DNA from: Chitinophaga sp. LS1 | GTDB lineage: Bacteria; Bacteroidota; Bacteroidia; Chitinophagales; Chitinophagaceae | DNA: 64,000 bases | Assembly (NCBI RefSeq): GCF_034274695.1 | Contig: NZ_CP128362.1 | Location: 4,218,501 to 4,282,500 of the forward strand | Direction of reading: 5' to 3' | Translations under genes and position numbers: made by a program | Shown: in pieces, positions 1 to 64,000 of the stretch | How the letters are laid out: each line of letters starts with the position of its first letter | Numbering within the stretch: position 1 is the first letter of the stretch | Notes under the pieces: model-generated | Told to the model about the DNA's origin: nothing | The model's input: only the letters and a program-made list of their open reading frames with translations | Databases searched by the model: none

Positions 1-782
1 TAAATAGTGAAGTGTTTATGTTGGAACCGGGCAGAGAAGCTTTGGTTTTGACGGGTATAAATACCTGCTTCGATATTTGAAGCTATATTCAGCTGCAGGC
101 CGTTTTTTGTTTTTTGTTTTTGTTGGATGTTGATAAATCCGGATGTACCAGCGGCATCGTAGGCGGCAGAAGGGTGTGATATCAGGTCTATTTTATCAAC
201 GGAATTTGCGGGGATGGAGCGTAGCAGGTTAACAAGATTTTCTCCGGTGAGGTAAGTTGGTTTACCGTTTATCATTACGTTAGCGCCTGTCTGGCCATTG
301 AGTAGGATGGTGCCATTGTTGAGGATGAGTACACCGGGGATTTTGCCAAGTGTGTTTAAGAGCGTGCCATCAGATCCTGTAGATGCGGCAGAAAGATCGA
401 CGGTGGTGATACCGGGTTTGATATTATATGGTGAACGTTTACCTGTGATAGTAATGGCATCCATGGTAAATGATGTAGGTGTCAGGATTATTGTTTGCAA
501 CGATGTAGAGGTCTTTACAGAATACATTTTGTTTGCATAGCCCATTAGAGAAAAATGTAAGAGGACGCTGTCGTAATTTTTGTGCTGGAATGTATAAATG
601 CCGAGCGAGTCCGTTTGGGCGTTTGTAATATAGTTAGTGTCTGTAGTTAAGATGGTTATGTTTACGTCTGCTAAAGGTATATTTCCATCAGTCACTTTCC
701 CTGTCACCCTGCCCTGGGCAAAGAGATATATTGGCAATAACAGCAGCATACAGGTATGTGTAAATTTATCTGGACTCATCAT
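1..782 (-). CDS. TonB-dependent receptor-like outer membrane protein, N-terminal part (cut by window edge)
   Basis: The frame is open from an ATG at 780-782 (a second ATG follows directly) to the first base of the window, about 260 codons, so the C-terminal beta-barrel is missing. The translation has a hydrophobic signal segment ending near LFAQG, then a carboxypeptidase-regulatory-like beta-sandwich (GRVTGKVTDG, later DSLGIYTFQH). A plug-type domain follows, with LGKIPGVLILNNG, a VMINGKP segment and HPSAAYDAAGTSGFINI. This order is typical of the Bacteroidota outer membrane beta-barrel family related to TonB receptors; the substrate cannot be told. The gene at 28469-30871 is a full-length relative. 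Family call good, transport function inferred. Confidence 0.85.
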   Translation of the reverse strand, partial: MMSPDKFTHTCMLLLLPIYLFAQGRVTGKVTDGNIPLADVNITILTTDTNYITNAQTDSLGIYTFQHKNYDSVLLHFSLMGYANKMYSVKTSTSLQTIILTPTSFTMDAITITGKRSPYNIKPGITTVDLSAASTGSDGTLLNTLGKIPGVLILNNGTILLNGQTGANVMINGKPTYLTGENLVNLLRSIPANSVDKIDLISHPSAAYDAAGTSGFINIQQKQKTKNGLQLNIASNIEAGIYTRQNQSFSARFQHKHFTI

Positions 783-1355
783 TGTTTTGTGATTATGAGC
801 CCTAAACTAGTTTGGTGTGCAATGAAGTAGAAACTTTCTTGACGAGTAGTTAATTTGCCTTTATGAAATGTAAGTTTATGGTGCCGCAGGCTAAAGACTG
901 TATTGTTAAATTATTGGCGCTGTTATTAAATAATTCCTGCCGGTTATCAGCAAAAAGCGGCCAGTTAAGCGAATAATTGTTTAGTATTTAGGCAGATACT
1001 ATTTTTTTACTATTTTTAATTTTACTAAACTGGAAACTCAGGGTGAAGCACCTGAATTTTATGATTAGTATTATCGAAACTATTTGTTACTCTAAAAAAG
1101 AAAAACAAACCTGGATTTGGTTGTGGTAGCCTCAGAAAAGTAAGCACTTACTGTAGCAGTACTATGTACTGTTTATTGTCTTGTAATATCCTTTAGTGAG
1201 AGATTTTTATGAGATAGTATAAATAATACCCCGGATTATTTTCTCTGGCAAATGATCACGTAAACTACTATTTAGCTCGCAAAGCTAAGTGCAGGATTGT
1301 TATTACTCCAAACGAATACAATTCAACTTCAATCAAAAAATAAAACACACTTAGC
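783..1355. other. Intergenic region without recognised gene
   Basis: AT-rich spacer between two divergent genes. I see no convincing open frame, RNA gene or strong hairpin. It must carry promoters for both flanking genes, but I found no clean TAnnTTTG element to assign. Confidence 0.5.
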
Positions 1356-2264
1356 ATGAAGCGGTTATTACATGTAATTATGTTTATTTCTTTTATGATC
1401 CTGGTATGGGCAGGTTGTAAAAAAGGAGATCAGGGCCCGGTTGGACCACAAGGGGAAACAGGTGCTACAGGGGCACAGGGGGTGGCTGGTCCTGCCGGCA
1501 GTAAGATTTATAGCGGGAGTAGTACACCGGAAACCACCATTGGTGATATTGGTGATTTTTATCTGAATCTTTCCACTTCAGAATTTTATGGTCCTAAGAC
1601 AGCCAATGGTTGGGGAACACCTATTATTTTGAAGGGCGCAACAGGGGCAACGGGAGCTACCGGCGCAACGGGTGCCGCCGGCAGCAGGATACTCAGTGGT
1701 ACAGGTGCTCCTGCCAATAGTGTAGGGAATAACGGCGATTATTACCTGGATAAATCTACCTATAATTTATATGGTCCTAAAGCAGCCGGAGCATGGGGTT
1801 CTGCCTTATCATTGCAAGGCCCCGCAGGCCCACAGGGTCCTGCAGGGCCGGCAGGTACTGCTAATGTGATCTATTCCACCTGGAAATATGCTACTAACTT
1901 CAATGATTCAACAATTGATAATTCTTCATTGAAAGTGGGATACGTAGCAGCACCCAGCTTGTCCACTACCATTCTTAACTCAGGAACGGTAATCGTATAT
2001 TTTACCTATGGTGGAGGCACCTTCGTCTTGCCTTATACCAGTAACGCTGGTGGAAAACCTAATACAATTTCATATACGCCCATGTTAAATAAAATACTTG
2101 TTACGCGTTTTACACATGATAATAGTAACAGTATTGCGTTGAGTACATTGTTGCAGTATCGGTATGTGATTATACCTGGCGGTGTTTCCGGAGGCAAGGA
2201 GGCCGCTCATCCTGATTATAACGATTATACTGCTGTATGTAAATATTATCATATTCCAGAATAG
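1356..2264 (+). CDS. Collagen-like repeat lipoprotein
   Basis: A 302-aa predicted lipoprotein: the signal peptide ends in VWAGC, with Cys21 as the likely lipidation site. Three blocks of Gly-X-Y triplets lie at about residues 27-48, 94-109 and 154-170, made of GPQ, GAT and GPA triplets. Between them sit two copies of a module of about 45 residues: SKIYSGSSTPE...GDFYLNLSTSEFYGPK and SRILSGTGAPA...GDYYLDKSTYNLYGPK. The last 130 residues form a separate domain that I do not recognise, rich in Ser and Thr. Such proteins are thought to form surface stalks or fibres, and the exact role is unknown. It is followed by an R2-type terminator repeat. Confidence 0.8.
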   Translation: MKRLLHVIMFISFMILVWAGCKKGDQGPVGPQGETGATGAQGVAGPAGSKIYSGSSTPETTIGDIGDFYLNLSTSEFYGPKTANGWGTPIILKGATGATGATGATGAAGSRILSGTGAPANSVGNNGDYYLDKSTYNLYGPKAAGAWGSALSLQGPAGPQGPAGPAGTANVIYSTWKYATNFNDSTIDNSSLKVGYVAAPSLSTTILNSGTVIVYFTYGGGTFVLPYTSNAGGKPNTISYTPMLNKILVTRFTHDNSNSIALSTLLQYRYVIIPGGVSGGKEAAHPDYNDYTAVCKYYHIPE

Positions 2265-2301
2265 TTTGGTATTGATAGTGTAATGAAAAGAGGTTGTAAA
2301 T

Positions 2302-2396
2302 AGAACATCTTAGAATCGCATAAATGAAAACCTGGCTCCATTAGGTATCCGAATAAAAAGAGCGTGTATCTTTCTTTTGATACACGCTCTTTTTAT
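2302..2396 (+). repeat. R2 repeat, copy 1 (conserved 3'-end element with terminator hairpin)
   Basis: About 95 bp closely matching 10754-10846 and the complement of 12411-12508. It has a conserved left part (CGCATAAATG, then CCTGGCTCCATTAGGTATCC) and a right part that is a long hairpin. It lies just downstream of the collagen-like gene in the same orientation. Confidence 0.8.
2357..2395 (+). terminator. Rho-independent terminator in R2 copy 1
   Basis: Perfect 14-bp arms AAAGAGCGTGTATC (2357-2370) and GATACACGCTCTTT (2379-2392) around an 8-base loop, followed by further T residues. Well placed to end transcription of the gene at 1356-2264. Confidence 0.8.
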
Positions 2397-2412
2397 TATA
2401 CTTGTTTCCCGT

Positions 2413-2589
2413 TTAGCGCTCAATTCTCTTTATAAATTCCTCCTTATAATTACTCCCTATCGGCAATTGTACATCTTCAAGTTCAATCGTGTTGCCATGT
2501 ATTGCCGTGATTGCCTGCATAGATACAATATAAGATTTATGCACACGTGTAAATGAAAGGGGTGGCAGTATTTCTTCCATTCCCTTCAT
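2413..2589 (-). pseudogene. LytTR-type response regulator, C-terminal fragment
   Basis: Reading the minus strand from 2589 gives 58 codons with FTRVHKSYIVSMQAI, then IHGNTIEL, then LPIGSNYKEEFIKRIE and a stop. This is the C-terminal half of a LytTR DNA-binding domain, as in LytR/AlgR-type response regulators. The receiver domain and the start of LytTR are absent. At its 5' edge it meets, within a few bases, an unrelated receptor fragment on the other strand. A remnant, unlikely to be functional. Confidence 0.8.
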
Positions 2590-2592
2590 TGT

Positions 2593-2847
2593 ATGTGGGA
2601 TCAGGTAAGGCTATCCAGGAGTTTTTTATCGGGTAAACTGGATGTGAAGGTAGGAGTGAATGATATTTTTCATGATGCGGGGTATAGACTATCAATGAAT
2701 GCAAATGTGTTAAAATCGTATGGGTATAGCAGATATGATAGCAGGAGAGGGGTCGTAAGTGTGTATTATAAATTCGGGAAGAAGGTGATGCCGGCGAGGG
2801 AAAGGAGTGGAGCGACGGAGACGGAGCAAGGGCGGTTGAATTTGTAG
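2593..2847 (+). pseudogene. TonB-dependent receptor-like protein, C-terminal fragment
   Basis: The 84-codon frame reads VRLSRSFLSGKLDVKVGVND, then IFHDAGYR and later YDSRRGVVSVYYKFGKK. This matches the last beta-strands of Bacteroidota outer membrane receptors, where a DIF motif and a closing YxFGKK strand are usual. Everything upstream (signal, plug, most of the barrel) is missing, so the ORF start is an accident of deletion. It is a remnant of a gene divergent from the LytTR fragment. Confidence 0.8.
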
Positions 2848-2851
2848 AGGG

Positions 2852-2880
2852 GAAAGCCGGAGTGGTGATGTCCGGCTTTC
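2852..2880. terminator. Hairpin after the receptor fragment
   Basis: Arms GAAAGCCGGA and TCCGGCTTTC are perfect over 10 bp with a 9-base loop, directly after the stop of the receptor fragment. There is no clear T tract on either side, so terminator function is only likely. Confidence 0.45.
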
Positions 2881-2940
2881 GGTAACGGTTCGGATAGGTC
2901 TATGGTCCATTATGGTTATTTTATTTTTCATCAGTACTCT

Positions 2941-3660
2941 TTACCATTGGGTAAATTCTGCTATATCAAATAATCTGCAATTTTTAACTTCCTCCTGTGT
3001 AATGTTTATTTTCACTTTGGAGTCATTCCATTGTACCTCCTGAATATTACTGACAGGCAACAACACTTTTTTTCCGGGGAAAAAATTATGTGTATCCACT
3101 ACAAAGAATATTACTTTCCAGGTGTGATCCTCTATTATAAAATCTTTTACATGACCGATATCGCCATCTGTTGCATGAATATTATACCCTGCAACCACTT
3201 TTGTACTGTGTAAGTGTGTATTGCTATCTGCTGATAGAAGAGGATGGTCTGTATCTGTCTCATGGATAATATTTGTTGAAGAAGTAGGGGCGAGTATCCC
3301 CCAAACACCACTTGAAGAAAATCCACCCTCCCAGTAATTTGGCCAGGGGTAATGGTTGAATAATTCGGCTTCCTGCTGCTGCGATACAGGTTTCTCTGTA
3401 TCAATAGCCGGGCTGTTGCTTACCTGGGATTTTGTAAGATTTACCGTAAATGAACCGGTTTTGCCGGACTCTTTAAGGATGGCGTCGGGTGATATCAGTA
3501 CTTTCCGGCCAGACAACCAGTTGCCGGTTTCAACAACCAGATAACGAATCGTCCAGGTGACATCATCGAAATAAAACGCTGTTACTTTTCCCATTTCACC
3601 ATCTGTGGCTTCCAGGTGATAGCCTATCAGGCTACTTATATTGATTTGCATGATTGTCAT
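2941..3660 (-). CDS. Protein with two PRC-barrel domains
   Basis: A 239-aa protein with two PRC-barrel-like repeats. The first is near residues 7-70 (IGYHLEATDGEMGKVTAFYF, VETGNWLSGRKVLI) and the second near 150-215 (GYNIHATDGDIGHVKDFII, VVDTHNFFPGKKVLLP). About 60 linker residues rich in Ser and Trp lie between. There is no signal peptide or membrane span. PRC-barrel proteins of this kind are common in stress-response gene groups, but the exact role is unknown. The start could be the ATG at 3660 or the next one at 3651. The slipin gene 26 bases upstream is on the same strand and may be co-transcribed. Confidence 0.85.
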   Translation of the reverse strand: MTIMQINISSLIGYHLEATDGEMGKVTAFYFDDVTWTIRYLVVETGNWLSGRKVLISPDAILKESGKTGSFTVNLTKSQVSNSPAIDTEKPVSQQQEAELFNHYPWPNYWEGGFSSSGVWGILAPTSSTNIIHETDTDHPLLSADSNTHLHSTKVVAGYNIHATDGDIGHVKDFIIEDHTWKVIFFVVDTHNFFPGKKVLLPVSNIQEVQWNDSKVKINITQEEVKNCRLFDIAEFTQW

Positions 3661-3686
3661 TTTTTTGATATCAGTATACAGCCTCC

Positions 3687-4619
3687 TTACAATTTTGATT
3701 GTTGGAGCGTTCCATTTTCGCTACTCCCTTTATTCAGTTTATCCTGTCCGATACCCATTGTTAACGCAGTTAAGCCTGCCATACTTCCTAATTGCATCGT
3801 ATCTATTGCTGAACTGGGCACAATAACGATGGTTGAATTTTGTTTCAATCCTTCATATAGCATATTCATCGCTCTTAAATGTAATGCTACCGGGTTATTG
3901 GCATAGGTCAGCGCAGCTTCTCCAAATTTCTCGGCCACCTGTCTTTCAGAATCCCCGAGTATTACTCTTGCCTGTCTTTCCCTTTCTGCCTGTGCCTGCA
4001 TAGACATTGCATTTTCCAATGCTGATGGAATTAAAACATCTTTTACTTCTACCGAATTCACATGGATTCCCCAGGGTTCAGTTCGTTCATCAATAATTTT
4101 CTGAAGTATGTTGCTAATTTTGTCCCTTCCTTCCAGCATATCTGAAAGCATCGTTTTTCCGATCACATCACGCAACGCGGTTTGGGCAGCCCAATTGATA
4201 GCGAGCATGTAATCTGCTACTTCCAGCGCAGCTTTCTGTGGGTCCAATACTTTCCAGAATAGTACTGCATCCACGTCTACCGGCACGGTATCTTTTGTAA
4301 GTGTTTTTTCTGCTTTAAATGAGGTGGTGATCACACGTGTATCAACCCAGTAAGGGATAGTATCTAATATTGGAATAATAAAAAATAAGCCGGGACCTTT
4401 GAGCGAACGAAATTGGCCGAGTCTTAATACGACAGCTTTATCCCATGGATCTGCAATCTTAATGGCGGAAGAAACAGCCAGGCCAATGATGAATGCAGCT
4501 ATAGCAATCCCTTCACTTTCTACTATACCCAACTGGGGGTTCATAGCGTAAGCGATTGCCACACCAGTTCCAAAAATTACAACGAAAATTAACATTGAAA
4601 AAAAATTCTTGCTTTTCAT
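3687..4619 (-). CDS. Slipin-type SPFH/band 7 membrane protein
   Basis: 310 aa. Two hydrophobic segments (about residues 8-26 and 37-56) anchor an SPFH/band 7 domain: KAVVLRLGQFRSLKGPGLFF, then DTIPYWVDTR, TKDTVPVDVDAVLFWKV, AAQTALRDVIGK and EPWGIHVNSVEVKDV. The region after it (AQAERERQARVILGDSE) is the usual charged helix of slipin and stomatin relatives. These proteins form oligomeric membrane scaffolds. Many prokaryotic slipins pair with a NfeD protease partner, but none lies beside this gene. Confidence 0.9.
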   Translation of the reverse strand: MKSKNFFSMLIFVVIFGTGVAIAYAMNPQLGIVESEGIAIAAFIIGLAVSSAIKIADPWDKAVVLRLGQFRSLKGPGLFFIIPILDTIPYWVDTRVITTSFKAEKTLTKDTVPVDVDAVLFWKVLDPQKAALEVADYMLAINWAAQTALRDVIGKTMLSDMLEGRDKISNILQKIIDERTEPWGIHVNSVEVKDVLIPSALENAMSMQAQAERERQARVILGDSERQVAEKFGEAALTYANNPVALHLRAMNMLYEGLKQNSTIVIVPSSAIDTMQLGSMAGLTALTMGIGQDKLNKGSSENGTLQQSKL

Positions 4620-4786
4620 TGTATGCTTATTTTATTTCTTTGTGAAAACAAATGTATGGTGTAGTAAAGGTCGCGAAATTGTGTCCCTTAATAATTATAC
4701 TATTATAGAATTAACTTGTATAATTCACATGTCCGGGTCTCATTCCTGAAGTTTGTTTATTCTGCATTTATGTCTGGAAAAGCTTT

Positions 4787-5377
4787 TTATAAATTTTCGA
4801 GCAGGTTAAGCTTTTTGTTTTTCAGTGTTTTAAAATAGGTAGGGGTTAAGCCTGTTATTTTTTTAAACTGATGGGATAGGTGTGAGACACTGCTATAATG
4901 GAGTTTGTAAGCTATTTCAGAGAGGTTAAGTTCGTCGTAAATAATCAATTCTTTTACTCTCTCTATTTTATGCATTATTATGAAATGCTCTATAGTAGTC
5001 CCCTGGGTTTCAGAGAAAATATTTGCCAGATAGGTATAGTTATAGTCTAACTTTTTACTTAAATAATCAGAGAAGTTTGTTTTAGGCAAGTCGTCAGCAT
5101 AGTGAACCATTTCAATAATTACATTCTTTATACTTTCAATCAGAATAGCTCTTTTGTCGTCTATCAGTTCGAGCTTTGATCTTAACAGAATTACCCTTAG
5201 TTTATCCCTTTGCTTTGGAGTGATTTCTTCCAATACATTCACTTCTCCTAAGTTAACAGTTACATAGTGAAGACCTAATTCTTTAAATGCTTCTTTAACA
5301 ACCATCTTACAACGGATGCTAACCATGTATTTGATGTATAGTCTCAATGTGTATAAGTTATGTTGGCTTATTGACAC
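4787..5377 (-). CDS. AraC-family transcriptional regulator
   Basis: 196 aa ending in an AraC/XylS helix-turn-helix domain: LNLSEIAYKLHYSSVSHLSH followed by QFKKITGLTPTYFK. The N-terminal part (about 100 residues) has no recognised effector domain. This short form is common in Bacteroidota near small stress proteins such as the cupin and SHOCT genes that follow upstream on the same strand. Targets are unknown; its placement suggests local control. Confidence 0.88.
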   Translation of the reverse strand: MSISQHNLYTLRLYIKYMVSIRCKMVVKEAFKELGLHYVTVNLGEVNVLEEITPKQRDKLRVILLRSKLELIDDKRAILIESIKNVIIEMVHYADDLPKTNFSDYLSKKLDYNYTYLANIFSETQGTTIEHFIIMHKIERVKELIIYDELNLSEIAYKLHYSSVSHLSHQFKKITGLTPTYFKTLKNKKLNLLENL

Positions 5378-5474
5378 TTATAAATCACAAATGACAGGCC
5401 AAATTCTTGTGAGAATACCCACCTACGGTAACCTGATGTTTGAATTTTAAAGCATACTTGCGGCGAACACGGGT

Positions 5475-5837
5475 TTAGTCTTCATAACCGCTTTTAATAA
5501 TTGTCGAAATCATTTTAAACTGTTCATCAGCATTAAAGCAATGTGTGGAGTGCGCGGGGATAATAATTCCCTGTCCCTGGGTTAATTTGTATAGTTTATT
5601 ATCAATGGTAATTGCAGCAGCACCGTCTATTATTTGAATATAGTTATCAAAAGGAAGCGTTTTTTCTACCAGTTCTTCTCCTGCTGCAAAGGCAGAGACT
5701 GTTATATTGCCAGTATTCTTCTTTATAATAATTTTGTTTAGAACCGAGTTGGGCATATACTCAATGATTTCTACAATGAAATGAATTTCCCCTTTATTCA
5801 TTTCTCTGGCATCAGGAATATTTTTGTGTTTATGCAT
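5475..5837 (-). CDS. Small cupin-domain protein
   Basis: 120 aa, a single cupin fold. Residues 49-75 hold the first motif region (VSAFAAGEELVEKTLPFDNY) and IIPAHSTHCFNA is the second. Metal-binding His residues are partly missing in motif 1, so enzymatic activity is doubtful and a sensing or binding role is more likely. It lies in a same-strand group with an AraC regulator and a SHOCT protein. Confidence 0.82.
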   Translation of the reverse strand: MHKHKNIPDAREMNKGEIHFIVEIIEYMPNSVLNKIIIKKNTGNITVSAFAAGEELVEKTLPFDNYIQIIDGAAAITIDNKLYKLTQGQGIIIPAHSTHCFNADEQFKMISTIIKSGYED

Positions 5838-5965
5838 TTATTTGACAATTTGTTATTAGGCATATGACCCGTTATTTAACAATATTTGTACAGTGAAATA
5901 ATCCTGGCAGTGCCGGTCATGATATGGTTGTAAACAGGGGTTGCTAATTTATATTGAATAACTTT

Positions 5966-6196
5966 TCAGGACAACTTTGAAGAATCATTTTCCAGTATTT
6001 TCTTCTTTTCCTGATATTCATCATTATTAATTTGACCAAGTGCAAACCGCCTTTTTAAAATATCGAGTGGCGCCTCTCTCTTCATTCGCTGTCCGGGAAT
6101 ATTGTAAGGAATAGCGAATATCCAGAAGATAAAAATCATCCACACCAACCACCATACCAGGTGCATTCCCCAAAAATGATAACCGTCGTAAAACAT
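5966..6196 (-). CDS. SHOCT-domain small membrane protein
   Basis: 76 aa. A hydrophobic, Trp-rich N-terminal segment (WGMHLVWWLVWMIFIFWIF) is followed by a SHOCT domain, LDILKRRFALGQINNDEY and then QEKKKIL. SHOCT is a short C-terminal oligomerisation or adaptor motif. Function unknown. The gene neighbours a cupin and a basic peptide gene in the same orientation. Confidence 0.85.
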   Translation of the reverse strand: MFYDGYHFWGMHLVWWLVWMIFIFWIFAIPYNIPGQRMKREAPLDILKRRFALGQINNDEYQEKKKILENDSSKLS

Positions 6197-6234
6197 AGTA
6201 TTTATTTAGAAAGGTGAATATGATAACTGTAATA

Positions 6235-6420
6235 TTAATTTATGGCAACAACCGGTTTCTTACTGGTTTTTATTTTCTTTTTAGTTTTACTTACAATCTG
6301 ATTGATGGATTTTTCAACGGCTTTTGTAATTTCACTAATAAGAGAAACATTATAAGCTATTAATACTTTCTTTACAGCATTAGTCAGCTTTTCCTTTAAA
6401 ATGCGCTTTTTTTTACCCAT
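6235..6420 (-). CDS. Small lysine-rich protein, function unknown
   Basis: 61 aa, strongly basic: it starts MGKKKRILKEKL and has a KTKKKIKTSKK tract near the C-terminus, with a helical middle (VSLISEITKAVEKSINQIV). No signal peptide. Composition resembles small DNA-associated proteins, but that is only a composition argument. It is 39 bases upstream of the SHOCT gene and in line with it, which supports it being real. Confidence 0.55.
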   Translation of the reverse strand: MGKKKRILKEKLTNAVKKVLIAYNVSLISEITKAVEKSINQIVSKTKKKIKTSKKPVVAIN

Positions 6421-7016
6421 GATCTGGTAGATTTAATTTGATATATTTTATTAGAAGAAATTAACACTACAGGTCGTAGCACAATAATAATTGTCCAGAA
6501 GGCCTATAGCCTGAGCCTGGGTAACATCTTTCGTGGATTATCCTGAACCCATATAAAGGTCAATGAATATTTAATTGAAAGTGTTACGTAATAATATAAA
6601 ATCGTTGTATCATTCACACATTCATCAGCAAGGCTAACCAATTACACCGCATTACCAGCTTAACTTCCATTTACGATCGTAGATTATGTAAGAAATAACA
6701 AGACTACAAATGGGATATTAAGCGGCATGATAAGAAATGGTACCTTGGCTTAAGAATTTGCCTGGGGGCCTGGTGAATTTGTCAGAGACAACAACCCGGG
6801 TTGACTGATAATTGCATCCCCTGGTTAATACCTAAGATGGTCAGCGGAAGCGCATCCTGACATCGACGGACGCACTAATCTTGCTGAAATATGGGGCTGG
6901 AACGGTGGAAACATTCAGGAATTTTAAAGGGGAAGGTAAAACCATTGAAATTTTAACAAAAATAAATAGCGATTTCACCACCTTTAAAAGGAAAGGTAAT
7001 TTGGCATATTTTATTA
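6421..7016. other. Intergenic region upstream of purL
   Basis: About 600 bases without a supported gene. Short open stretches near 6840-7000 on both strands have no start context and no recognised family. Only the purL promoter at the right end is identifiable. Confidence 0.45.
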
Positions 7017-7024
7017 TACTTTTG
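7017..7024 (+). promoter_or_regulatory. Putative purL promoter (-7 element)
   Basis: TACTTTTG matches the Bacteroidota TAnnTTTG element and ends 17 bases before the purL ATG, giving a very short leader. No clear -33 TTG at ideal spacing, so moderate confidence. Confidence 0.5.
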
Positions 7025-7041
7025 CGAATAATTGACCATGT

Positions 7042-10000
7042 ATGATCCATTTTTTTTCAAATAGTTTTAATACAATTTTTGCGGTTCAGAAAGCGCAGGA
7101 GCTAACACCCTCGGATATTTCAAAGCTGTGTTGGCTGTTCGGAAATGCACAATTACACCAGGAAAAAGTACTGAAAGATTATTATGTGGGGCCCCGTGCG
7201 GCTATGGTTACACCCTGGAGTACAAATGCGGTGGAAATCACCCAGAATATGGAAATTCATGGGATTGCACGTATTGAAACTTACAGTAAGGTAAATCCTG
7301 ACTTTAACGATTTTGACCCTATGCTGTCTCAAAAATATGCTGAATTGAATCAGGATATCTTCTCCATCAGCATTGTACCCGAACCAATTATCGAAATTGA
7401 GGATATTGCCGACTATAACCGAAAGGAAGGCTTATCATTAAGTGAGGAAGAAGTTGATTATTTAAATAATCTGTCCCTGAAAATGGGGCGTAAACTGACG
7501 GATTCAGAAGTATTTGGTTTTTCACAGGTAAATTCTGAGCACTGCCGGCATAAAATATTTAATGGAAAATTTGTGATTGATGGGCAGGAACAACCATTAT
7601 CCCTGTTTAAACTTATTCGTAAAACATCCGAAACCAATCCAAACAGTATCGTATCTGCATATAAGGACAATGTGGCTTTTGTAAAAGGCCCTATGGTGCA
7701 GCAATTTGCACCAAAACGTCCGGATGTGCCTGATTTCTATGAAGTTAAAGAATTCGAATCGGTTATTTCATTAAAAGCCGAAACACATAACTTCCCAACT
7801 ACCGTAGAACCTTTTAATGGGGCGGCCACAGGTGCTGGCGGTGAGATCAGAGACAGGCTGGCAGGTGGTCAGGGGTCTATTCCGTTGGCAGGAACGGCAG
7901 TGTACATGACGGCGCTTTCCCGTCTTACTTCAGGCAGAGATTGGGAAAATCAGGTAGCGGAACGTAAATGGCTGTACCAGACCCCTGTTGATATCCTGAT
8001 CAAGGCGTCAAACGGGGCATCTGATTTTGGAAATAAGTTCGGACAGCCCCTAATCACTGGTTCTCTGCTCACCTTTGAACACGAAGAGAATGGGATTACC
8101 CTTGGCTACGATAAAGTTATAATGCAGGCAGGTGGTATTGGCTATGCCAAGGCCAGTCAGGCTACTAAACTGAAGCCATCCGTCGATGACAAGGTGGTGA
8201 TCCTGGGTGGTGACAATTACCGTATTGGTATGGGCGGTGCTGCCGTCTCATCGGCAGATACCGGTGCATTTGATTCAGCAATAGAGTTAAATGCCGTACA
8301 GCGTTCTAACCCGGAAATGCAGAAGCGTGTAGCGAATGTAGTGCGTGGCCTGGTAGAAAGTGATCATAATACAATTATATCTATACACGACCATGGTGCG
8401 GGAGGACACCTGAACTGTCTGTCAGAACTGGTGGAAGAAACTGGTGGTTTGATCAACCTCGATAAACTGCCTGTGGGTGATCCGACCCTCTCTGCCAGGG
8501 AAATTATTGGCAACGAATCACAGGAGCGTATGGGTATCGTGATCGGCCAGGAGAATATTGAAACCATGCAGCGTATCGCGGCACGTGAACGTTCTCCTAT
8601 GTATGTAGTAGGAGCTGTCACCGGCGACCATCGTTTTACATTTAAGTCTGCCACTACAGGAGCCACGCCATTAGACCTGAACCTGGCTGACATGTTTGGC
8701 AGTTCTCCGAAAATATACATGCGGGATAAAACCATTACCCGCAGCTACCAGCCGCTAACCTACGATGTAAAAAAATTACAGCAATACCTGGAACAGGTCC
8801 TGCAACTGGAAGCAGTAGCCAGTAAAGACTGGTTAGTGAATAAAGTGGACCGTTGTGTAAGTGGCCGTGTGGCTAAACAGCAATGTGCCGGCCCGCTACA
8901 GTTACCATTGAACAACTGTGGGGTAATGGCCCTGGATTTTCAGGGACAGCACGGTATTGCTACTTCAATTGGGCATGCCCCGCTGTCAGCACTGATCAAT
9001 CCCGCTGCAGGCAGTCGTAATGCAATTGCAGAAGCGTTGTCCAACATCGTTTGGGCACCTTTGAAGGATGGCATTACCAGTGTATCATTATCGGCCAACT
9101 GGATGTGGCCATGTAAGAACGAAGGTGAAGATGCAAGATTATACGAGGCGGTAAAAGCTTGTTCCGACTTCGCTATCGCATTAGGCATCAACATCCCTAC
9201 AGGGAAGGATTCATTATCCATGAAGCAGAAATACCCTGATAAGGAAGTGATTGCACCTGGAACTGTGATTATATCAGCTACCGGCCATTGCGATGATATT
9301 AAGGCTGTCGTTGAGCCTGTATTAACCAAAAGTGGTGGCAGTATCTATTACATCAATCTTTCAGGAGATAACTATAAATTAGGTGGGTCCTCTTTTGCGC
9401 AGATCGTAAACAAGATTGGAGACCAGACACCTGATGTGGTGAATGCCGCTACTTTTAAGCAGGCATTTGACACCCTGCAACAGCTGATCAAAGCTGGAAG
9501 TATACAGGCAGGTCATGACATTGGCAGTGGCGGCCTGATTGTGACGCTGCTGGAGCTTTGCTTTGCAGACCGTGACCTGGGTGCCAATATTGATTTGAGC
9601 GGATTGGGCGAGGAGGATATCATTAAGCTCTTATTTGCTGAGAATAATGGAGTGGTTTTCCAGGCAGATGCTTCGGTAGAAACATTACTGGAAGAAGCTG
9701 GTATTGCTTGTCATAAGATAGGGGAAGTGACTACAACAGCTGCATTAACGGTGAAGCATGTAACGGGCGACTGGCAATTTGACATCAATCACCTGCGGGA
9801 TGTATGGTCTACGACTTCGTACCTGTTGGACCAAAAGCAATGTGGTACGGTAAAAGCAAAAGAGCGTTTTGAAAATTATAAGAACCAACCGCTGAAATTT
9901 ACATTCCCAGCTGGATTTAGTGGAAAGAAACCTGTCATTGACAGTACAAAACCTCGTATCAAGGCAGCAGTATTGCGTGAAAAGGGGAGTAACTCTGAGC

Positions 10001-10698
10001 GGGAGATGGCGAATGCGATGTACATGGCAGGGTTTGATGTAAAGGATGTGCATATGACCGACCTTATATCAGGGCGTGAAACGCTGGAAGATATTCAGTT
10101 TTTAGGAGCTGTAGGTGGTTTCTCCAATTCTGATGTGTTGGGTTCTGCTAAAGGTTGGGCGGGAGCATTCCTCTATAACCCGAAGGCAAAGGAGGCAATC
10201 GAAAAATTCTTTAATCGTAAAGATACCCTTTCATTGGGGATCTGTAACGGTTGTCAGTTGTTTGTAGAACTGGGTTTAATCAACCTGGATCATGGAGAAA
10301 AACCACGTATGTTGCATAATGACAGCCATAAACATGAGAGCATCTTTACATCGGTGACTATCCAGGAGAATAAATCGGTATTGTTGTCAAATCTTGCGGG
10401 TAGTACTTTAGGCGTGTGGGTTTCACATGGAGAGGGGAAATTTGATTTCCCATATGAAGAAGATAAATACAACATCGTCGGTAAATATGGTTATGAAGGT
10501 TATCCGGCTAATCCAAATGGATCTGGTTTTAACGCGGCTATGCTGTGTGATGTAACTGGCAGGCACCTGGTAATGATGCCGCATATAGAACGTTCAATAT
10601 TTCAGTGGAACTGGGCACATTATCCTGATGGACGTAAGGATGAAGTATCACCTTGGTTGACAGCATTTATAAATGCAAGGGAATGGCTGGAGAAGTAA
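7042..10698 (+). CDS. purL: Phosphoribosylformylglycinamidine synthase, single-chain PurL
   Basis: 1218 aa, the large one-chain form. It catalyses the fourth step of de novo purine synthesis, FGAR + Gln + ATP to FGAM. Landmarks in order: SQVNSEHCRHKIFNG, the FGAM synthase motif KAETHNFPTTVEPFNGAATG, then IHDHGAGGHLNCLSE and PTGKDSLSMKQKYP. The C-terminal glutaminase domain carries GICNGCQLFVELG with the nucleophilic Cys and GVWVSHGEGKFDFP. The start MIHFFSN is usual for Bacteroidota PurL; an ATG four bases earlier is in another frame that stops at once. It stands alone, followed by an R2 terminator repeat. Confidence 0.97.
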   Translation: MIHFFSNSFNTIFAVQKAQELTPSDISKLCWLFGNAQLHQEKVLKDYYVGPRAAMVTPWSTNAVEITQNMEIHGIARIETYSKVNPDFNDFDPMLSQKYAELNQDIFSISIVPEPIIEIEDIADYNRKEGLSLSEEEVDYLNNLSLKMGRKLTDSEVFGFSQVNSEHCRHKIFNGKFVIDGQEQPLSLFKLIRKTSETNPNSIVSAYKDNVAFVKGPMVQQFAPKRPDVPDFYEVKEFESVISLKAETHNFPTTVEPFNGAATGAGGEIRDRLAGGQGSIPLAGTAVYMTALSRLTSGRDWENQVAERKWLYQTPVDILIKASNGASDFGNKFGQPLITGSLLTFEHEENGITLGYDKVIMQAGGIGYAKASQATKLKPSVDDKVVILGGDNYRIGMGGAAVSSADTGAFDSAIELNAVQRSNPEMQKRVANVVRGLVESDHNTIISIHDHGAGGHLNCLSELVEETGGLINLDKLPVGDPTLSAREIIGNESQERMGIVIGQENIETMQRIAARERSPMYVVGAVTGDHRFTFKSATTGATPLDLNLADMFGSSPKIYMRDKTITRSYQPLTYDVKKLQQYLEQVLQLEAVASKDWLVNKVDRCVSGRVAKQQCAGPLQLPLNNCGVMALDFQGQHGIATSIGHAPLSALINPAAGSRNAIAEALSNIVWAPLKDGITSVSLSANWMWPCKNEGEDARLYEAVKACSDFAIALGINIPTGKDSLSMKQKYPDKEVIAPGTVIISATGHCDDIKAVVEPVLTKSGGSIYYINLSGDNYKLGGSSFAQIVNKIGDQTPDVVNAATFKQAFDTLQQLIKAGSIQAGHDIGSGGLIVTLLELCFADRDLGANIDLSGLGEEDIIKLLFAENNGVVFQADASVETLLEEAGIACHKIGEVTTTAALTVKHVTGDWQFDINHLRDVWSTTSYLLDQKQCGTVKAKERFENYKNQPLKFTFPAGFSGKKPVIDSTKPRIKAAVLREKGSNSEREMANAMYMAGFDVKDVHMTDLISGRETLEDIQFLGAVGGFSNSDVLGSAKGWAGAFLYNPKAKEAIEKFFNRKDTLSLGICNGCQLFVELGLINLDHGEKPRMLHNDSHKHESIFTSVTIQENKSVLLSNLAGSTLGVWVSHGEGKFDFPYEEDKYNIVGKYGYEGYPANPNGSGFNAAMLCDVTGRHLVMMPHIERSIFQWNWAHYPDGRKDEVSPWLTAFINAREWLEK

Positions 10699-10753
10699 GC
10701 ATCTGACTACGTTTGTCTATTTTATTATAAGAACAGTATGTATCAAAAATAGA

Positions 10754-10846
10754 TGAACCTCCTTAGAACTGCATAAATGGAAACCTGTCTCCATCAGGTA
10801 TTGGAATTAAAAGAGCGTGTATCTTACTTTTGATACACGCTCTTCG
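10754..10846 (+). repeat. R2 repeat, copy 2 with terminator hairpin
   Basis: Matches copies at 2302-2396 and 12411-12508 (complement). Conserved GCATAAATGG, CTCCATCAGGTAT and a hairpin AAGAGCGTGTATC / GATACACGCTCTT. It lies 55 bases after purL in the same direction and probably serves as its terminator. Confidence 0.8.
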
Positions 10847-10980
10847 TTATTTGAGTACCAGGTGGTGTAAGGTCTTTGTTTATTCCCGACCAACCTAATA
10901 AGGGAATAATCATTGAAGAACGTTTTTCCCGGATTCCCATCAAGGGGGTATGATAATATTATCCGCTCAGGCACTTTGTC

Positions 10981-11454
10981 TCAAAAGGTTCTTTTACGCA
11001 ACTCTTCTCTCATGATCTTTCTTACCAGTTTATCTGCATCAATATTATAATTGATATTCATACCCTGTTTCTGATGCGCTTTTACTTTGGTAAAAATCAA
11101 TTGAATCTGTGCCCCCAGGCGATAGAGTTCCTGCACCATGTCTGCATTACGTATAATAGTTCCCTTACTGGTAATGAAGTTTGCATGGCTAAGTTTATAT
11201 TGTCGCTCCATCAATCCCGTTACATACTGGCTATCAGCGTAAATGTGCAGGTGTTGGATGTCTTTAAAATTGTTTTGAGCATATTTTATTCCTTCTATTA
11301 CTGCGGATAGTTCCATCCTGTTATGTGTAGTGTCTTGTACGCTGCCAGATAAGACCACTTTCCCCCCGTCTGTCAATATGATGGCAACCCATGCTCCCTG
11401 GCCACTTTGGGGGTGACAACTTCCATCTGTATATATAGCCGCTGTATTGATCAT
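10981..11454 (-). CDS. rnhA: Ribonuclease HI
   Basis: 157 aa. It cleaves RNA in RNA-DNA hybrids. Catalytic acids are visible: Asp10 in YTDGS, Glu48 in NRMELSAV, Asp74 in IYADSQYV, and an Asp in NIDADKLVR. The KAH of the C-terminal loop (VKAHQKQG) is also present. Normal length for RNase HI. Single gene, tail to tail with purL. Confidence 0.95.
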   Translation of the reverse strand: MINTAAIYTDGSCHPQSGQGAWVAIILTDGGKVVLSGSVQDTTHNRMELSAVIEGIKYAQNNFKDIQHLHIYADSQYVTGLMERQYKLSHANFITSKGTIIRNADMVQELYRLGAQIQLIFTKVKAHQKQGMNINYNIDADKLVRKIMREELRKRTF

Positions 11455-11912
11455 ATCTACAAATGTAAGGTGAATTCCGTCTAACCATTGTTATTCTGCC
11501 TGACATGTGCTGGTCAATGTTAGTGCATCAATGCTTGCTCAAATGGGGTGGCCCGGGATCACACCAAAATGGATATTGGGCGATGAAAGGCGCGGATATG
11601 GAAGCGGTTGTTTTCGGGGAATAATAGAAAATAAGGCAAGGAGCCGATGATCCGGCATTGATGCAGGTAGCGCTTTTGGAAGAGGTTCGGTGTCAACTAA
11701 ATATCACCATTCTATCAGAACAAACCGATTGTGCAGACCGATAATTAAAACCTGGAATTTGGAACCCGATCTGGCAAGGGAGTTTGTAAACTACCCGGGA
11801 GTTGGTATTTTTACAACTTAGGGGATTAAATGCTTGTCAACAGTAAAACACCAGACGCTACTATTGGGTCTGCCTGTACAGCACTTATTTAATTCCTTTT
11901 TAACTAAATCTT
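11455..11912. other. Intergenic region, possibly holding gene remnants
   Basis: About 460 bases without a supported gene. A short open stretch (about 11630-11750, plus strand) reads DDPALMQVALLEEVRCQL, but it has no start or family I can name. I regard it as decayed or chance sequence. Confidence 0.4.
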
Positions 11913-12278
11913 ATGAAAATGTACAAACTATTATGTGGGTTCCTGTTGCTTTTCTGCCTGCAAAGCAAAGCACAATCCAAAGATTCATTGAATGTAAAGC
12001 TGGCTGAAGCCAAACGTGAGATATTGGCGAATGTCGTTATTAACGACAACGCGAATAAGGCGTTTGATGGTTTAACGCAGAAAGCAACAGAGGCTTACCA
12101 GCATGATGGATCTAGTAAAAATCTGGCTAAGATCCTTGAACGCTACCGGACATTGTTAACAGAAATCAAAGGTGCACAGACGCCTAAAGTCAACAATACC
12201 GAAGAGTTTGAAGTTAGCTACGAATCTGTAAAAAAAGCTAAGTTGAAACTCTGCCCGCTTTATCCTTTTTGCGATTAA
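11913..12278 (+). CDS. Small secreted protein, function unknown
   Basis: 121 aa with a clear signal peptide (LLCGFLLLFCLQSKAQS). The mature part is mostly helical and charged, with no recognised domain; two Cys lie near the C-terminus (KLCPLYPFC). It is an isolated gene, convergent with the merR-like gene. Confidence 0.65.
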   Translation: MKMYKLLCGFLLLFCLQSKAQSKDSLNVKLAEAKREILANVVINDNANKAFDGLTQKATEAYQHDGSSKNLAKILERYRTLLTEIKGAQTPKVNNTEEFEVSYESVKKAKLKLCPLYPFCD

Positions 12279-12410
12279 GTTGTAATAGCTCCGAATTGCG
12301 TCGCCAATCAGTTCATATAATAGTTATGAAAAATAAATTGGCTTACTGACCATTGAGCGAACCGATTTGGATTGGAAAATGAGAAGCTTACAATAAAGTA
12401 AAATAGCTAA

Positions 12411-12508
12411 AAAAAGAGGGTGTATCATGAGTTAGATACACCCTCTTTTAATTCGGATACCTGATGGAGCCAGATTCCATTTTATGCGTTTCTCAGGAGT
12501 TCCATTTA
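12411..12508 (-). repeat. R2 repeat, copy 3 (inverted) with terminator hairpin
   Basis: The reverse complement aligns along its whole length with copies 1 and 2: CGCATAAAATGG, CTGGCTCCATCAGGTATCC and the hairpin AAAGAGGGTGTATC / GATACACCCTCTTT. The hairpin arms differ from copies 1 and 2 (GGG for GCG), with compensating changes in both arms. In this orientation it lies downstream of the MerR-like gene. It abuts an R1 repeat. Confidence 0.8.
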
Positions 12509-12530
12509 TTTATGATACACTCTCATTTTT

Positions 12531-12560
12531 TGTGCCCGGTAGGGTAAGTTTTCGAACCAG
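12531..12560 (+). repeat. R1 repeat, copy A
   Basis: TGTGCCCGGTAGGGTAAG followed by TTTTCGAACCAGG closely matches the conserved core at 46704, 49893 and 53197. It begins directly after the R2 copy. Confidence 0.7.
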
Positions 12561-12766
12561 GCTATGAAATCAAGGACCTAATACCTGGCTGAGTTTTACC
12601 GGGGAGTGAGATCATAAACAAATGCGATGATTTAAGATCCAGGAGAAGAATGGGGTGATTTTCTCACCTGTACAATATCAATATAAAATTATTTGTTTCT
12701 TAAATACCAATATGGCTGTGTTTAATGAAAGTTAAAAATCATTAAACATATCATGGGCTTTGCAAA

Positions 12767-13648
12767 TTATTCCTCCGAAATATTCAGCAATGTCAGCAGG
12801 TCTTTTTTAAACAAGGCGTTATCTGGTAAATGTTTATTGACATTTTCCGGAATAGGTCCTGTAAAATAAACTTTTGAGCCTGGAACGGCCAGGCACACAG
12901 TCCTGCAATATTTCATAAAATCATCCTCTGATAAAGGGGTCGTTAAATTTGTGACAATAAATGCGAAATCACATGCTGTAACAATACGGTCAAGACTTTC
13001 ATAAGGAACAGATTGCCCAAGATATATGGTCTTAAATCCCCGTGATCTCAGTATATAATTAAAAAATAGTAGTCCGATCTCATGCAACTCATTTTCTGGC
13101 AGGAATAATAACGCGGTGCCAAGATCCTGGTTTACTACACGGGTAATTCGTTCGGTGGCAACTATGATCTTGTTCCGGATGAGATTGGAGATAAAATGCT
13201 CCTGGGCAGGATTAATCGTACCAATCTGCCACATAATACCAATACGGCGGAAAAATGGGAAAATGTGTTTAATGATGGTATTTTCAAAGCCTTCAGTCAT
13301 CACTATATCCAGAAATGTTTTATTAAATAGTTGTTCATCCAGATTGATGAGGCTTAAAAGTAAACTATCGCTATATGTATCTTGCTGGTTTACAATTTTA
13401 AGTCCTGATATTTTGTTTGCAATCTCCTCATCGCTCATTTCACTGATGGCTGAAATTTTAAAGCCATATTGTGACAACATGCTGATATTCAGTAGTTTTT
13501 TGAGGTCTTCATTGGTATAGAAACGGATATTCGTATCTGTTCTACCTGGCTGTACAATTTTATATCTCTTCTCCCAGATTCTAATAGTATGTGCCTTAAT
13601 GCCCGATAGGTTTTCGAGATCCTTAATTGAATACATTTCAGATGACAT
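12767..13648 (-). CDS. CarH-like MerR regulator with B12-binding domain (putative light sensor)
   Basis: 293 aa. Residues 5-70 form a MerR winged helix (YSIKDLENLSGIKAHTIRIW, EKRYKIVQPGRTDTN). The middle helical bundle has W140-x9-E150-H151 (WQIGTINPAQEH), the signature of the CarH adenosylcobalamin-binding cap. The Rossmann part carries ENELHEIG, giving E187-x-H189-x-x-G192, where His ligates cobalt in B12 proteins. CarH represses carotenoid genes in the dark through AdoCbl and releases DNA on illumination. Here the gene is divergent from crtI, which fits that job. Light response is inferred, not shown. Confidence 0.9.
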   Translation of the reverse strand: MSSEMYSIKDLENLSGIKAHTIRIWEKRYKIVQPGRTDTNIRFYTNEDLKKLLNISMLSQYGFKISAISEMSDEEIANKISGLKIVNQQDTYSDSLLLSLINLDEQLFNKTFLDIVMTEGFENTIIKHIFPFFRRIGIMWQIGTINPAQEHFISNLIRNKIIVATERITRVVNQDLGTALLFLPENELHEIGLLFFNYILRSRGFKTIYLGQSVPYESLDRIVTACDFAFIVTNLTTPLSEDDFMKYCRTVCLAVPGSKVYFTGPIPENVNKHLPDNALFKKDLLTLLNISEE

Positions 13649-13719
13649 TATTACAAATTTGAACTGTCAAGGTCGGTATTTATAAATATCTCCCTTTCCG
13701 TAAAACGATTATTCCTGGA

Positions 13720-13727
13720 CAAAATTA
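13720..13727 (-). promoter_or_regulatory. Putative promoter of the MerR-like gene
   Basis: On the minus strand TAATTTTG matches TAnnTTTG, about 70 bases upstream of the start codon at 13648. It lies within the shared divergent region with crtI. Confidence 0.4.
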
Positions 13728-13744
13728 AATCTTTTGTTTATCCT

Positions 13745-13780
13745 TTGTTTTGAAAGTTTAAACACTATCTTTGTTTAACA
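13745..13780 (+). promoter_or_regulatory. crtI promoter with TTGTTTAA-like operator boxes
   Basis: The -7 element TATCTTTG (13766-13773) matches TAnnTTTG, with a TTG at 13745-13747 about 18 bases upstream. GTTTAAAC and TTTGTTTAAC boxes lie on and beside the -7 element; similar TTTTGTTTA occurs just upstream. The same box forms a perfect palindrome at 18990-19005. These are good candidates for the operator of the MerR-like protein. Confidence 0.6.
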
Positions 13781-13793
13781 TTTTTAATAAAAG

Positions 13794-15299
13794 ATGAAAC
13801 AAGAACCAGGTGAAAAGGTTTTGGTAATTGGTGCGGGGTATGCAGGTTTAACTGCTGCCATTACTATGGCCAGCTATGGATACCAGGTAGCTGTAGTAGA
13901 AAAGCATGAGACTACCGGTGGGAGGGGGAGGGCATTCAGTGAGAGTGGCTTTACATTTGACATGGGACCTAGTTGGTATTGGATGCCAGAAGTGGCTGAG
14001 GGCTTTTTTAATCGTCATGGACGTCGTATAGGAGACTATTTGTCTCTTGTACGATTAGACCCTTCTTACCAGGTAGTTTTTGGAAAGAATGATGTTGTTC
14101 AGCTCCCGGCATCTTTTAGTGGTATTTGTTCTTTATTTGAAAGTATAGAAAAAGGTGCCGGCAGTAAGCTGAAAATATTTATGCGTGAGGCTGAATATAA
14201 GTACCAGACAGCTATGAAGACTTATATAAATAAGCCAGGCCTTCATATAAGTGAGTTATGCAATGCAGAGGTAATACAATCTGTTCTGAAAATGGACATG
14301 TTACAATCTTTCAGGAGTCATGCCAGCAAATTTTTTAAGGATGAAAGGCTTTTAAGGATTATTGAGTTTCCTATATTATTTCTGGGAGCTACTGCTGATA
14401 AAATTCCAGCGATGTATAGTATGATGAACTATGCAGATATGAAATTAGGTACGTGGTATCCTATGGGAGGAATGGTAAAGTTATCGGAGGCGTTGACAAC
14501 GCTGGCACGGGAAAAGGGGGTACATTTTTTAAATGGTACAGAAGTAACAAGTCTGGTAGTGATTAATGATAAAGTGTCGGGAGTAGATACCAATAAAGGG
14601 TTCATTTCAGCTGATATTGTAATTTCCGGTGCAGATTATCATCATACGGATAGGGAATTGTTACCTGTGCAAAAAAGTAATTACTCTGAAGAGTATTGGC
14701 AGAAGCGGGTAATGGCACCTTCGTGCCTCATTTATTATATAGGCGTTAACCGTAAATTGCCTGGCCTGCTACATCACAATCTTTTCTTTGAACATGATCT
14801 GCAACAGCATGCTACTGCTATCTATAAGACCTCCACATGGCCAAGTCATCCCTTATTCTATTTATGTTGTCCTTCTAAGACGGATATTAGTGTTGCACCT
14901 GAAGGCATGGAAAATCTGTTTTATTTAATTCCAACTGCTCCCGGGTTGGCGGATACGCCAGAGATAAGAGAAAGGTATTTAAAAATGTTGTTATCAGAAA
15001 CGGAATTGTTTTGTGGAGAGAGTTTCGAAAAGGATATTATCTATTCCAGATCCTATGCCTACAGTAATTTTATTGAGGATTATCATGCATTTAAGGGGAA
15101 TGCTTATGGATTAGCTAATACGCTGGGGCAAACATCATTTCTAAAGCCTTCTATTCGTCATAAGAAGATCAAAAATTTGTTTTTTACTGGCCAGCTGACT
15201 GTTCCTGGTCCGGGTGTGCCTCCTGCTATCCTTTCGGGGGAAATGGTTGCTCATCACATTTTAAAACAAAAATCTGTCAAACATGAAATCTTTATTTGA
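13794..15299 (+). CDS. crtI: Phytoene desaturase CrtI
   Basis: 501 aa, FAD-dependent. The N-terminal Rossmann motif is VIGAGYAGLTAA (residues 11-22), followed by VVEKHETTGGRGRAF and FDMGPSWYWMP. The C-terminal signature FFTGQLTVPGPGVPPAILSG is typical of bacterial CrtI, which desaturates phytoene to lycopene. First gene of a four-gene plus-strand operon; its last 17 bases overlap crtB, so the genes are probably translationally coupled. Confidence 0.95.
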   Translation: MKQEPGEKVLVIGAGYAGLTAAITMASYGYQVAVVEKHETTGGRGRAFSESGFTFDMGPSWYWMPEVAEGFFNRHGRRIGDYLSLVRLDPSYQVVFGKNDVVQLPASFSGICSLFESIEKGAGSKLKIFMREAEYKYQTAMKTYINKPGLHISELCNAEVIQSVLKMDMLQSFRSHASKFFKDERLLRIIEFPILFLGATADKIPAMYSMMNYADMKLGTWYPMGGMVKLSEALTTLAREKGVHFLNGTEVTSLVVINDKVSGVDTNKGFISADIVISGADYHHTDRELLPVQKSNYSEEYWQKRVMAPSCLIYYIGVNRKLPGLLHHNLFFEHDLQQHATAIYKTSTWPSHPLFYLCCPSKTDISVAPEGMENLFYLIPTAPGLADTPEIRERYLKMLLSETELFCGESFEKDIIYSRSYAYSNFIEDYHAFKGNAYGLANTLGQTSFLKPSIRHKKIKNLFFTGQLTVPGPGVPPAILSGEMVAHHILKQKSVKHEIFI

Positions 15300-16122
15300 T
15301 AAAGTAAGTGCAGGTTGTAGTAAGTTAACAACGGAAGAATATAGTACATCATTTTCTCTGGGTATCAAATTGCTGGATAAAAAATTTCATGGGCCAATTT
15401 ATGCCATATATGGATTTGTACGCTTTGCAGACGAAATAGTTGACTCATTTCACGAATATGATAAGGCTGCATTGCTTCGGCATTTCAGAGAAGAAACTTA
15501 TAAAGCTATTACTGATAAAATAAGTCTGAATCCTATATTGAATAGTTTTCAAAGTGTTTATCATACTTTTAATATAGAACAGGAGCTGGTGGATACATTT
15601 CTGGATAGTATGGAAATGGACCTCCACCAGCATTTTTACACCCGTAGTATTTATGAGCAATATATACTGGGTAGCGCGGAAGTAGTAGGTCTGATGTGTC
15701 TGAAGGTTTTTACGGAAGGAAACGATGCTATTTATAACCAGCTACGCACACCGGCCATGAAGTTAGGCGCAGCATTTCAGAAGGTCAATTTTCTCCGGGA
15801 TGTAAAATCTGATAGCCAGCAACTAGGCAGGCATTACTTTCCACTTGTCAACCTGGAGCATTTTACAAATGGGGATAAGTTTGCCATAGAGGCAGAAATA
15901 TCAGCTGATTTCCAGGCGGCTTTAACTGGTATATTCGCATTGCCACTCAGCTCGCGAAAGGGAGTGTATCTTGCTTATGCTTATTACCAGGTATTGTTTA
16001 AAAAAATTAAGAGTTTGCCGGCACAGCGCATTATGAATGAGAGGGTGAGAGTACCGAATACTCAAAAGCTTGGTATTATGTTACAAACTTATTTATTCCC
16101 CTTTAATTTATTGCAGCAATGA
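15283..16122 (+). CDS. crtB: Phytoene synthase CrtB
   Basis: 279 aa, squalene/phytoene synthase family. It condenses two geranylgeranyl diphosphates to phytoene. Both Asp-rich motifs are present: D50EIVD54 in RFADEIVDS and D173VKSD177 in NFLRDVKSD, with QKVNFLRD and GRHYFP as further family marks. Overlaps crtI upstream and crtZ downstream by a few bases. Confidence 0.95.
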   Translation: MKSLFDKVSAGCSKLTTEEYSTSFSLGIKLLDKKFHGPIYAIYGFVRFADEIVDSFHEYDKAALLRHFREETYKAITDKISLNPILNSFQSVYHTFNIEQELVDTFLDSMEMDLHQHFYTRSIYEQYILGSAEVVGLMCLKVFTEGNDAIYNQLRTPAMKLGAAFQKVNFLRDVKSDSQQLGRHYFPLVNLEHFTNGDKFAIEAEISADFQAALTGIFALPLSSRKGVYLAYAYYQVLFKKIKSLPAQRIMNERVRVPNTQKLGIMLQTYLFPFNLLQQ

Positions 16123-16613
16123 TTGATAATTTTGTTTTTATTTCCATGCTGCTATTAGGTTTTGTGGGCATGGAAGGTGTAGCCTGGCTGACACACAAAT
16201 ACCTGATGCATGGTCCGCTATGGTTTTTGCATAGTGATCATCACCGTAAACCAGAAGGGCAATTTTTAGAAAAGAATGATTTTTTCTTTTTGATATTTGC
16301 TCTTCCTGGAATGGCGTTATTTTTAATTGGTACCATTCATAAAAGTTTTTTCCTCATTGGTCTTGCCTCGGGAATTACATTATATGGATTTACTTATTTT
16401 ATGGTGCATGATATATTTGTTCATCAGCGCTTCAAATGGATTAGGAATAGCAATCATATTTATCTTAGGGCACTTCGGCGTGCGCACAAAATGCATCATA
16501 AACATCTTGGAAAGGGGGAAGGTGAATGTTTTGGAATGCTGTTTTTCCCGTTAAAATATTTCAGGTTAGTTTCAAAAAAGAATGTTAATGAAACACCTTT
16601 ACCTGTGGATTGA
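16119..16613 (+). CDS. crtZ: Beta-carotene hydroxylase CrtZ-type
   Basis: 164 aa membrane di-iron hydroxylase of the fatty acid hydroxylase superfamily. Histidine boxes are visible: HKYLMH, HSDHH, HDIFVH and HKMHHKH, set among hydrophobic segments. It adds 3-hydroxyl groups to beta-carotene rings, which predicts zeaxanthin as product. Starts within the end of crtB and overlaps the cyclase gene by 32 bases. Confidence 0.93.
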   Translation: MIDNFVFISMLLLGFVGMEGVAWLTHKYLMHGPLWFLHSDHHRKPEGQFLEKNDFFFLIFALPGMALFLIGTIHKSFFLIGLASGITLYGFTYFMVHDIFVHQRFKWIRNSNHIYLRALRRAHKMHHKHLGKGEGECFGMLFFPLKYFRLVSKKNVNETPLPVD

Positions 16614-17298
16614 TATTAGTGCTATAATTGTTCCATTTATAGCCAGCTTTCATCCGCGGGTGAAATTTTATAAGGTTTGGGGTGTAGTATTTTTAGCTAT
16701 GCTACTGTCAGGGACTTTATTTATTTTGTGGGATATAGGGTTTACTCAGGCAGGAGTGTGGGGATTTAATCCATCGTATATTTCAGGAATTTATTGTTTT
16801 TATCTTCCTGTTGAAGAGGTCTTGTTTTTCCTGTGTATTCCTTACGCCTGTACATTTTCTTATCATTGTCTTACATTGTTTTGGCCACATAAGAGTTTTT
16901 CACCTAAGATCTCATCTTTCATATCATGGGTGCTTATAACAGGAGGATTGATCGTTTCCATTTCCTTTTTCAGGTATAAGTATACCAGTGCAACGTTTCT
17001 TTTACTCGCATTATTTATAATGTATGTAAGGAATAAGAGCTGGGTAGGCCACTTCTATTTTTGCTATAGTTTGCTATTAATACCTTTCATTATTATAAAT
17101 GGGTTATTAACAGGGAGCTGTTTAGAAGCTCCTGTTGTCTGGTATAATAGTCATGAGATCATTGGATGGAGAATATTGACTATACCTGTAGAAGATGTGT
17201 TTTATGGATTAGTGTTGATTGGATCACAGATTGTTTTCTACGAATTGTTTGCCAGGGAAAGATGGATATCTGAATGCCGGCAAGTTACCCATTCCTGA
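16582..17298 (+). CDS. Lycopene cyclase, CrtYcd-type membrane protein
   Basis: 238 aa, mostly hydrophobic, two repeated halves of the heterodimeric-type lycopene cyclase fused in one chain. Each half keeps the PxE(E/D) motif: YLPVEEVLFF near residue 76 and IPVEDVFYG near 201. It converts lycopene to beta-carotene. Together with CrtI, CrtB and CrtZ it completes a pathway from geranylgeranyl diphosphate to zeaxanthin. Confidence 0.9.
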   Translation: MLMKHLYLWIDISAIIVPFIASFHPRVKFYKVWGVVFLAMLLSGTLFILWDIGFTQAGVWGFNPSYISGIYCFYLPVEEVLFFLCIPYACTFSYHCLTLFWPHKSFSPKISSFISWVLITGGLIVSISFFRYKYTSATFLLLALFIMYVRNKSWVGHFYFCYSLLLIPFIIINGLLTGSCLEAPVVWYNSHEIIGWRILTIPVEDVFYGLVLIGSQIVFYELFARERWISECRQVTHS

Positions 17299-17312
17299 CT
17301 TTTTTAAATTTA

Positions 17313-18725
17313 TCAGGTTGTTGCTATTTTTCGGAGCATGCCGCGGAATATGAAATAATGAAATGGGAGCATCAGGTACCAGTAAAAACGTCCGGTAAGC
17401 CCTACAGGTCTGAAAGTGGCTTCCTGGCGAATTATTCCTGCATCGGAGACACTAAATTCTAACCATGCTTCACCAGGTAATTTCATTTCTGCATATAGCA
17501 ATAACCTGTTTCGGGTATGATCCGCATACAGCACTCTCCAGAAATCAAGACTATCTCCTATTGCCAGACGTGTTGCATGTTTTCTTCCACGTTTAAGTCC
17601 GACGCCGCCAAATAATTTATCTATAAATCCTCTGATTTCCCAAAGCCAGTCTGCATAGTACCATCCAACGTTTCCTCCTATAGAAAAAATTTTATCAACT
17701 GAGCTTTGGATGTTTTCAGCTTTGATGTATCGGCAATCTTTAAAACAACCATATTGAGGTACCTGGATATGATATGGCAGGCTTTGAAGATTGTTGCCAG
17801 AGCTGAGGGCATCTTTCCAGGTAGATAATACCATATCCTGTTCTATTTTATCAAAGGCCATCCTGATAGCAGTGCGGTAGTCGATAAGGGAGATTCCTAA
17901 TGTTTCTGCCAGGTTATTAGGGCGTGCAACAGTTTCTACCTTCATGCTATCGACAAGGTTTCTGGCAAGCATGTAGGAGGTAGACGTCACGAAATATAGC
18001 CAATAAGACGAAAGTCTTGGTGTCATTACGGGCACTGTTAAAATGTATCTTTTCAATCCTCTTTCTTCAGCAAAGATCTGGAGCATTTCTTTATAGGTTA
18101 ACTTATCCGCACCATACAAGTCGTAAGTTTTTCCGAAAGTTTCTTCTTTCAGGAGTACGCCTGTTAAGAATTCAATAACGTTTCTGATGGCAATGGGTTG
18201 TGTATGTATATTGAGCCATGCAGGAGCGATCATAACAGGTAGTTTTTCTGTCAGGTCGCGGATTATTTCAAAGGATGCACTTCCTGAGCCAACCACAATT
18301 CCGGCGCGTAAAACTGTAATTCTTGCCTTGCAATCTGCGAGTATTTCTTCCACTTGCTTTCTGGAATGCAGGTGTGTGGAAAGGTTATCTGCATTTACAA
18401 TTCCGCCGAGGTAGATGATCTGTCTGGCGGAAGTGTAATTCATAGCGGATACAAAATTCATTGCAGAGCGTTTTTCCATTTCAGTAAAATCCCCTTTTTT
18501 ACTCATGGAATGTACCAGGTAATATGCAGCGTCAATATCAGGGGGGATTAACCCGGGGGATATGGGGTTCAGGAGGTCTGCTTCAATAATATGCGGTGTA
18601 TATAATTCCTGGTTTACCCTGTTGCGATCTCTTACCAGGCAGTACACTTCATGACCTTGCTCAAGAAGTACAGAGAGTAATCTTTTGCCAATATAACCTG
18701 TGCTACCGGTTAGTAAAATTTTCAT
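17313..18725 (-). CDS. SDR-family NAD(P)-binding protein with C-terminal DUF2867
   Basis: 470 aa. Atypical short-chain dehydrogenase at the N-terminus (LLTGSTGYIGKRLLSVLLEQ, AYYLVHSMSK, VLRAGIVVGSGSASFE), then a C-terminal DUF2867-type domain from about residue 320 (GGNVGWYYADWLWEIRG, LYAEMKLPGEAWLEF). Substrate unknown. In other bacteria this type of gene often lies in light-induced, CarH/LitR-controlled clusters, which agrees with its place next to the carotenoid operon. It is convergent with the cyclase gene, 14 bases apart. Confidence 0.85.
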   Translation of the reverse strand: MKILLTGSTGYIGKRLLSVLLEQGHEVYCLVRDRNRVNQELYTPHIIEADLLNPISPGLIPPDIDAAYYLVHSMSKKGDFTEMEKRSAMNFVSAMNYTSARQIIYLGGIVNADNLSTHLHSRKQVEEILADCKARITVLRAGIVVGSGSASFEIIRDLTEKLPVMIAPAWLNIHTQPIAIRNVIEFLTGVLLKEETFGKTYDLYGADKLTYKEMLQIFAEERGLKRYILTVPVMTPRLSSYWLYFVTSTSYMLARNLVDSMKVETVARPNNLAETLGISLIDYRTAIRMAFDKIEQDMVLSTWKDALSSGNNLQSLPYHIQVPQYGCFKDCRYIKAENIQSSVDKIFSIGGNVGWYYADWLWEIRGFIDKLFGGVGLKRGRKHATRLAIGDSLDFWRVLYADHTRNRLLLYAEMKLPGEAWLEFSVSDAGIIRQEATFRPVGLTGRFYWYLMLPFHYFIFRGMLRKIATT

Positions 18726-18984
18726 AAATAATATCTATTGTCAGTATTGATCTTAATACAGCATATAGGGAGCTTCTTTGCAGATAATAAATAGGAGGTC
18801 AGGAGGAAAAGGACTGCATCTAATGGCAGTTTAAAAAGAGTATATAAGTAAATATACTGGAAATTTGCTGTTTAATGAATAATTTGATTAAATAAACAGG
18901 TTATAGGTTATGTACAGATATGTCACTAGATATTTGTGGTTTATTATGGTTGATATTTACATTGACTATTTCAGTGGTTAATTA

Positions 18985-19005
18985 TACTTTTGTTTAATTA
19001 AACAA
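18985..19005 (+). promoter_or_regulatory. Promoter overlapped by a 16-bp perfect palindrome
   Basis: TACTTTTG (18985-18992) matches TAnnTTTG. Overlapping it, TTGTTTAATTAAACAA (18990-19005) is a perfect palindrome made of the same TTGTTTAA half-site seen at the crtI promoter. A repressor bound here would cover the -7 element. Confidence 0.6.
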
Positions 19006-19022
19006 TGTGAAATATAAACAAA

Positions 19023-19205
19023 ATGTCGAACCTTACTCAGGCTGTAAAAAACATTCTGCTTGCTGATGATGATCTGGACGATAATGTTGTTTTCATGGAT
19101 GTTGTTAATGAGATTGACAATCAAATAAATGTTAGCATAGTAAATGATGGGGAGGAGCTGATTATCGGGTATCGAATCAACCACGACCAGCCTGGATGCT
19201 TGTAA
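19023..19205 (+). pseudogene. Response regulator receiver domain, truncated
   Basis: 60 codons starting like a single-domain receiver protein: NILLADDDLDDNVVFMDVVN, with the acidic pocket DDD, then VSIVNDGEEL. After that the sequence leaves the family and stops, before the phospho-acceptor Asp and the Lys. The promoter with the palindrome upstream is intact. Probably a remnant of a light- or stress-linked response regulator gene. Confidence 0.7.
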
Positions 19206-19305
19206 TCTCACAGGTTTTCATCTTAATCACTTCGAATTTTAGAACTGAAAGTAATATTAGAGATAACAAGCAGGCCTGGCAAAGATCTGGCGGGCCTAAA
19301 ACAAG

Positions 19306-19341
19306 AACGAGGCCGTATCAGAAGTTAGATACGGCCTCGTT
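19306..19341 (-). terminator. Terminator of the esterase gene
   Basis: Perfect 14-bp arms AACGAGGCCGTATC and GATACGGCCTCGTT around an 8-base loop, ten bases after the esterase stop codon. The minus-strand side has only a short T-rich tail. Confidence 0.7.
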
Positions 19342-19350
19342 GAAATGGCA

Positions 19351-21294
<1,944 letters not shown>

Positions 21295-21459
21295 TTAATA
21301 CTTCGTTAATACAGACGTGCGTAAACAATGGCGGGTGTTATTTATTTTTACCCAACAATAGTAAGGTATTTTCCGAAGAAATCATTGCTTTAACTTTTTG
21401 ATGGGGCTCCTGCCATCATTATGGTTGAGGAGTCGCTAATAGTTCAAAGGCGGTGATAC

Positions 21460-21840
21460 TTATTCCTCATCATTTAACGATGTTTTTCCGTGTGATCTCA
21501 GTATCAGGTTTCTCAGGCGGGCTTCGTTTTCATCACCCCAATGGCCTAAAGCTGAGATGATGGGAATTAAAGTCATCCCAAAATCGGTAAGATAGTATTC
21601 TACCTTGGGAGGTACTATCGGGTGTATTATTTTTGAAACAAGTTCATGTTGCTCAAGCTCATTCAACTGAATATTTAACACTCTCCGGGAAGCATCCGGA
21701 ATTTTCCGTTGGAGTTCACTTGGCCGCCGGTGCCCTTCGTTGATAAACCATAATAACCTTATCTTCCACTTTCCATATAAGACCTCCGCAATTAGATCGA
21801 GTCCGCAATTCAGGTTTGGTAAAATTTTTCTTTCATACAT
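21460..21840 (-). CDS. HxlR-type winged-helix regulator
   Basis: 126 aa. Typical HxlR/MarR-like pattern: LIAEVLYGKWKIRLLWFINE, then GHRRPSELQRKIPDASRRVL, then a wing with VEYYLTDFG. Such proteins often sense redox or electrophile stress. Divergent from an SDR gene with a 38-bp palindrome in between, the probable operator for both. Confidence 0.9.
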   Translation of the reverse strand: MYERKILPNLNCGLDLIAEVLYGKWKIRLLWFINEGHRRPSELQRKIPDASRRVLNIQLNELEQHELVSKIIHPIVPPKVEYYLTDFGMTLIPIISALGHWGDENEARLRNLILRSHGKTSLNDEE

Positions 21841-21864
21841 AACAACAAAAATAACTGATGTTCC

Positions 21865-21902
21865 GGATTCGGATAGGGATAAATTTATCCCTATCCGAAT
21901 CC
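21865..21902. promoter_or_regulatory. 38-bp perfect palindrome between hxlR and SDR genes
   Basis: Left arm GGATTCGGATAGGGATAAA (21865-21883) is followed without spacer by its exact reverse complement (21884-21902). It sits 24 bases upstream of the HxlR start, in the divergent promoter region, which suggests a dimeric regulator site or a two-dimer operator. Confidence 0.7.
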
Positions 21903-21959
21903 TATTTCCGTACTTGTTTAAAGTGATACTATGTTACAATTTTGTACAAATGTTAAGAT

Positions 21960-22754
21960 ATGCAAAACGGATTCCATTTCAATAACGAATTATCAGGTAA
22001 GATCGCATTGGTAACAGGGGGCACAAAAGGGGTGGGAAAAGCCATTGCCGAAAGATTGCTAAGTGCAGGTGCTACGGTAATTACTACAGCAAGAAAAGCA
22101 CCGGAAGAGCCGAATGCTCAACTTCATTTTATTGCAGCAGATCTTAGTAAATCCGAAGGAGCAAAGAAAGTGGCACAGGAGGTTTTGTCTACATATGGCA
22201 GACTTGACATACTTGTAAACAATCTTGGCGGCTCTGAAACACCTGGTGGTGGATTTGCGGTTTTAAGCGATGAAGATTGGGAGCAAACCCTTCAAACGAA
22301 TTTGCTGGCGCCCGTGCGTTTAGACAGGGAATTTTTAACACAAATGCTGGCACAGAAAAGCGGCGTAATTATCCATATTGCATCTATTCAGGGGAAGTTG
22401 CCGTTGTACGATTCCACCTTGCCTTATGCTGCTGCAAAAGCAGGGCTTATCAATTACAGCAAAGGGTTGTCAAAAGAAGTATCTCCCAAAGGCATACGGG
22501 TGTTGACCGTTTCACCGGGTTGGATCATGACCACATCTGCCACACGCATGGTAGAACGTATCGCAGAAAACTCAAACACCACTATGCAGCAAGCCACGCA
22601 AAGCATTATGGACGCGTTAGGAGGAATACCTTACGGCAGACCCGCACAACCTGAGGAAGTGGCCGAGTTGGTCGGTTTTTTGGTTTCATCCAGGGCGAAT
22701 TATCTAACCGGAACAGAATACATTATTGACGGAGGAACGATCCCAACGATTTAA
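21960..22754 (+). CDS. SDR-family oxidoreductase
   Basis: 264 aa classical short-chain dehydrogenase. Cofactor motif LVTGGTKGVGKA (TGxxxGxG), the NNLGG loop, the Ser-Tyr-Lys catalytic set (IASIQG..., YAAAKAG) and the C-terminal YLTGTEYIIDGG. NAD(P)H-dependent, substrate unknown. Divergent from the HxlR gene and followed after 20 bases by a SnoaL-like gene. Confidence 0.92.
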   Translation: MQNGFHFNNELSGKIALVTGGTKGVGKAIAERLLSAGATVITTARKAPEEPNAQLHFIAADLSKSEGAKKVAQEVLSTYGRLDILVNNLGGSETPGGGFAVLSDEDWEQTLQTNLLAPVRLDREFLTQMLAQKSGVIIHIASIQGKLPLYDSTLPYAAAKAGLINYSKGLSKEVSPKGIRVLTVSPGWIMTTSATRMVERIAENSNTTMQQATQSIMDALGGIPYGRPAQPEEVAELVGFLVSSRANYLTGTEYIIDGGTIPTI

Positions 22755-22774
22755 TAGGTTTAAATATTGATACA

Positions 22775-23098
22775 ATGAATTTACCAAAAGTAATAGCAGA
22801 TTTAGTACATGCACAGGACAGTTTTGATAGTATCGCTTACACCAATTGTTTTTCTGAAACAGCAGTGGTATATGACGAAGGCAATACGCATACAGGAAAA
22901 AAAGAGATACAGCAATGGATTACCGAAGCAAATAGAAAATATAAGACAACGATGAATCCAATAGCCTATAAGGAAAAAGGTGCTGCATCTTTACTAACAG
23001 CAGAATTATCAGGAACGTTTCCGGGTAGTCCCATTGTGCTGCATTATCATTGTGAAATTACCGACGGATTGATAAGTTCTTTGAGGATAACGTCGTAA
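22775..23098 (+). CDS. SnoaL/NTF2-like protein
   Basis: 107 aa, a small alpha+beta barrel of the NTF2/SnoaL type (FSETAVVYDEGNTHTGKKEI, PIVLHYHCEITDGLISSL). No signal peptide. Directly behind the SDR gene and ended by a strong terminator, so they form a two-gene operon probably under HxlR control. Confidence 0.85.
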   Translation: MNLPKVIADLVHAQDSFDSIAYTNCFSETAVVYDEGNTHTGKKEIQQWITEANRKYKTTMNPIAYKEKGAASLLTAELSGTFPGSPIVLHYHCEITDGLISSLRITS

Positions 23099-23211
23099 TG
23101 AGTTTGATGTATAATTCCGGTATTGTATTAAGGTGGATGGAAGGCGTTAGCAAGAAATGCAACGCTGATCTGTATGAATGACTATAAACCAAGCCATTAT
23201 TATATAATATG

Positions 23212-23251
23212 AAATGCTCCTAAAAACTAACAGCTTTTAGGAGCATTTTTA
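23212..23251 (+). terminator. Terminator of the SDR-SnoaL operon
   Basis: Arms AAATGCTCCTAAAA and TTTTAGGAGCATTT, 14 bp, loop of 9, followed by a short T run. Confidence 0.8.
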
Positions 23252-23305
23252 TAATGGGAAAAGAGATGGATTTTTGGGAGTTGTTCAGGCCCCCGATGTT
23301 TACCG

Positions 23306-25099
23306 TTATTTCATTTTCTTCAATATGTTCTTTACTGGATTAATAGAATCAAAAATATGGCTTAGGGCGCCAGGTGCCAGGGAATTGTTGTTGTTATGAC
23401 ATGTGAAACAGCTGAAAGTGGTTCCTTGTAGATAAGTTTCCATGGTACTGTTAGCCAGCAAACTGGTACCTATTGCGCTGCCTTTGGAGGGATCTGAGGA
23501 ATAGACGTTTCCATTAGGAGCTGTGCCACTATTCGTCCATGTGGCACCAATAAATACATAGTTTTTGCGAATATCATTGCCGGGGATCATGCCCATAATA
23601 TTATTGTTGATTGATATTACTTCAGTATTGGAAGCGGAAGCGCTGGTATCCTGTTGGTTGGGAACAAGGTTAAAGGCTGCACCGAAAGGGAATAGACGCA
23701 GTGTATTGCTGGCGCTGATAGTTGTATAAGGTGCTTCAGCAAACAGTGTATTAACGCTGTCTGCAGTCATGTGAGGGTTATTGAAGGAATCAGCAGGTAG
23801 TGAAGTATTGCTGTTAAAGAGCCAGTTGCCTTTGTCTGCCGGAACAGTCTGTACTATTTTGTTGGAATCGATATATTGATAAGACGCATTAGGTGTATTG
23901 CTATTATGTTCAAATGTCGCCCATATCATTTCCGGGTGACCAGCCACACTGCCTACTACGTGCATTCCTACCAATGCAAGTTTTACCTGTTGTTGACCGG
24001 TGACAGGCCATTCTGAAGGGGAGCTTGTATTGTAAGTAGGGATGATAGCGTCTATTGTAACAAAACCACTTGCGTCGCTGAGGCTATCTGCAATGATCCA
24101 CGAAGTTTTTAATTCAATGGCCAGTGCATTGGAATCAGGAGGTAGACTGTAGCCTTGTTGTTTTGCGTAAGCCATAATGCTATCCCGGCCAGAGAGGGTA
24201 GTGGGGAACTGGTAACCTGACATATATTTAGCCTGCACGGCGGCAAGGAAATAAGCATACATGTCATTGACAAATGTTATATAATATACGAGCGAGCCAT
24301 TTTGTGCCATTAGTGCATCTTGTGTAGCCTGTGCCAATTCTGTTTCTACCTGGTTACCATTCATATCAAAGAAAACATTTCCATTGCTGGTAGCAAATGC
24401 ATGGATGACGTTTTTGGGATTTGTAAGCTTAGTGACAAATTGCGGTTTTTCGATGGCTACCCCTTGTTTATCTTTTAAAAGAATAATCCCCTTAGCATCT
24501 TTCCCGACAGGGCCTAGTTCAATTATTTTGCCAGAACTGTTTTTTACCAGCACTTTTTCTCCGGCTTTGTGGAACCACACTTCAAATAGATGGCCTTTCC
24601 TGTCAGAGAATAAAGGTAGTCTGTTAGGACCATTTTTTTTGAGAGCAGGGACTACCGGTAAGATGGTACCAGGAAGATGTTTAATCAGTGTCATACCTCC
24701 GGAAGTATCAGGAGCGACTGTATAAAATACCGGCGATTCCAGTACTCTTCCGGTAGATCCATACTCGCCAGTGTTGGGTGACGTAACCCATAAGAACATG
24801 CGTTCGGACCATTGGTAGAAATCGCAATTGTTTTGATGACCGAACGTGATACTATTAGCGGGAGTAACATGTCCGTTTTCTGTTGCTTTGCCTGTCAGGA
24901 ACCATGTGTTAAATGTGTCTTGTGGAATGGTACAGGTGGATAATGCGTCTTGTGGTAATTGAATGGTGGAATAAGCGGTCTTGTTTTGTGAAAGTACAGC
25001 AGGCTTCTTGCTGTTGTCTTTACATGCGCTCCATAGCAGGACTGCGCCTGTAACCGTAAGGAAAAGGATTGCAATAATAGTGTTTTTCATCTTGTTCAT
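23306..25099 (-). CDS. Lipoprotein with a CXXCH haem-c motif, function unknown
   Basis: 597 aa. The signal peptide ends at LLWSAC, a lipobox. A single CXXCH occurs near the C-terminus (FSCFTCHNNNN), as in cytochrome c proteins, but no other cytochrome fold marks are obvious. The middle has WSERMFLWVTSPN and VKLALVGMHVVGSVAGHPEM, which I do not tie to a named family. It is probably exported and may bind one haem. Single gene with its own leader, separated by about 320 bases from the transporter genes upstream. Confidence 0.7.
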   Translation of the reverse strand: MNKMKNTIIAILFLTVTGAVLLWSACKDNSKKPAVLSQNKTAYSTIQLPQDALSTCTIPQDTFNTWFLTGKATENGHVTPANSITFGHQNNCDFYQWSERMFLWVTSPNTGEYGSTGRVLESPVFYTVAPDTSGGMTLIKHLPGTILPVVPALKKNGPNRLPLFSDRKGHLFEVWFHKAGEKVLVKNSSGKIIELGPVGKDAKGIILLKDKQGVAIEKPQFVTKLTNPKNVIHAFATSNGNVFFDMNGNQVETELAQATQDALMAQNGSLVYYITFVNDMYAYFLAAVQAKYMSGYQFPTTLSGRDSIMAYAKQQGYSLPPDSNALAIELKTSWIIADSLSDASGFVTIDAIIPTYNTSSPSEWPVTGQQQVKLALVGMHVVGSVAGHPEMIWATFEHNSNTPNASYQYIDSNKIVQTVPADKGNWLFNSNTSLPADSFNNPHMTADSVNTLFAEAPYTTISASNTLRLFPFGAAFNLVPNQQDTSASASNTEVISINNNIMGMIPGNDIRKNYVFIGATWTNSGTAPNGNVYSSDPSKGSAIGTSLLANSTMETYLQGTTFSCFTCHNNNNSLAPGALSHIFDSINPVKNILKKMK

Positions 25100-25330
25100 T
25101 TTGATTTTGAGGAAGTAATTAGAAATTGTGTCCTTTCAAGATGTCGTATAGGTTATGATTATTACTAAAGATAGGGGAATGTGAGTAATTTGAAGCTTCT
25201 TCTTTTCCTCTTTTGGGAAGTTGAGAAAATATTGGTTTATATGCTAGCCAAATTTTAGTTTCAGATCCTGAGGAAAAAAAGGAAATCCGGGAAGAAAGAA
25301 GGGGAATCGGTGGTAAAATACATAAAGATC

Positions 25331-25378
25331 CCTACCGGTAAGTTTTTAAACCAGGTGCAATTGATTTTGAAAAACTGA
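25331..25378 (+). repeat. R1 repeat, degenerate copy
   Basis: CCTACCGGTAAGTTTT, TAAACCAGGTG and TTGAT in the same order and spacing as the R1 copies, with several mismatches. This 322-base gap holds nothing else recognisable; a weak 6-bp hairpin lies at its right edge. Confidence 0.45.
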
Positions 25379-25421
25379 TGTAATCTGAGTACTGCTTCAA
25401 CATCAGATCCAGTCAGCCATC

Positions 25422-26438
25422 TTACTTATTCATCACAATGTTCGCAGGCAGTACATGCTCAGGAATAAATGCTGTAGTGAACATTTCTTTAACAGGCAGG
25501 TCCTTTTTCAGCAACCCAATTCTTTTGGCTACATTATAGATCTCCTGTAGTTCTTTTTCATCTGGCGTCAGGCGAACATATGATACGCGTCTGGGTGTGG
25601 ATGTCAAAATATAATTCAGCAGTGAGGAATCCTGTCTATTATATCTGGAAATGATTTTTGCGGCATCGGCACGATGGATCTCAGCCCAGGCCCCAGACTC
25701 TGCTATACCCCGCACAAGTTCTTTTACTACTTCTGGTTGATTGTTAATGAGATCTTCATGTACGACCAGGACACATGATATGAAATTAGGCCAGATATCC
25801 CTGGCGTAATAGAGCACCTTTCCTATTCCCTCTTTCTCCGCTTTTGCACAAAAGGGCTCACCTACAAAATATCCGTCTATGGCCTTGGCGGCTAATGCTG
25901 TAGGCATATCTGGTGGTGGTAATGGTACAAATTGCAGATCATCTGGTGATAGGCCCTGCTTCTCCAGCAGCTTCAATAATACAAAATGCTGATTGCTGTA
26001 AAGACTGGGAATAGCGATCTTTTTTCCTTTGAGATCATGCAGGTTTTTAGCACTGCTATTGATGGGTATCACCAGTTCTGAGCCATCCCGGTGACCGAGG
26101 TAGCAGATCTTTACCGGCACGCCGTCTTCTCTCAGTTTCATAGCCAGCGGGGCTAACATAAAGGTAGCCTGTAATTTTTTGGATTGTATGGCACTTGCAA
26201 TGGTAGGGAAGTCGGAGAACTTCTGAGACTTGAAATGAATGGCTGCGCCGGAAGTTTTGGTGGCATAGTCAACCACCGGGCAGGTCAGATGACAGGTAAC
26301 AGGCAGATAGCCTACCTGTAATTCCTGCGGCAGTTTCGTGGCAGTGCCGGAAGTTGTCTTTTCCAGTGGCAGGACACGGAAGCGCAGGATAGCCAGCAGG
26401 GCCACTACCAGTCCTATACCCAATAGTATCTTTTTCAT
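25422..26438 (-). CDS. ABC transporter substrate-binding protein (SsuA/TauA/NMT1-like)
   Basis: 338 aa. N-terminal hydrophobic anchor (LLGIGLVVALLAILRF), then an NMT1-like periplasmic-binding fold: LQVGYLPVTCHLTCPVVDYA, FMLAPLAMKLREDGVPVKI, DLKGKKIAIPSLYSNQHFVL, AIDGYFVGEPFCAKAE. Such proteins bring nitrate, sulfonates, or thiamine-pyrimidine-like ligands; the ligand is open. Last gene of an ABC transporter set in which all three parts are present. Confidence 0.88.
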   Translation of the reverse strand: MKKILLGIGLVVALLAILRFRVLPLEKTTSGTATKLPQELQVGYLPVTCHLTCPVVDYATKTSGAAIHFKSQKFSDFPTIASAIQSKKLQATFMLAPLAMKLREDGVPVKICYLGHRDGSELVIPINSSAKNLHDLKGKKIAIPSLYSNQHFVLLKLLEKQGLSPDDLQFVPLPPPDMPTALAAKAIDGYFVGEPFCAKAEKEGIGKVLYYARDIWPNFISCVLVVHEDLINNQPEVVKELVRGIAESGAWAEIHRADAAKIISRYNRQDSSLLNYILTSTPRRVSYVRLTPDEKELQEIYNVAKRIGLLKKDLPVKEMFTTAFIPEHVLPANIVMNK

Positions 26439-26459
26439 AATTTATATTTATTTCAGGGG

Positions 26460-27179
26460 TTATACAAGAATTTTCTCCATTACATGGGCAGCTACTTCCA
26501 GCAGCTCGGGCTGGGTATTATGCCTTGGATGGGCTACTTTTACATACATCTCATGACAAACACTGGTAGGGCGGCTTGTCAAAATGATGATCCGGTCAGC
26601 TATCTGCACTGCCTCATCAATATCGTGGGTCACCATGACGAGTGTCTTGGGTCGCTTATCCAATAATCGGATAAGTTCCTTCCTGATTTCCATGCGGGAC
26701 AGATAATCCAGGGAAGAGAAAGGTTCATCCATGAAAATGATATCTGAAGTACCCGCCAATACCCTGGCAAGTTCCACCCGCTGCTTCATCCCGCCGGACA
26801 ACTCATGGGGATAATATTTTTCAAAGCCTTTCAGATTGACCAGATTGATCAGGTCCTGGATTTCTGCATCCCGACGTACAATATCTTTCATGTGACGCAG
26901 GCCAATACCCACGTTTTCTGCCACCGTCAGCCAGGGAAACAGACCGCCCTGTTGGAAGACCGTACGTACGGAACTAGTAACCTTTACCCGACCGCTGGCA
27001 GGTTGCAGATACCCCGTTAACAGGTTGAGCAAAGTCGTTTTTCCACACCCGGAAGGGCCTACAATCACTACCCTTTCCCCACGCCTCACCTCGATAGTGA
27101 TATTGTCCAGTACTTTCATGTTGCCGTATGTAAAGGAAACATTCTCCAGTATAATATGTGCGTGATCATTGTTTACCAT
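26460..27179 (-). CDS. ABC transporter ATP-binding protein (SsuB/TauB-like)
   Basis: 239 aa. Walker A GPSGCGKTT, Q-loop VFQQGGLFPW, signature LSGGMKQR, Walker B IIFMDEPFSSLD and the H-loop VTHDIDEA. Overlaps the permease gene by 14 bases, showing coupling. Confidence 0.95.
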   Translation of the reverse strand: MVNNDHAHIILENVSFTYGNMKVLDNITIEVRRGERVVIVGPSGCGKTTLLNLLTGYLQPASGRVKVTSSVRTVFQQGGLFPWLTVAENVGIGLRHMKDIVRRDAEIQDLINLVNLKGFEKYYPHELSGGMKQRVELARVLAGTSDIIFMDEPFSSLDYLSRMEIRKELIRLLDKRPKTLVMVTHDIDEAVQIADRIIILTSRPTSVCHEMYVKVAHPRHNTQPELLEVAAHVMEKILV

Positions 27180-27924
27180 AACCCCATTTTAAATTATCAG
27201 CTTTTGTAAATCTTTGGAATAATTTGTCAATGCCCGTACCAATGGTGCCGATCGTAATCATATAACAGACGGCTGTATCCAGTCGTAAGCCGTTTCTGGC
27301 ATCCCATATCCCATATCCCAATCCATCCTGACAACCGACCATTTCTGCGGCTACAATGACCACCCAGCTGATACCATAGCAAATTCTCATAGAAGTCAGT
27401 AATTGCGGCATAATAGCCGGCAACGTGACCTTAAACAGCAGTTCTGTACCGTTATAGTCATGATCTCTGGCCACACGGAAATAAATATCCGGGATCGTAG
27501 CAACAGCTGATATTACTGATAAGGTAAGCGGAAAAAAGGTGGCCAGGAATATCAGGAAAATAGCTGGCTTGTCACCGATATGGAACCATAATATCGCAAA
27601 AGGTATCCAGGCCAGTGGAGATAAGGAACGGAAGAAATTGAGTATCGGCAGTATAGCCGTATTCCAGTTTCGGTTCCTTCCCAACCACAGCCCGATAGGG
27701 ATAGCCAGGCATGCTGACGATAAAAATCCGATGGCAACTCTCCATAAAGAAGCAACAATATCATTCAATAAGCGAGCGGTGGAGAGCTCCTCCTGGAAAC
27801 TTTTTACCACGGACAGCGGAGAGGGGAATGCATATTCAGGGAAGATCTTTAATAAAGAAATCACCTGCCAGCAGACTAAGATAAACAGGATAGCCAGCGG
27901 TGCCAGCCAATTTTTATGTATCAT
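27166..27924 (-). CDS. ABC transporter permease (SsuC/TauC-like)
   Basis: 252 aa, about six membrane spans, BPD_transp_1 family. The coupling loop contains EMVGCQDGLGYGIWDARN. Starts 82 bases after the SnoaL-like gene, which is the widest gap inside the minus-strand run, so a separate promoter is possible. Confidence 0.93.
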   Translation of the reverse strand: MIHKNWLAPLAILFILVCWQVISLLKIFPEYAFPSPLSVVKSFQEELSTARLLNDIVASLWRVAIGFLSSACLAIPIGLWLGRNRNWNTAILPILNFFRSLSPLAWIPFAILWFHIGDKPAIFLIFLATFFPLTLSVISAVATIPDIYFRVARDHDYNGTELLFKVTLPAIMPQLLTSMRICYGISWVVIVAAEMVGCQDGLGYGIWDARNGLRLDTAVCYMITIGTIGTGIDKLFQRFTKADNLKWGYGKQ

Positions 27925-28006
27925 ATTGCGCGTATTTTTGGGGTAATAGTTACCTGGACCGCATTGCTGCGATCATTTTTCTGTAGATGTCAGGCGGAAA
28001 TACTAT

Positions 28007-28453
28007 TTATTCTTCCCCGAAATTATCGTAATAGGTATAATCTCCTGAAATCTTGCCGTCCTGGAATGTAAAAATTGTACAGATAGGTAATTCAAAAGTG
28101 GTACTGTCAGGGGCAGTGCCTTTGGATACAAACTCTACGATGACATGCTGATCACCTGATGGGTACATTTTTACTATCTCATCCCTGACATCCGGGAATG
28201 CCTGCTGCAAGCCACTGTACTTTTCAATAACCTGGGCGGTGGTCTGTTTCACTAATCCACTTCCTAATGAGGGATCCTTGAATTCAGCTGTGGGCGTGTA
28301 CATTTCAGCCATCTTTTTCCAGTCGTGGTTATTAAAATGCTCGAAATACTGTTTTACCAGGGCCTCATTGTCGTTACTCATAGTTGTCGATTTTTGGTTG
28401 TTACATGAAATGAATATCCACATTACAAAAAACAATCCTGATACTTTCTTCAT
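28007..28453 (-). CDS. SnoaL-like lipoprotein
   Basis: 148 aa. Lipobox FISC (Cys17), then a SnoaL/NTF2 fold (EALVKQYFEHFNNHDWKKMA, FQDGKISGDYTYYDNF). SnoaL-type folds act as polyketide cyclases, or only bind ligands. Lipidation places it in the envelope, so a binding or protective role is as likely as catalysis. Lies 15 bases after the receptor gene in the enediyne-cassette run. Confidence 0.8.
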   Translation of the reverse strand: MKKVSGLFFVMWIFISCNNQKSTTMSNDNEALVKQYFEHFNNHDWKKMAEMYTPTAEFKDPSLGSGLVKQTTAQVIEKYSGLQQAFPDVRDEIVKMYPSGDQHVIVEFVSKGTAPDSTTFELPICTIFTFQDGKISGDYTYYDNFGEE

Positions 28454-28468
28454 ATTTAAACAGATGGT

Positions 28469-30871
28469 TTATTTCATACGTGTCTTTTCGTCATTGCTGA
28501 TCCATGCGGGCTTCTTCACTTTTACTTTACCTTTGTTGATGAAGTTGTATTTTAACGTCAGTATCAGTTGCCGGTTGTCTGCTTTCTCCTGGTAATTGGA
28601 TTTCCAGTAGACGCCCTGCAACGTTCCTACATACTTTAAGGTTTTCAGGAAATCGCTCACACTCAGCTTTAGCTCAATCTTATCTTTCAGTAGTGTCTTT
28701 TTGGCGCCGGCTGAAAATGAACAGATTGTTGAAAACTTAAACTGTCCTTGTACGGATGGTGTTATTAATGTATTACTGAATTCCAGTGATGTTCCTTTGG
28801 GCAAAGCAAAAGAGTGTTGGGTGAACAACTGAAGGGTAACACGTGAGTTGTCCGGATAACCCAGTACTTTCGCTCCTGTTTCAGCAAATTTCTGGTAAGC
28901 TAAATTTACATCAAAATAGCTTTCCCACCACTTTGTAATATCTAATGGTACCGCAATATTCAAATCAATATTAGTAAGGTCTCCGATATTGGCCGGTTTC
29001 AGCTTCTGTTCTTTGGTGTCTACATTTTGAAATTGTGCGGTAGTAAAGTAATTAGTCGTACGGAATACGGTGAGGGCTGCTGTGTACATTTGCTTCCACT
29101 GTGCATTCACGGTGATTTTGTTGGTAAATGCCGGTAATAGCGAAGGATTTCCTTCCAATGCCACGTAAGGATTTACATAGTACACAAAAGGATTGATATC
29201 CACATAATTAGGACGGGCAATTCTTCTCGCATAAGCTGCCCCGACTTCCCAGGTTTTGTTGAGCGGGTAATTTAAAGAAAGACTGGGGAAAAGTCCGGAC
29301 ATATCCCGCGAAACACGAAACTGATTGACCGTTGAATTCCCATTTACCTTGTCATCCTCATATCTCAAACCAGCCTTAATCTCCAGTTTTTTGATATGTG
29401 TGTTAACTTCAACATAAGCTGCTATAAGATTTTCCTTATACCTGAAAGCATTTGATTTCAGGCTATCCATTTTAAACTCATTGTTGATATAGTCACTGTA
29501 TTCCACATTGTTCTTTGTAGCCACATGACTGTATTTAAGTCCTGCATCTAACTTTGTCCCTTTTTTCAGATTCACTGCATAATCCAGCTGGGTGGCCCAT
29601 ACCATGATATTCGTAAAGGAATTATTACGTACCAGCTCCTGCCAGTTATTTCCTTTTGTATATTCATTGTAGTAATCCCCCAGATTATTCTTGTGACTGG
29701 ACAGATAATCTGAACTAAATGTAATAGTGTTCGCAGAATCTATACTATTGCGATATACCAGATTCACAGCTTTCTGCCCGGCACTATAATGCTCGATAGC
29801 AGTAGAGCTGACGTCGGTAATTGTATCATTGGTTTTCAGCCGGATCGCATTGACCTGATCGACTTTTCTGCTGTTATTACTACCACTGTAAAAGAGGCTA
29901 ATGGATTGCCTGGCTGTAGGTTTTATATCTATGCCCGCTGAATAGTTATGTACCTTATCCGGGATGTTCTCAAAAAATACATTTTGCTCCAGTGAGGAGT
30001 TCTGGTAGAATGATAGCTTCTCATGAATGTCACCCAGCGACTCCTTATAATTTACGCTATAGTTGGCATACAATGAATAGAATTGCTGTCCTAATGAAAG
30101 GTTGATACCAGCATTGTGTTTGGGATAATATTTATCATATCCCAAAGATGACCCTGTTCCTACACTCAGGTTTCCTGCCAGACCGGTAGCGATCTTACTT
30201 TTTGTCCTGATATTGATGACAGCCGTCCCTTCAGCATCGTACTTAGCGGAAGGATGTGCGATCACCTCTATGCTTTTGACAATATTGACAGGAATTGTCT
30301 TCAGGTACTGCATCAGGTCACCTCCTTTCATATATACAGATCTGTCATTGACGGTCACCAGCACTTTCTCCTGACCATTTAACAAGATGTTCTGCTGATG
30401 GTCTATAAATATGCCTGGCAAATTACGGATCAAGGAAATTAAATCTGATTGGGATGAGCTGATAATGCCGTTCTCCACGTTGAATATAAGCCGGTCTTTT
30501 TCTTTTACAAACAGGGGTTTGCGTGCATGATGAGCAACTTCAGATAATTGAGCAGAACTTTTTCCCAATAGCACATTGATGTTTACTCCGGGTGTGACAG
30601 CCATTTCTTTTTTTTCAAAAGAGAGATGGCTGATACGGATAAAATAGTCTTTCTCTTTTAAATCCTTAAATGAAAAAGCACCATTTATATCAGACACCGC
30701 CACTGCAACATAGCTGGTATCCGTTGTTTTCAACAGGGTGATAGTTGCCAGCTCAATGGGGCTGCCACTTTCATCCGACACCTTCCCACTCAGGATGGAT
30801 TGGGCACTGACTTGTTGTAAAGTTATTAATAGTAAACAGGTAAATATGATTTTCATAGTGCTAATTTTCAT
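28469..30871 (-). CDS. TonB-dependent receptor-like outer membrane protein
   Basis: 800 aa. Signal peptide (IIFTCLLLITLQQVSAQS), regulatory sandwich (ILSGKVSDESGSPIELATI), plug (LIRNLPGIFIDHQQNILLNG, HPSAKYDAEGTAVINIRTK) and a long beta-barrel. It belongs to the Bacteroidota outer membrane beta-barrel group, some members of which export or bind peptides rather than import siderophores. Its ATG overlaps the stop of the thioesterase gene (ATGA), so it is translated with the polyketide genes. Confidence 0.9.
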   Translation of the reverse strand: MKISTMKIIFTCLLLITLQQVSAQSILSGKVSDESGSPIELATITLLKTTDTSYVAVAVSDINGAFSFKDLKEKDYFIRISHLSFEKKEMAVTPGVNINVLLGKSSAQLSEVAHHARKPLFVKEKDRLIFNVENGIISSSQSDLISLIRNLPGIFIDHQQNILLNGQEKVLVTVNDRSVYMKGGDLMQYLKTIPVNIVKSIEVIAHPSAKYDAEGTAVINIRTKSKIATGLAGNLSVGTGSSLGYDKYYPKHNAGINLSLGQQFYSLYANYSVNYKESLGDIHEKLSFYQNSSLEQNVFFENIPDKVHNYSAGIDIKPTARQSISLFYSGSNNSRKVDQVNAIRLKTNDTITDVSSTAIEHYSAGQKAVNLVYRNSIDSANTITFSSDYLSSHKNNLGDYYNEYTKGNNWQELVRNNSFTNIMVWATQLDYAVNLKKGTKLDAGLKYSHVATKNNVEYSDYINNEFKMDSLKSNAFRYKENLIAAYVEVNTHIKKLEIKAGLRYEDDKVNGNSTVNQFRVSRDMSGLFPSLSLNYPLNKTWEVGAAYARRIARPNYVDINPFVYYVNPYVALEGNPSLLPAFTNKITVNAQWKQMYTAALTVFRTTNYFTTAQFQNVDTKEQKLKPANIGDLTNIDLNIAVPLDITKWWESYFDVNLAYQKFAETGAKVLGYPDNSRVTLQLFTQHSFALPKGTSLEFSNTLITPSVQGQFKFSTICSFSAGAKKTLLKDKIELKLSVSDFLKTLKYVGTLQGVYWKSNYQEKADNRQLILTLKYNFINKGKVKVKKPAWISNDEKTRMK

Positions 30872-31308
30872 TCAGCAAGGGTATAAAATGACAGCTCTGA
30901 TACAATGTATTCGGGTATATGTGTCGGGTGTAAGCGTTCTTCTTTTCTGGTAAAGAAACCTATTTCATGAGTACCCTGCGCGACAATGTTTTCTCCCCTG
31001 AAGTATTCAAATTTTAGCTTTAGCTTATTTTGAGATATACTGATGAGATACATTGCGATCAGGACCTTGTCGAACGCGTGTAATTCTCCCACATAGTTAC
31101 AGCTACAGCCCATGGTAACAAGTGCAAGCCCGTTCTCCATATCCTGTAGGACCTGTGGTGTTTTTTCCAGCAGAAAATGTTCCCGGCAGGTACCCTGCCA
31201 TTTGACATAATTAGAAAAATAAACGTTCCCGACTACATTTGTTTCTTCAAAGGTGACAGTATGTAAGTATTCAAATCTTTTCACGATAGACGTTTTTATG
31301 GATATCAC
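30868..31308 (-). CDS. Enediyne-type hotdog thioesterase (E10/TEBC)
   Basis: 146 aa. Hotdog-fold acyl-thioesterase with the pattern of the enediyne group: YLHTVTFEETNVVGNVYFSN then YVKWQGTCREHFL. In known systems (CalE7, SgcE10) this enzyme releases the polyene chain from PKSE. Its start lies 38 bases inside the end of the PKS gene, and its place directly after PKSE is the canonical one. Confidence 0.93.
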   Translation of the reverse strand: MISIKTSIVKRFEYLHTVTFEETNVVGNVYFSNYVKWQGTCREHFLLEKTPQVLQDMENGLALVTMGCSCNYVGELHAFDKVLIAMYLISISQNKLKLKFEYFRGENIVAQGTHEIGFFTRKEERLHPTHIPEYIVSELSFYTLAE

Positions 31309-34300
31309 CTAATACTGCTGTGAATACGGCTTTTCCATCCACCTCCTTTAATTTGAAAGCGATAGACAGGATGGAGGATTGGCCACATTTGTAATAATGT
31401 ATAGCAGATGATTCTTCTTTTTCAAACAGGATTGTTTCCAGCAGATTAAGACCCGCCTTCTTAATGCTCTCCATGATCCCCCAGATGCGGGTTCCGGCTA
31501 CGGAAAGCTCTTCTCCGGTATGGGTACTGACAAACCGGGCCAGTTCATAACGTTCTTTCCCCAGCAATGTTTCTTTAAAAGAAGTTACTTTTTCAAGATC
31601 ACAACCTATTTTATAACCAGCTTGTAACTGCAGGGTCAGGTCTTGCAGGTGGGTCCTGGAAACAAAGCTATTTTTGAGAGAGGGCTTCCCATCATAGCGC
31701 CGGAGAATGTAGTCCTGTTGACGCCAGTCCGTGCTATCCTGCTGACCGCTGATTTCATCCATACGGCGCTGGGCAATGACTTCAATCAGTACCAAAGGAA
31801 GTACCGGATCTTTTTGTGCTGTGAAAGATTGGAAGGTTACCTGGTCCCAATATTCCACGGGCAGCCCCTCTTCATCCAGCAGCAATAGATCATAAGTGTA
31901 TATATTGCCTGATTTTGATATTTCTTTTGCTTCGATGCGGTGAACAGTTTTTGTACTTACCGTATATATTCTTCTCACACCTGTTGGCAATAATCTGTAA
32001 TCAGGTACACAGGCCTGTATACAATGTAAAGCAGCATCTCTTGCTACAGGAGAGGTGGAGAGTATTTCCGGGGAAAGAAACTCGCCAAAGTAGTTGATGT
32101 TGGTAGGAGGTTGTAAGGTTACCCCGCATTGATATGGAGATAAAGCATCATAATGATCAATCACCTGGAAAATGCCCCGGTGGAAAAGCAACTGACCATA
32201 GAGGTCTTCAGCGACATTCAGATCCGGCATATTACTGTCAGAAAGAATAAATGGCTTGATCGCGGCCGGTTTTACAGTGATACATGTTTCAAAATGATCT
32301 TTGCCGTAACCAGTGGCGCTGCTTCTAAGTACAATTTTTATCACATCTGGCGATAAGCGTAAAGCGATCACCCTGATGGTCTGTGTCTCGCCTTCTTCCA
32401 ATATGATCGGGTAACTGAACCTTGTATCAAGGAAGATATAATTGCTCTCTGCAGGGGAAAAAGCAGCAGCTACCTGCCGCATACATTCCAAGCCCATGAC
32501 AGCAGGAAACACATATCCCCCATTGAGCATGTGGTCTTTCAGGTACAAATCATTGATAGCAGACAGTTCAAACTCAGTTATTAGTTCAATGCCGGGATAT
32601 AACAGTCGCACATGTCCCAGAAAACGATATAAGGGCAACGTAAGCGGTGGTGTCTTCAGCGTCTCCATTTTACCGTAACGCCCGGAGATAATGAGGTTAT
32701 GTCCGGAAGGGAAATTTTCCATCCACGACATAAATATATCGACGCCCTTTTCCAGGCTGATTGGTTGAATGCCTTGTTGCATCAGGTTTCCCAGCACTCC
32801 CAGATGTTCTCCCATACCAGCACCGCTCCACACAGACCATTCTGCATTCAAAGAGAAACATGCTGGATGAGTAGAAGCATAATTAGCAACTTCTTCTCTG
32901 AGCCATTCATTGGCCAGTGCATAGTCGGCATTACCATTCATACCACTTTCTGCTATCACCGATCCAAAAGTGATCAGTAATTTAAGGTCACTATTTACCA
33001 GGTTCCGGAACCCATCTATCTTCACATTAACAGTGGCATGCAAATCATTAGCAGTTAATTTGAACCATGGAGTAGGTATGTTCCTGCCTGCGCCATGTAT
33101 AACGCCTGTGACCGGGCCCAATCTCACACTAGCTGCCTGTATCACTTTACTGATCGCTTTTTCGTTACAGATATCCACACTGTGGTATTCATAAGTGATA
33201 CCCGCTGCATCAAAGCGTTCCAGGCTTTGGCGAAGGCGATCGTCATTGGTTGCACGACCGATCAATAATAACTTTACACCATATTTGGTAGCTAATGATA
33301 AAGCGCATTCCGCTGTAATACCCTTTGCGCCACCGCTGACTAATATGACATCCTTCTCTGTGAGCGGCACCTGGCCACGGGAAGGATAATTAAATACAGG
33401 GCAGAACATAGGTGTATAGCGAACACCGTCTATATACTTTACTTCCGTAAAGCCTTTATTGGCATTTACTTCACTGTTGATAAGAGTTGCGTCTGGTAAA
33501 ACGTCAGTATTGATAACGACACAGCGTAGTCCTTTTTTATCAAGGAAAAGGCTTTTGACAAATCCGGTTACCAATGGCCGATCCTGTATAATAACCAGTA
33601 GATCCTTCTCCTGCAGAGATGTTAAAACGCCTGGCAGCATGTCCAACACATCGCTATGTGAACAACCTATAAGATTTAGGTAAATACCATCAGCCCCAGG
33701 CTGGGAGTCCACTTTAAGCGGTGTGTTGATATATGATGTATGAAAGAAATGTACCCATGGCTCAATGCCCGGCAACTGATCTGTTTGCGGTGCATCATTC
33801 ATTTGGGAGACAGACAATACAGCTACCACTTCCGCAATACTGGCATTGGCATATTCGGTTGGAATGCCTTGCATGACAATTTTCTGGCTGGAAGCAAATC
33901 CCGCAATCAATTGGCCAACCTGTAAGGAATTCAAATGGAGGTCATCCAGAAAGCGGGCATTGATATCAATCTCTGCTACTGGTAATTCCAGCTTTTGTGC
34001 GATCAATGCGCTGAAAGATGCCAGTAGTCCGGTATCCTGTTGAGGCGCTTCTACTGGCATATTACCGACAGTGATGGAAGTATCGTCCTCACAGGGATTG
34101 GCTATGAACCTGGCCTGCCAGTTGATGTCAAATTGCTTAACTGGCCGGTCTTTGATGAAGATATCAAGCTGTATATCTGTACCGGCAGTCCAGATCAGGC
34201 CTGCAGTTTCACACAATCCCTGTGTGGTTTGACCATCCATCGTAATGGCAGCCACTGGTTTCTTCGTAAGATCTCTGGCAATTGGTGTAAGCGTTTTATC

Positions 34301-36706
34301 TCCTCCTACCTCCACCCATAGATCCACCAAATCATCAGCCTGTTGAAAAGCAGGCATAAATAAAACAGGATTGCTCAGCTGTCGTATCAGGTTTTCTTTC
34401 ACATCATCTGACGAGCTGACAGTAGAGATCATCTTCCGGGAAGGCTTTTGTATGGACAGTTCGCTGACCACTTCACGTAAGCGATCTTCGACCTTTTTCA
34501 TCCTGCTGTTGTGAAATGCATAACGGACAGGTAATAACATCGAAGGAACCTTTTGTGAGAGCAGGTAGGCTTTACAGGCATTGATATTATCAGCAGTACC
34601 TGATAAGACTGTTTGTGTAGGTGAATTAACAGCTGCAATTTCCACATTCTTCACTGTTATGCGGTCAGCAGGTAGTGGAACTATGAGCATCAAGCCGTCA
34701 ATACCTGGGGTATCGTGCATGATCTCTCCCCGTTTTTGGGCCAGCTGTATAGCTTGTTCTTCACGCAGATAACCACTCCAGTGCAATGCTGATATTTCGC
34801 CCAGGCTATGACCTATGCCCACTTCCGCCTGCACACCTAATTGTTCCAGGATGCGTAATCCAATCATCGATGTACCGACAATGCCAGCCTGGATCATATC
34901 CAGCTGCTGACTGTTTTCCTTGCCGGCAGGATAACTTTCAGGAATACCTATTTGCTTAAAGCGTCCTGCTGTAGCAAATCGTTTACTTCCCTGACCGGGG
35001 AATAAAAACCCGATACGGGATTTAGTGGTGCCTGCATTGTAGTAAAATCCTTTATTTTCTATAAAATCATGCCCCTGCGTTATCAGGTGTATCAATTTCC
35101 CGAGTTTCATTGAGAGTTCTGCCGGCGAAGCAGCTACTACCGCTGCTCTGAATGAAGCAGGTTGTAATTGTTTCATCAGGTGCGTACTCAGGTCACCCAG
35201 TTCTGCAAAAGACAATGCCCCTGCATAGGTGTTGACCATATCCAGTTGCGCCAGCAGTAACTCCGGAGTGGCGGCTGCAAGCAGGAATAGCTCGGTGTCC
35301 GGGGCAGCAGGGATTGCTACACTAACCGGCATTGTGGGCTGATATTCTTCTATAGTGATATGTGTATTGATACCACCAAACCCCATTGCACTCACACTTG
35401 CTCTCATCGCTTCCTTCTCCGCATAAGGGATGGCTTTAAATGGAAGGTTCAGGGCTGTTCCATCCAATAAGTTATTTTTATTCCGGCAACCGGTCACCGG
35501 GGGGATGATCCGGTTTTTAACGACATTAATGATTTTAATAAACCCGGCAATACCTGCAGCAGCTTTTGTATGTCCTATATTCCCTTTTACAGAACCGATA
35601 TAATGCGCGGCAGTTGTATTTCTAATTTTGCCAAGCAGGGTCTGTAATTCAACCTGGTCACCTACTGGCGTACCCGTACCATGTCCTTCAAAATAAGCGA
35701 CTTTATCCGGCTGATAACCTGCCTTGGCGTACGCTCTTTCCATGGCCAGCGTCTGACCATTGACAGAAGGGCGTGTCAGCCCTCCCTGTCCATCAGAAGA
35801 AATTCCATATCCTTTGATAAGACCATGGACCTTTAAATTATTGGAAATCGCAAAAGACAGCGTGGAAAGGACCACAAAACCACATCCTTCACCCGGCCAG
35901 AAGCCATTGGCATCTTTATCATAGATCAGCATCTCCTTCGAGGCAAGAGCACCAGCTCTTGAAAAACCTACCAGCTCAAAAGGATCCAGGCTCAGGTCTA
36001 CGCCTCCTGCAATACAGACTTCATTATCTCCTGCGGCAATATGCCGGCAGGCATCTATCACCGCCAGCAAAGAAGAGCTGCAGGCTCCATCGACTGTATA
36101 ACCACCACCGTGGAAATCGTAGTAATTACATATTCTCCCCGCGATGGTATTGGATAAACCACCCGCCAGCGAATCTTCGAACATTCTGGGGAAAGCAGAC
36201 TTATAATCTGCCTCCATATCCTGCATAAAGGTCGCCAGCATATCCGGGTTCAGATCCAGCTTATGCAGGTTGGCCATGAGCTTTCGCTGTACATAAGGCC
36301 AGCGTAAACGCATTGTATTCGCTCTGGAAAATTCCCCTGTCAGCGTATTCCCTACATACACGCCTACCTGATCTTTCGGGAGCTGGTTATTTTTCAATAA
36401 ACCCGCATCCTCCATAGCTTCAGAAGCTACATCCAGGGCCAGCCAATGGGTAAGGTCTGTGCCCCGGAACACTTCTCCTGATATATTATATTTCTTCCTG
36501 TCAAAGGCATAATTACTCAATACGGCTGCCATAACAGTACGTATTTTATCATCATCCTTATCTGAAAAATACGCGGCGTTCAATCTCACATCCGGAATTT
36601 TCCGGAAGGCTCTTCGCTGCGCCAGGATATTTTCCCAAAACTCCTGGTAGCTATTGGCATCAGGATATTTACAGGCCATTCCGATAATCGCTATTTCATT
36701 TTTCAT
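31271..36706 (-). CDS. pksE: Enediyne-type iterative polyketide synthase PKSE
   Basis: 1811 aa, KS-AT-ACP-KR-DH-PPTase. KS: DGACSSS with Cys209, EGHGTGT His342, GNIGH His379. AT: GHSLGE with Ser634. ACP: DDLHLNSL with Ser927. KR: VSGGAKGITAE (about 1123-1133) and Tyr1262/Asn1266. DH: H1392 in DHMLNGGYVFP (HxxxGxxxxP). The C-terminal phosphopantetheinyl transferase has GCDLE (Asp1703, Glu1705) and RIWGIMESIKKAG (Glu1746). This order and length are those of the self-activating PKSE enzymes that make the linear polyene precursor of enediynes. All catalytic residues checked are present. Overlaps its neighbours on both sides. Confidence 0.95.
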   Translation of the reverse strand: MKNEIAIIGMACKYPDANSYQEFWENILAQRRAFRKIPDVRLNAAYFSDKDDDKIRTVMAAVLSNYAFDRKKYNISGEVFRGTDLTHWLALDVASEAMEDAGLLKNNQLPKDQVGVYVGNTLTGEFSRANTMRLRWPYVQRKLMANLHKLDLNPDMLATFMQDMEADYKSAFPRMFEDSLAGGLSNTIAGRICNYYDFHGGGYTVDGACSSSLLAVIDACRHIAAGDNEVCIAGGVDLSLDPFELVGFSRAGALASKEMLIYDKDANGFWPGEGCGFVVLSTLSFAISNNLKVHGLIKGYGISSDGQGGLTRPSVNGQTLAMERAYAKAGYQPDKVAYFEGHGTGTPVGDQVELQTLLGKIRNTTAAHYIGSVKGNIGHTKAAAGIAGFIKIINVVKNRIIPPVTGCRNKNNLLDGTALNLPFKAIPYAEKEAMRASVSAMGFGGINTHITIEEYQPTMPVSVAIPAAPDTELFLLAAATPELLLAQLDMVNTYAGALSFAELGDLSTHLMKQLQPASFRAAVVAASPAELSMKLGKLIHLITQGHDFIENKGFYYNAGTTKSRIGFLFPGQGSKRFATAGRFKQIGIPESYPAGKENSQQLDMIQAGIVGTSMIGLRILEQLGVQAEVGIGHSLGEISALHWSGYLREEQAIQLAQKRGEIMHDTPGIDGLMLIVPLPADRITVKNVEIAAVNSPTQTVLSGTADNINACKAYLLSQKVPSMLLPVRYAFHNSRMKKVEDRLREVVSELSIQKPSRKMISTVSSSDDVKENLIRQLSNPVLFMPAFQQADDLVDLWVEVGGDKTLTPIARDLTKKPVAAITMDGQTTQGLCETAGLIWTAGTDIQLDIFIKDRPVKQFDINWQARFIANPCEDDTSITVGNMPVEAPQQDTGLLASFSALIAQKLELPVAEIDINARFLDDLHLNSLQVGQLIAGFASSQKIVMQGIPTEYANASIAEVVAVLSVSQMNDAPQTDQLPGIEPWVHFFHTSYINTPLKVDSQPGADGIYLNLIGCSHSDVLDMLPGVLTSLQEKDLLVIIQDRPLVTGFVKSLFLDKKGLRCVVINTDVLPDATLINSEVNANKGFTEVKYIDGVRYTPMFCPVFNYPSRGQVPLTEKDVILVSGGAKGITAECALSLATKYGVKLLLIGRATNDDRLRQSLERFDAAGITYEYHSVDICNEKAISKVIQAASVRLGPVTGVIHGAGRNIPTPWFKLTANDLHATVNVKIDGFRNLVNSDLKLLITFGSVIAESGMNGNADYALANEWLREEVANYASTHPACFSLNAEWSVWSGAGMGEHLGVLGNLMQQGIQPISLEKGVDIFMSWMENFPSGHNLIISGRYGKMETLKTPPLTLPLYRFLGHVRLLYPGIELITEFELSAINDLYLKDHMLNGGYVFPAVMGLECMRQVAAAFSPAESNYIFLDTRFSYPIILEEGETQTIRVIALRLSPDVIKIVLRSSATGYGKDHFETCITVKPAAIKPFILSDSNMPDLNVAEDLYGQLLFHRGIFQVIDHYDALSPYQCGVTLQPPTNINYFGEFLSPEILSTSPVARDAALHCIQACVPDYRLLPTGVRRIYTVSTKTVHRIEAKEISKSGNIYTYDLLLLDEEGLPVEYWDQVTFQSFTAQKDPVLPLVLIEVIAQRRMDEISGQQDSTDWRQQDYILRRYDGKPSLKNSFVSRTHLQDLTLQLQAGYKIGCDLEKVTSFKETLLGKERYELARFVSTHTGEELSVAGTRIWGIMESIKKAGLNLLETILFEKEESSAIHYYKCGQSSILSIAFKLKEVDGKAVFTAVLGDIHKNVYREKI

Positions 36707-37613
36707 ATGTTAACCCGCTTGAAGAAATATTTAACCGTGGCGATAATGCGTATTTAGCGGCGCCTACCTTTGGAATACTGAGCAGTATGCCTCTCAGGAT
36801 ACACACAATAAACAACGCAAAGAACAACCCGAATACCACATGGAAAATCATCAGCACACCATACACCATGGCTACAGAAAATGCATACAGCATTTGTTCG
36901 GTAATACCGGAAGGGGTAGTGGCAGGATCAGAGATCATATAAAATGTGAATAACAGAAACGCCACACCAGTACAAGGTAGTAAAGCAGCTGTCAGTGATA
37001 CATCAAAGAAGATGCTTCTTAGCACGGCCTGTGCCACAAAGCCAGTGAGCCAGGCAAGGATCAGTGGTATTCTGCCGGTGAATTTGAAATTCAGGAATGT
37101 TCCAGCTGTCACCAGAATAGCAGGAATGATCCAATCTCCCCAGCCAGTCACATTTTCCGTGAACATATATGGGGGTGAAATGCCGACCCATGAAAACAGG
37201 ATCAATGTCAGTGCAATGCCTGTATTGGAAGGATTAAGGAAATGTCTTGATTTGCCATTGATGATGATCCTGAAAATCACTTTTGAACTAATAGCTGCTG
37301 CAGATGCAAATACTATTGGTGATAAATCGCTGTTGGCAAATAGCAACATAGAAGTAGCCATCCCTGTAATATGTGCTGGCAACAGGAAGTTGACAAGATT
37401 TTTCCAGCTACCGCTAAAACGGGGGGGCTTATGATTAGCGGTTGCAAAAAGGTATTCATACAACAATTCCAGTGAATAGGTAGTAGCTAATGCTGCCAGC
37501 GGATATGCCCATGATTGTTCAAAACCAAGGAAGAAATGTCCGGCAATATTGAGTACAGTGATAGCTAGTGCAAATCTTCTTAACGCGGGAAGCGGGTTAT
37601 ACACTTTGTCCAT
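36696..37613 (-). CDS. unbU: Enediyne cassette membrane protein UnbU (E5)
   Basis: 305 aa, about eight membrane spans, related to RnfD/NqrB subunits (KSRHFLNPSNTGIALTLILF, YMISDPATTPSG). UnbU is one of the three conserved proteins of unknown biochemical role in the minimal enediyne cassette. Overlaps the PKSE start by 11 bases; UnbV ends 5 bases upstream. Confidence 0.9.
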   Translation of the reverse strand: MDKVYNPLPALRRFALAITVLNIAGHFFLGFEQSWAYPLAALATTYSLELLYEYLFATANHKPPRFSGSWKNLVNFLLPAHITGMATSMLLFANSDLSPIVFASAAAISSKVIFRIIINGKSRHFLNPSNTGIALTLILFSWVGISPPYMFTENVTGWGDWIIPAILVTAGTFLNFKFTGRIPLILAWLTGFVAQAVLRSIFFDVSLTAALLPCTGVAFLLFTFYMISDPATTPSGITEQMLYAFSVAMVYGVLMIFHVVFGLFFALFIVCILRGILLSIPKVGAAKYALSPRLNISSSGLTYEK

Positions 37614-37618
37614 GTAGA

Positions 37619-39460
37619 TTAGTTTGATAGGGTGATCGTATTCCAGCCTTCTTTAGCGGCAAATACCTGCTGTTGGCTTTTTCCACTATTATCCAGGTAT
37701 TGTATTTCGAGATGCATATGCTGTGTGGTGGCATTCTTCAGGCCAAAGAAGATATCAGTTGTGTTTCTGCCTGAATGGCCATTGCCACCATCGACAAAGC
37801 TGGTTTGCTTTAACTGGGTGCCTTCATATAAACGGACAATGGCGCCAATGGCGGGTCTTAAACAGGAATCATTTACCGGTAGCAAAACCCTTAAGCCGAT
37901 AAAACCATTCTTACCTTTGTAGTTGTTCTGGTAGTAATAGGAAGTCTCCCATTGGTTGGCGACTACAAAGTCCAGGTCTCCATCATAATCCAGGTCACCC
38001 ACTGAGATGCCACGGGATATCTGTGTATCATCCATACCCAGTTCAGCAGCGAGATCATAGAATTGACCGGATGCGGACCTGACAAAAAAAGGATGGTGAT
38101 AATGCCCGGACAGGTCATCTCCCAGCTTGAAATTGGGCCATGAAGCCGGGTAGGCCAGCAGATCATCATTACCCAAAGCGAGCTCCTGCAGCTCCGGCCA
38201 GCGATCGGCAGTACCTTTCATAAAACCGGTTGCCTGAATGGCTTCGTTGACACCATCATTGTTGAAATCTCCCAATTTCGAATCCCATCCCCAGGAACTT
38301 CTTGATAAACCCAGTTCTTCACTTTGGTTCACGAAGGGCGCAATGCCTTTGTTGAATTTGTCTATCTCACCAGTGTTGATGAAAGCAAAATGCGATTCCT
38401 CCAGTGCATATTCAGCGGCAATATTGCTGACATAGATATCCAGTAAGCCATCGCTGTTGATATCGCCGATGCCGGCGCCCATTCCTTTATATGAGTCCTT
38501 GCCTAAAACGCTGGAAGCAGTAGTAGTCAGTTTACGTTCACCATACAGTAGCTTAAATTTTAACCGGCCGGGAACAGACTGGTTCAGCAGGAATTTATCC
38601 GGACCAAAGTCATTGGCCAGGTATAATTCGGGCAGCATGTCACCATTAAGGTCAACAGCAGCAACAGCCAGTGTCCAGTCTTCCGGGTTTTTAATACCAT
38701 CAGACCATGTTTTATCTTCAGTAAAGACAGCGTTTTGCAGTTCAACACCTTTACACAGGAAGAAGTGATTTTTCCCGCCATTTGCTGCTCTTGACATGGA
38801 ATGCTGCATGGTCTGGTCCTGGTCAGGTGCTACATTGTCCAGTACACGGGAGCCATCAGGGAAGTAGTTGGTGATGAGGATATCCACTTTGCCATCGCCG
38901 TCAAAATCAGCGAGTGTAGCTGCATTGGAGAACCATCTTTCACCGCTTGTCACCAGTTCCGTCTCTTTGAAGCCAATGTTGTCAGCGTAGAAAATAACAG
39001 GCGTTCTGCCCCAGTAATAGACGAGTATATCGGTTTTGCCATCAGCATTGAAATCATAAGTGAGGGAGCCCATTGGGGCCATTGTAGCTGAGTCATAAGG
39101 CAGGAGCTTTACATCCAGTCTTACAGGTGGCTCCCGTTTTTTGATAGAAGAGATGAGCACCGCATCAAACCGGGGGTCTACGTGGATGATATCATCACTG
39201 CGACCATCATTGTCGAGATCAGCAATCGTCACCGCAGCACCTACAGAAGAGATCCATGCGGCTATATCTTTATATTGCGGGTGTACATCCCGGATTAATT
39301 TCGGCGTTCCTTCCGTCACAGGCAGGTCCATTCTCGAAAAGGAGAAATCAGCGGCCAGCGTTGTTCTTTCTGCTGGTGTAAGCTGTGCTTTTCTGGCAAA
39401 AATGAAACATACACAAACGACGATGACGGCCAGTGCTTTGATCAGGTAATTGTTAATCAT
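37619..39460 (-). CDS. unbV: Enediyne cassette FG-GAP/ASPIC protein UnbV (E4)
   Basis: 613 aa, signal-anchor N-terminus (ALAVIVVCVCFIFARKA). At least seven FG-GAP/VCBS calcium-type repeats (DLDNDGRSDDIIHV, DFNADGKTDILVYY, DFDGDGKVDILI, DINSDGLLDIYVS, DFNNDGVNEA, DLDYDGDLDFVVA) form a beta-propeller. The C-terminus is the ASPIC/UnbV domain (RLYEGTQLKQTSFVDGGNGH). Likely extracytoplasmic. Conserved in enediyne loci; reaction unknown. Confidence 0.93.
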   Translation of the reverse strand: MINNYLIKALAVIVVCVCFIFARKAQLTPAERTTLAADFSFSRMDLPVTEGTPKLIRDVHPQYKDIAAWISSVGAAVTIADLDNDGRSDDIIHVDPRFDAVLISSIKKREPPVRLDVKLLPYDSATMAPMGSLTYDFNADGKTDILVYYWGRTPVIFYADNIGFKETELVTSGERWFSNAATLADFDGDGKVDILITNYFPDGSRVLDNVAPDQDQTMQHSMSRAANGGKNHFFLCKGVELQNAVFTEDKTWSDGIKNPEDWTLAVAAVDLNGDMLPELYLANDFGPDKFLLNQSVPGRLKFKLLYGERKLTTTASSVLGKDSYKGMGAGIGDINSDGLLDIYVSNIAAEYALEESHFAFINTGEIDKFNKGIAPFVNQSEELGLSRSSWGWDSKLGDFNNDGVNEAIQATGFMKGTADRWPELQELALGNDDLLAYPASWPNFKLGDDLSGHYHHPFFVRSASGQFYDLAAELGMDDTQISRGISVGDLDYDGDLDFVVANQWETSYYYQNNYKGKNGFIGLRVLLPVNDSCLRPAIGAIVRLYEGTQLKQTSFVDGGNGHSGRNTTDIFFGLKNATTQHMHLEIQYLDNSGKSQQQVFAAKEGWNTITLSN

Positions 39461-39461
39461 A

Positions 39462-40397
39462 TTAAGCGATTAGGGTCTTTGAGTATAATTCTTCAGCGAT
39501 CATTTTTCTCCAGGAGTAGTATTGCGTAAAAGCATCCTGTTGCGCATCCACTTTCAGCAGTGCCCGGTCAGTTATTTCTGCTACAGAGGACAGGCTATAA
39601 CCAGTGATAGCGGTAATGGTGTTATTAGTATCTGCGGTGACCGTTTCAGCCCTTTCCCTGGCTTTGGCAGCAAATGCTACACCCTGTAAAAGGAAAGGCA
39701 GATGGGAGCCCGTATGCTCTTTTAAGCGCTGTAATTCGGCTGGTTGAGCACCGCCGGCATATACAGCAGCCAGTCCAACACCAGCCCACAGATCGGCATG
39801 ATAAAGGGCAGGGAATGCATAGAGCGTTTTTGCCACGTTATCTACCTCTGTACCGCAGGTGAACCAAAGGGCACGTCCTACACCCTGATAAAAAACATGT
39901 GTGGCAGCCTGGGAGAGTTTAGGCAATATTTGCTGCCGGATTATTTTTTCAGTTTTAAAATAGGCTTCGTGGAATCCATATCCATCGATGATCAGCCATC
40001 TTAAGAGGGGATCATAACGGGATAATATGTTTTCTACATGAAAAGGCAGTCTGGCATAAGCCCATCCTATACCAACATGCAGCATATATATATGATGGTT
40101 GCCTTTACCACTGAGAAAATCAGGAATGCACTTGTTCTGTTTGGCTTTAAAAGCATCTTTCACAGCCATGCCCATAGCAGCACCTTCATAGGAAAAACCT
40201 CTGAACAGGTTTGTCTTCTGGTCCAGCGATCGGCATAACACGGCCTGGTCATCAATATCCAGGCAATGATGGTATCCATCCAGGAAAGCAATACCTATAT
40301 TTTCCAGTAAGCTGGCAGCATGGGCATCCTTTACAAAAAATCCTCTCTTTTTCAGGGAGGCTTCTTTGTAGGATACCTTGAACAGGTTGTAGATCAT
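39462..40397 (-). CDS. unbL: Enediyne cassette DUF1702 protein UnbL (E3)
   Basis: 311 aa, DUF1702 family. Marks: FSYEGAAMGMAVKDA, HIYMLHVGIGWAYARLP, DGYGFHEAYFKTEK, YQGVGRALWFTCG and GVGLAAVYAGG. No signal or membrane span. It is the first of the five core enediyne genes, one base from unbV and overlapping the DUF1028 gene by 4 bases. Biochemical role unknown. Confidence 0.93.
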   Translation of the reverse strand: MIYNLFKVSYKEASLKKRGFFVKDAHAASLLENIGIAFLDGYHHCLDIDDQAVLCRSLDQKTNLFRGFSYEGAAMGMAVKDAFKAKQNKCIPDFLSGKGNHHIYMLHVGIGWAYARLPFHVENILSRYDPLLRWLIIDGYGFHEAYFKTEKIIRQQILPKLSQAATHVFYQGVGRALWFTCGTEVDNVAKTLYAFPALYHADLWAGVGLAAVYAGGAQPAELQRLKEHTGSHLPFLLQGVAFAAKARERAETVTADTNNTITAITGYSLSSVAEITDRALLKVDAQQDAFTQYYSWRKMIAEELYSKTLIA

Positions 40398-41392
40398 AGT
40401 TTTTCAATTCTTTTTAACAGCTCAGATGGTACATTCAGCACGCCTGCGTTTACAATACGGGGCAGCATTTTAATTTTCCAGACAGGATCCTGGCGGAACA
40501 CCGTTTTAAACACATCGAGGGCACGATCATCCATGCCTTTATTAGCCAGTTCTACAGCATACCAGAACTTCATCTCGCTATTGCCGGGATTTAATTTTTC
40601 AGCCTTATTAAAGGCTTCATCAGCAGCGTCGGGATCGTTTTTTTCCAGGTAGTAGTATCCCAAATTCACAGCATCGTAGGCAGTTTTAATGATATAGATC
40701 CTTTTCAGTTCTTTGATGGGATCGGGGTTATCTTCCACCCTGATATCAACTTTACGGTCTAACCATATTTTTCCGGTAGGCTTCTTTCTTACAACGAGCA
40801 GGCAGGCTGATTGCTTTCCCCGGATATCACCACCGGCGGCTTGAGCGGCCTCCAAAGCAGCGATCATTCTAGCGGCCAGCGGACCATCCGTTTGTTCATA
40901 AGCAGCAGCCATCATTTTCCACACGTCTTTACTTTCAGCGGTATTTGCCTGAACGGAGTAAAACCTACCCTGCTGATGACCGGCTTCCGCTACGCACATT
41001 TTACCTGTACTGACAGCGATATTGCCATTGGTATCGAGAATAGCCAACTGTCTTATATCTCTGGCAGGATCTGCCTGCAACAGTTTGTGCAATACACTGT
41101 CTGGCGATATACCCTTTTTCAGCAAGGCCATGCCATTAGGCCCAAAGCCAATATTCACCACAGCCTGTGTAGCGATAATCCCGGCCCCGGCTTCACCCCA
41201 TGCTACAGTAGTACCTACTGAGAACCAATGGGACTGAACAGCTATACCCATATCTCCTGTTTCCGGATCAAATGCTACAATCGAGAATGTATGCGCAAAA
41301 GGTTCTTCATTAATGTATTGTCCATGCATCCATTGAGGATGTATGAGCAGGTACATACAGATGAACAACACATGGAATCTGTATTTCAGCAT
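40394..41392 (-). CDS. Secreted DUF1028 (Ntn-hydrolase-like) protein with TPR tail
   Basis: 332 aa. Signal peptide (YLLIHPQWMHGQ), then a DUF1028 domain with the usual opening FSIVAFDPETGDMGIAVQS, and ATQAVVNIGFGPNG. DUF1028 is a putative Ntn-hydrolase fold. A tetratricopeptide-like pair follows from about residue 245 (GYYYLEKNDPDAADEAFNKA). Substrate unknown. I know of no enediyne locus with this gene. Its 4-base overlap with unbL makes co-expression very likely; proteolytic processing or self-protection is only a guess. Confidence 0.85.
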   Translation of the reverse strand: MLKYRFHVLFICMYLLIHPQWMHGQYINEEPFAHTFSIVAFDPETGDMGIAVQSHWFSVGTTVAWGEAGAGIIATQAVVNIGFGPNGMALLKKGISPDSVLHKLLQADPARDIRQLAILDTNGNIAVSTGKMCVAEAGHQQGRFYSVQANTAESKDVWKMMAAAYEQTDGPLAARMIAALEAAQAAGGDIRGKQSACLLVVRKKPTGKIWLDRKVDIRVEDNPDPIKELKRIYIIKTAYDAVNLGYYYLEKNDPDAADEAFNKAEKLNPGNSEMKFWYAVELANKGMDDRALDVFKTVFRQDPVWKIKMLPRIVNAGVLNVPSELLKRIEKL

Positions 41393-41401
41393 AGGAATTA
41401 A

Positions 41402-41698
41402 TCAAGCAAGTAAGGATTTCATTTTAAAGGCCAGTCCCATACTCCCGTCAATGTTGATTTTCCCCTCCATCAATGCCAGTATGGGATTGAGCTTTCCGCT
41501 TTTCATTTTATAAAAGGTGTTCAGATCCGTTTTAACGACACAGTTTGCCTCAACATCATCCTGGCTAATAATATTTTTTTCCCCTGTACCGTCAATAAGG
41601 AAGATATGTTCTCCCATTACAAGCTTCATTTTAGCTTGAATGGGATCCATATCTTCTACCTGAACTCTCATCTGGTCGAAGATTTCAGTTAATTCCAT
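41402..41698 (-). CDS. SCP2 sterol-carrier-like small protein
   Basis: 98 aa, a compact SCP2-type fold (VEANCVVKTDLNTFYKMKSG, then LNPILALMEGKINIDGSMGL). SCP2 proteins have a hydrophobic tunnel for lipids or acyl chains. In this context it could carry the polyene or a lipophilic product; that is inference. It sits 10 bases from each neighbour. Confidence 0.85.
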   Translation of the reverse strand: MELTEIFDQMRVQVEDMDPIQAKMKLVMGEHIFLIDGTGEKNIISQDDVEANCVVKTDLNTFYKMKSGKLNPILALMEGKINIDGSMGLAFKMKSLLA

Positions 41699-41708
41699 TA
41701 AATTTATT

Positions 41709-42296
41709 TTATGCTGCGCAAAAGATGATTTCGATGTTATTATTTTTTGTAACCAGGTTATTACTTTCTATCTGGTACAGGTTAGCGCTTGTGGCAGAGA
41801 ATGTTTCCAGTTGTGAGCAGGCCCTGGCAGATGCATCTTTGATGGCTAACTCACCATCGAAATAAATATTATACTCGAAATTCATTTCCATTGTAGAAGG
41901 GAAGTCCTGGTTGAGGTAGTGGGATTTTACGCCACTTTTGAGGTTATTGGTTACTTCAAAACGAACTTCTTTACCTAGTAAATTGCTGTATGCGCTACCG
42001 TTCCAGCTATCGAGTGCGATGTCAATATAGCGGAGGCCATCACGTTTTTTTCCGGGGTTTTTAGTTGTGAAGTGGAGCGTGCCATCTAACACCAGTACTT
42101 CTGTGTGTCCATTCTTAGTGATGGCAAAAGTTGGATTTGTATTGGTGTAATAGGCGGCAGTCGTAGGGAATGTCTCCTGGGATTCGCCTATGGTAACTTT
42201 CATTTTTTCCTTTTTGGGGAAGGAGAATGCGCCAGGTACTAATGGGGCACCAGCAAGGAAGATGGCCATGTTTTTACCAAAATCTCTTCTTTTCAT
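41709..42296 (-). CDS. Tat-type secreted protein of unknown family, paralogue A
   Basis: 195 aa. The start MKRRDFGKNMAIFLAGAPLV looks like a twin-arginine signal (RR-D-F-G). The mature part is mostly beta-strand and aligns along its length with the protein at 42899-43393: FPTTAAYYTNTNPTFAITKN versus FPSANTFLINSNPIFLITRK, then YIDIALDSWNG / HVGVDVKYWEA, LNQDFPSTMEMNFEYNIYFD / LNKDFPSKLEFNMEYEVMVN. It ends in CAA. I do not recognise the family. Confidence 0.75.
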   Translation of the reverse strand: MKRRDFGKNMAIFLAGAPLVPGAFSFPKKEKMKVTIGESQETFPTTAAYYTNTNPTFAITKNGHTEVLVLDGTLHFTTKNPGKKRDGLRYIDIALDSWNGSAYSNLLGKEVRFEVTNNLKSGVKSHYLNQDFPSTMEMNFEYNIYFDGELAIKDASARACSQLETFSATSANLYQIESNNLVTKNNNIEIIFCAA

Positions 42297-42308
42297 TTGT
42301 TTAAGATT

Positions 42309-42860
42309 TTAAGGATTAGACATACTCAATACATGATTGATAACGGAGATCACGTCTTTTAATAATGGCATGACGCCAAACGTTTCTTTCATTCCTTCAA
42401 TCTCTATTCCCCGACGGGGTTCCATGATGTAGTGTCCATCGTTCTGCAGCACTTTGAGGTTGCGCTGAACAGTGTTGGCATACCACATGTTTTCGTTCAT
42501 CGAGGGAACAAAAATTACCGGGGCCTTGGCAGCTACGATGGTAGTAGATATGAGGTCATCACAAATACCATTGGCAGCTTTTGCTATGATGTTAGCAGTA
42601 GCAGGCATTATCATGATGAGATCAGCTTCCTGTGTAAGTTTGATATGAGGCACGATGGTATCAACACTTACATCGTAAGTGTTGGTAAATACTTCATTAC
42701 CTGAATGTATTTTTAATGCATATGGAGTGACAAACTTTGTAGCATTATCTGATACCATGATGAAGACGCGTGCATTCAATTCTTTCCTTATCTGCAGGAC
42801 ATAAGAAGGCATTACAACCGCAGCGACAGCCCCGGTAATGCAGACTAAAATGGTCTTCAA
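42309..42860 (-). CDS. HFCD-family flavoprotein (EpiD/PPC-decarboxylase-like)
   Basis: 183 aa. Flavodoxin-like HFCD fold: ILVCITGAVAAVVMPSYVLQ, MIMPATANIIAKAANGICDD, then the diagnostic P-S-MN-xx-MW in VPSMNENMWYANTVQ. Family members bind FMN and oxidatively decarboxylate cysteine residues, either in phosphopantothenoylcysteine (CoaBC) or at the C-terminus of peptides (EpiD, TvaF). The usual N-terminal His (in G-S-I/V-A-A region) is not clear: the segment reads GAVAAVV. It lies between two paralogous genes, which may be its substrates or partners. Confidence 0.85.
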   Translation of the reverse strand: MKTILVCITGAVAAVVMPSYVLQIRKELNARVFIMVSDNATKFVTPYALKIHSGNEVFTNTYDVSVDTIVPHIKLTQEADLIMIMPATANIIAKAANGICDDLISTTIVAAKAPVIFVPSMNENMWYANTVQRNLKVLQNDGHYIMEPRRGIEIEGMKETFGVMPLLKDVISVINHVLSMSNP

Positions 42861-42898
42861 AAATTCTGATTTACCTGTAAGAATGAATTTGGACTACA

Positions 42899-43393
42899 TT
42901 AACAGGCGCAGGCAACTACATCAACAGTAGTGTCTTCTCCCAGTGTCATGCTTTTTCCGGCTACACGGAACATATCATTAGGCTTTGGCGGGAAGCTGTT
43001 GATCTGACCTTCAGCAGAGCCACTGAGGCCGGATTTGATTACTTCACCATTTACCATTACCTCGTATTCCATGTTGAATTCGAGCTTAGAAGGGAAGTCT
43101 TTGTTTAACTGAAGGGCAGTAACTTTACTATTGTCGCCCAGGTCTGTGATTCTGAATCCGATATCACAACCTAATAATTTGCTGGTAGCTTTTGCTTCCC
43201 AGTACTTAACATCCACGCCCACATGGCGGTTGCCGCCATCATTTTTTTTAGGGTCAGATGTTTTTACTTCCATTTTAGCATCAAAAACGAGAATTTCACG
43301 TTCCCCTTTACGTGTAATCAGGAAAATTGGATTGGAGTTGATAAGAAAAGTGTTTGCGGAAGGGAACATTACTTCATTTGAAGATGTCGACAT
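42899..43393 (-). CDS. Cytoplasmic protein of unknown family, paralogue B, C-terminal Cys
   Basis: 164 aa, no signal peptide, beta-rich. Homologous to the protein at 41709-42296 (see there for aligned segments). It ends VDVVACAC, so its last residue is Cys, next to a flavoprotein of a family that can decarboxylate C-terminal Cys. First gene of the 15-gene minus-strand run. Function unknown; a substrate or carrier role is inference only. Confidence 0.75.
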   Translation of the reverse strand: MSTSSNEVMFPSANTFLINSNPIFLITRKGEREILVFDAKMEVKTSDPKKNDGGNRHVGVDVKYWEAKATSKLLGCDIGFRITDLGDNSKVTALQLNKDFPSKLEFNMEYEVMVNGEVIKSGLSGSAEGQINSFPPKPNDMFRVAGKSMTLGEDTTVDVVACAC

Positions 43394-43869
43394 ACAAGTT
43401 GATTTAAAGTGTAAACAAAAAGGAGTAATAACCGAAAGGAGATGGGATCTACTTTACAGCACGTAATTCAATGGTTACATGAATTAGGGTACATATAGGT
43501 AATTATTAAGTTAGTTCGCTATGGGTTGTAAATGTAGCTATAGGTTGAATATATCCGGGCAACTTGGTAAATCCTTAAAGAATATACCTAAGTTAATTTT
43601 TTATTTTTAATAAAACAAGTTAGAACAACTAATATTTTTTCTGAGTAGATACAGGATGAAGTTATTTCATAAGTGCCAATTAGAGGTTTCCACCTATATG
43701 GTGTATAGTAGACAATACTTGACATAATCCGGGATTATTTCCCCCAAATCTGCCCAAAGCAGGAAATGAAATTTTACGTTGGGCTACCTTAAGTACTCAT
43801 GCTCAATTATATCCTCTTTGATGAATAATGATCAATTTTTGATAATTCAATTCAAAGGGGAAAGGGGGC
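43394..43869. other. Leader region of the enediyne-type operon
   Basis: About 475 bases with no gene on either strand. The promoter of the long minus-strand run must lie here, but no clean TAnnTTTG element was found on that strand. AT-rich from 43590 to 43640. Confidence 0.4.
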
Positions 43870-43881
43870 AAACTCAACCTG

Positions 43882-44157
43882 ATGGGACCTGAAAATATAA
43901 CGCTTAGCGATGTTGCACTTCGATTATCTTCTTTAACAGATAAACCTGTACGTTACAGACAGGAGTCCTTTGAGGAAATCAAATTCCGTTTAAACAATTG
44001 GGGAATTGGAGAAACAATACAAAACGAACTAATAGATCTATTTAAGGCCTTGGGTGATCCCAATGGCGCTTATGCTACTCCACGTACTCCCGAGGCATAT
44101 ACAGCTACCTCGTTTGATCAGTTTGTAATAAATAAGCTAATGCCGGTATTACTATAA
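43882..44157 (+). pseudogene. NmrA-like NAD(P)-binding protein, C-terminal fragment
   Basis: 91 codons beginning GPENITLSDVALRLSSLTDK, then PVRYRQESFEEIK and at the end ATSFDQFVINKLMP. This is the C-terminal part of NmrA-type SDR proteins (GPE-x-LT, then PVRY). The Rossmann half is absent and an in-frame stop lies at 43843. Remnant. Confidence 0.7.
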
Positions 44158-45147
44158 TTTTGAAGAATTTTTACTGAATAAAAAGGACTTTGTGGAGTGT
44201 TGAATGAACTTGCTTTCAGTACAGATACTTATTATTTGGGAAAGCTAAAAGAAGATGTGTATGGAAAGAATACCGTTGGTGATTATGATTTCTGTGTATA
44301 CTATAATTAATGGTGGGTTGATAGGGGATGATACAATTGTAGCAGGAGTTGTCGCAGGTCGTATTCCGGTCAAATGGTGTGTCTTTGGTGTCAGAATGAT
44401 TAGTAAATAAGGTGGGAAGCGGTTTTTTTGAGAAACGAAAATTACTGTAAATCAATGATTTAAAAGGTTGTAAAGTGCTCATCAGCGGTAAGTTATCGAT
44501 TGCGCTATGCAAAATCCTTGAGGTGGGATTTATAAATGAAACACCTTGAAATTATCCGGCAGGTAATCAATTCTGCCCGACAAGGTCTAGTCAACTACTG
44601 GAAGCGAGTTTTGCGTAGTCATTATAGATGATGGCGCGAAGTGTAGACAGCGACTGCTGACGGTATGCTATTGAGACTCGAAACTGTCCTGAATGTTGAA
44701 GCTTTAGTTGTTCGAAATGCTTAAGCAACATCAAACCTGCGTTATTGACGATTAGGGGCGATTCGACCGGGGGCTAAGAACATATCAAAGGCAGACAGGG
44801 GTAGTACGGGAACACAGGAGAGCCTAACGTCTCCCATTGAATGTCTGTTGTTTTTCAAATATACTCATTTGGAACCTTTGATTGCATGAGAATAAAGTAG
44901 TAATAAAATCGGCCGGAGTTGTGCTATTCGCTTAATGCGGATATCCCTAATCATTCTCTCTGTGGTAGCTAAAATTAAGGAAAAGCTAGAAAGAAACAGT
45001 TATTCGACTCCTGTGATCCTGACTTAGAAAAAAAAACTTGCATTTATGCAGGGCTTTTGTTTTAGCAAGTTCCAGGTAAGAGAAACTGATCAGTTTTTTT
45101 TGGAGTGTTTGTTGATGTATATCAACTTTATTAATAAGGAAAGGAAG
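44158..45147. other. Decayed non-coding zone
   Basis: Nearly 1 kb with no credible gene. The part 44560-44850 is GC-richer and looks structured, with segments GGGGGCTAAGAACA and TACGGGAACACAGGAGAGCC that remind me of the 5' RNA domain of group II introns. No reverse transcriptase follows. That identification is weak. Confidence 0.35.
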
Positions 45148-45155
45148 TAAATTTG
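45148..45155 (+). promoter_or_regulatory. Promoter of the NTF2-like gene
   Basis: TAAATTTG matches TAnnTTTG. It covers the TTG at 45153 that could be read as a start codon, which supports translation from the ATG at 45210. Confidence 0.55.
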
Positions 45156-45209
45156 ATTATTGATGTTATCTCCAGTAATGGAGCCGATTATCCAAAAAAA
45201 CAAACTAAA

Positions 45210-45569
45210 ATGGCAAGTAAAGTATTTAGCGAACTGGAAGAAATACATGTGGCTGCCTGGAATGAAAAAGATAGGGCAAGACGGGATGAGCTGCTTAAAA
45301 AGATCTATTCAGATGATATTAAAATGTATGATAATGAATTAATTCTCGACAGTTTAAAAGCAGTATCGGATTTTATTGGAAAGCTTATAGCTGAAGATCC
45401 TGCTTATAATTTTTCCGCAGCCAAACCTATTGAATCACTTCAAAACAGTGCAAGGCTTTTCGGCCACATTCAAACCAGTAAAGGAATGTTAAATAGTATG
45501 GACTTTTTTCTTATCGAGGATGAAAAAGTGAAACATTTATATGCTTTTTTGACGCCTGCGGACCATTAG
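45210..45569 (+). CDS. NTF2-like small protein
   Basis: 119 aa from ATG 45210 (MASKVFSELEEIHVAAWNEK). NTF2/SnoaL pattern: an N-terminal helix, KIYSDDIKMYDNELILDS, and a final strand KVKHLYAFLTPADH. A longer reading from TTG 45153 would start inside the promoter element and is unlikely. Function unknown. Confidence 0.78.
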   Translation: MASKVFSELEEIHVAAWNEKDRARRDELLKKIYSDDIKMYDNELILDSLKAVSDFIGKLIAEDPAYNFSAAKPIESLQNSARLFGHIQTSKGMLNSMDFFLIEDEKVKHLYAFLTPADH

Positions 45570-45608
45570 GTCTGGATTATCGATTATTAAGTGGCGAATC
45601 TATAAATC

Positions 45609-45646
45609 CGAAGCGGGTGTTTCATTTAATTGAAGCACCCGCTTCG
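45609..45646. terminator. Bidirectional terminator
   Basis: Arms CGAAGCGGGTG and CACCCGCTTCG, 11 bp perfect, between the NTF2-like gene and the pirin remnant, which converge on it. Confidence 0.65.
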
Positions 45647-45664
45647 TGAATACATGATTTTTTA

Positions 45665-45910
45665 TTAAGTAGTTTGTTCACCAATAGCCCACCGACTTTC
45701 TTTACGTATATTAAACCACATTTGAAGAAAAAAACGCTCTTTGGCAGGCCCAATAAATGCTTCTGTATGGAGTGTATCGCTATCCACGGGCATAATTTGA
45801 AAATCACCCTTTTTCATGGATTCAGGCATTTCCTTAATTTCACCATCAATTAGTAGTAAAACTGCCTAAAAACCTGCATGTGGATGAGGTTGACGTATAT
45901 CAACGGATAC
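45665..45910 (-). pseudogene. Pirin-family remnant with internal stop
   Basis: Minus-strand reading gives SVDIRQPHPHAGF, a TAG stop, then AVLLLIDGEIKEMPESMKKG, DFQIMPVDSDTLHTEAF and WFNIRKESRWAIGEQTT. It corresponds to the metal-binding part of pirins (DVRPHPHxG...GxI, later HTE). The 5' end is cut by another stop, and most of the C-terminal domain is missing. Divergent from a Crp/Fnr gene, a common arrangement for pirin genes. Confidence 0.65.
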
Positions 45911-45946
45911 CTATATGGAGGGCCTCGTTAATTTGGCAATATTTTT

Positions 45947-45954
45947 TAGATTTG
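45947..45954 (+). promoter_or_regulatory. Putative promoter, near-leaderless, for the Crp/Fnr gene
   Basis: TAGATTTG matches TAnnTTTG, only 4 bases before the ATG at 45959. If used, the mRNA would start at or next to the start codon. Confidence 0.4.
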
Positions 45955-45958
45955 TAAA

Positions 45959-46555
45959 ATGGTTACAGCACTTCTTAACTATTTAATCAAACAATCGTCT
46001 ACACCTCTTTCAGATGTGGATAAACAGTTAATCCGAAAGGCATTTGTACCTAAGCAGTTTAAGAAAAGGCAGTTCTTATTACAGGAAGGCGAAATATGCA
46101 AATACATTTCGTTTATCGTAAAAGGGGCGGTCCGCCAATACACTGTCGACGATAAAGGAAATGAACGTGTACTGAATTTGGGTATAGAAAATTGGTGGAT
46201 GTCCGACAGAGAAAGCTACCACAAACAATCGCCTTCTATATACAACATAGATGCCTGGGAAGAAACCCAAGTGCTAATGCTACCTAAACTAGATGGGTGG
46301 TATGATAAAGTAAATGCTATTCCTGCATTTTGTGAAATGCGGAAAAAACTGGACGATGCCCATCACATGGCAATGCAGTGCAGATTAAATTCTGCAATCA
46401 ATAATACCGCAGAATATCGATATGATGAACTAGTTCAGAAATATCCAGAATTCCTGCAACGATTTCCACAACATATCATTGCCTCCTACTTAGGGATGAC
46501 TAAAGAAACACTTAGCCGTATTCGTAACCAACAGCCCAAAACTTTACACCCGTAA
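45959..46555 (+). CDS. Crp/Fnr-family transcriptional regulator
   Basis: 198 aa. cNMP-binding-like jelly roll (QFKKRQFLLQEGEICKYISF, VKGAVRQYTVDDKGNERVLN) and C-terminal winged helix (FPQHIIASYLGMTKETLSRI). This short Bacteroidota subgroup usually lacks the cAMP-binding residues; effector unknown. It lies divergent to a pirin remnant, the probable former target. Confidence 0.9.
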   Translation: MVTALLNYLIKQSSTPLSDVDKQLIRKAFVPKQFKKRQFLLQEGEICKYISFIVKGAVRQYTVDDKGNERVLNLGIENWWMSDRESYHKQSPSIYNIDAWEETQVLMLPKLDGWYDKVNAIPAFCEMRKKLDDAHHMAMQCRLNSAINNTAEYRYDELVQKYPEFLQRFPQHIIASYLGMTKETLSRIRNQQPKTLHP

Positions 46556-46669
46556 TACAAACATGCTGTTTTAAGTGTCTCGGTTGGTCATTTTTCTCAG
46601 AAAACAAACTTCGAACCACAGAACCGAATGTAATATTAGAGTTGATAAGCTCAGAAGAAGAGAAAAAAA

Positions 46670-46697
46670 GAAAGGTCGGAGAATTCTCCGACCTTTC
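46670..46697. terminator. 28-bp palindromic hairpin
   Basis: GAAAGGTCGGAGAA followed directly by its exact reverse complement. Lies 6 bases before R1 copy B and about 115 bases after the Crp/Fnr gene. Confidence 0.6.
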
Positions 46698-46703
46698 CAC
46701 TAG

Positions 46704-46759
46704 TGTGCCCAGTAGCGGTAAGTTTTCTAACCAGGTGTGTTTGATAATTAATAAATTGT
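46704..46759 (+). repeat. R1 repeat, copy B
   Basis: GTGCCCAGTAGCGGTAAG, TTTTCTAACCAGG and the AT-rich tail TTGATAATTAATAAATTGTA. Core and tail match copies C and D. Confidence 0.75.
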
Positions 46760-47092
46760 ATCAGCTATTCGTACTGAATATTCCTCATTTCCTATAAACT
46801 TGTATTTAAATTCTGCGTATTTAGCTCATTGTTTCTGCCGGCAAACTGGGGACACCCTGGTTTCGATCATTCATCCCCGCGACCTGTTATTGTGACTGGT
46901 TAAGATGCACAGGATAAAATATTGACGTCAGGTAGATCCCGGCATGTCCTTATATATGGATATTTATTTCCTGAAATGATCCTTGTCTTTGCGGCATAAA
47001 TCATCAACAATGCCCGATATAGAAAGAGTCATCGCCGTCTATGACAAAACAACCAAAGACTTCATTCCCCGGAAATGGCCTTTGTCTTAAGG
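46760..47092. other. Intergenic region between R1 copy B and the permease gene
   Basis: About 330 bases. A 26-codon plus-strand frame at 47010 (MPDIERVIAVYDKTT...) ends at the permease stop and has no recognised family. Nothing else seen. Confidence 0.35.
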
Positions 47093-49471
47093 CTATTCTT
47101 TTCTCAGGTTTGTCACAGGGTTCACTAATGCCGCTTTAATAGCCTGGTAGCTGACCGTTAATATTGCAATTGTGACTGACAATAAACACGCAAGCGCGAA
47201 TACCCACCAATGAATACTAACACGATATTCATAATCCTGTAACCATTTATACATACTCCAATATGATAATGGCGCTGCTATTAAAAATGAAATAATGACC
47301 AGCTTTACAAAATCTTTGGATAGTAAAGCCGTAATGCTGGTTACAGATGCGCCTAGCACTTTCCGCACACAAACTTCTTTTATCCTGTTTTCTGCCATAT
47401 ATGTAGCAAGGCCAAATAAGCCAAGGCAGGAAATAAAAATGGTAAGTCCTGAAAATAAAGCGGCTAAAATCCCCTGGCGCCGTTCATTATCGAACTTCTG
47501 CGCATATGCTTCATCCACGAACTTATACTCAAATGGATAGTCTGGGTTATATTTATTGAAAATAGCAGCTGCCTTTTTTATATTTTCAGTAGTTGCGTTA
47601 TTCCCATTTAGTTTTATCTGCATCACATTGAAGGTCATAAAGCGACTCTTAGCACCACATATCAATATGGGTCTTGTTCGCTCATAAGGGCTGGTAAGAA
47701 TAAAATCTTTAATAATCCCTACAATATGCCAGTCAATGCCAAGGTCACTTACTACTTTACCAAGAGGGTCTTTGAACTTCATTACTTTCAACGATGATTC
47801 GTTTATGATCAACCCTGTTGAATCGGAGGGGAATTTCTCCAAATCGAAATCACGGCCTTGTATAAATTGCAGGCCTGCTGTAACCCCCAATCCTTCATCA
47901 GATAAGTACCGATCGAAAGATGTCTTGTCATTTGGGTCTTTTCCTTCCCAGTCCTGTCCCCATCCATTACTCCACCTTTCAGTAAGGGGAGAATTTGTTT
48001 TTGTAACTGACTTCGCAATACCTGATTGAATCAATTCATTTTTTATCAATGTATAGTTCTTAGGTATATCTCCCGTCATGAAATGATAAACAAGATTGTC
48101 TTTATTATACCCGGTTGCCCGCTGACTAGCATAGTCTATCTGTTGTTTTACGATAATAGTACAAATAATAAGAATGATGGCACAGGTGAACTGCAATACA
48201 ACCAGCGTTTTTCTTGGTGTGATGAATGCATTTACTTTTTTAAACGTACCTTTCAATACCTTAACGGGTTGGAAAGATGATAAAAAAAATGCGGGATAAC
48301 TGCCGGCCAGTAAACCGGTGAATAAGATAAACCCGATAAATGCAATCCATGTATAGATATTACCAAAGTTTATGAATAGTTTTTTCTCCGTAAGCTGGTT
48401 GTAGCTGGGTAAGCTTATCTGAACAATAATGATAGCTGTAATGCCTGCCAGAAAAGTGATAAAAACAGATTCTCCGATAAACTGGGTTATGAGAGTGGTT
48501 TTTCCCGCACCCACTACTTTTCGTATCCCTACTTCCTTTGCCCGCTTTTCACTTTGTGCGGTACTCAGGTTCATAAAATTGATGCATGCAATCAATAATA
48601 TCAGACCCGCGATGATGCCAAATATTCTGACGAATGTACTACGCCCTCCGTTGTCTTCCACACCATTAGTGAAGCTTGAATGTAAGCGCCAGCGGGTAAG
48701 GGGATAAATAAACATTTCCCATTTCATCATCTTGGCTTCGCTATTGTAATGCTGTTTTAATTCTTTTATTTTAGTAGCGACAGCATTAAAGTTAGAATTT
48801 GGATTTAGCAATACATAAGTACGGGTGCTGTTATCGTTCCAGCCTAATTCCTGTCCCTCTCCGTAATTTAAAGATGACCAGGGCAGTAAGTATTCAAAAT
48901 TAAACCTTGTATTGTCAGGCAAATCTTTTAGAATACCCGTAACTGTGAAATTCTCTTTATTCTCAATTTTAATAATTTTCCCCATAGCCTCTTCATGGCC
49001 GAATAAACTTTTAGCTGTTTTTTCAGTGAGCACTATGGAATGCACATCATTCAATGCCGTAGAAGGATTGCCTTTCAGCATCGGAAAGCTGAACACCTGG
49101 AGAAAACCAGTATCAACGGTAGCTCCCGACTTCATTATTTTTTTATCATCAACTGAAAAAAGGGAATTACCATTCATCTTTACTCTTACTGCGTGCGCTA
49201 CTTCAGGTACATCTTTTTCAAGGGCAGGGCCCGTCAATGAGGCTACGGAATTCCAGCAGGTGATCTTACCTTCAATTGGTACGCGATTCCACACCTCGTA
49301 TATCCTGTCTTTATGCTCATGAAACTCATCATAGCTTTCTTCGTTTTGTATCCACAGCATAATGAGTATTGCAGCAGCCATGCCAATTGCAAGGCCTATA
49401 ATGTTAATTGCAGAAAAGCCTTTATTACGCAGAAGATTCCGGTAAATGAGTTTGAAAAAATTTCTAACCAT
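47093..49471 (-). CDS. FtsX/MacB-type ABC transporter permease
   Basis: 792 aa, Bacteroidota double form with two FtsX modules. N-terminal span IIGLAIGMAAAILIMLWIQ, a MacB-type periplasmic domain (YDEFHEHKDRIYEVW, SIVLTEKTAKSLFGHEEAMG), then EKRAKEVGIRKVVGAGK. A second module ends with NRIKEVCVRKVLGASV and spans near the C-terminus. Such proteins often act in efflux or envelope stress. No ATPase partner lies adjacent. Confidence 0.9.
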   Translation of the reverse strand: MVRNFFKLIYRNLLRNKGFSAINIIGLAIGMAAAILIMLWIQNEESYDEFHEHKDRIYEVWNRVPIEGKITCWNSVASLTGPALEKDVPEVAHAVRVKMNGNSLFSVDDKKIMKSGATVDTGFLQVFSFPMLKGNPSTALNDVHSIVLTEKTAKSLFGHEEAMGKIIKIENKENFTVTGILKDLPDNTRFNFEYLLPWSSLNYGEGQELGWNDNSTRTYVLLNPNSNFNAVATKIKELKQHYNSEAKMMKWEMFIYPLTRWRLHSSFTNGVEDNGGRSTFVRIFGIIAGLILLIACINFMNLSTAQSEKRAKEVGIRKVVGAGKTTLITQFIGESVFITFLAGITAIIIVQISLPSYNQLTEKKLFINFGNIYTWIAFIGFILFTGLLAGSYPAFFLSSFQPVKVLKGTFKKVNAFITPRKTLVVLQFTCAIILIICTIIVKQQIDYASQRATGYNKDNLVYHFMTGDIPKNYTLIKNELIQSGIAKSVTKTNSPLTERWSNGWGQDWEGKDPNDKTSFDRYLSDEGLGVTAGLQFIQGRDFDLEKFPSDSTGLIINESSLKVMKFKDPLGKVVSDLGIDWHIVGIIKDFILTSPYERTRPILICGAKSRFMTFNVMQIKLNGNNATTENIKKAAAIFNKYNPDYPFEYKFVDEAYAQKFDNERRQGILAALFSGLTIFISCLGLFGLATYMAENRIKEVCVRKVLGASVTSITALLSKDFVKLVIISFLIAAPLSYWSMYKWLQDYEYRVSIHWWVFALACLLSVTIAILTVSYQAIKAALVNPVTNLRKE

Positions 49472-49892
49472 GATATATCAATTCATTCGTTGAAATGTAA
49501 CAAGCAGGATTTGGGGAAACTATAGGCCAAGACAATGCCAGATAATTATATGATTGATTTACAACTAAGTATAATGGTGTCATAAAAGCCGGCTTGTTCA
49601 TTTTCAATTCGAAATCGTCCGATTCTGAACACGGTCTGAAGATAAGATTTAAACCGGGTTAATGTGATCATCATAACGGAAAGGAAGAGAAGCTTAAAGA
49701 ACACAGCCTGAGATAGAAAAATTTTCAGCGGAAGCGTTTAATGAGATAAAGGCAGAATTATCAAATGGATTTGCAACAATTTCTGCTTGTCATGCTACTT
49801 GTCAATAATAGTGGTAGAATGCGTTAAAACCTGTGATTTATTGATAAGAACAAACTAAAAAAGGCTCCTTAATCATCGATTACAGAGCCTTA
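49472..49892. other. Intergenic region upstream of the permease gene
   Basis: About 420 bases, no gene seen on either strand. At the right end AAGGCTC / GAGCCTT (about 49860-49892) forms a short hairpin just before R1 copy C. Confidence 0.4.
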
Positions 49893-49948
49893 GGTGCCCA
49901 GTAGCGGTAAGTTCTCGAACCAATTATTATTGATAATGAAAAAATTGT
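49893..49948 (+). repeat. R1 repeat, copy C
   Basis: GGTGCCCAGTAGCGGTAAG, TTCTCGAACCA and an AT-rich tail with TTGATAATGAAAAAATTGT. Preceded by the AAGGCTC / GAGCCTT hairpin, as the other copies are by their own hairpins. Confidence 0.75.
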
Positions 49949-49965
49949 CTTAATCCCATTCCCGC

Positions 49966-50214
49966 ATGATTCAGTTGTTAAGTTTCAAGACATCCGCTGT
50001 AGCAGAAGAGTATTCTACCAATGGTACATGGACCAGGAAATCTGGTGCTACTATTACTACTAACGGAACCTGGGTTCTGAACGGCAATAAAGTAACTGCC
50101 ACAATAGGTAATGTAATTGTAACCAACACGATCAATATCCTGTGTACAGGTCAATTGGCGCTGTTGATGGATCCGATCAATGGCAGGGGGGATAGGAGAA
50201 TTTCATCAAAGTAA
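49966..50214 (+). CDS. Short lipocalin-like fragment, possibly a remnant
   Basis: 82 aa. The repeated pattern NGTWTRKSGATITTNGTWVL then NGNKVTATIGN resembles strands of small lipocalin-like secreted proteins of Bacteroidota. No signal peptide and no full barrel, so probably a fragment of a longer gene. The first 10 residues may not be translated. Confidence 0.4.
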   Translation: MIQLLSFKTSAVAEEYSTNGTWTRKSGATITTNGTWVLNGNKVTATIGNVIVTNTINILCTGQLALLMDPINGRGDRRISSK

Positions 50215-50514
50215 CCCAATAACCAATAATTGATACAACTACCGCCTTAAATTTTTTAGGGTGGCTTTTTATTTTCGGGTAGTCTGTAAGAGAATAGTCA
50301 CCTACTTCTAAAAATAAACAGCGGTCATTTTTGAACTTTTTCATTCGCTGAATACTTTTTCTTTGCAGAAAATTGCCTGCCGATCTGTGCATGCAGCTGA
50401 AATGCTTAACCGGGTTAACATAAATAAGTTTGTTAATTGGGTTATTTGGAATAAGTTTAATGACTGTCTGATTGACAATTTTACTTATTTTCCATTAAAG
50501 ACCACCCTCATGTT

Positions 50515-53127
50515 ATGAAAAAACTAATCGTATTTATTGGATTATTTGTTGCCGGATCTTCCCTGGGCCAGCAGTATAAGAGTTTTCCTATGTGGGATTA
50601 CACGCTGCCTGTGGAGCAACGTGTCAATGATCTGGTTCACCGGTTGACGCTGGAAGAAAAGGTGGGGCAGATGGTCAATGCGGCTCCTGCTATCACCCAT
50701 CTCGGTATACCAGCCTATGACTGGTGGAATGAAACGCTTCATGGCGTTGCCCGTACTCCTTATCACGTTACTTCTTATCCGCAGGCCATTGCCATGGCTG
50801 CCACCTGGGATACTGCTGCTTTGTTCCTGATGGCAGATTATTCGGCCACCGAGGGCAGGGCCATTTATAACAGGGCTACGGCTGAGGGAAAGAACAATGA
50901 ACGGTATATGGGGTTAACCTACTGGACACCCAATATCAATATATTTCGTGATCCCCGTTGGGGCAGGGGACAGGAGACCTACGGAGAGGACCCCTACCTG
51001 ACCGCTAAACTGGGAGCTGCATTTGTACGCGGACTGCAGGGCGATGATCCCATATACCTGAAGGCTGCTGCCTGCGCCAAACATTTTGCTGTACACAGCG
51101 GTCCGGAACCCAGCCGGCATTCCGATGATATTCATCCTTCGCTGCATGATCTCTGGGATACTTACCTGCCTGCTTTTCATGAACTGGTTGTGAATGCGGG
51201 TGTTGCCGGCGTAATGTGCGCATACAATGCCGTAGATGGTCAGCCTTGCTGTGGAAATGATCTGCTGATGACCAACATTCTGCGAAGGCAATGGAAGTTC
51301 ACCGGTTATGTAACCAGCGATTGCTGGGCACTGGATGATTTTTTCAAATACCATAAGACCCATAAGGATGCTACGGCAGCAGCAGCAGATGCCCTCATTC
51401 ATTCAACAGATATTGAGTGCGGCACCTCGGTCTACTATTCGCTGATCAATGCAGTAAAAACCGGGTTGATCAGCGAAGCTCAGCTGGATACTTCTCTCAG
51501 TAGATTATTCACCATACGGTACCGGCTGGGTTTGTTCGACCCTGTATCACAGGTTAGGTATGCACAAACGCCCGATTCAGTACTGGAAAGCCCGGAGCAT
51601 GATGCCCATGCCCTGAAAATGGCCAGGGAATCCATTGTTCTGCTGAAAAACTCGGAAGGCATACTACCGCTTAGTAAAAAGATAAAAAAGATAGCGGTGA
51701 TAGGGCCCAATGCTGATAATAAAATAGCAGTTCTTGGCAACTATAACGGAACCCCCTCCCGGGTAGTGACCGTTGTGGAAGGGATCAGGGAAAAGCTGGG
51801 TCCGGACGTAACACTTATCTACGAAAAGGCGATCAATCATACTAACGATACCCTGCTGAATTACCGGGATATTACCGCTATGCTATCCTTTAAAGGGAGT
51901 CCTGGGGTGCAGGCAGCGTATTTTGACAATGAGCGGCTGGAGGGTACACCCCTGCAGACCCTCATCGAAAAGGATATTGACCATTACTGGGCGGAAGGAC
52001 AGACACCTGCACCTAACCTGAAGACCATCCATTATTCAGCCAGGTATACCACCTTTCTGAAAGCAGCAGCAACGGAGATAATGAATTTTGAGATAGATGG
52101 AGATGACGGCTATCGCCTGTTTATCAATGACTCTTTGATCGTTGATGCCTGGACAAAGAACCGCTGGGGTGCAAGACCCTTTGTATTATCTGCCAGGAAA
52201 GACAGCAGCTACAAAATCGTGGTTGAATTTCATCAGAATGAGGGCAATGCCTTTATCCGGGTAAAAGCCGGCGACAGGGTAAAAACTGACTTTGCTGCTT
52301 TGGCAGGAAGGCTGAAGGATATAGATGCCATCATTTTTGCCGGCGGTATCTCACCGCAACTGGAAGGAGAAGAGATGCCTGTAAGTGTGCCGGGGTTTGA
52401 CGGTGGTGACCGCACTTCCATTATGTTGCCCAAGGTACAGACAGCGCTGCTGAAAGCCTTACAGCAAACCGGTAAACCGGTCGTTTTTGTGATGATGACC
52501 GGCAGCGCTATTGCTATTCCTGAAGAGGAGGTGAAGCTACCTGCCATTATCAACGCCTGGTATGGAGGGCAGCGGGCAGGTACTGCTATTGCGGATGTAC
52601 TTTTTGGTGATTATAATCCTTCGGGACGCCTGCCGGTGACGTTCTATGCATCAGATAAAGATCTGCGTTCTTTCACAGACTATTCTATGCAGAACAGGAC
52701 TTACCGCTATTTCAGGGGGAAGCCTTTATATCCATTTGGGTATGGATTAAGCTACACTCATTTCTCTTATAGTGAGCTAAAGGTGGCAGAAAGTGTCCGC
52801 AAAGGGACGCCGGTCAGTATCAGTGTATTGTTGACTAATACAGGGCAATTTGATGGGGATGAGGTGGTACAGCTCTATGTAAGTCACCCCGGGGTGGCAA
52901 ATGCACCTGTAAGGGCATTAAAAGGTTTTCAGCGCATATCGTTGAAACATGGTGAAAGTAAAAAAGTATCATTTACATTAACGACAGAAGATCTTTCTCT
53001 GGTTGATGACAATGGAATACGATATCAACCTGGAGGAAAAACAGTGATCAGTATAGGAGGAGGACAACCGGGGCAGGCGCATGGAGGTATGAATAAGGTG
53101 TTATTGCATACGGTGATGGTCCGGTAG
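50515..53127 (+). CDS. Glycoside hydrolase family 3 enzyme with PA14 insert
   Basis: 870 aa. Signal peptide (LIVFIGLFVAGSSLGQQ). GH3 N-terminal barrel with AKHFAVHSGPE and the nucleophile D269 in YVTSDCWALDDF; GH3 C-terminal domain (ESIVLLKNSEGILPL). A PA14 domain is inserted at about 460-590 (YFDNERLEG, DGDDGYRLFINDSLIVD) and a fibronectin-III-like domain ends the chain. This form is typical of beta-glucosidases and beta-xylosidases that act on plant polysaccharides. Monocistronic, with a strong terminator. Confidence 0.93.
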   Translation: MKKLIVFIGLFVAGSSLGQQYKSFPMWDYTLPVEQRVNDLVHRLTLEEKVGQMVNAAPAITHLGIPAYDWWNETLHGVARTPYHVTSYPQAIAMAATWDTAALFLMADYSATEGRAIYNRATAEGKNNERYMGLTYWTPNINIFRDPRWGRGQETYGEDPYLTAKLGAAFVRGLQGDDPIYLKAAACAKHFAVHSGPEPSRHSDDIHPSLHDLWDTYLPAFHELVVNAGVAGVMCAYNAVDGQPCCGNDLLMTNILRRQWKFTGYVTSDCWALDDFFKYHKTHKDATAAAADALIHSTDIECGTSVYYSLINAVKTGLISEAQLDTSLSRLFTIRYRLGLFDPVSQVRYAQTPDSVLESPEHDAHALKMARESIVLLKNSEGILPLSKKIKKIAVIGPNADNKIAVLGNYNGTPSRVVTVVEGIREKLGPDVTLIYEKAINHTNDTLLNYRDITAMLSFKGSPGVQAAYFDNERLEGTPLQTLIEKDIDHYWAEGQTPAPNLKTIHYSARYTTFLKAAATEIMNFEIDGDDGYRLFINDSLIVDAWTKNRWGARPFVLSARKDSSYKIVVEFHQNEGNAFIRVKAGDRVKTDFAALAGRLKDIDAIIFAGGISPQLEGEEMPVSVPGFDGGDRTSIMLPKVQTALLKALQQTGKPVVFVMMTGSAIAIPEEEVKLPAIINAWYGGQRAGTAIADVLFGDYNPSGRLPVTFYASDKDLRSFTDYSMQNRTYRYFRGKPLYPFGYGLSYTHFSYSELKVAESVRKGTPVSISVLLTNTGQFDGDEVVQLYVSHPGVANAPVRALKGFQRISLKHGESKKVSFTLTTEDLSLVDDNGIRYQPGGKTVISIGGGQPGQAHGGMNKVLLHTVMVR

Positions 53128-53144
53128 GTTGAAAAATTTAAAAT

Positions 53145-53188
53145 GGGGCTGACCCAAAAAGTCAAAAAGGGCTTTTTGGGTCAGCCCC
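53145..53188 (+). terminator. Terminator of the GH3 gene
   Basis: Arms GGGGCTGACCCAAAAAG and CTTTTTGGGTCAGCCCC, 17 bp perfect, loop of 10, followed closely by a T run. Confidence 0.88.
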
Positions 53189-53196
53189 GCATTTTT

Positions 53197-53254
53197 TGTG
53201 CCCAGTAGCGGTAAGTTTTCGAACCAAATTACATTGATTATTAATAAATTATGC
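53197..53254 (+). repeat. R1 repeat, copy D
   Basis: TGTGCCCAGTAGCGGTAAG, TTTTCGAACCA and the tail TTGATTATTAATAAATTATG. Begins 8 bases after the terminator hairpin. Confidence 0.78.
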
Positions 53255-53283
53255 CAGTGGTAATGGTAAATGCATCCTCAATT

Positions 53284-53727
53284 TCATAAATCAGACATTC
53301 TTCTAATAATTAATGACCCATATGGAATAGTCTTCAAGTAGCTGATATTCCAGCGATTTTTATCTACGGCCGTCATATCTGCCAGGGGGAGCTTGAACCG
53401 TTTCTTATCAGAAATCCTGGTGACTTTTGCAAATAATCCATATTCTTCATCATAATAAGAATCAAAACTTGTCATATTGAATATGTCAGTATAAGACGGA
53501 CGAGTTTTCTTTAATGTCTCGTATTCCTCTTTTTCTCCCGGACCGAAAATGTAATACTCTTCCCATTTAAAATCTTCAATTCCGGTGATGTGAAGGGGTA
53601 ACTTTAAGTTTGATTCCAGGTATGACTTGTAGAACAAAAGTGTTTCAATTCGCCTGGAAGTGTCTTCAAAACTATTTTTAAATATCTGTTCAATCCTTTC
53701 TTCGCTTTTCTTAAATCCATTACTCAT
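53284..53727 (-). CDS. Hypothetical protein with a calcium-binding-like fold pattern
   Basis: 147 aa from the second ATG (MSNGFKKSEERIEQ); an ATG 15 bases earlier is also possible. The C-terminal half reads DEEYGLFAKVTRISDKKRFK, LPLADMTAVDK, a pattern I have seen in small proteins often linked to toxin-immunity arrays, but I cannot name the family with certainty. It is the last gene of an operon that also holds the split gene and a primase/helicase. Confidence 0.65.
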   Translation of the reverse strand: MSNGFKKSEERIEQIFKNSFEDTSRRIETLLFYKSYLESNLKLPLHITGIEDFKWEEYYIFGPGEKEEYETLKKTRPSYTDIFNMTSFDSYYDEEYGLFAKVTRISDKKRFKLPLADMTAVDKNRWNISYLKTIPYGSLIIRRMSDL

Positions 53728-53728
53728 G

Positions 53729-54100
53729 TCATTTATTTTCAAACTTGTTAAGTTCCTGGCAAAGTGAATACATCAGTGAGAAAGCAGTACAGCCATTGGT
53801 AGCAATATCGATTATAGAGTAATTTTCATATGTCCACATTATCATTAAATCATTATTATCGTCACTAATCTCAAATTTGCCTAATTGAGGTAATGCTAAA
53901 AGGTATGTATTTACATTATCCGGCAATGAAATCATAAAGTCCTCCTGATCCTCAATGGTCATTTGCAAATAGATTCCCTCCCAGTTGATACCAATTTGAA
54001 GCATAATGGATGCAGGTTCATTATACGCATGAATAAAAAGCATATTAACCATATCCTTCCATTCGGCATGAGTCCACTGTTGTAAAGTTTGGTTATACCC
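53729..54100 (-). pseudogene. C-terminal half of a gene split by IS21 insertion
   Basis: On the minus strand the frame runs GYNQTLQQWTHAEWKDMVNM, LFIHAYNEPASIMLQIG and on to the stop. Its 5' end meets the IS21 element at the duplicated ATACCC. Removing the element joins it in frame to the half at 60299-60538: ...LLAEWSGY + NQTLQQW.... The whole protein would be 173-201 aa. Family unknown. The half from the internal ATG at 54052 (107 aa) might still be translated. Confidence 0.8.
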
Positions 54101-54178
54101 TGTCTAATACGGTGATATTGGGCCAGTTAAAACGGTTGATGTAGGGCCACCTAAAACGGAGTCATTGGGCCACTTTCC
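54101..54178 (-). repeat. IS21 left end with three terminal boxes
   Basis: Three boxes with TTGGGCC or GGGCCA and ACGG at constant spacing: TGATATTGGGCCAG, TGTAGGGCCACC, TCATTGGGCCAC. Probable IstA binding sites. Confidence 0.75.
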
Positions 54179-54206
54179 AATGCAATTTTACGGTAATGAT
54201 TTGATA

Positions 54207-54944
54207 TTAGTCACTTAGCTTCTTCTTTTTTCTAAATGATTCTCCTGTTAGAGCTATTCGATGAGACGAGTAAACCAGTCTATCTAAAATCGCGTCGGCC
54301 ATTGTGCTCTCTCCAATTAAGCCATGCCATTGATCGACGGGTATCTGGGTTGCGATAATAGTCGCCTTCTTTTCATATCGCTCTTCAATCAGATCGAGCA
54401 GAGTACTTCCCGCAGCCTGGTCAACAGTAGTCAATAAGAAGTCATCTAACATTATCAGGGGGATTTTAGCTATAGCTTTTATTAACTTGGAGTAGGTCCC
54501 ATCTAATCGTGCCAGTTTGGCTTTGTCCAGTAATCTTGCCACCGGATAATATTGTGTCCGATATAAAAACTGGCAAGCTCTCGTTGCCAGGCAGTGTCCG
54601 AGGAATGATTTTCCGGACCCAGTGGGACCTGTAATGATTATATTTTCTGATCTTTCCAGGAACTGTAGTGTAAGCAGCCGTTCTATAACATTCCTATCCA
54701 GGTTTCGGTTGCTTTGGTAATCTATATTTTGAGGTGAGGCAACCTGTTTAAATCCCGCTTTCTTAATCAGCCCATCTATCTTGCTTTTTTGCCTGTGTTC
54801 CCATTCGGTATCAATCAAAAGAGTAAGGAACTCATCTGTGGTATAATTGTTATAAAGATGATCTGATAGTGCCTGGTGGTATAGTCCTGCCATGGCTTTC
54901 ATATGCATGCGATGCATTTTTTCTATTGTACTGTTTTCATTCAT
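54207..54944 (-). CDS. istB: IS21-family helper ATPase IstB
   Basis: 245 aa. AAA+ ATPase with Walker A GPTGSGKS (106-113), Walker B PLIMLDDFLL, and an IstB N-terminal part (LSDHLYNNYTTDEFLTLLID). It assists the IstA transposase. Lies 29 bases after the istA C-terminal part, intact. Confidence 0.92.
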   Translation of the reverse strand: MNENSTIEKMHRMHMKAMAGLYHQALSDHLYNNYTTDEFLTLLIDTEWEHRQKSKIDGLIKKAGFKQVASPQNIDYQSNRNLDRNVIERLLTLQFLERSENIIITGPTGSGKSFLGHCLATRACQFLYRTQYYPVARLLDKAKLARLDGTYSKLIKAIAKIPLIMLDDFLLTTVDQAAGSTLLDLIEERYEKKATIIATQIPVDQWHGLIGESTMADAILDRLVYSSHRIALTGESFRKKKKLSD

Positions 54945-54973
54945 ATAGTTTGATTTGATGATAAAACTGTGTG

Positions 54974-55763
54974 TTACTTATATTCAGAAGCTCCGCGGAT
55001 ATTGCTGTGAGGAGGAATACAATAGTTCTCAACAGAAGGTTCTTCTTCTTTGTCAAGCCCATGTTTCAAGATTTTTTCTATAGTGTAAAAACTGGCTTTA
55101 TGGTATTCCAGCGCGCGGAGGCAGGCTTTCTCCAACCTTTGATTAGTATAATCACGCCCCAAAGCAAGAATGCCCTGGCATTGTTTATAACCAATTTCCG
55201 GATAAGCATATTGTGATATCAACCTCCTTATGTATTCTATAGCTGATGGTCCTACTTTTGTTGCCTGATCTTCGAAGAACTGTGGGCTCCAGGAGTTGTA
55301 TGCCTGATGAGTAGATGGCAGGTGATCAGCAATTGTAGTATAATATCCTGGTTTAAAGGAGCGCTTATGGCTGGTTATCCTTGTATGGTTGTAAAAGATC
55401 TCGACTATGTCCTGGTTATATTGAACTTCGACCTGCAATCCCTGATATCGGTATGGAACACTGTAATAGTTTTTGTCCTCACTAAGGTATATAAAAGAGG
55501 TCTTTTGAACCTTTGCTCTTTTATATTGTCTTAATTGGTACTCTCCTGTGGGTAAGGGTTGTAACCATTCTTTTTCTGTATCAATAAACTCTTGCCTCCT
55601 GGTGCTGCCGCCATGAGAAAATAATAAATCATTATATCTTATCAGAAGCTTACTGATATGTTCATTGAGGTCTGTTAGTGAGAAGTAAATATCCTTTGAT
55701 AGAGGATAATAGATGCGCTGGTAAACCAGTTCCACAGCGCGCTCAACCAATGCCTTATCCTGC
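54974..55763 (-). pseudogene. istA: IstA transposase, C-terminal part
   Basis: The frame (QDKALVERAVELVYQRIYYP...) continues the IstA chain that stops at the RIT element on the other side. The first Met in this piece is not a real start; the 258-residue frame from 55750 begins at TTG. The C-terminal IstA domain (LPTGEYQLRQYKRAKVQKTS) is complete. Confidence 0.88.
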
Positions 55764-55778
55764 TTATGTAAATATTTA

Positions 55779-55819
55779 CATCCGCAGGATTATGGAAACA
55801 AATATGTTATGTAAACTTT
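55779..55819 (+). repeat. RIT left inverted repeat
   Basis: Perfect 41-bp match to the complement of 59236-59276; inner end GTTATGTAAACTTT. A second, inverted box AAAGTTTACATAA lies at 55858-55870, 38 bases further in, giving a pair of facing recombinase sites. Confidence 0.88.
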
Positions 55820-55923
55820 GCGACTAAGATCCACTGTTTACAGCCATATCCTGCACTAAAAGTTTACATAATATTATCTTCTACATGGGTTAGTAATGTC
55901 ACTTCCCCTTAAAAGATAATATT

Positions 55924-57183
55924 ATGACTAAAGTTTACCGCTCTTATGGAGCTTTAACAAAGGCGGCTTCTGGATATCTTAAAGACATAGGTAGAAGCGA
56001 ATCTACTATATCTATGTATAACTGGATCTGGGGGAGGATTAAAAAGTACATGGATATTAACAAGATTGTTCATTGTTCCTCAACAACAGTCGCCGATTAT
56101 ATCAACGCCACCTATGGTTTGCGGCCAATACCATCATTAACGCATCACGAAAAGCATTCCCTGCGGTGCGCCTTATGTTTAATACAATTTGCAGAGACAG
56201 GCAGGATGATTGAAGTGATACGTCGCAGGGAATGTGTAGTACTTTCTGGAGAAATTGGTAATGAAATTGCAGCTTATGTCGAATCCAAAAGAAAATTGAG
56301 GTTGAATGTCAAAACATTGCACAGTTACTCCTATTATCTATACCAGTTTTTAAAGTACTTAAATGCAAGTGAAATACACGCCTGCAATACAATATCTTCA
56401 CTCGCCCTGATGAAGTACACGTCAAACTTACTGCCTGAAGCTGCGGGAGCTAAACATCTTGCCTTGTCCATAATCAAAGGTTTTTTGAGATATCTGTATG
56501 AACAAAATAAGACAGCCAGAGACTTTTCTGTAATTGTTCCTAAAGACAATTATAAAAAGCAACCAAAGCTGCCATCGACCTATACAAAAGACGAAGTACG
56601 TACGATATTAAACTCTATCGATAGAAGCACCGCTTTGGGAAAGAGAGATTATGCTCTGCTAATCCTGGCAGTACGCTTGGGAATGCGAGCTTCTGACATT
56701 AGCCGGCTTAAGTTTGAAAATATTCGATGGACTGAGAATAGTATATCTTTTAATCAGTTTAAAACAAATGAAAAAGTGGTGCTTCCGTTAACCACAGATG
56801 TTGGCGAAACCCTCATAGATTATATCAAATATGCAAGACCAACCTCCAATGATGCGCATGTTTTTCTTGAAAAGCAGTTCCCTGTTATACCGATTAGTGC
56901 TAAGAGAGTGTCATTGACGGCGAGCAGGAATATTACAAAGTCAGGAGTCTTTATTGGTGAGCGAAAACATGGTTCACATGCATTACGACATACAATGGCC
57001 AGTTTCTTACTAGAGCAGAAAACGCCCTTACCCGTTATATCAGAATTGCTCGGGCATGCCAGTACACAAACCTCGATGTGCTATTTGCGCATAGATATGG
57101 AATCGTTACGCCAATGTGCGATGGAAGTGCCGGTTGTTTCTGAAGCGTTTTATACGCAAAAAGGAGGAGCATTTTATGAATAA
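55924..57183 (+). CDS. Tyrosine recombinase, first of trio
   Basis: 419 aa, phage-integrase family. SAM-like N-terminal part, then catalytic marks: Arg in RLGMRASDISRLKF, HALRHTMAS (H-x-x-R), LLGHASTQTSMCYLRI with the His and the Tyr nucleophile. Longer than a usual integrase by about 100 N-terminal residues. Its last 8 bases overlap the second gene. Confidence 0.92.
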   Translation: MTKVYRSYGALTKAASGYLKDIGRSESTISMYNWIWGRIKKYMDINKIVHCSSTTVADYINATYGLRPIPSLTHHEKHSLRCALCLIQFAETGRMIEVIRRRECVVLSGEIGNEIAAYVESKRKLRLNVKTLHSYSYYLYQFLKYLNASEIHACNTISSLALMKYTSNLLPEAAGAKHLALSIIKGFLRYLYEQNKTARDFSVIVPKDNYKKQPKLPSTYTKDEVRTILNSIDRSTALGKRDYALLILAVRLGMRASDISRLKFENIRWTENSISFNQFKTNEKVVLPLTTDVGETLIDYIKYARPTSNDAHVFLEKQFPVIPISAKRVSLTASRNITKSGVFIGERKHGSHALRHTMASFLLEQKTPLPVISELLGHASTQTSMCYLRIDMESLRQCAMEVPVVSEAFYTQKGGAFYE

Positions 57184-58150
57184 TAAATATAAGAACCCTG
57201 GTATACTGGCGCCTATTGTTCAGGAGTATATCAATATGAGAAAGAACCTTGGCTTTAGATCTGAAGCTCAGAAGTATAGTTTGTTTGCTTTTGATGCTTT
57301 TGCTTGCAAAGAAGGACTTTCTTCCGTAACCATTACAAAAGAACTGGCTGAAAAATGGTGTAACAGGCGCCCTGATGAAGCTACAGATACCTGGAGCCAC
57401 AGAAACTGCTTTTTACGTCAGTTTGCTATCTATTTATCTAATCTTGGATATGATACTTATATTCCCTGTAAGGTATTTACAAAACATGACAACTTCATTC
57501 CTTATATATTTTCTGATGATGAACTAGGAGCTATCTTTAAAGCCTGCGACACACTGGATCTTTATGATAAGCATGCCAGAAGCAACCTTTTTGTACTACC
57601 GGCTTTTTTTCGAATGCTGGCAGGAACTGGTATTAGAATCGGTGAAGCGTCGGCATTATTGAACAAAGACGTTAATCTTGATCAAGGGTATATCGTTCTA
57701 CGCAACTGTAAAAACGGTAAAGACCGGATGGTGCCCTTATCAGAATCGCTGGTCGAAGTCTGCAGGCAGTACAGGAAATACAGAGAACTGCTTCCTCATC
57801 ACAGTGATTGCTTCTTTGTTAAGATGAATGGCTGCCCTTGTCCACCAAATAGCTTCTTTCATTGGTGGACTAAGATACTAAAAGCGGCCTCTATACAACG
57901 TCGTGGAAAAACAGTTGGTCCGAGGATACATGATCTTCGACACACTTTTTGTGTTAAATCCATGGCTTCCCTGGCAAAGGAAGGAAAAGATCTGTACTAT
58001 ATACTTCCCATACTGTCTACCTATATTGGCCATCAGTCTATAGCAGCAACTGACAGGTATGTAAGAATGACTTCGGAAATGTACCCTGATCTAATAAGTC
58101 AGACCGATAGCATCTGCTTATATATCTTTCCTCACCTCAAAAGCCAGTAA
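57176..58150 (+). CDS. Tyrosine recombinase, second of trio
   Basis: 324 aa from ATG 57176 (MNNKYKNPGI), overlapping the previous stop; a longer reading from 57116 would overlap by 68 bases and has a Shine-Dalgarno (AAAGGAGG) behind it instead of before it. Catalytic set: LAGTGIRIGEAS, IHDLRHTFC, YIGHQSIAATDRYVRM. Confidence 0.92.
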   Translation: MNNKYKNPGILAPIVQEYINMRKNLGFRSEAQKYSLFAFDAFACKEGLSSVTITKELAEKWCNRRPDEATDTWSHRNCFLRQFAIYLSNLGYDTYIPCKVFTKHDNFIPYIFSDDELGAIFKACDTLDLYDKHARSNLFVLPAFFRMLAGTGIRIGEASALLNKDVNLDQGYIVLRNCKNGKDRMVPLSESLVEVCRQYRKYRELLPHHSDCFFVKMNGCPCPPNSFFHWWTKILKAASIQRRGKTVGPRIHDLRHTFCVKSMASLAKEGKDLYYILPILSTYIGHQSIAATDRYVRMTSEMYPDLISQTDSICLYIFPHLKSQ

Positions 58151-58154
58151 TCGT

Positions 58155-59174
58155 ATGAAACAAACTCAATTTGCCAAATACTTAACCTACTTTATGGTGA
58201 AATATCTCGTTGGAGAAAGAGGTTGCTCGAAGAATACCGTTGCTGCTTACCGGGATGCAATAAGCCTTTTTATTATCCATATGCGCGATAATCACTACAT
58301 AAAAGTGGATCATCTTGAATTTATAGACATAACACAGGAGCGTATCGTTGGTTTTTTAGAATGGCTTGAGACCGAAAGGAAATGTAGTATATCCACCCGA
58401 AATGTGCGTCTGGCTGCTATCCATGCTTTTGTCCGCTTCCTGATATATAAGTCTCCGGATTATATGGAAGAATGGCAGCGGATACTTGCTATCAAAGTGA
58501 AACGAGCCCCCAAAGCAACAGTAGTTTATTTAGGTGCTGACGGCATGAAACTATTATTGGCCCAGCCGGATACATCTACTCCTAAAGGAAGGCGGGATCT
58601 GACGCTCTTGTCGCTTATGTACGATTGTGCCGGACGGGTTCAGGAAATAGCTGATCTGGTTCCCGCCAGAGTCAATTTTGGAAAACCAACTTTGTTAAGG
58701 GTAACGGGAAAAGGAAATAAAACGCGGCTAATCCCATTGTCAGATCAGGCGACAGCCTCGTTAAAGATATATATGCAGGAAAACAGGCTTTTAGAAGGGA
58801 AGGCCACTGAGTACCCCTTGTTCAGTAATGGAAGAGGAAGCAAACTAACACGAATGGCTATTACCATGATACTGAAAAAGTATAGTGCGGCTGCTAGAAA
58901 AATAAACCAAGCCTTAATACCTGCCAATGTAAGTCCACACTCCTTAAGGCACAGCAAAGCTATGATGCTGCAACAGAACGGCGTGAACTTAATATGTATA
59001 CGAGACTTTTTAGGTCATGAGTCAGTGACTACGACCGAAATATATGCCAGAATCGACAACAGGCAGAAACGAGAAGCGATAGAGAAAACAAGTCTTTCTC
59101 CAGATCTTTCTGAGGATCCATCCTGGCAAAAAGACAAAGGGCTGTTGAACTGGCTGGAAAGCCTTGCCAAATAA
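58155..59174 (+). CDS. Tyrosine recombinase, third of trio
   Basis: 339 aa. Catalytic set: DCAGRVQEIADL, SPHSLRHSKAMM, FLGHESVTTTEIYARI. N-terminal SAM-like domain with RGCSKNTVAAYRDAISLF. Starts 4 bases after the second gene. The three proteins together are thought to be needed for movement. Confidence 0.92.
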   Translation: MKQTQFAKYLTYFMVKYLVGERGCSKNTVAAYRDAISLFIIHMRDNHYIKVDHLEFIDITQERIVGFLEWLETERKCSISTRNVRLAAIHAFVRFLIYKSPDYMEEWQRILAIKVKRAPKATVVYLGADGMKLLLAQPDTSTPKGRRDLTLLSLMYDCAGRVQEIADLVPARVNFGKPTLLRVTGKGNKTRLIPLSDQATASLKIYMQENRLLEGKATEYPLFSNGRGSKLTRMAITMILKKYSAAARKINQALIPANVSPHSLRHSKAMMLQQNGVNLICIRDFLGHESVTTTEIYARIDNRQKREAIEKTSLSPDLSEDPSWQKDKGLLNWLESLAK

Positions 59175-59235
59175 GTGAAGTGTTATGTAAACTTTTGAGT
59201 AAGGAAAGTCTTGTAAGTACTCGGGTTAAGCGTCA

Positions 59236-59276
59236 AAAGTTTACATAACATATTTGTTTCCATAATCCTGCGGATG
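59236..59276 (-). repeat. RIT right inverted repeat
   Basis: Complement of 55779-55819. The paired inner box TTATGTAAACTTT is at 59183-59195, 40 bases further in. The outer 12 bases (ATCCTGCGGATG) are also plain istA sequence, coding for HPQD. Confidence 0.88.
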
Positions 59277-60026
59277 ATATGGTCTGGCAGGGTCAACAGC
59301 ACATCCGTAAAATAATGCGAAGTTGGCTAGTGTTTTGTTAATTATAGGGGCGTATCTATGCGCCTTATTAACGGCAGATTTTAGATTATCTGATATTATT
59401 GCTTGTGGTACACCTCCCAACCATTTTAAACAGGACACAAGGCTGCTTATAAGATCTTCACGCCTTTGTGAGGGAACAGCTTTAACAAAAGTATATTGAC
59501 TACAGGGTAGTATAGCAACAAATACTTCCACCTCTATCAGTTCTCCGGTAGACTTATTTGTATAACATAATTTATTTCCACAAAAATCAACAAACAGCTT
59601 CTCCGCCGCTTTATGTATTAATTTACCCCCTGGAGTGGTTCTCTTCTTCCATTGTCTAAAATGCCAACAGAACTGTGTGTGACGATAACCGTCGGGATGC
59701 TTGAGCAGGTACTCATCATGAAGCGCACCAATAGTACAGCCTGGCTTAAGTAATTCCTTTTCAAAATAACTAAAGTAACCGGCCAATATCTCATATCGCT
59801 CTTTTTCAGTCTGGCTATCTTCAGAAAATAAATCTATCAGCTCTGCATCTTCCAGCACTGTCAGATCTTCACAAGTCAGCTCCATCTCCTTAAAACGAGC
59901 CATGTAACTGTCGACCGTTTTACGGTTGATCTTAAGGTAACCAGCAATTTTACGGTTACTCCATCCCTTTTGCTTAAGGGCAATCAATGAACGTATCTCC
60001 ATGATGTTAATGCGTTGACCTGCCAT
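59265..60026 (-). pseudogene. istA: IstA transposase, N-terminal part
   Basis: Starts MAGQRINIMEIRSLIALKQK with a helix-turn-helix (WSNRKIAGYLKINRKTVDSY) and enters the rve/DDE core (LFVDFCGNK, AIISDNLKSAVNK) before meeting the RIT element after CAVDPARPYHPQD. The readable frame goes 8 codons into the element and then stops. Confidence 0.9.
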
Positions 60027-60070
60027 GTACCTGGTTTTTAGTAGTACAAGGCTATTAAAATCATGGAAAG

Positions 60071-60298
60071 TGGCCCAATTACTTCCGTTTAAGGAGAAAA
60101 TTATATTATAAATTAGCCCAGTGAAGTCCGGAATAAACTTGACAATTGGCCCAATGACCTCCGTTTCTTGTCAATTTTCTTTAGTTTGGCCCAATGGCCT
60201 CCGGTGAGATAACTGTTTTTAAATTGGCCCAGAATAATCCGTTTCTATTGGCCCAGCATGTTCCGTTTTAACTGGCCCATTGACCTCCGTCGTAGACA
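60071..60298 (-). repeat. IS21 right end with seven terminal boxes
   Basis: Seven copies of a box of about 20 bases starting GGCCCA or GCCCAG and ending CCGTTT or CCGG (for example TGGCCCAATGACCTCCGTTT), at irregular spacing, the last ending in TAGACA. The left end has only three. This gap holds no gene. Confidence 0.8.
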
Positions 60299-60538
60299 AT
60301 ACCCAGACCATTCCGCTAAAAGGTCATATAAAAGCTCCGTAACGGCTATTCCTAATCCTTCTCTATCAGAACAAGAACCTGTGATCAGCATTCTATTAAA
60401 ATCGACGATAGTACTGGAATGAATATTGAATGATTGGATTATATTACCTTGCATCTGTGTATTTTTAGCAGCATCTCTACACGCATTTATGATTACTGAG
60501 TACCTCCCTTTTTGAATGTAAGCATTAATTCTTTCCAT
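60299..60538 (-). pseudogene. N-terminal half of the gene split by IS21
   Basis: 80 codons from ATG 60538 (MERINAYIQKGRYSVI...), or 52 from the ATG at 60454 (MQGNIIQSFNIHSS), which would avoid a 46-base overlap with the gene before. It contains VDFNRMLITGSCSDREGLGI and ends EWSGY at the duplicated ATACCC; the frame then runs 17 codons into the element. The rest is at 53729-54100. Confidence 0.78.
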
Positions 60539-61110
60539 TTATCATCGACATACCGATCTTCTTCACGTATGCTTTTGAAGTGTTTAATAGTCTGTTGCAG
60601 TAATAAATCAAATACATCCGGACTTAGTGGCAGTTTGCCGATCTGACCTAAATATTCGAAGGATTCAATAAGAATCATTTGATAAGTCCAACCCTCATCT
60701 AATACCATACAAAGTTCGGGCTCAATCGCGAGAATAATAGCAAAGGCAGTTTCCGCAGCAGTAAGGTAGTTTTTTGCATTGATTGATTCTCTCCCTCTCT
60801 CCAGAAGACTTCTCGCAATTTTCTCAACAGCATTCTGACCATCATCGCTAATATAATCGTCTCCCTTTTTTTCTTCCGCAATAAAGGCCTTTAGAAAGGT
60901 GAGTATTTCAGCAGTCGTTTCCATTGGAACAAACCGGGCTATCATTTCATAAGCAATTGATCGGTCACGCTGAATAAGTTCATCCAGGAAACTATGAGCA
61001 GGGCTGGAAGGATTTTTTTCCATTATCATCTTCAGCTGTGCTGTATAGTTTTCAAGGGGGAAAGGAATGGGTACATTTCTTATGTATCTCATTTTTTCAC
61101 TTTTACTCAT
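60493..61110 (-). CDS. Hypothetical protein in the TOTE-helicase operon
   Basis: 205 aa from ATG 61110 (MSKSEKMRYIRNVPIPFPLE); a start at 61182 would overlap the helicase gene. Mostly alpha-helical: SSPAHSFLDELIQRDRSIAY, AEILTFLKAFIAEEKKG. No recognised family, no signal peptide. It precedes the IS21-split gene and the gene at 53284 in one transcription unit. Confidence 0.7.
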   Translation of the reverse strand: MSKSEKMRYIRNVPIPFPLENYTAQLKMIMEKNPSSPAHSFLDELIQRDRSIAYEMIARFVPMETTAEILTFLKAFIAEEKKGDDYISDDGQNAVEKIARSLLERGRESINAKNYLTAAETAFAIILAIEPELCMVLDEGWTYQMILIESFEYLGQIGKLPLSPDVFDLLLQQTIKHFKSIREEDRYVDDKWKELMLTFKKGGTQ

Positions 61111-61148
61111 ATTTTCGGGGATTTGTGAATGATATGAATTGTAAGTTA

Positions 61149-64000
61149 CTAAATCAGACGTTCTTCCAACATAAACTTCCAAGTAATGAAGCCTTTCTGT
61201 TCGTTGCTATAGTCATGAACAATCCGGCTAAAATTTTCTGGGGCAGCAGTAATGAAGGCTTGTCTGCCTTGTTGTCTGATAATATCCAGCTGCTTGTCTA
61301 AGTCTTTTAAATACATTGGCAGTAGCGACCGCTGCTTTTCGAAATACCAGATATAACTGGCTTCTTCTGTATCCAGAGTTTCTAATATTAGGTGGTACAT
61401 TTCCTCTCCTTCTATCAGAAATACAAAGGAGAATGGTTGAAGAACAAAGCGGATTTTCAGTATATGTCCGGCATGTTTCTCTGCCAGATAGGGAAGTTGT
61501 TGATGATGCTTAAATTGAGGATTCTTTAATATATCTGCAATCAATTCCTCCCCGGATTCATAAAGTGGGTGTCCGTTTTGTAGCTGAGTTATATCCAATA
61601 CATTTCGTTCAGGTAAAGAAGAATTATTGAGGATTACTTTTGTCACAAATCTGAATCGCACCCCCTCAATGATTTCTTTATTGATTCTCTTTATGTCGGC
61701 TGAATCTGCGGATTGTGATACCAGCACTCCATTTTCCAGTTCCGCAAATATGGAGGCCGTAATGTTTCTGTTTTTAAATACCTTAATGAAATAGGGCTTC
61801 AGCACCTCAAATTCTGGTCTTATATCTTCATGCGCTATTTCAAATTCAAGTTTCTCATCTGGTTCCTTATAAATATAAGAGAAACCAATGGCTCCATATT
61901 TGAATTCGAGTGAATTTATAGGTACGTTAACTTCTTTTTCTATGGTAAGCGAGTTACTTCTAATTACTGGCGTAATTTCTTCGACTGGATCATCAAATAA
62001 CGATCTCTGTCGAATTAATTTTCTGTAATAGGTATTTCGTTTTAAAAACAGTTTATTCAGGTAATCAATTCTGATATCCCGGTAGTCGTAAATGACGGGA
62101 GCTATTTCTGATCGTTGCACCCGGCCAATATATTGAATGAGTTTTCCTTCAAATGAGAATGGATAGACAAGGAAGAGGCACGTAGCATTGTCCAAATCGG
62201 TACCTTCTCCAAAGAATTGTCCAGTGGTTATCAACACCTGGTAATTTCCGGATTTTAGTAGTTTCCATTTGGTATCACGGCTGGTTGCGCTATCCTCTCC
62301 ATTTAATGTGATTGCTTCATATGATTGTTTCAGATATTGATATAATGAATCAATATGCTCTTTACGTTCAGTTAGCACCACGATACGTTTTCCGCTACTG
62401 AGCTCTTTGGTTATATCGTTTAGGATCAGATTGTTTCTTGTTGAATCATGTACCAGGATTTTAGACAAGGTTTCAAATCGGTCGGTTTTCTGGTTAAACG
62501 GTACATCCAGAGATGTGTCTCGTATAATTATTGTTGCCTGAGGAGAAATCGATACCTGATGGTTATCGATTTCTACAATAACTTCACCTAAATGGATAAA
62601 GATAAGTTTGCCATCGCTGTATTTACGGAAAGGAGTCGCAGTAAGCCCATACTGGTAATAGCTTTTGAACTGTTGGATTGTAGTATGGTACGTTTCTGAA
62701 GGAATATGATGACATTCATCAATCAATATAGTTCCGAATGAGCTGGTAAGATCCTTATTAGATTCATTGGCGATCGCTTTTGCAAGGCTTTGAATCGTTG
62801 CCAATGTTATTAGCTTTCCTGGCTTATATTTTCCCTGTCCGATTTTCCCTATTTCGTGATCGGGAATGCCTAGAAAAGTAGTGATTCGTTCTGCCCATTG
62901 TTCCATTAACTGCTTTCTATGAACTACAATTAGAGCAGATTGCTGTTTATTGGCAATTATTTTTAATCCTATCAAGGTTTTACCAGAACCGGGAGGTGCC
63001 ACTATTACCCCTATATGCTTATTTTCTGTTGCGGAAACACCAATTTGCTGATAATCCCGCAATGTTGCCTCAAAACGATAAAGCTGGTTAGGTTGTTGTT
63101 TACGTTGATCTTCTAATTTGTAGACGATATTTTTTTCCTTACAAAAATCAAGCAGTTTTCTGATAAAGCCACGGGGGATAAAAATAAGATCGCTTGTTTC
63201 TTCAATGTATTTGAAATAGCGTTTGCTTTTATATGTGCTTTTACCTGCCTTCTGCCGGATAAAGAATTCTGTGTTAGCAATATTCAGCTCTTCTCGTAAA
63301 TAGTTAATCAGAATTACAGGCAGGCCATTTCTTGCTATAGTGATTACGTTATTTAAATATATAGTTAAGCCTTGATTAGGCAGCGTATTTATTGATAATT
63401 CAGAAGGGGGCGACTTAGCATACAGATTATCCAGGGTAGCTATGCACGCTCTAGTTACGGTAGTAAGAAATTGCCATTGGTCTGGATAAGGTTCCATTGT
63501 TTTAGGAGCAACAAAACAGCTATTCCCATTATCCATGGCCGGTTTATGAAAGGGAAGTGCGATTAGGTTACCAAGTGGTTTTCCGGAAAGTGAATCCTGG
63601 TTAGGAAATAGTCTGTCAAAACTGGAATTTTTATCGAATGTTGATATGATACGAGCTTCTATTAGTAATGAAAGCATTATTTTCCGGCTCTTCATTGCCG
63701 GATAGGCCTGCTCGAAAAATACCCAGACATGCGCGCCATTTCCAGAACGAGAGCGTTCCAGGTAAGCTGTAATTTCTTTTTTCTGACAAAAGGCCACAAA
63801 CTTGCGACTATCATCTACCCAAGTTTCTTCGTCAAAATCTGCGACTATGAACCAGGATGTATCATCTGTTAATAAGGGATAGAGACCAATAAGGTGGCTT
63901 CCGTTTAAATGTTTATATATCTGTGCTTCTGTTAATGGTTGGTATGTTTTTTCCGGAAAATTACTAAGCGTACCGCCTTTCATTTTGTGCACTTTATACC
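61149..64000 (-). CDS. TOTE-type primase/DEAD-helicase protein (5' end beyond window)
   Basis: At least 950 aa; the frame is open through a GTG at 63992 to the window edge and the family usually has an N-terminal extension, so the start is outside. Primase-like part: DFDEETW (two catalytic Asp), ERSRSGNGAHVWVFF, FDRLFPNQDSLSGKPLGNLI. Then a DEAD/DEAH helicase: Walker A VAPPGSGKT, DECHH, GLTATPFRK, and the second RecA lobe (QYIGRVQRSE). It matches the TOTE conflict-system primase-helicase architecture. The activity is inferred from family. Confidence 0.88.
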   Translation of the reverse strand, partial: YKVHKMKGGTLSNFPEKTYQPLTEAQIYKHLNGSHLIGLYPLLTDDTSWFIVADFDEETWVDDSRKFVAFCQKKEITAYLERSRSGNGAHVWVFFEQAYPAMKSRKIMLSLLIEARIISTFDKNSSFDRLFPNQDSLSGKPLGNLIALPFHKPAMDNGNSCFVAPKTMEPYPDQWQFLTTVTRACIATLDNLYAKSPPSELSINTLPNQGLTIYLNNVITIARNGLPVILINYLREELNIANTEFFIRQKAGKSTYKSKRYFKYIEETSDLIFIPRGFIRKLLDFCKEKNIVYKLEDQRKQQPNQLYRFEATLRDYQQIGVSATENKHIGVIVAPPGSGKTLIGLKIIANKQQSALIVVHRKQLMEQWAERITTFLGIPDHEIGKIGQGKYKPGKLITLATIQSLAKAIANESNKDLTSSFGTILIDECHHIPSETYHTTIQQFKSYYQYGLTATPFRKYSDGKLIFIHLGEVIVEIDNHQVSISPQATIIIRDTSLDVPFNQKTDRFETLSKILVHDSTRNNLILNDITKELSSGKRIVVLTERKEHIDSLYQYLKQSYEAITLNGEDSATSRDTKWKLLKSGNYQVLITTGQFFGEGTDLDNATCLFLVYPFSFEGKLIQYIGRVQRSEIAPVIYDYRDIRIDYLNKLFLKRNTYYRKLIRQRSLFDDPVEEITPVIRSNSLTIEKEVNVPINSLEFKYGAIGFSYIYKEPDEKLEFEIAHEDIRPEFEVLKPYFIKVFKNRNITASIFAELENGVLVSQSADSADIKRINKEIIEGVRFRFVTKVILNNSSLPERNVLDITQLQNGHPLYESGEELIADILKNPQFKHHQQLPYLAEKHAGHILKIRFVLQPFSFVFLIEGEEMYHLILETLDTEEASYIWYFEKQRSLLPMYLKDLDKQLDIIRQQGRQAFITAAPENFSRIVHDYSNEQKGFITWKFMLEERLI

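Follow-up and report, generated by a model that had tools for sequence, protein, structure and literature searches.

Enediynes are antitumour compounds that cut DNA, and their known sources are mainly actinomycetes. The window analysed here, a stretch of 64,000 nucleotides from the Bacteroidota member Chitinophaga sp. LS1 (GCF_034274695.1, NZ_CP128362.1 4,218,501-4,282,500), was originally predicted to hold a complete minimal enediyne cassette, which raises the question of whether the five core genes act alone and what they make. The core comprises:

39462..40397, minus strand: UnbL (DUF1702; E3 in order), Pfam PF08012, E 1.3e-94
37619..39460, minus strand: UnbV, FG-GAP repeats plus ASPIC (E4 in order), Pfam UnbV_ASPIC 1.7e-7 and FG-GAP
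36696..37613, minus strand: UnbU, RnfD-like membrane protein (E5 for some sources), sub-cut-off Pfam match and relatives search
31271..36706, minus strand: PKSE, KS-AT-ACP-KR-DH-PPTase, from Pfam, KS tree and SgcE alignment
30868..31308, minus strand: enediyne-type hotdog thioesterase (E10 type), 4HBT_2 and PDB matches

Coordinates and Pfam assignments bear out the predicted order on one strand and its tight packing, with gaps of 1 base (UnbL-UnbV) and 5 bases (UnbV-UnbU) and overlaps of 11 bases (UnbU/PKSE) and 38 bases (PKSE/thioesterase). Family searches for DUF1702, ASPIC and UnbU all returned matches, that for UnbU through its relatives (5481 of 7996 scored candidates, some labelled UnbU or E5 at source); its nearest Pfam family, NQR2_RnfD_RnfE, scored 21.5 bits, below the curated cut-off of 27.7, and the protein is 49% identical to its C-1027 counterpart. 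A scan of viral contigs with UnbL found no relative. Pfam recognised the ketoacyl-synthase, AT, KR and DH domains of PKSE and returned none for ACP or PPTase, the residues of which were confirmed by alignment with SgcE (36% identity across 99% of the query). All catalytic residues that PKSE had been said to retain are shared with SgcE, and we take their domain roles to be KS (C209, H342, H379), AT (S634, H732), ACP (S927), KR (S1249, Y1262, N1266), DH (H1392, D1557) and PPTase (D1703, E1705, E1746, K1750). The top PDB matches of the thioesterase, 5vpj (4.6e-34) and 9ccr (4.5e-33), are both titled Thioesterase only; it also matched CalE7 (9e-30), the ACP-polyene thioesterase 4i4j (5.9e-29), DynE7 (3e-28) and generic 4HBT (1.6e-5). 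By sequence the enzyme is of the E10 type, grouping with CalE7 and DynE7.

The KS tree held 93 rows drawn from 139, with 34 of the 55 Actinomycetota rows thinned away and 12 rows left out (copies, L044, the short row L140 and the outgroup row L138). The PKSE KS falls within, not outside, the enediyne clade, in a group of 76 rows with SgcE (SH-aLRT 100, a quick method with no bootstrap); SgcE is the only reference in the tree known to be characterised. The tree, the family searches and the thioesterase matches together support the presence of an enediyne-type core in this Bacteroidota member. The accompanying statement on a near-exclusive origin of such loci in actinomycetes may be true of those that have been characterised; the PKSE family, however, is far wider among the best 80 loci, where Cyanobacteriota, Chloroflexota, Planctomycetota, Acidobacteriota, Verrucomicrobiota and Pseudomonadota are represented. 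Because the family occurs across so many phyla, a non-actinomycete host is not in itself surprising.

The core proved to be part of a block of 15 genes (43393-25422), all on the minus strand, in which it is flanked by ten companions that the original prediction did not mention, five upstream and five downstream:

42899..43393, minus strand: U164, first gene of the block, predicted DynF-like β-barrel ending Cys-Ala-Cys (structure model, alignment)
42309..42860, minus strand: HFCD-family flavoprotein, predicted peptidyl-cysteine decarboxylase without the CoaB half (Pfam, PDB matches, motifs)
41709..42296, minus strand: U195, U164 paralogue with twin-arginine N-terminus MKRRDF, ending Cys-Ala-Ala (alignment, model)
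41402..41698, minus strand: SCP2-domain protein (PF02036, E 2e-10; 43% identity in G535)
40394..41392, minus strand: DUF1028 plus TPR protein with signal-like N-terminal stretch (PF06267, 3.1e-66; 2imh, 1.5e-18; 46% in G535)
28469..30871, minus strand: outer-membrane β-barrel (OMP_b-brl_3, weak Plug match; 30% in G535, opposite strand)
28007..28453, minus strand: SnoaL-like protein with lipoprotein-type N-terminus (42% in G535, opposite strand)
27166..27924, minus strand: ABC importer permease (56% in G535; 51% within the L046 cassette)
26460..27179, minus strand: ABC importer ATPase (39% in G535; 45% in L046)
25422..26438, minus strand: substrate-binding protein, NMT1/SsuA type (58% in G535; 53% in L046)

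The five upstream companions are missing at 81 other PKSE loci, two of them from Bacteroidota, as would be expected if this were a plain core cassette with unrelated same-strand neighbours placed there by chance. That reading is contradicted by G535, a genome of another genus in which all ten companions accompany the core in rearranged order, two of them on the opposite strand, and a related ABC triad also lies inside the planctomycete cassette L046; we regard chance adjacency as highly improbable. Because the ten genes accompany the core in a second genus even though their order differs there, we assign them to the pathway. The five-gene core is real, but the picture of it standing alone as a minimal cassette is not upheld. 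Orthology is less sure for the outer-membrane barrel, the gene of which overlaps that of the thioesterase by 4 bases, because its family is common. The SCP2 protein is likely a hydrophobic-ligand carrier. In the enediyne literature covered, with few subscription papers and including the accessible parts of PMC8382821 and PMC12136951, no account of this locus was found.

Of all proteins at the locus, U164 is the best conserved (65% in G535); no signal peptide was seen in it by eye. Its relatives number 18 from 5.8 billion proteins searched, and the C162-A163-C164 tail is invariant in 19/19 sequences. The predicted model (pLDDT 86.2) has as its best solved fold match DynF of the dynemicin pathway (6ubl; DUF6073, PF19550), which like U164 comes from a locus with an enediyne-type PKS. 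DynF is also the top VIA match of the U195 model and a weaker one in Foldseek; the U195 counterpart in G535 starts MKRREF and ends CGA. Both proteins are predicted to be DynF-type eight-stranded barrels. At the level of sequence neither matched Pfam, DUF6073 included, at E≤10 with HMMER filters on; hhalign against the DynF family gave 16% over 61 columns, and when 22 sequences were searched without filters the hits scored ~9-12 bits. The U164 profile had one unrelated match (E 1.8) among PDB sequences, and the U164/U195 profile found nothing significant in the ORFs of 83 loci beyond the window's own relatives. The second-best outside match (L023 2502-3278, E 7.9) is a DUF6073 protein, which is suggestive only. 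No U164 was found in 199 Planctomycetota genomes, a search run without a positive control. Several candidates were set aside: G1082 as a U164 locus, with a weak match (E 3.4e-4) and none of the window's genes in the 30 kb covered; 11 CxC-ending ORFs of 111-319 aa at loci other than L010/L020, none gene-like by eye; and ORF clusters of GC-rich loci sought as DynF orthologues, which were swamped by spurious frames.

The gene adjoining U164 encodes the HFCD flavoprotein, a member of a family that includes peptidyl-cysteine decarboxylases. Its PDB matches are 6jls (4.5e-24), 7cfu (1e-23), CoaBC (1.8e-22), EpiD (3.7e-20) and MrsD (9.3e-20), and it carries the motifs PHI, PATAN and PSMNENMW; with EpiD, MrsD, 6jls and 7cfu it shares the conserved His, PATAN, PxMNxxMW and the absence of CoaB. 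A full-length CoaBC is encoded separately elsewhere in the genome. Within 10 kb of PKSE, as far as contigs reach, HFCD and U164 are both present (the window, L020, G045 and G535) or, at the other loci searched, both absent; unlike the window, the DUF6073-bearing loci L017, L023, L030, L039 and L058 showed no HFCD relative. The invariant cysteine tail of U164 is likely modified by the neighbouring enzyme. Known peptide substrates of HFCD cysteine decarboxylases are short precursor peptides, unlike the candidate substrate here, a predicted folded barrel of 164 residues.

The flavoprotein might instead decarboxylate a small molecule in which cysteine is joined to the polyketide, producing a thiol trigger, with the U164 tail serving as a disulfide or metal site or otherwise. 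PPCDC decarboxylates phosphopantothenoylcysteine, some enediynes carry thiol or polysulfide triggers, CoaBC/Dfp is the best curated profile for the flavoprotein, and its CoaBC score is near that of the top PDB match. The neighbouring U164 with its invariant terminal cysteine and the joint presence or absence of the two genes argue against this alternative, which we consider doubtful.

The usual tailoring genes were, as predicted, not seen in the window: 47 of its 66 ORFs of at least 100 aa plus the SCP2 ORF included no gene for a P450, an E6/E7-type oxidoreductase, sugars or aromatic acids, the remaining 19 overlying larger ORFs in other frames. Nor did the window ORFs scanned include, near the core, the tailoring genes of a 9- or 10-membered enediyne locus (E6-E11 type, P450 and accessory-moiety genes). 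The C-1027 locus (Streptomyces globisporus C-1027, NZ_CP013739.1) shares the order DUF1702, CRTAC1/UnbV, UnbU, PKSE, its thioesterase lying farther along. Unlike in the window, the genes after SgcE include SgcE6 and a P450, then at a greater distance a GMC oxidoreductase, and others besides. In the 45.8 kb of it searched, no relative of U164, HFCD, SCP2 or DUF1028 was found.

The block likely makes an enediyne-type compound. We propose, with a probability of about 0.5, that core and companions together do so while the product is held by a DynF-like barrel through its C-terminal cysteine, decarboxylated by HFCD. The basis, at the level of sequence, is the core with its catalytic residues, the SgcE KS clade, the conserved companions, the invariant Cys-Ala-Cys and the HFCD motifs. 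A diiodotetrayne is reportedly an intermediate in enediyne biosynthesis. The iodinated-polyyne step of our scheme is drawn from the title of Gui et al. 2024. PKSE and thioesterase would release the polyene of other enediyne loci, which UnbL, UnbV and UnbU would convert to an iodinated polyyne. Cytosolic U164 would take this chain into its barrel, where oxidative decarboxylation of the last cysteine by HFCD would give an enethiol that anchors or protects it. U195, a second predicted barrel, may be exported folded by the Tat system and deliver the product to the periplasm, and the ABC importer and outer-membrane barrel may take up a needed small solute, possibly iodide. A bolder version, a PKS-RiPP hybrid in which U164 is a ribosomal carrier, its HFCD-made enethiol covalently bonded to the iodinated polyyne, U195/Tat exports a protein-tethered enediyne and the ABC system feeds iodide, strikes us as rather improbable.

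Two other readings concern the product and the barrels. With no P450 or E6/E7/E9/E11-type tailoring gene among the 47 of 66 window ORFs scanned, in contrast to the SgcE6, P450 and GMC oxidoreductase genes that come after SgcE, the block might yield an uncyclised product, either a polyene or polyyne that stays linear or an enediyne precursor at which the pathway halts, with companions that handle a hydrophobic chain. The barrels, for their part, might be enzymes (e.g. cyclases) or product-trapping self-protection proteins and not assembly carriers, a reading that the high conservation of U164 would favour; some 9-membered enediynes are known to be sequestered by apoproteins. Against a linear product, PMC11069151 describes the same five genes as indispensable for the tiancimycin-type skeleton, the exact E3/E4/E5 roles being uncertain. 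PMC8725005 argues against both readings: the DynF orthologue Sgd15 has its role at an early stage of an authentic enediyne pathway, and without it no intermediate was detected, which suits an early role. We hold the linear product to be possible but on balance unlikely, and enzymes or protection proteins somewhat more unlikely still.

According to PMC8725005 (2022), the conversion of PKS product to enediyne core and the role of DynF-type proteins are mostly unknown. If enediyne assembly with cysteine-held intermediates is correct, the locus would be a compact version of this conversion, a core with a small conserved set that includes two predicted DynF-like barrels and a cysteine-decarboxylase-family flavoenzyme, and would link enediyne assembly to C-terminal cysteine chemistry familiar in ribosomal peptides. 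The linked importer is a testable candidate for uptake by producers of a scarce solute, e.g. iodide, and direct genetic tests are feasible, as the locus lies in a Gram-negative species available from a culture collection, [Flexibacter] sp. ATCC 35208. Two other Bacteroidota cassettes, G199 (= L017) and G068 (= L012/L021), have the five core genes, their order and the KS clade in common with the window; the companion set was not found at either locus. In G199, a single ORF of 2010 residues encodes both PKSE and thioesterase, and the locus also has a DynF relative recognisable by sequence.

The five core genes lie where the original prediction placed them by position and by domain search, and its family assignments were borne out: UnbL carries a DUF1702 domain (E 1.3e-94), UnbV combines FG-GAP and ASPIC domains, and UnbU is a membrane protein resembling RnfD; of 7996 candidates scored for it, 5481 are relatives. 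The best PDB matches of the thioesterase are 5vpj, 9ccr, CalE7, 4i4j and DynE7 (E 4.6e-34 to 3e-28), compared with 1.6e-5 for a generic thioesterase; 5vpj and 9ccr are titled only Thioesterase, while 4i4j is an ACP-polyene thioesterase. The KS, AT, ACP, KR, DH and PPTase catalytic residues of PKSE, said to be retained, are indeed invariant when it is aligned with SgcE and three further sequences. A second ASPIC-domain match in the genome lies at G000:C1:8511600-8511800, in an open frame of 1118 residues. In G199, another Bacteroidota genome with the cassette, PKSE and thioesterase form a single 2010-residue ORF (L017:7420-13452), the thioesterase part being C-terminal.

The cassette had been described as complete and minimal. 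The core is complete; it is not minimal, since it sits within a longer same-strand block, no gap exceeding 82 bases, that includes five genes on either side:

43393-40394, - strand: five genes preceding the core, U164 (a Pfam-less predicted DynF-like barrel), HFCD (a flavoprotein), U195 (a U164 paralogue), SCP2 and DUF1028+TPR
30871-25422, - strand: five genes after the core, outer-membrane barrel, SnoaL-like, ABC permease, ATPase and binding protein

A single DNA alignment with the sister species G045 (96% identity) spans window 19336 to 43852, and synteny breaks just upstream of U164, where G045 has an AraC-type regulator and an aldo/keto reductase. All 15 block genes recur in G535, from another genus of the family, in the order SnoaL (reversed), core, U164-HFCD-U195-SCP2-DUF1028, outer-membrane barrel (reversed) and ABC permease-ATPase-binding protein; protein identities are lowest for the outer-membrane barrel (30%) and highest for U164 (65%), with PKSE at 34%. 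That they have been kept with the core through this rearrangement shows the companion genes to be part of the pathway. At 81 other PKSE loci, none of the five upstream companions turned up (blastp E<=1e-5, within available flanks).

The KS domain was placed in a 93-row tree (quick IQ-TREE; SH-aLRT support only), several rows of which have odd composition or long branches. As expected for an enediyne PKS, the window PKSE falls among 76 PKSE rows, including SgcE, that are separated, at support 100, from the 17 remaining KS rows, PfaA-like and other. Within these it belongs to a 28-row clade (support 99) with four other known-Bacteroidota rows (G535, G199, L021 and P0135, a Flavobacterium MAG protein) and 23 metagenome proteins of no stated taxon. 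All 22 rows from Actinomycetota group together in a separate clade (support 100). Thus, in this row set, the cassette of the window was not recently imported from an actinomycete. L034, a row titled FCB group bacterium, is not part of the 28-row clade.

The distribution of the core is patchy. Searches for DUF1702 gave matches in 5 of 99 relatives (window genome counted; two of the five only weakly) and in 2 of 395 genomes sampled from the phylum (own genome included), and those for UnbL in 3 of 79 genus genomes: its own, that of the same species (G503) and G045. All five core genes occur at 55 of the 81 other PKSE loci and at least four at 64, many contigs ending early. Weak DUF1702 relatives (25-31% identity) lie at L014:11333-11986 (G068, of the same order, Chitinophagales), L015:12389-12883 (G066) and L016:11802-12494 (G097); no other window gene was matched in the stretches examined there.

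U164 is present in 2 of 394 family genomes and 1 of 395 class genomes (own counted in both; one dropped weak match aside in the latter). A search returned 18 protein clusters, of which P0255 matches the G535 protein, and a Cys-Ala-Cys C-terminus is found in 19/19 sequences, including a relative at 42% identity. Matching longest contigs (341882, 131528, 129732, 19175, 782032 and 23219 bases) tie six of the 18 clusters to PKSE relatives, and six sit on contigs below 3 kb. Six of the 12 nearest PKSE clusters (P0122-P0133; contigs 194161, 530875, 14099, 21225, 13401 and 65317) have no matching U164 entry, so a universal U164-PKSE linkage is not established. The most distant relative (P0258, 42%) is Arg- and Lys-rich and may stem from outside Bacteroidota. 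DUF6073 (PF19550) proteins lie near PKSEs at L017:937-1752, L058:18517-19779, L039:6592-7293, L023:2502-3278 and L030:5115-5804. The first, from G199, matches DynF by sequence (5e-32), which places DynF with DUF6073, a family that occurs beyond actinomycetes. U164 was not found at the G068 cassette (L012); a YceI-type barrel gene nearby (L012:5824-6369) is perhaps a stand-in carrier.

HFCD matches, in order and with close scores, 6jls (titled putative flavoprotein decarboxylase), 7cfu (DNA/pantothenate metabolism flavoprotein), CoaBC, EpiD and MrsD. It lacks a CoaB half and retains the conserved His along with the motifs PATAN and PSMNENMW. A separate full-length CoaBC is encoded elsewhere in the genome, hence HFCD is not the housekeeping copy. 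Cysteines of HFCD occur at positions 7 and 100 only (6, 99 and 112 in the G535 protein). PPCDC requires a substrate-clamp cysteine for enethiol reduction, which EpiD-like enzymes lack; on that ground HFCD would, by analogy, halt at the oxidised enethiol.

As the original prediction held for P450 and E6/E7-type genes, neither a P450 nor an E6-E11-type gene was seen among the window ORFs scanned, which makes a linear polyyne a serious rival to an enediyne as the block product. N-termini, inspected by eye, bear on where an enediyne would be made: U164, HFCD, SCP2, UnbL, PKSE and thioesterase of the window carry no export signal, U195 begins with a twin-arginine motif in both genera, and in the window DUF1028, UnbV, SnoaL-like and binding protein begin with signal-like or lipoprotein-like stretches. 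Under the first-start reading, G535 U164 and P0242 have a hydrophobic N-terminal extension that window U164 lacks. Assembly in the cytosol with completion or storage outside would keep a DNA-cutting product from the chromosome.

The ABC triad occurs at 1 of the 81 other PKSE loci, a Planctomycetaceae MAG cassette (L046), where permease, ATPase and binding protein (51%, 45% and 53% identical to the window's) lie at 870-3575 as an insert separating UnbL from UnbV; UnbU and PKSE come next. As the transporter is built into the cassette in two phyla, it probably brings in a substrate for the pathway. Anions and small organics are the ligands of binding proteins of this type. Tiancimycins are described as needing iodide, there for forming an iodoanthracene (PMC11069151); iodide as cargo here would be a guess.

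The window comes from a single-contig genome of 8,674,373 bases (G000:C1:4218501-4282500), its host being a member of the Bacteroidota in the order Chitinophagales. Its positions 21041-25191 and 25422-46693 are 99.7% and 99.6% identical in DNA to [Flexibacter] sp. ATCC 35208 (L020); the 230 bases between 25191 and 25422 are absent there. A Bacteroidetes cluster survey cites a monobactam cluster of ATCC 35208, and the word enediyne is absent from its main text (PMC9248904). A carotenoid gene set lies at 12767-17298 (MerR/B12-type regulator, amine-oxidase-family desaturase, phytoene synthase, lycopene cyclase); G045 lacks 12414-17187 at the corresponding syntenic position. The stretch 54207-60026 contains IS21-type genes and, at 55924-59174, a run of three tyrosine integrase genes, and a protein encoded near the window end (61149-63992) combines a TOTE conflict-system primase domain with helicase domains.
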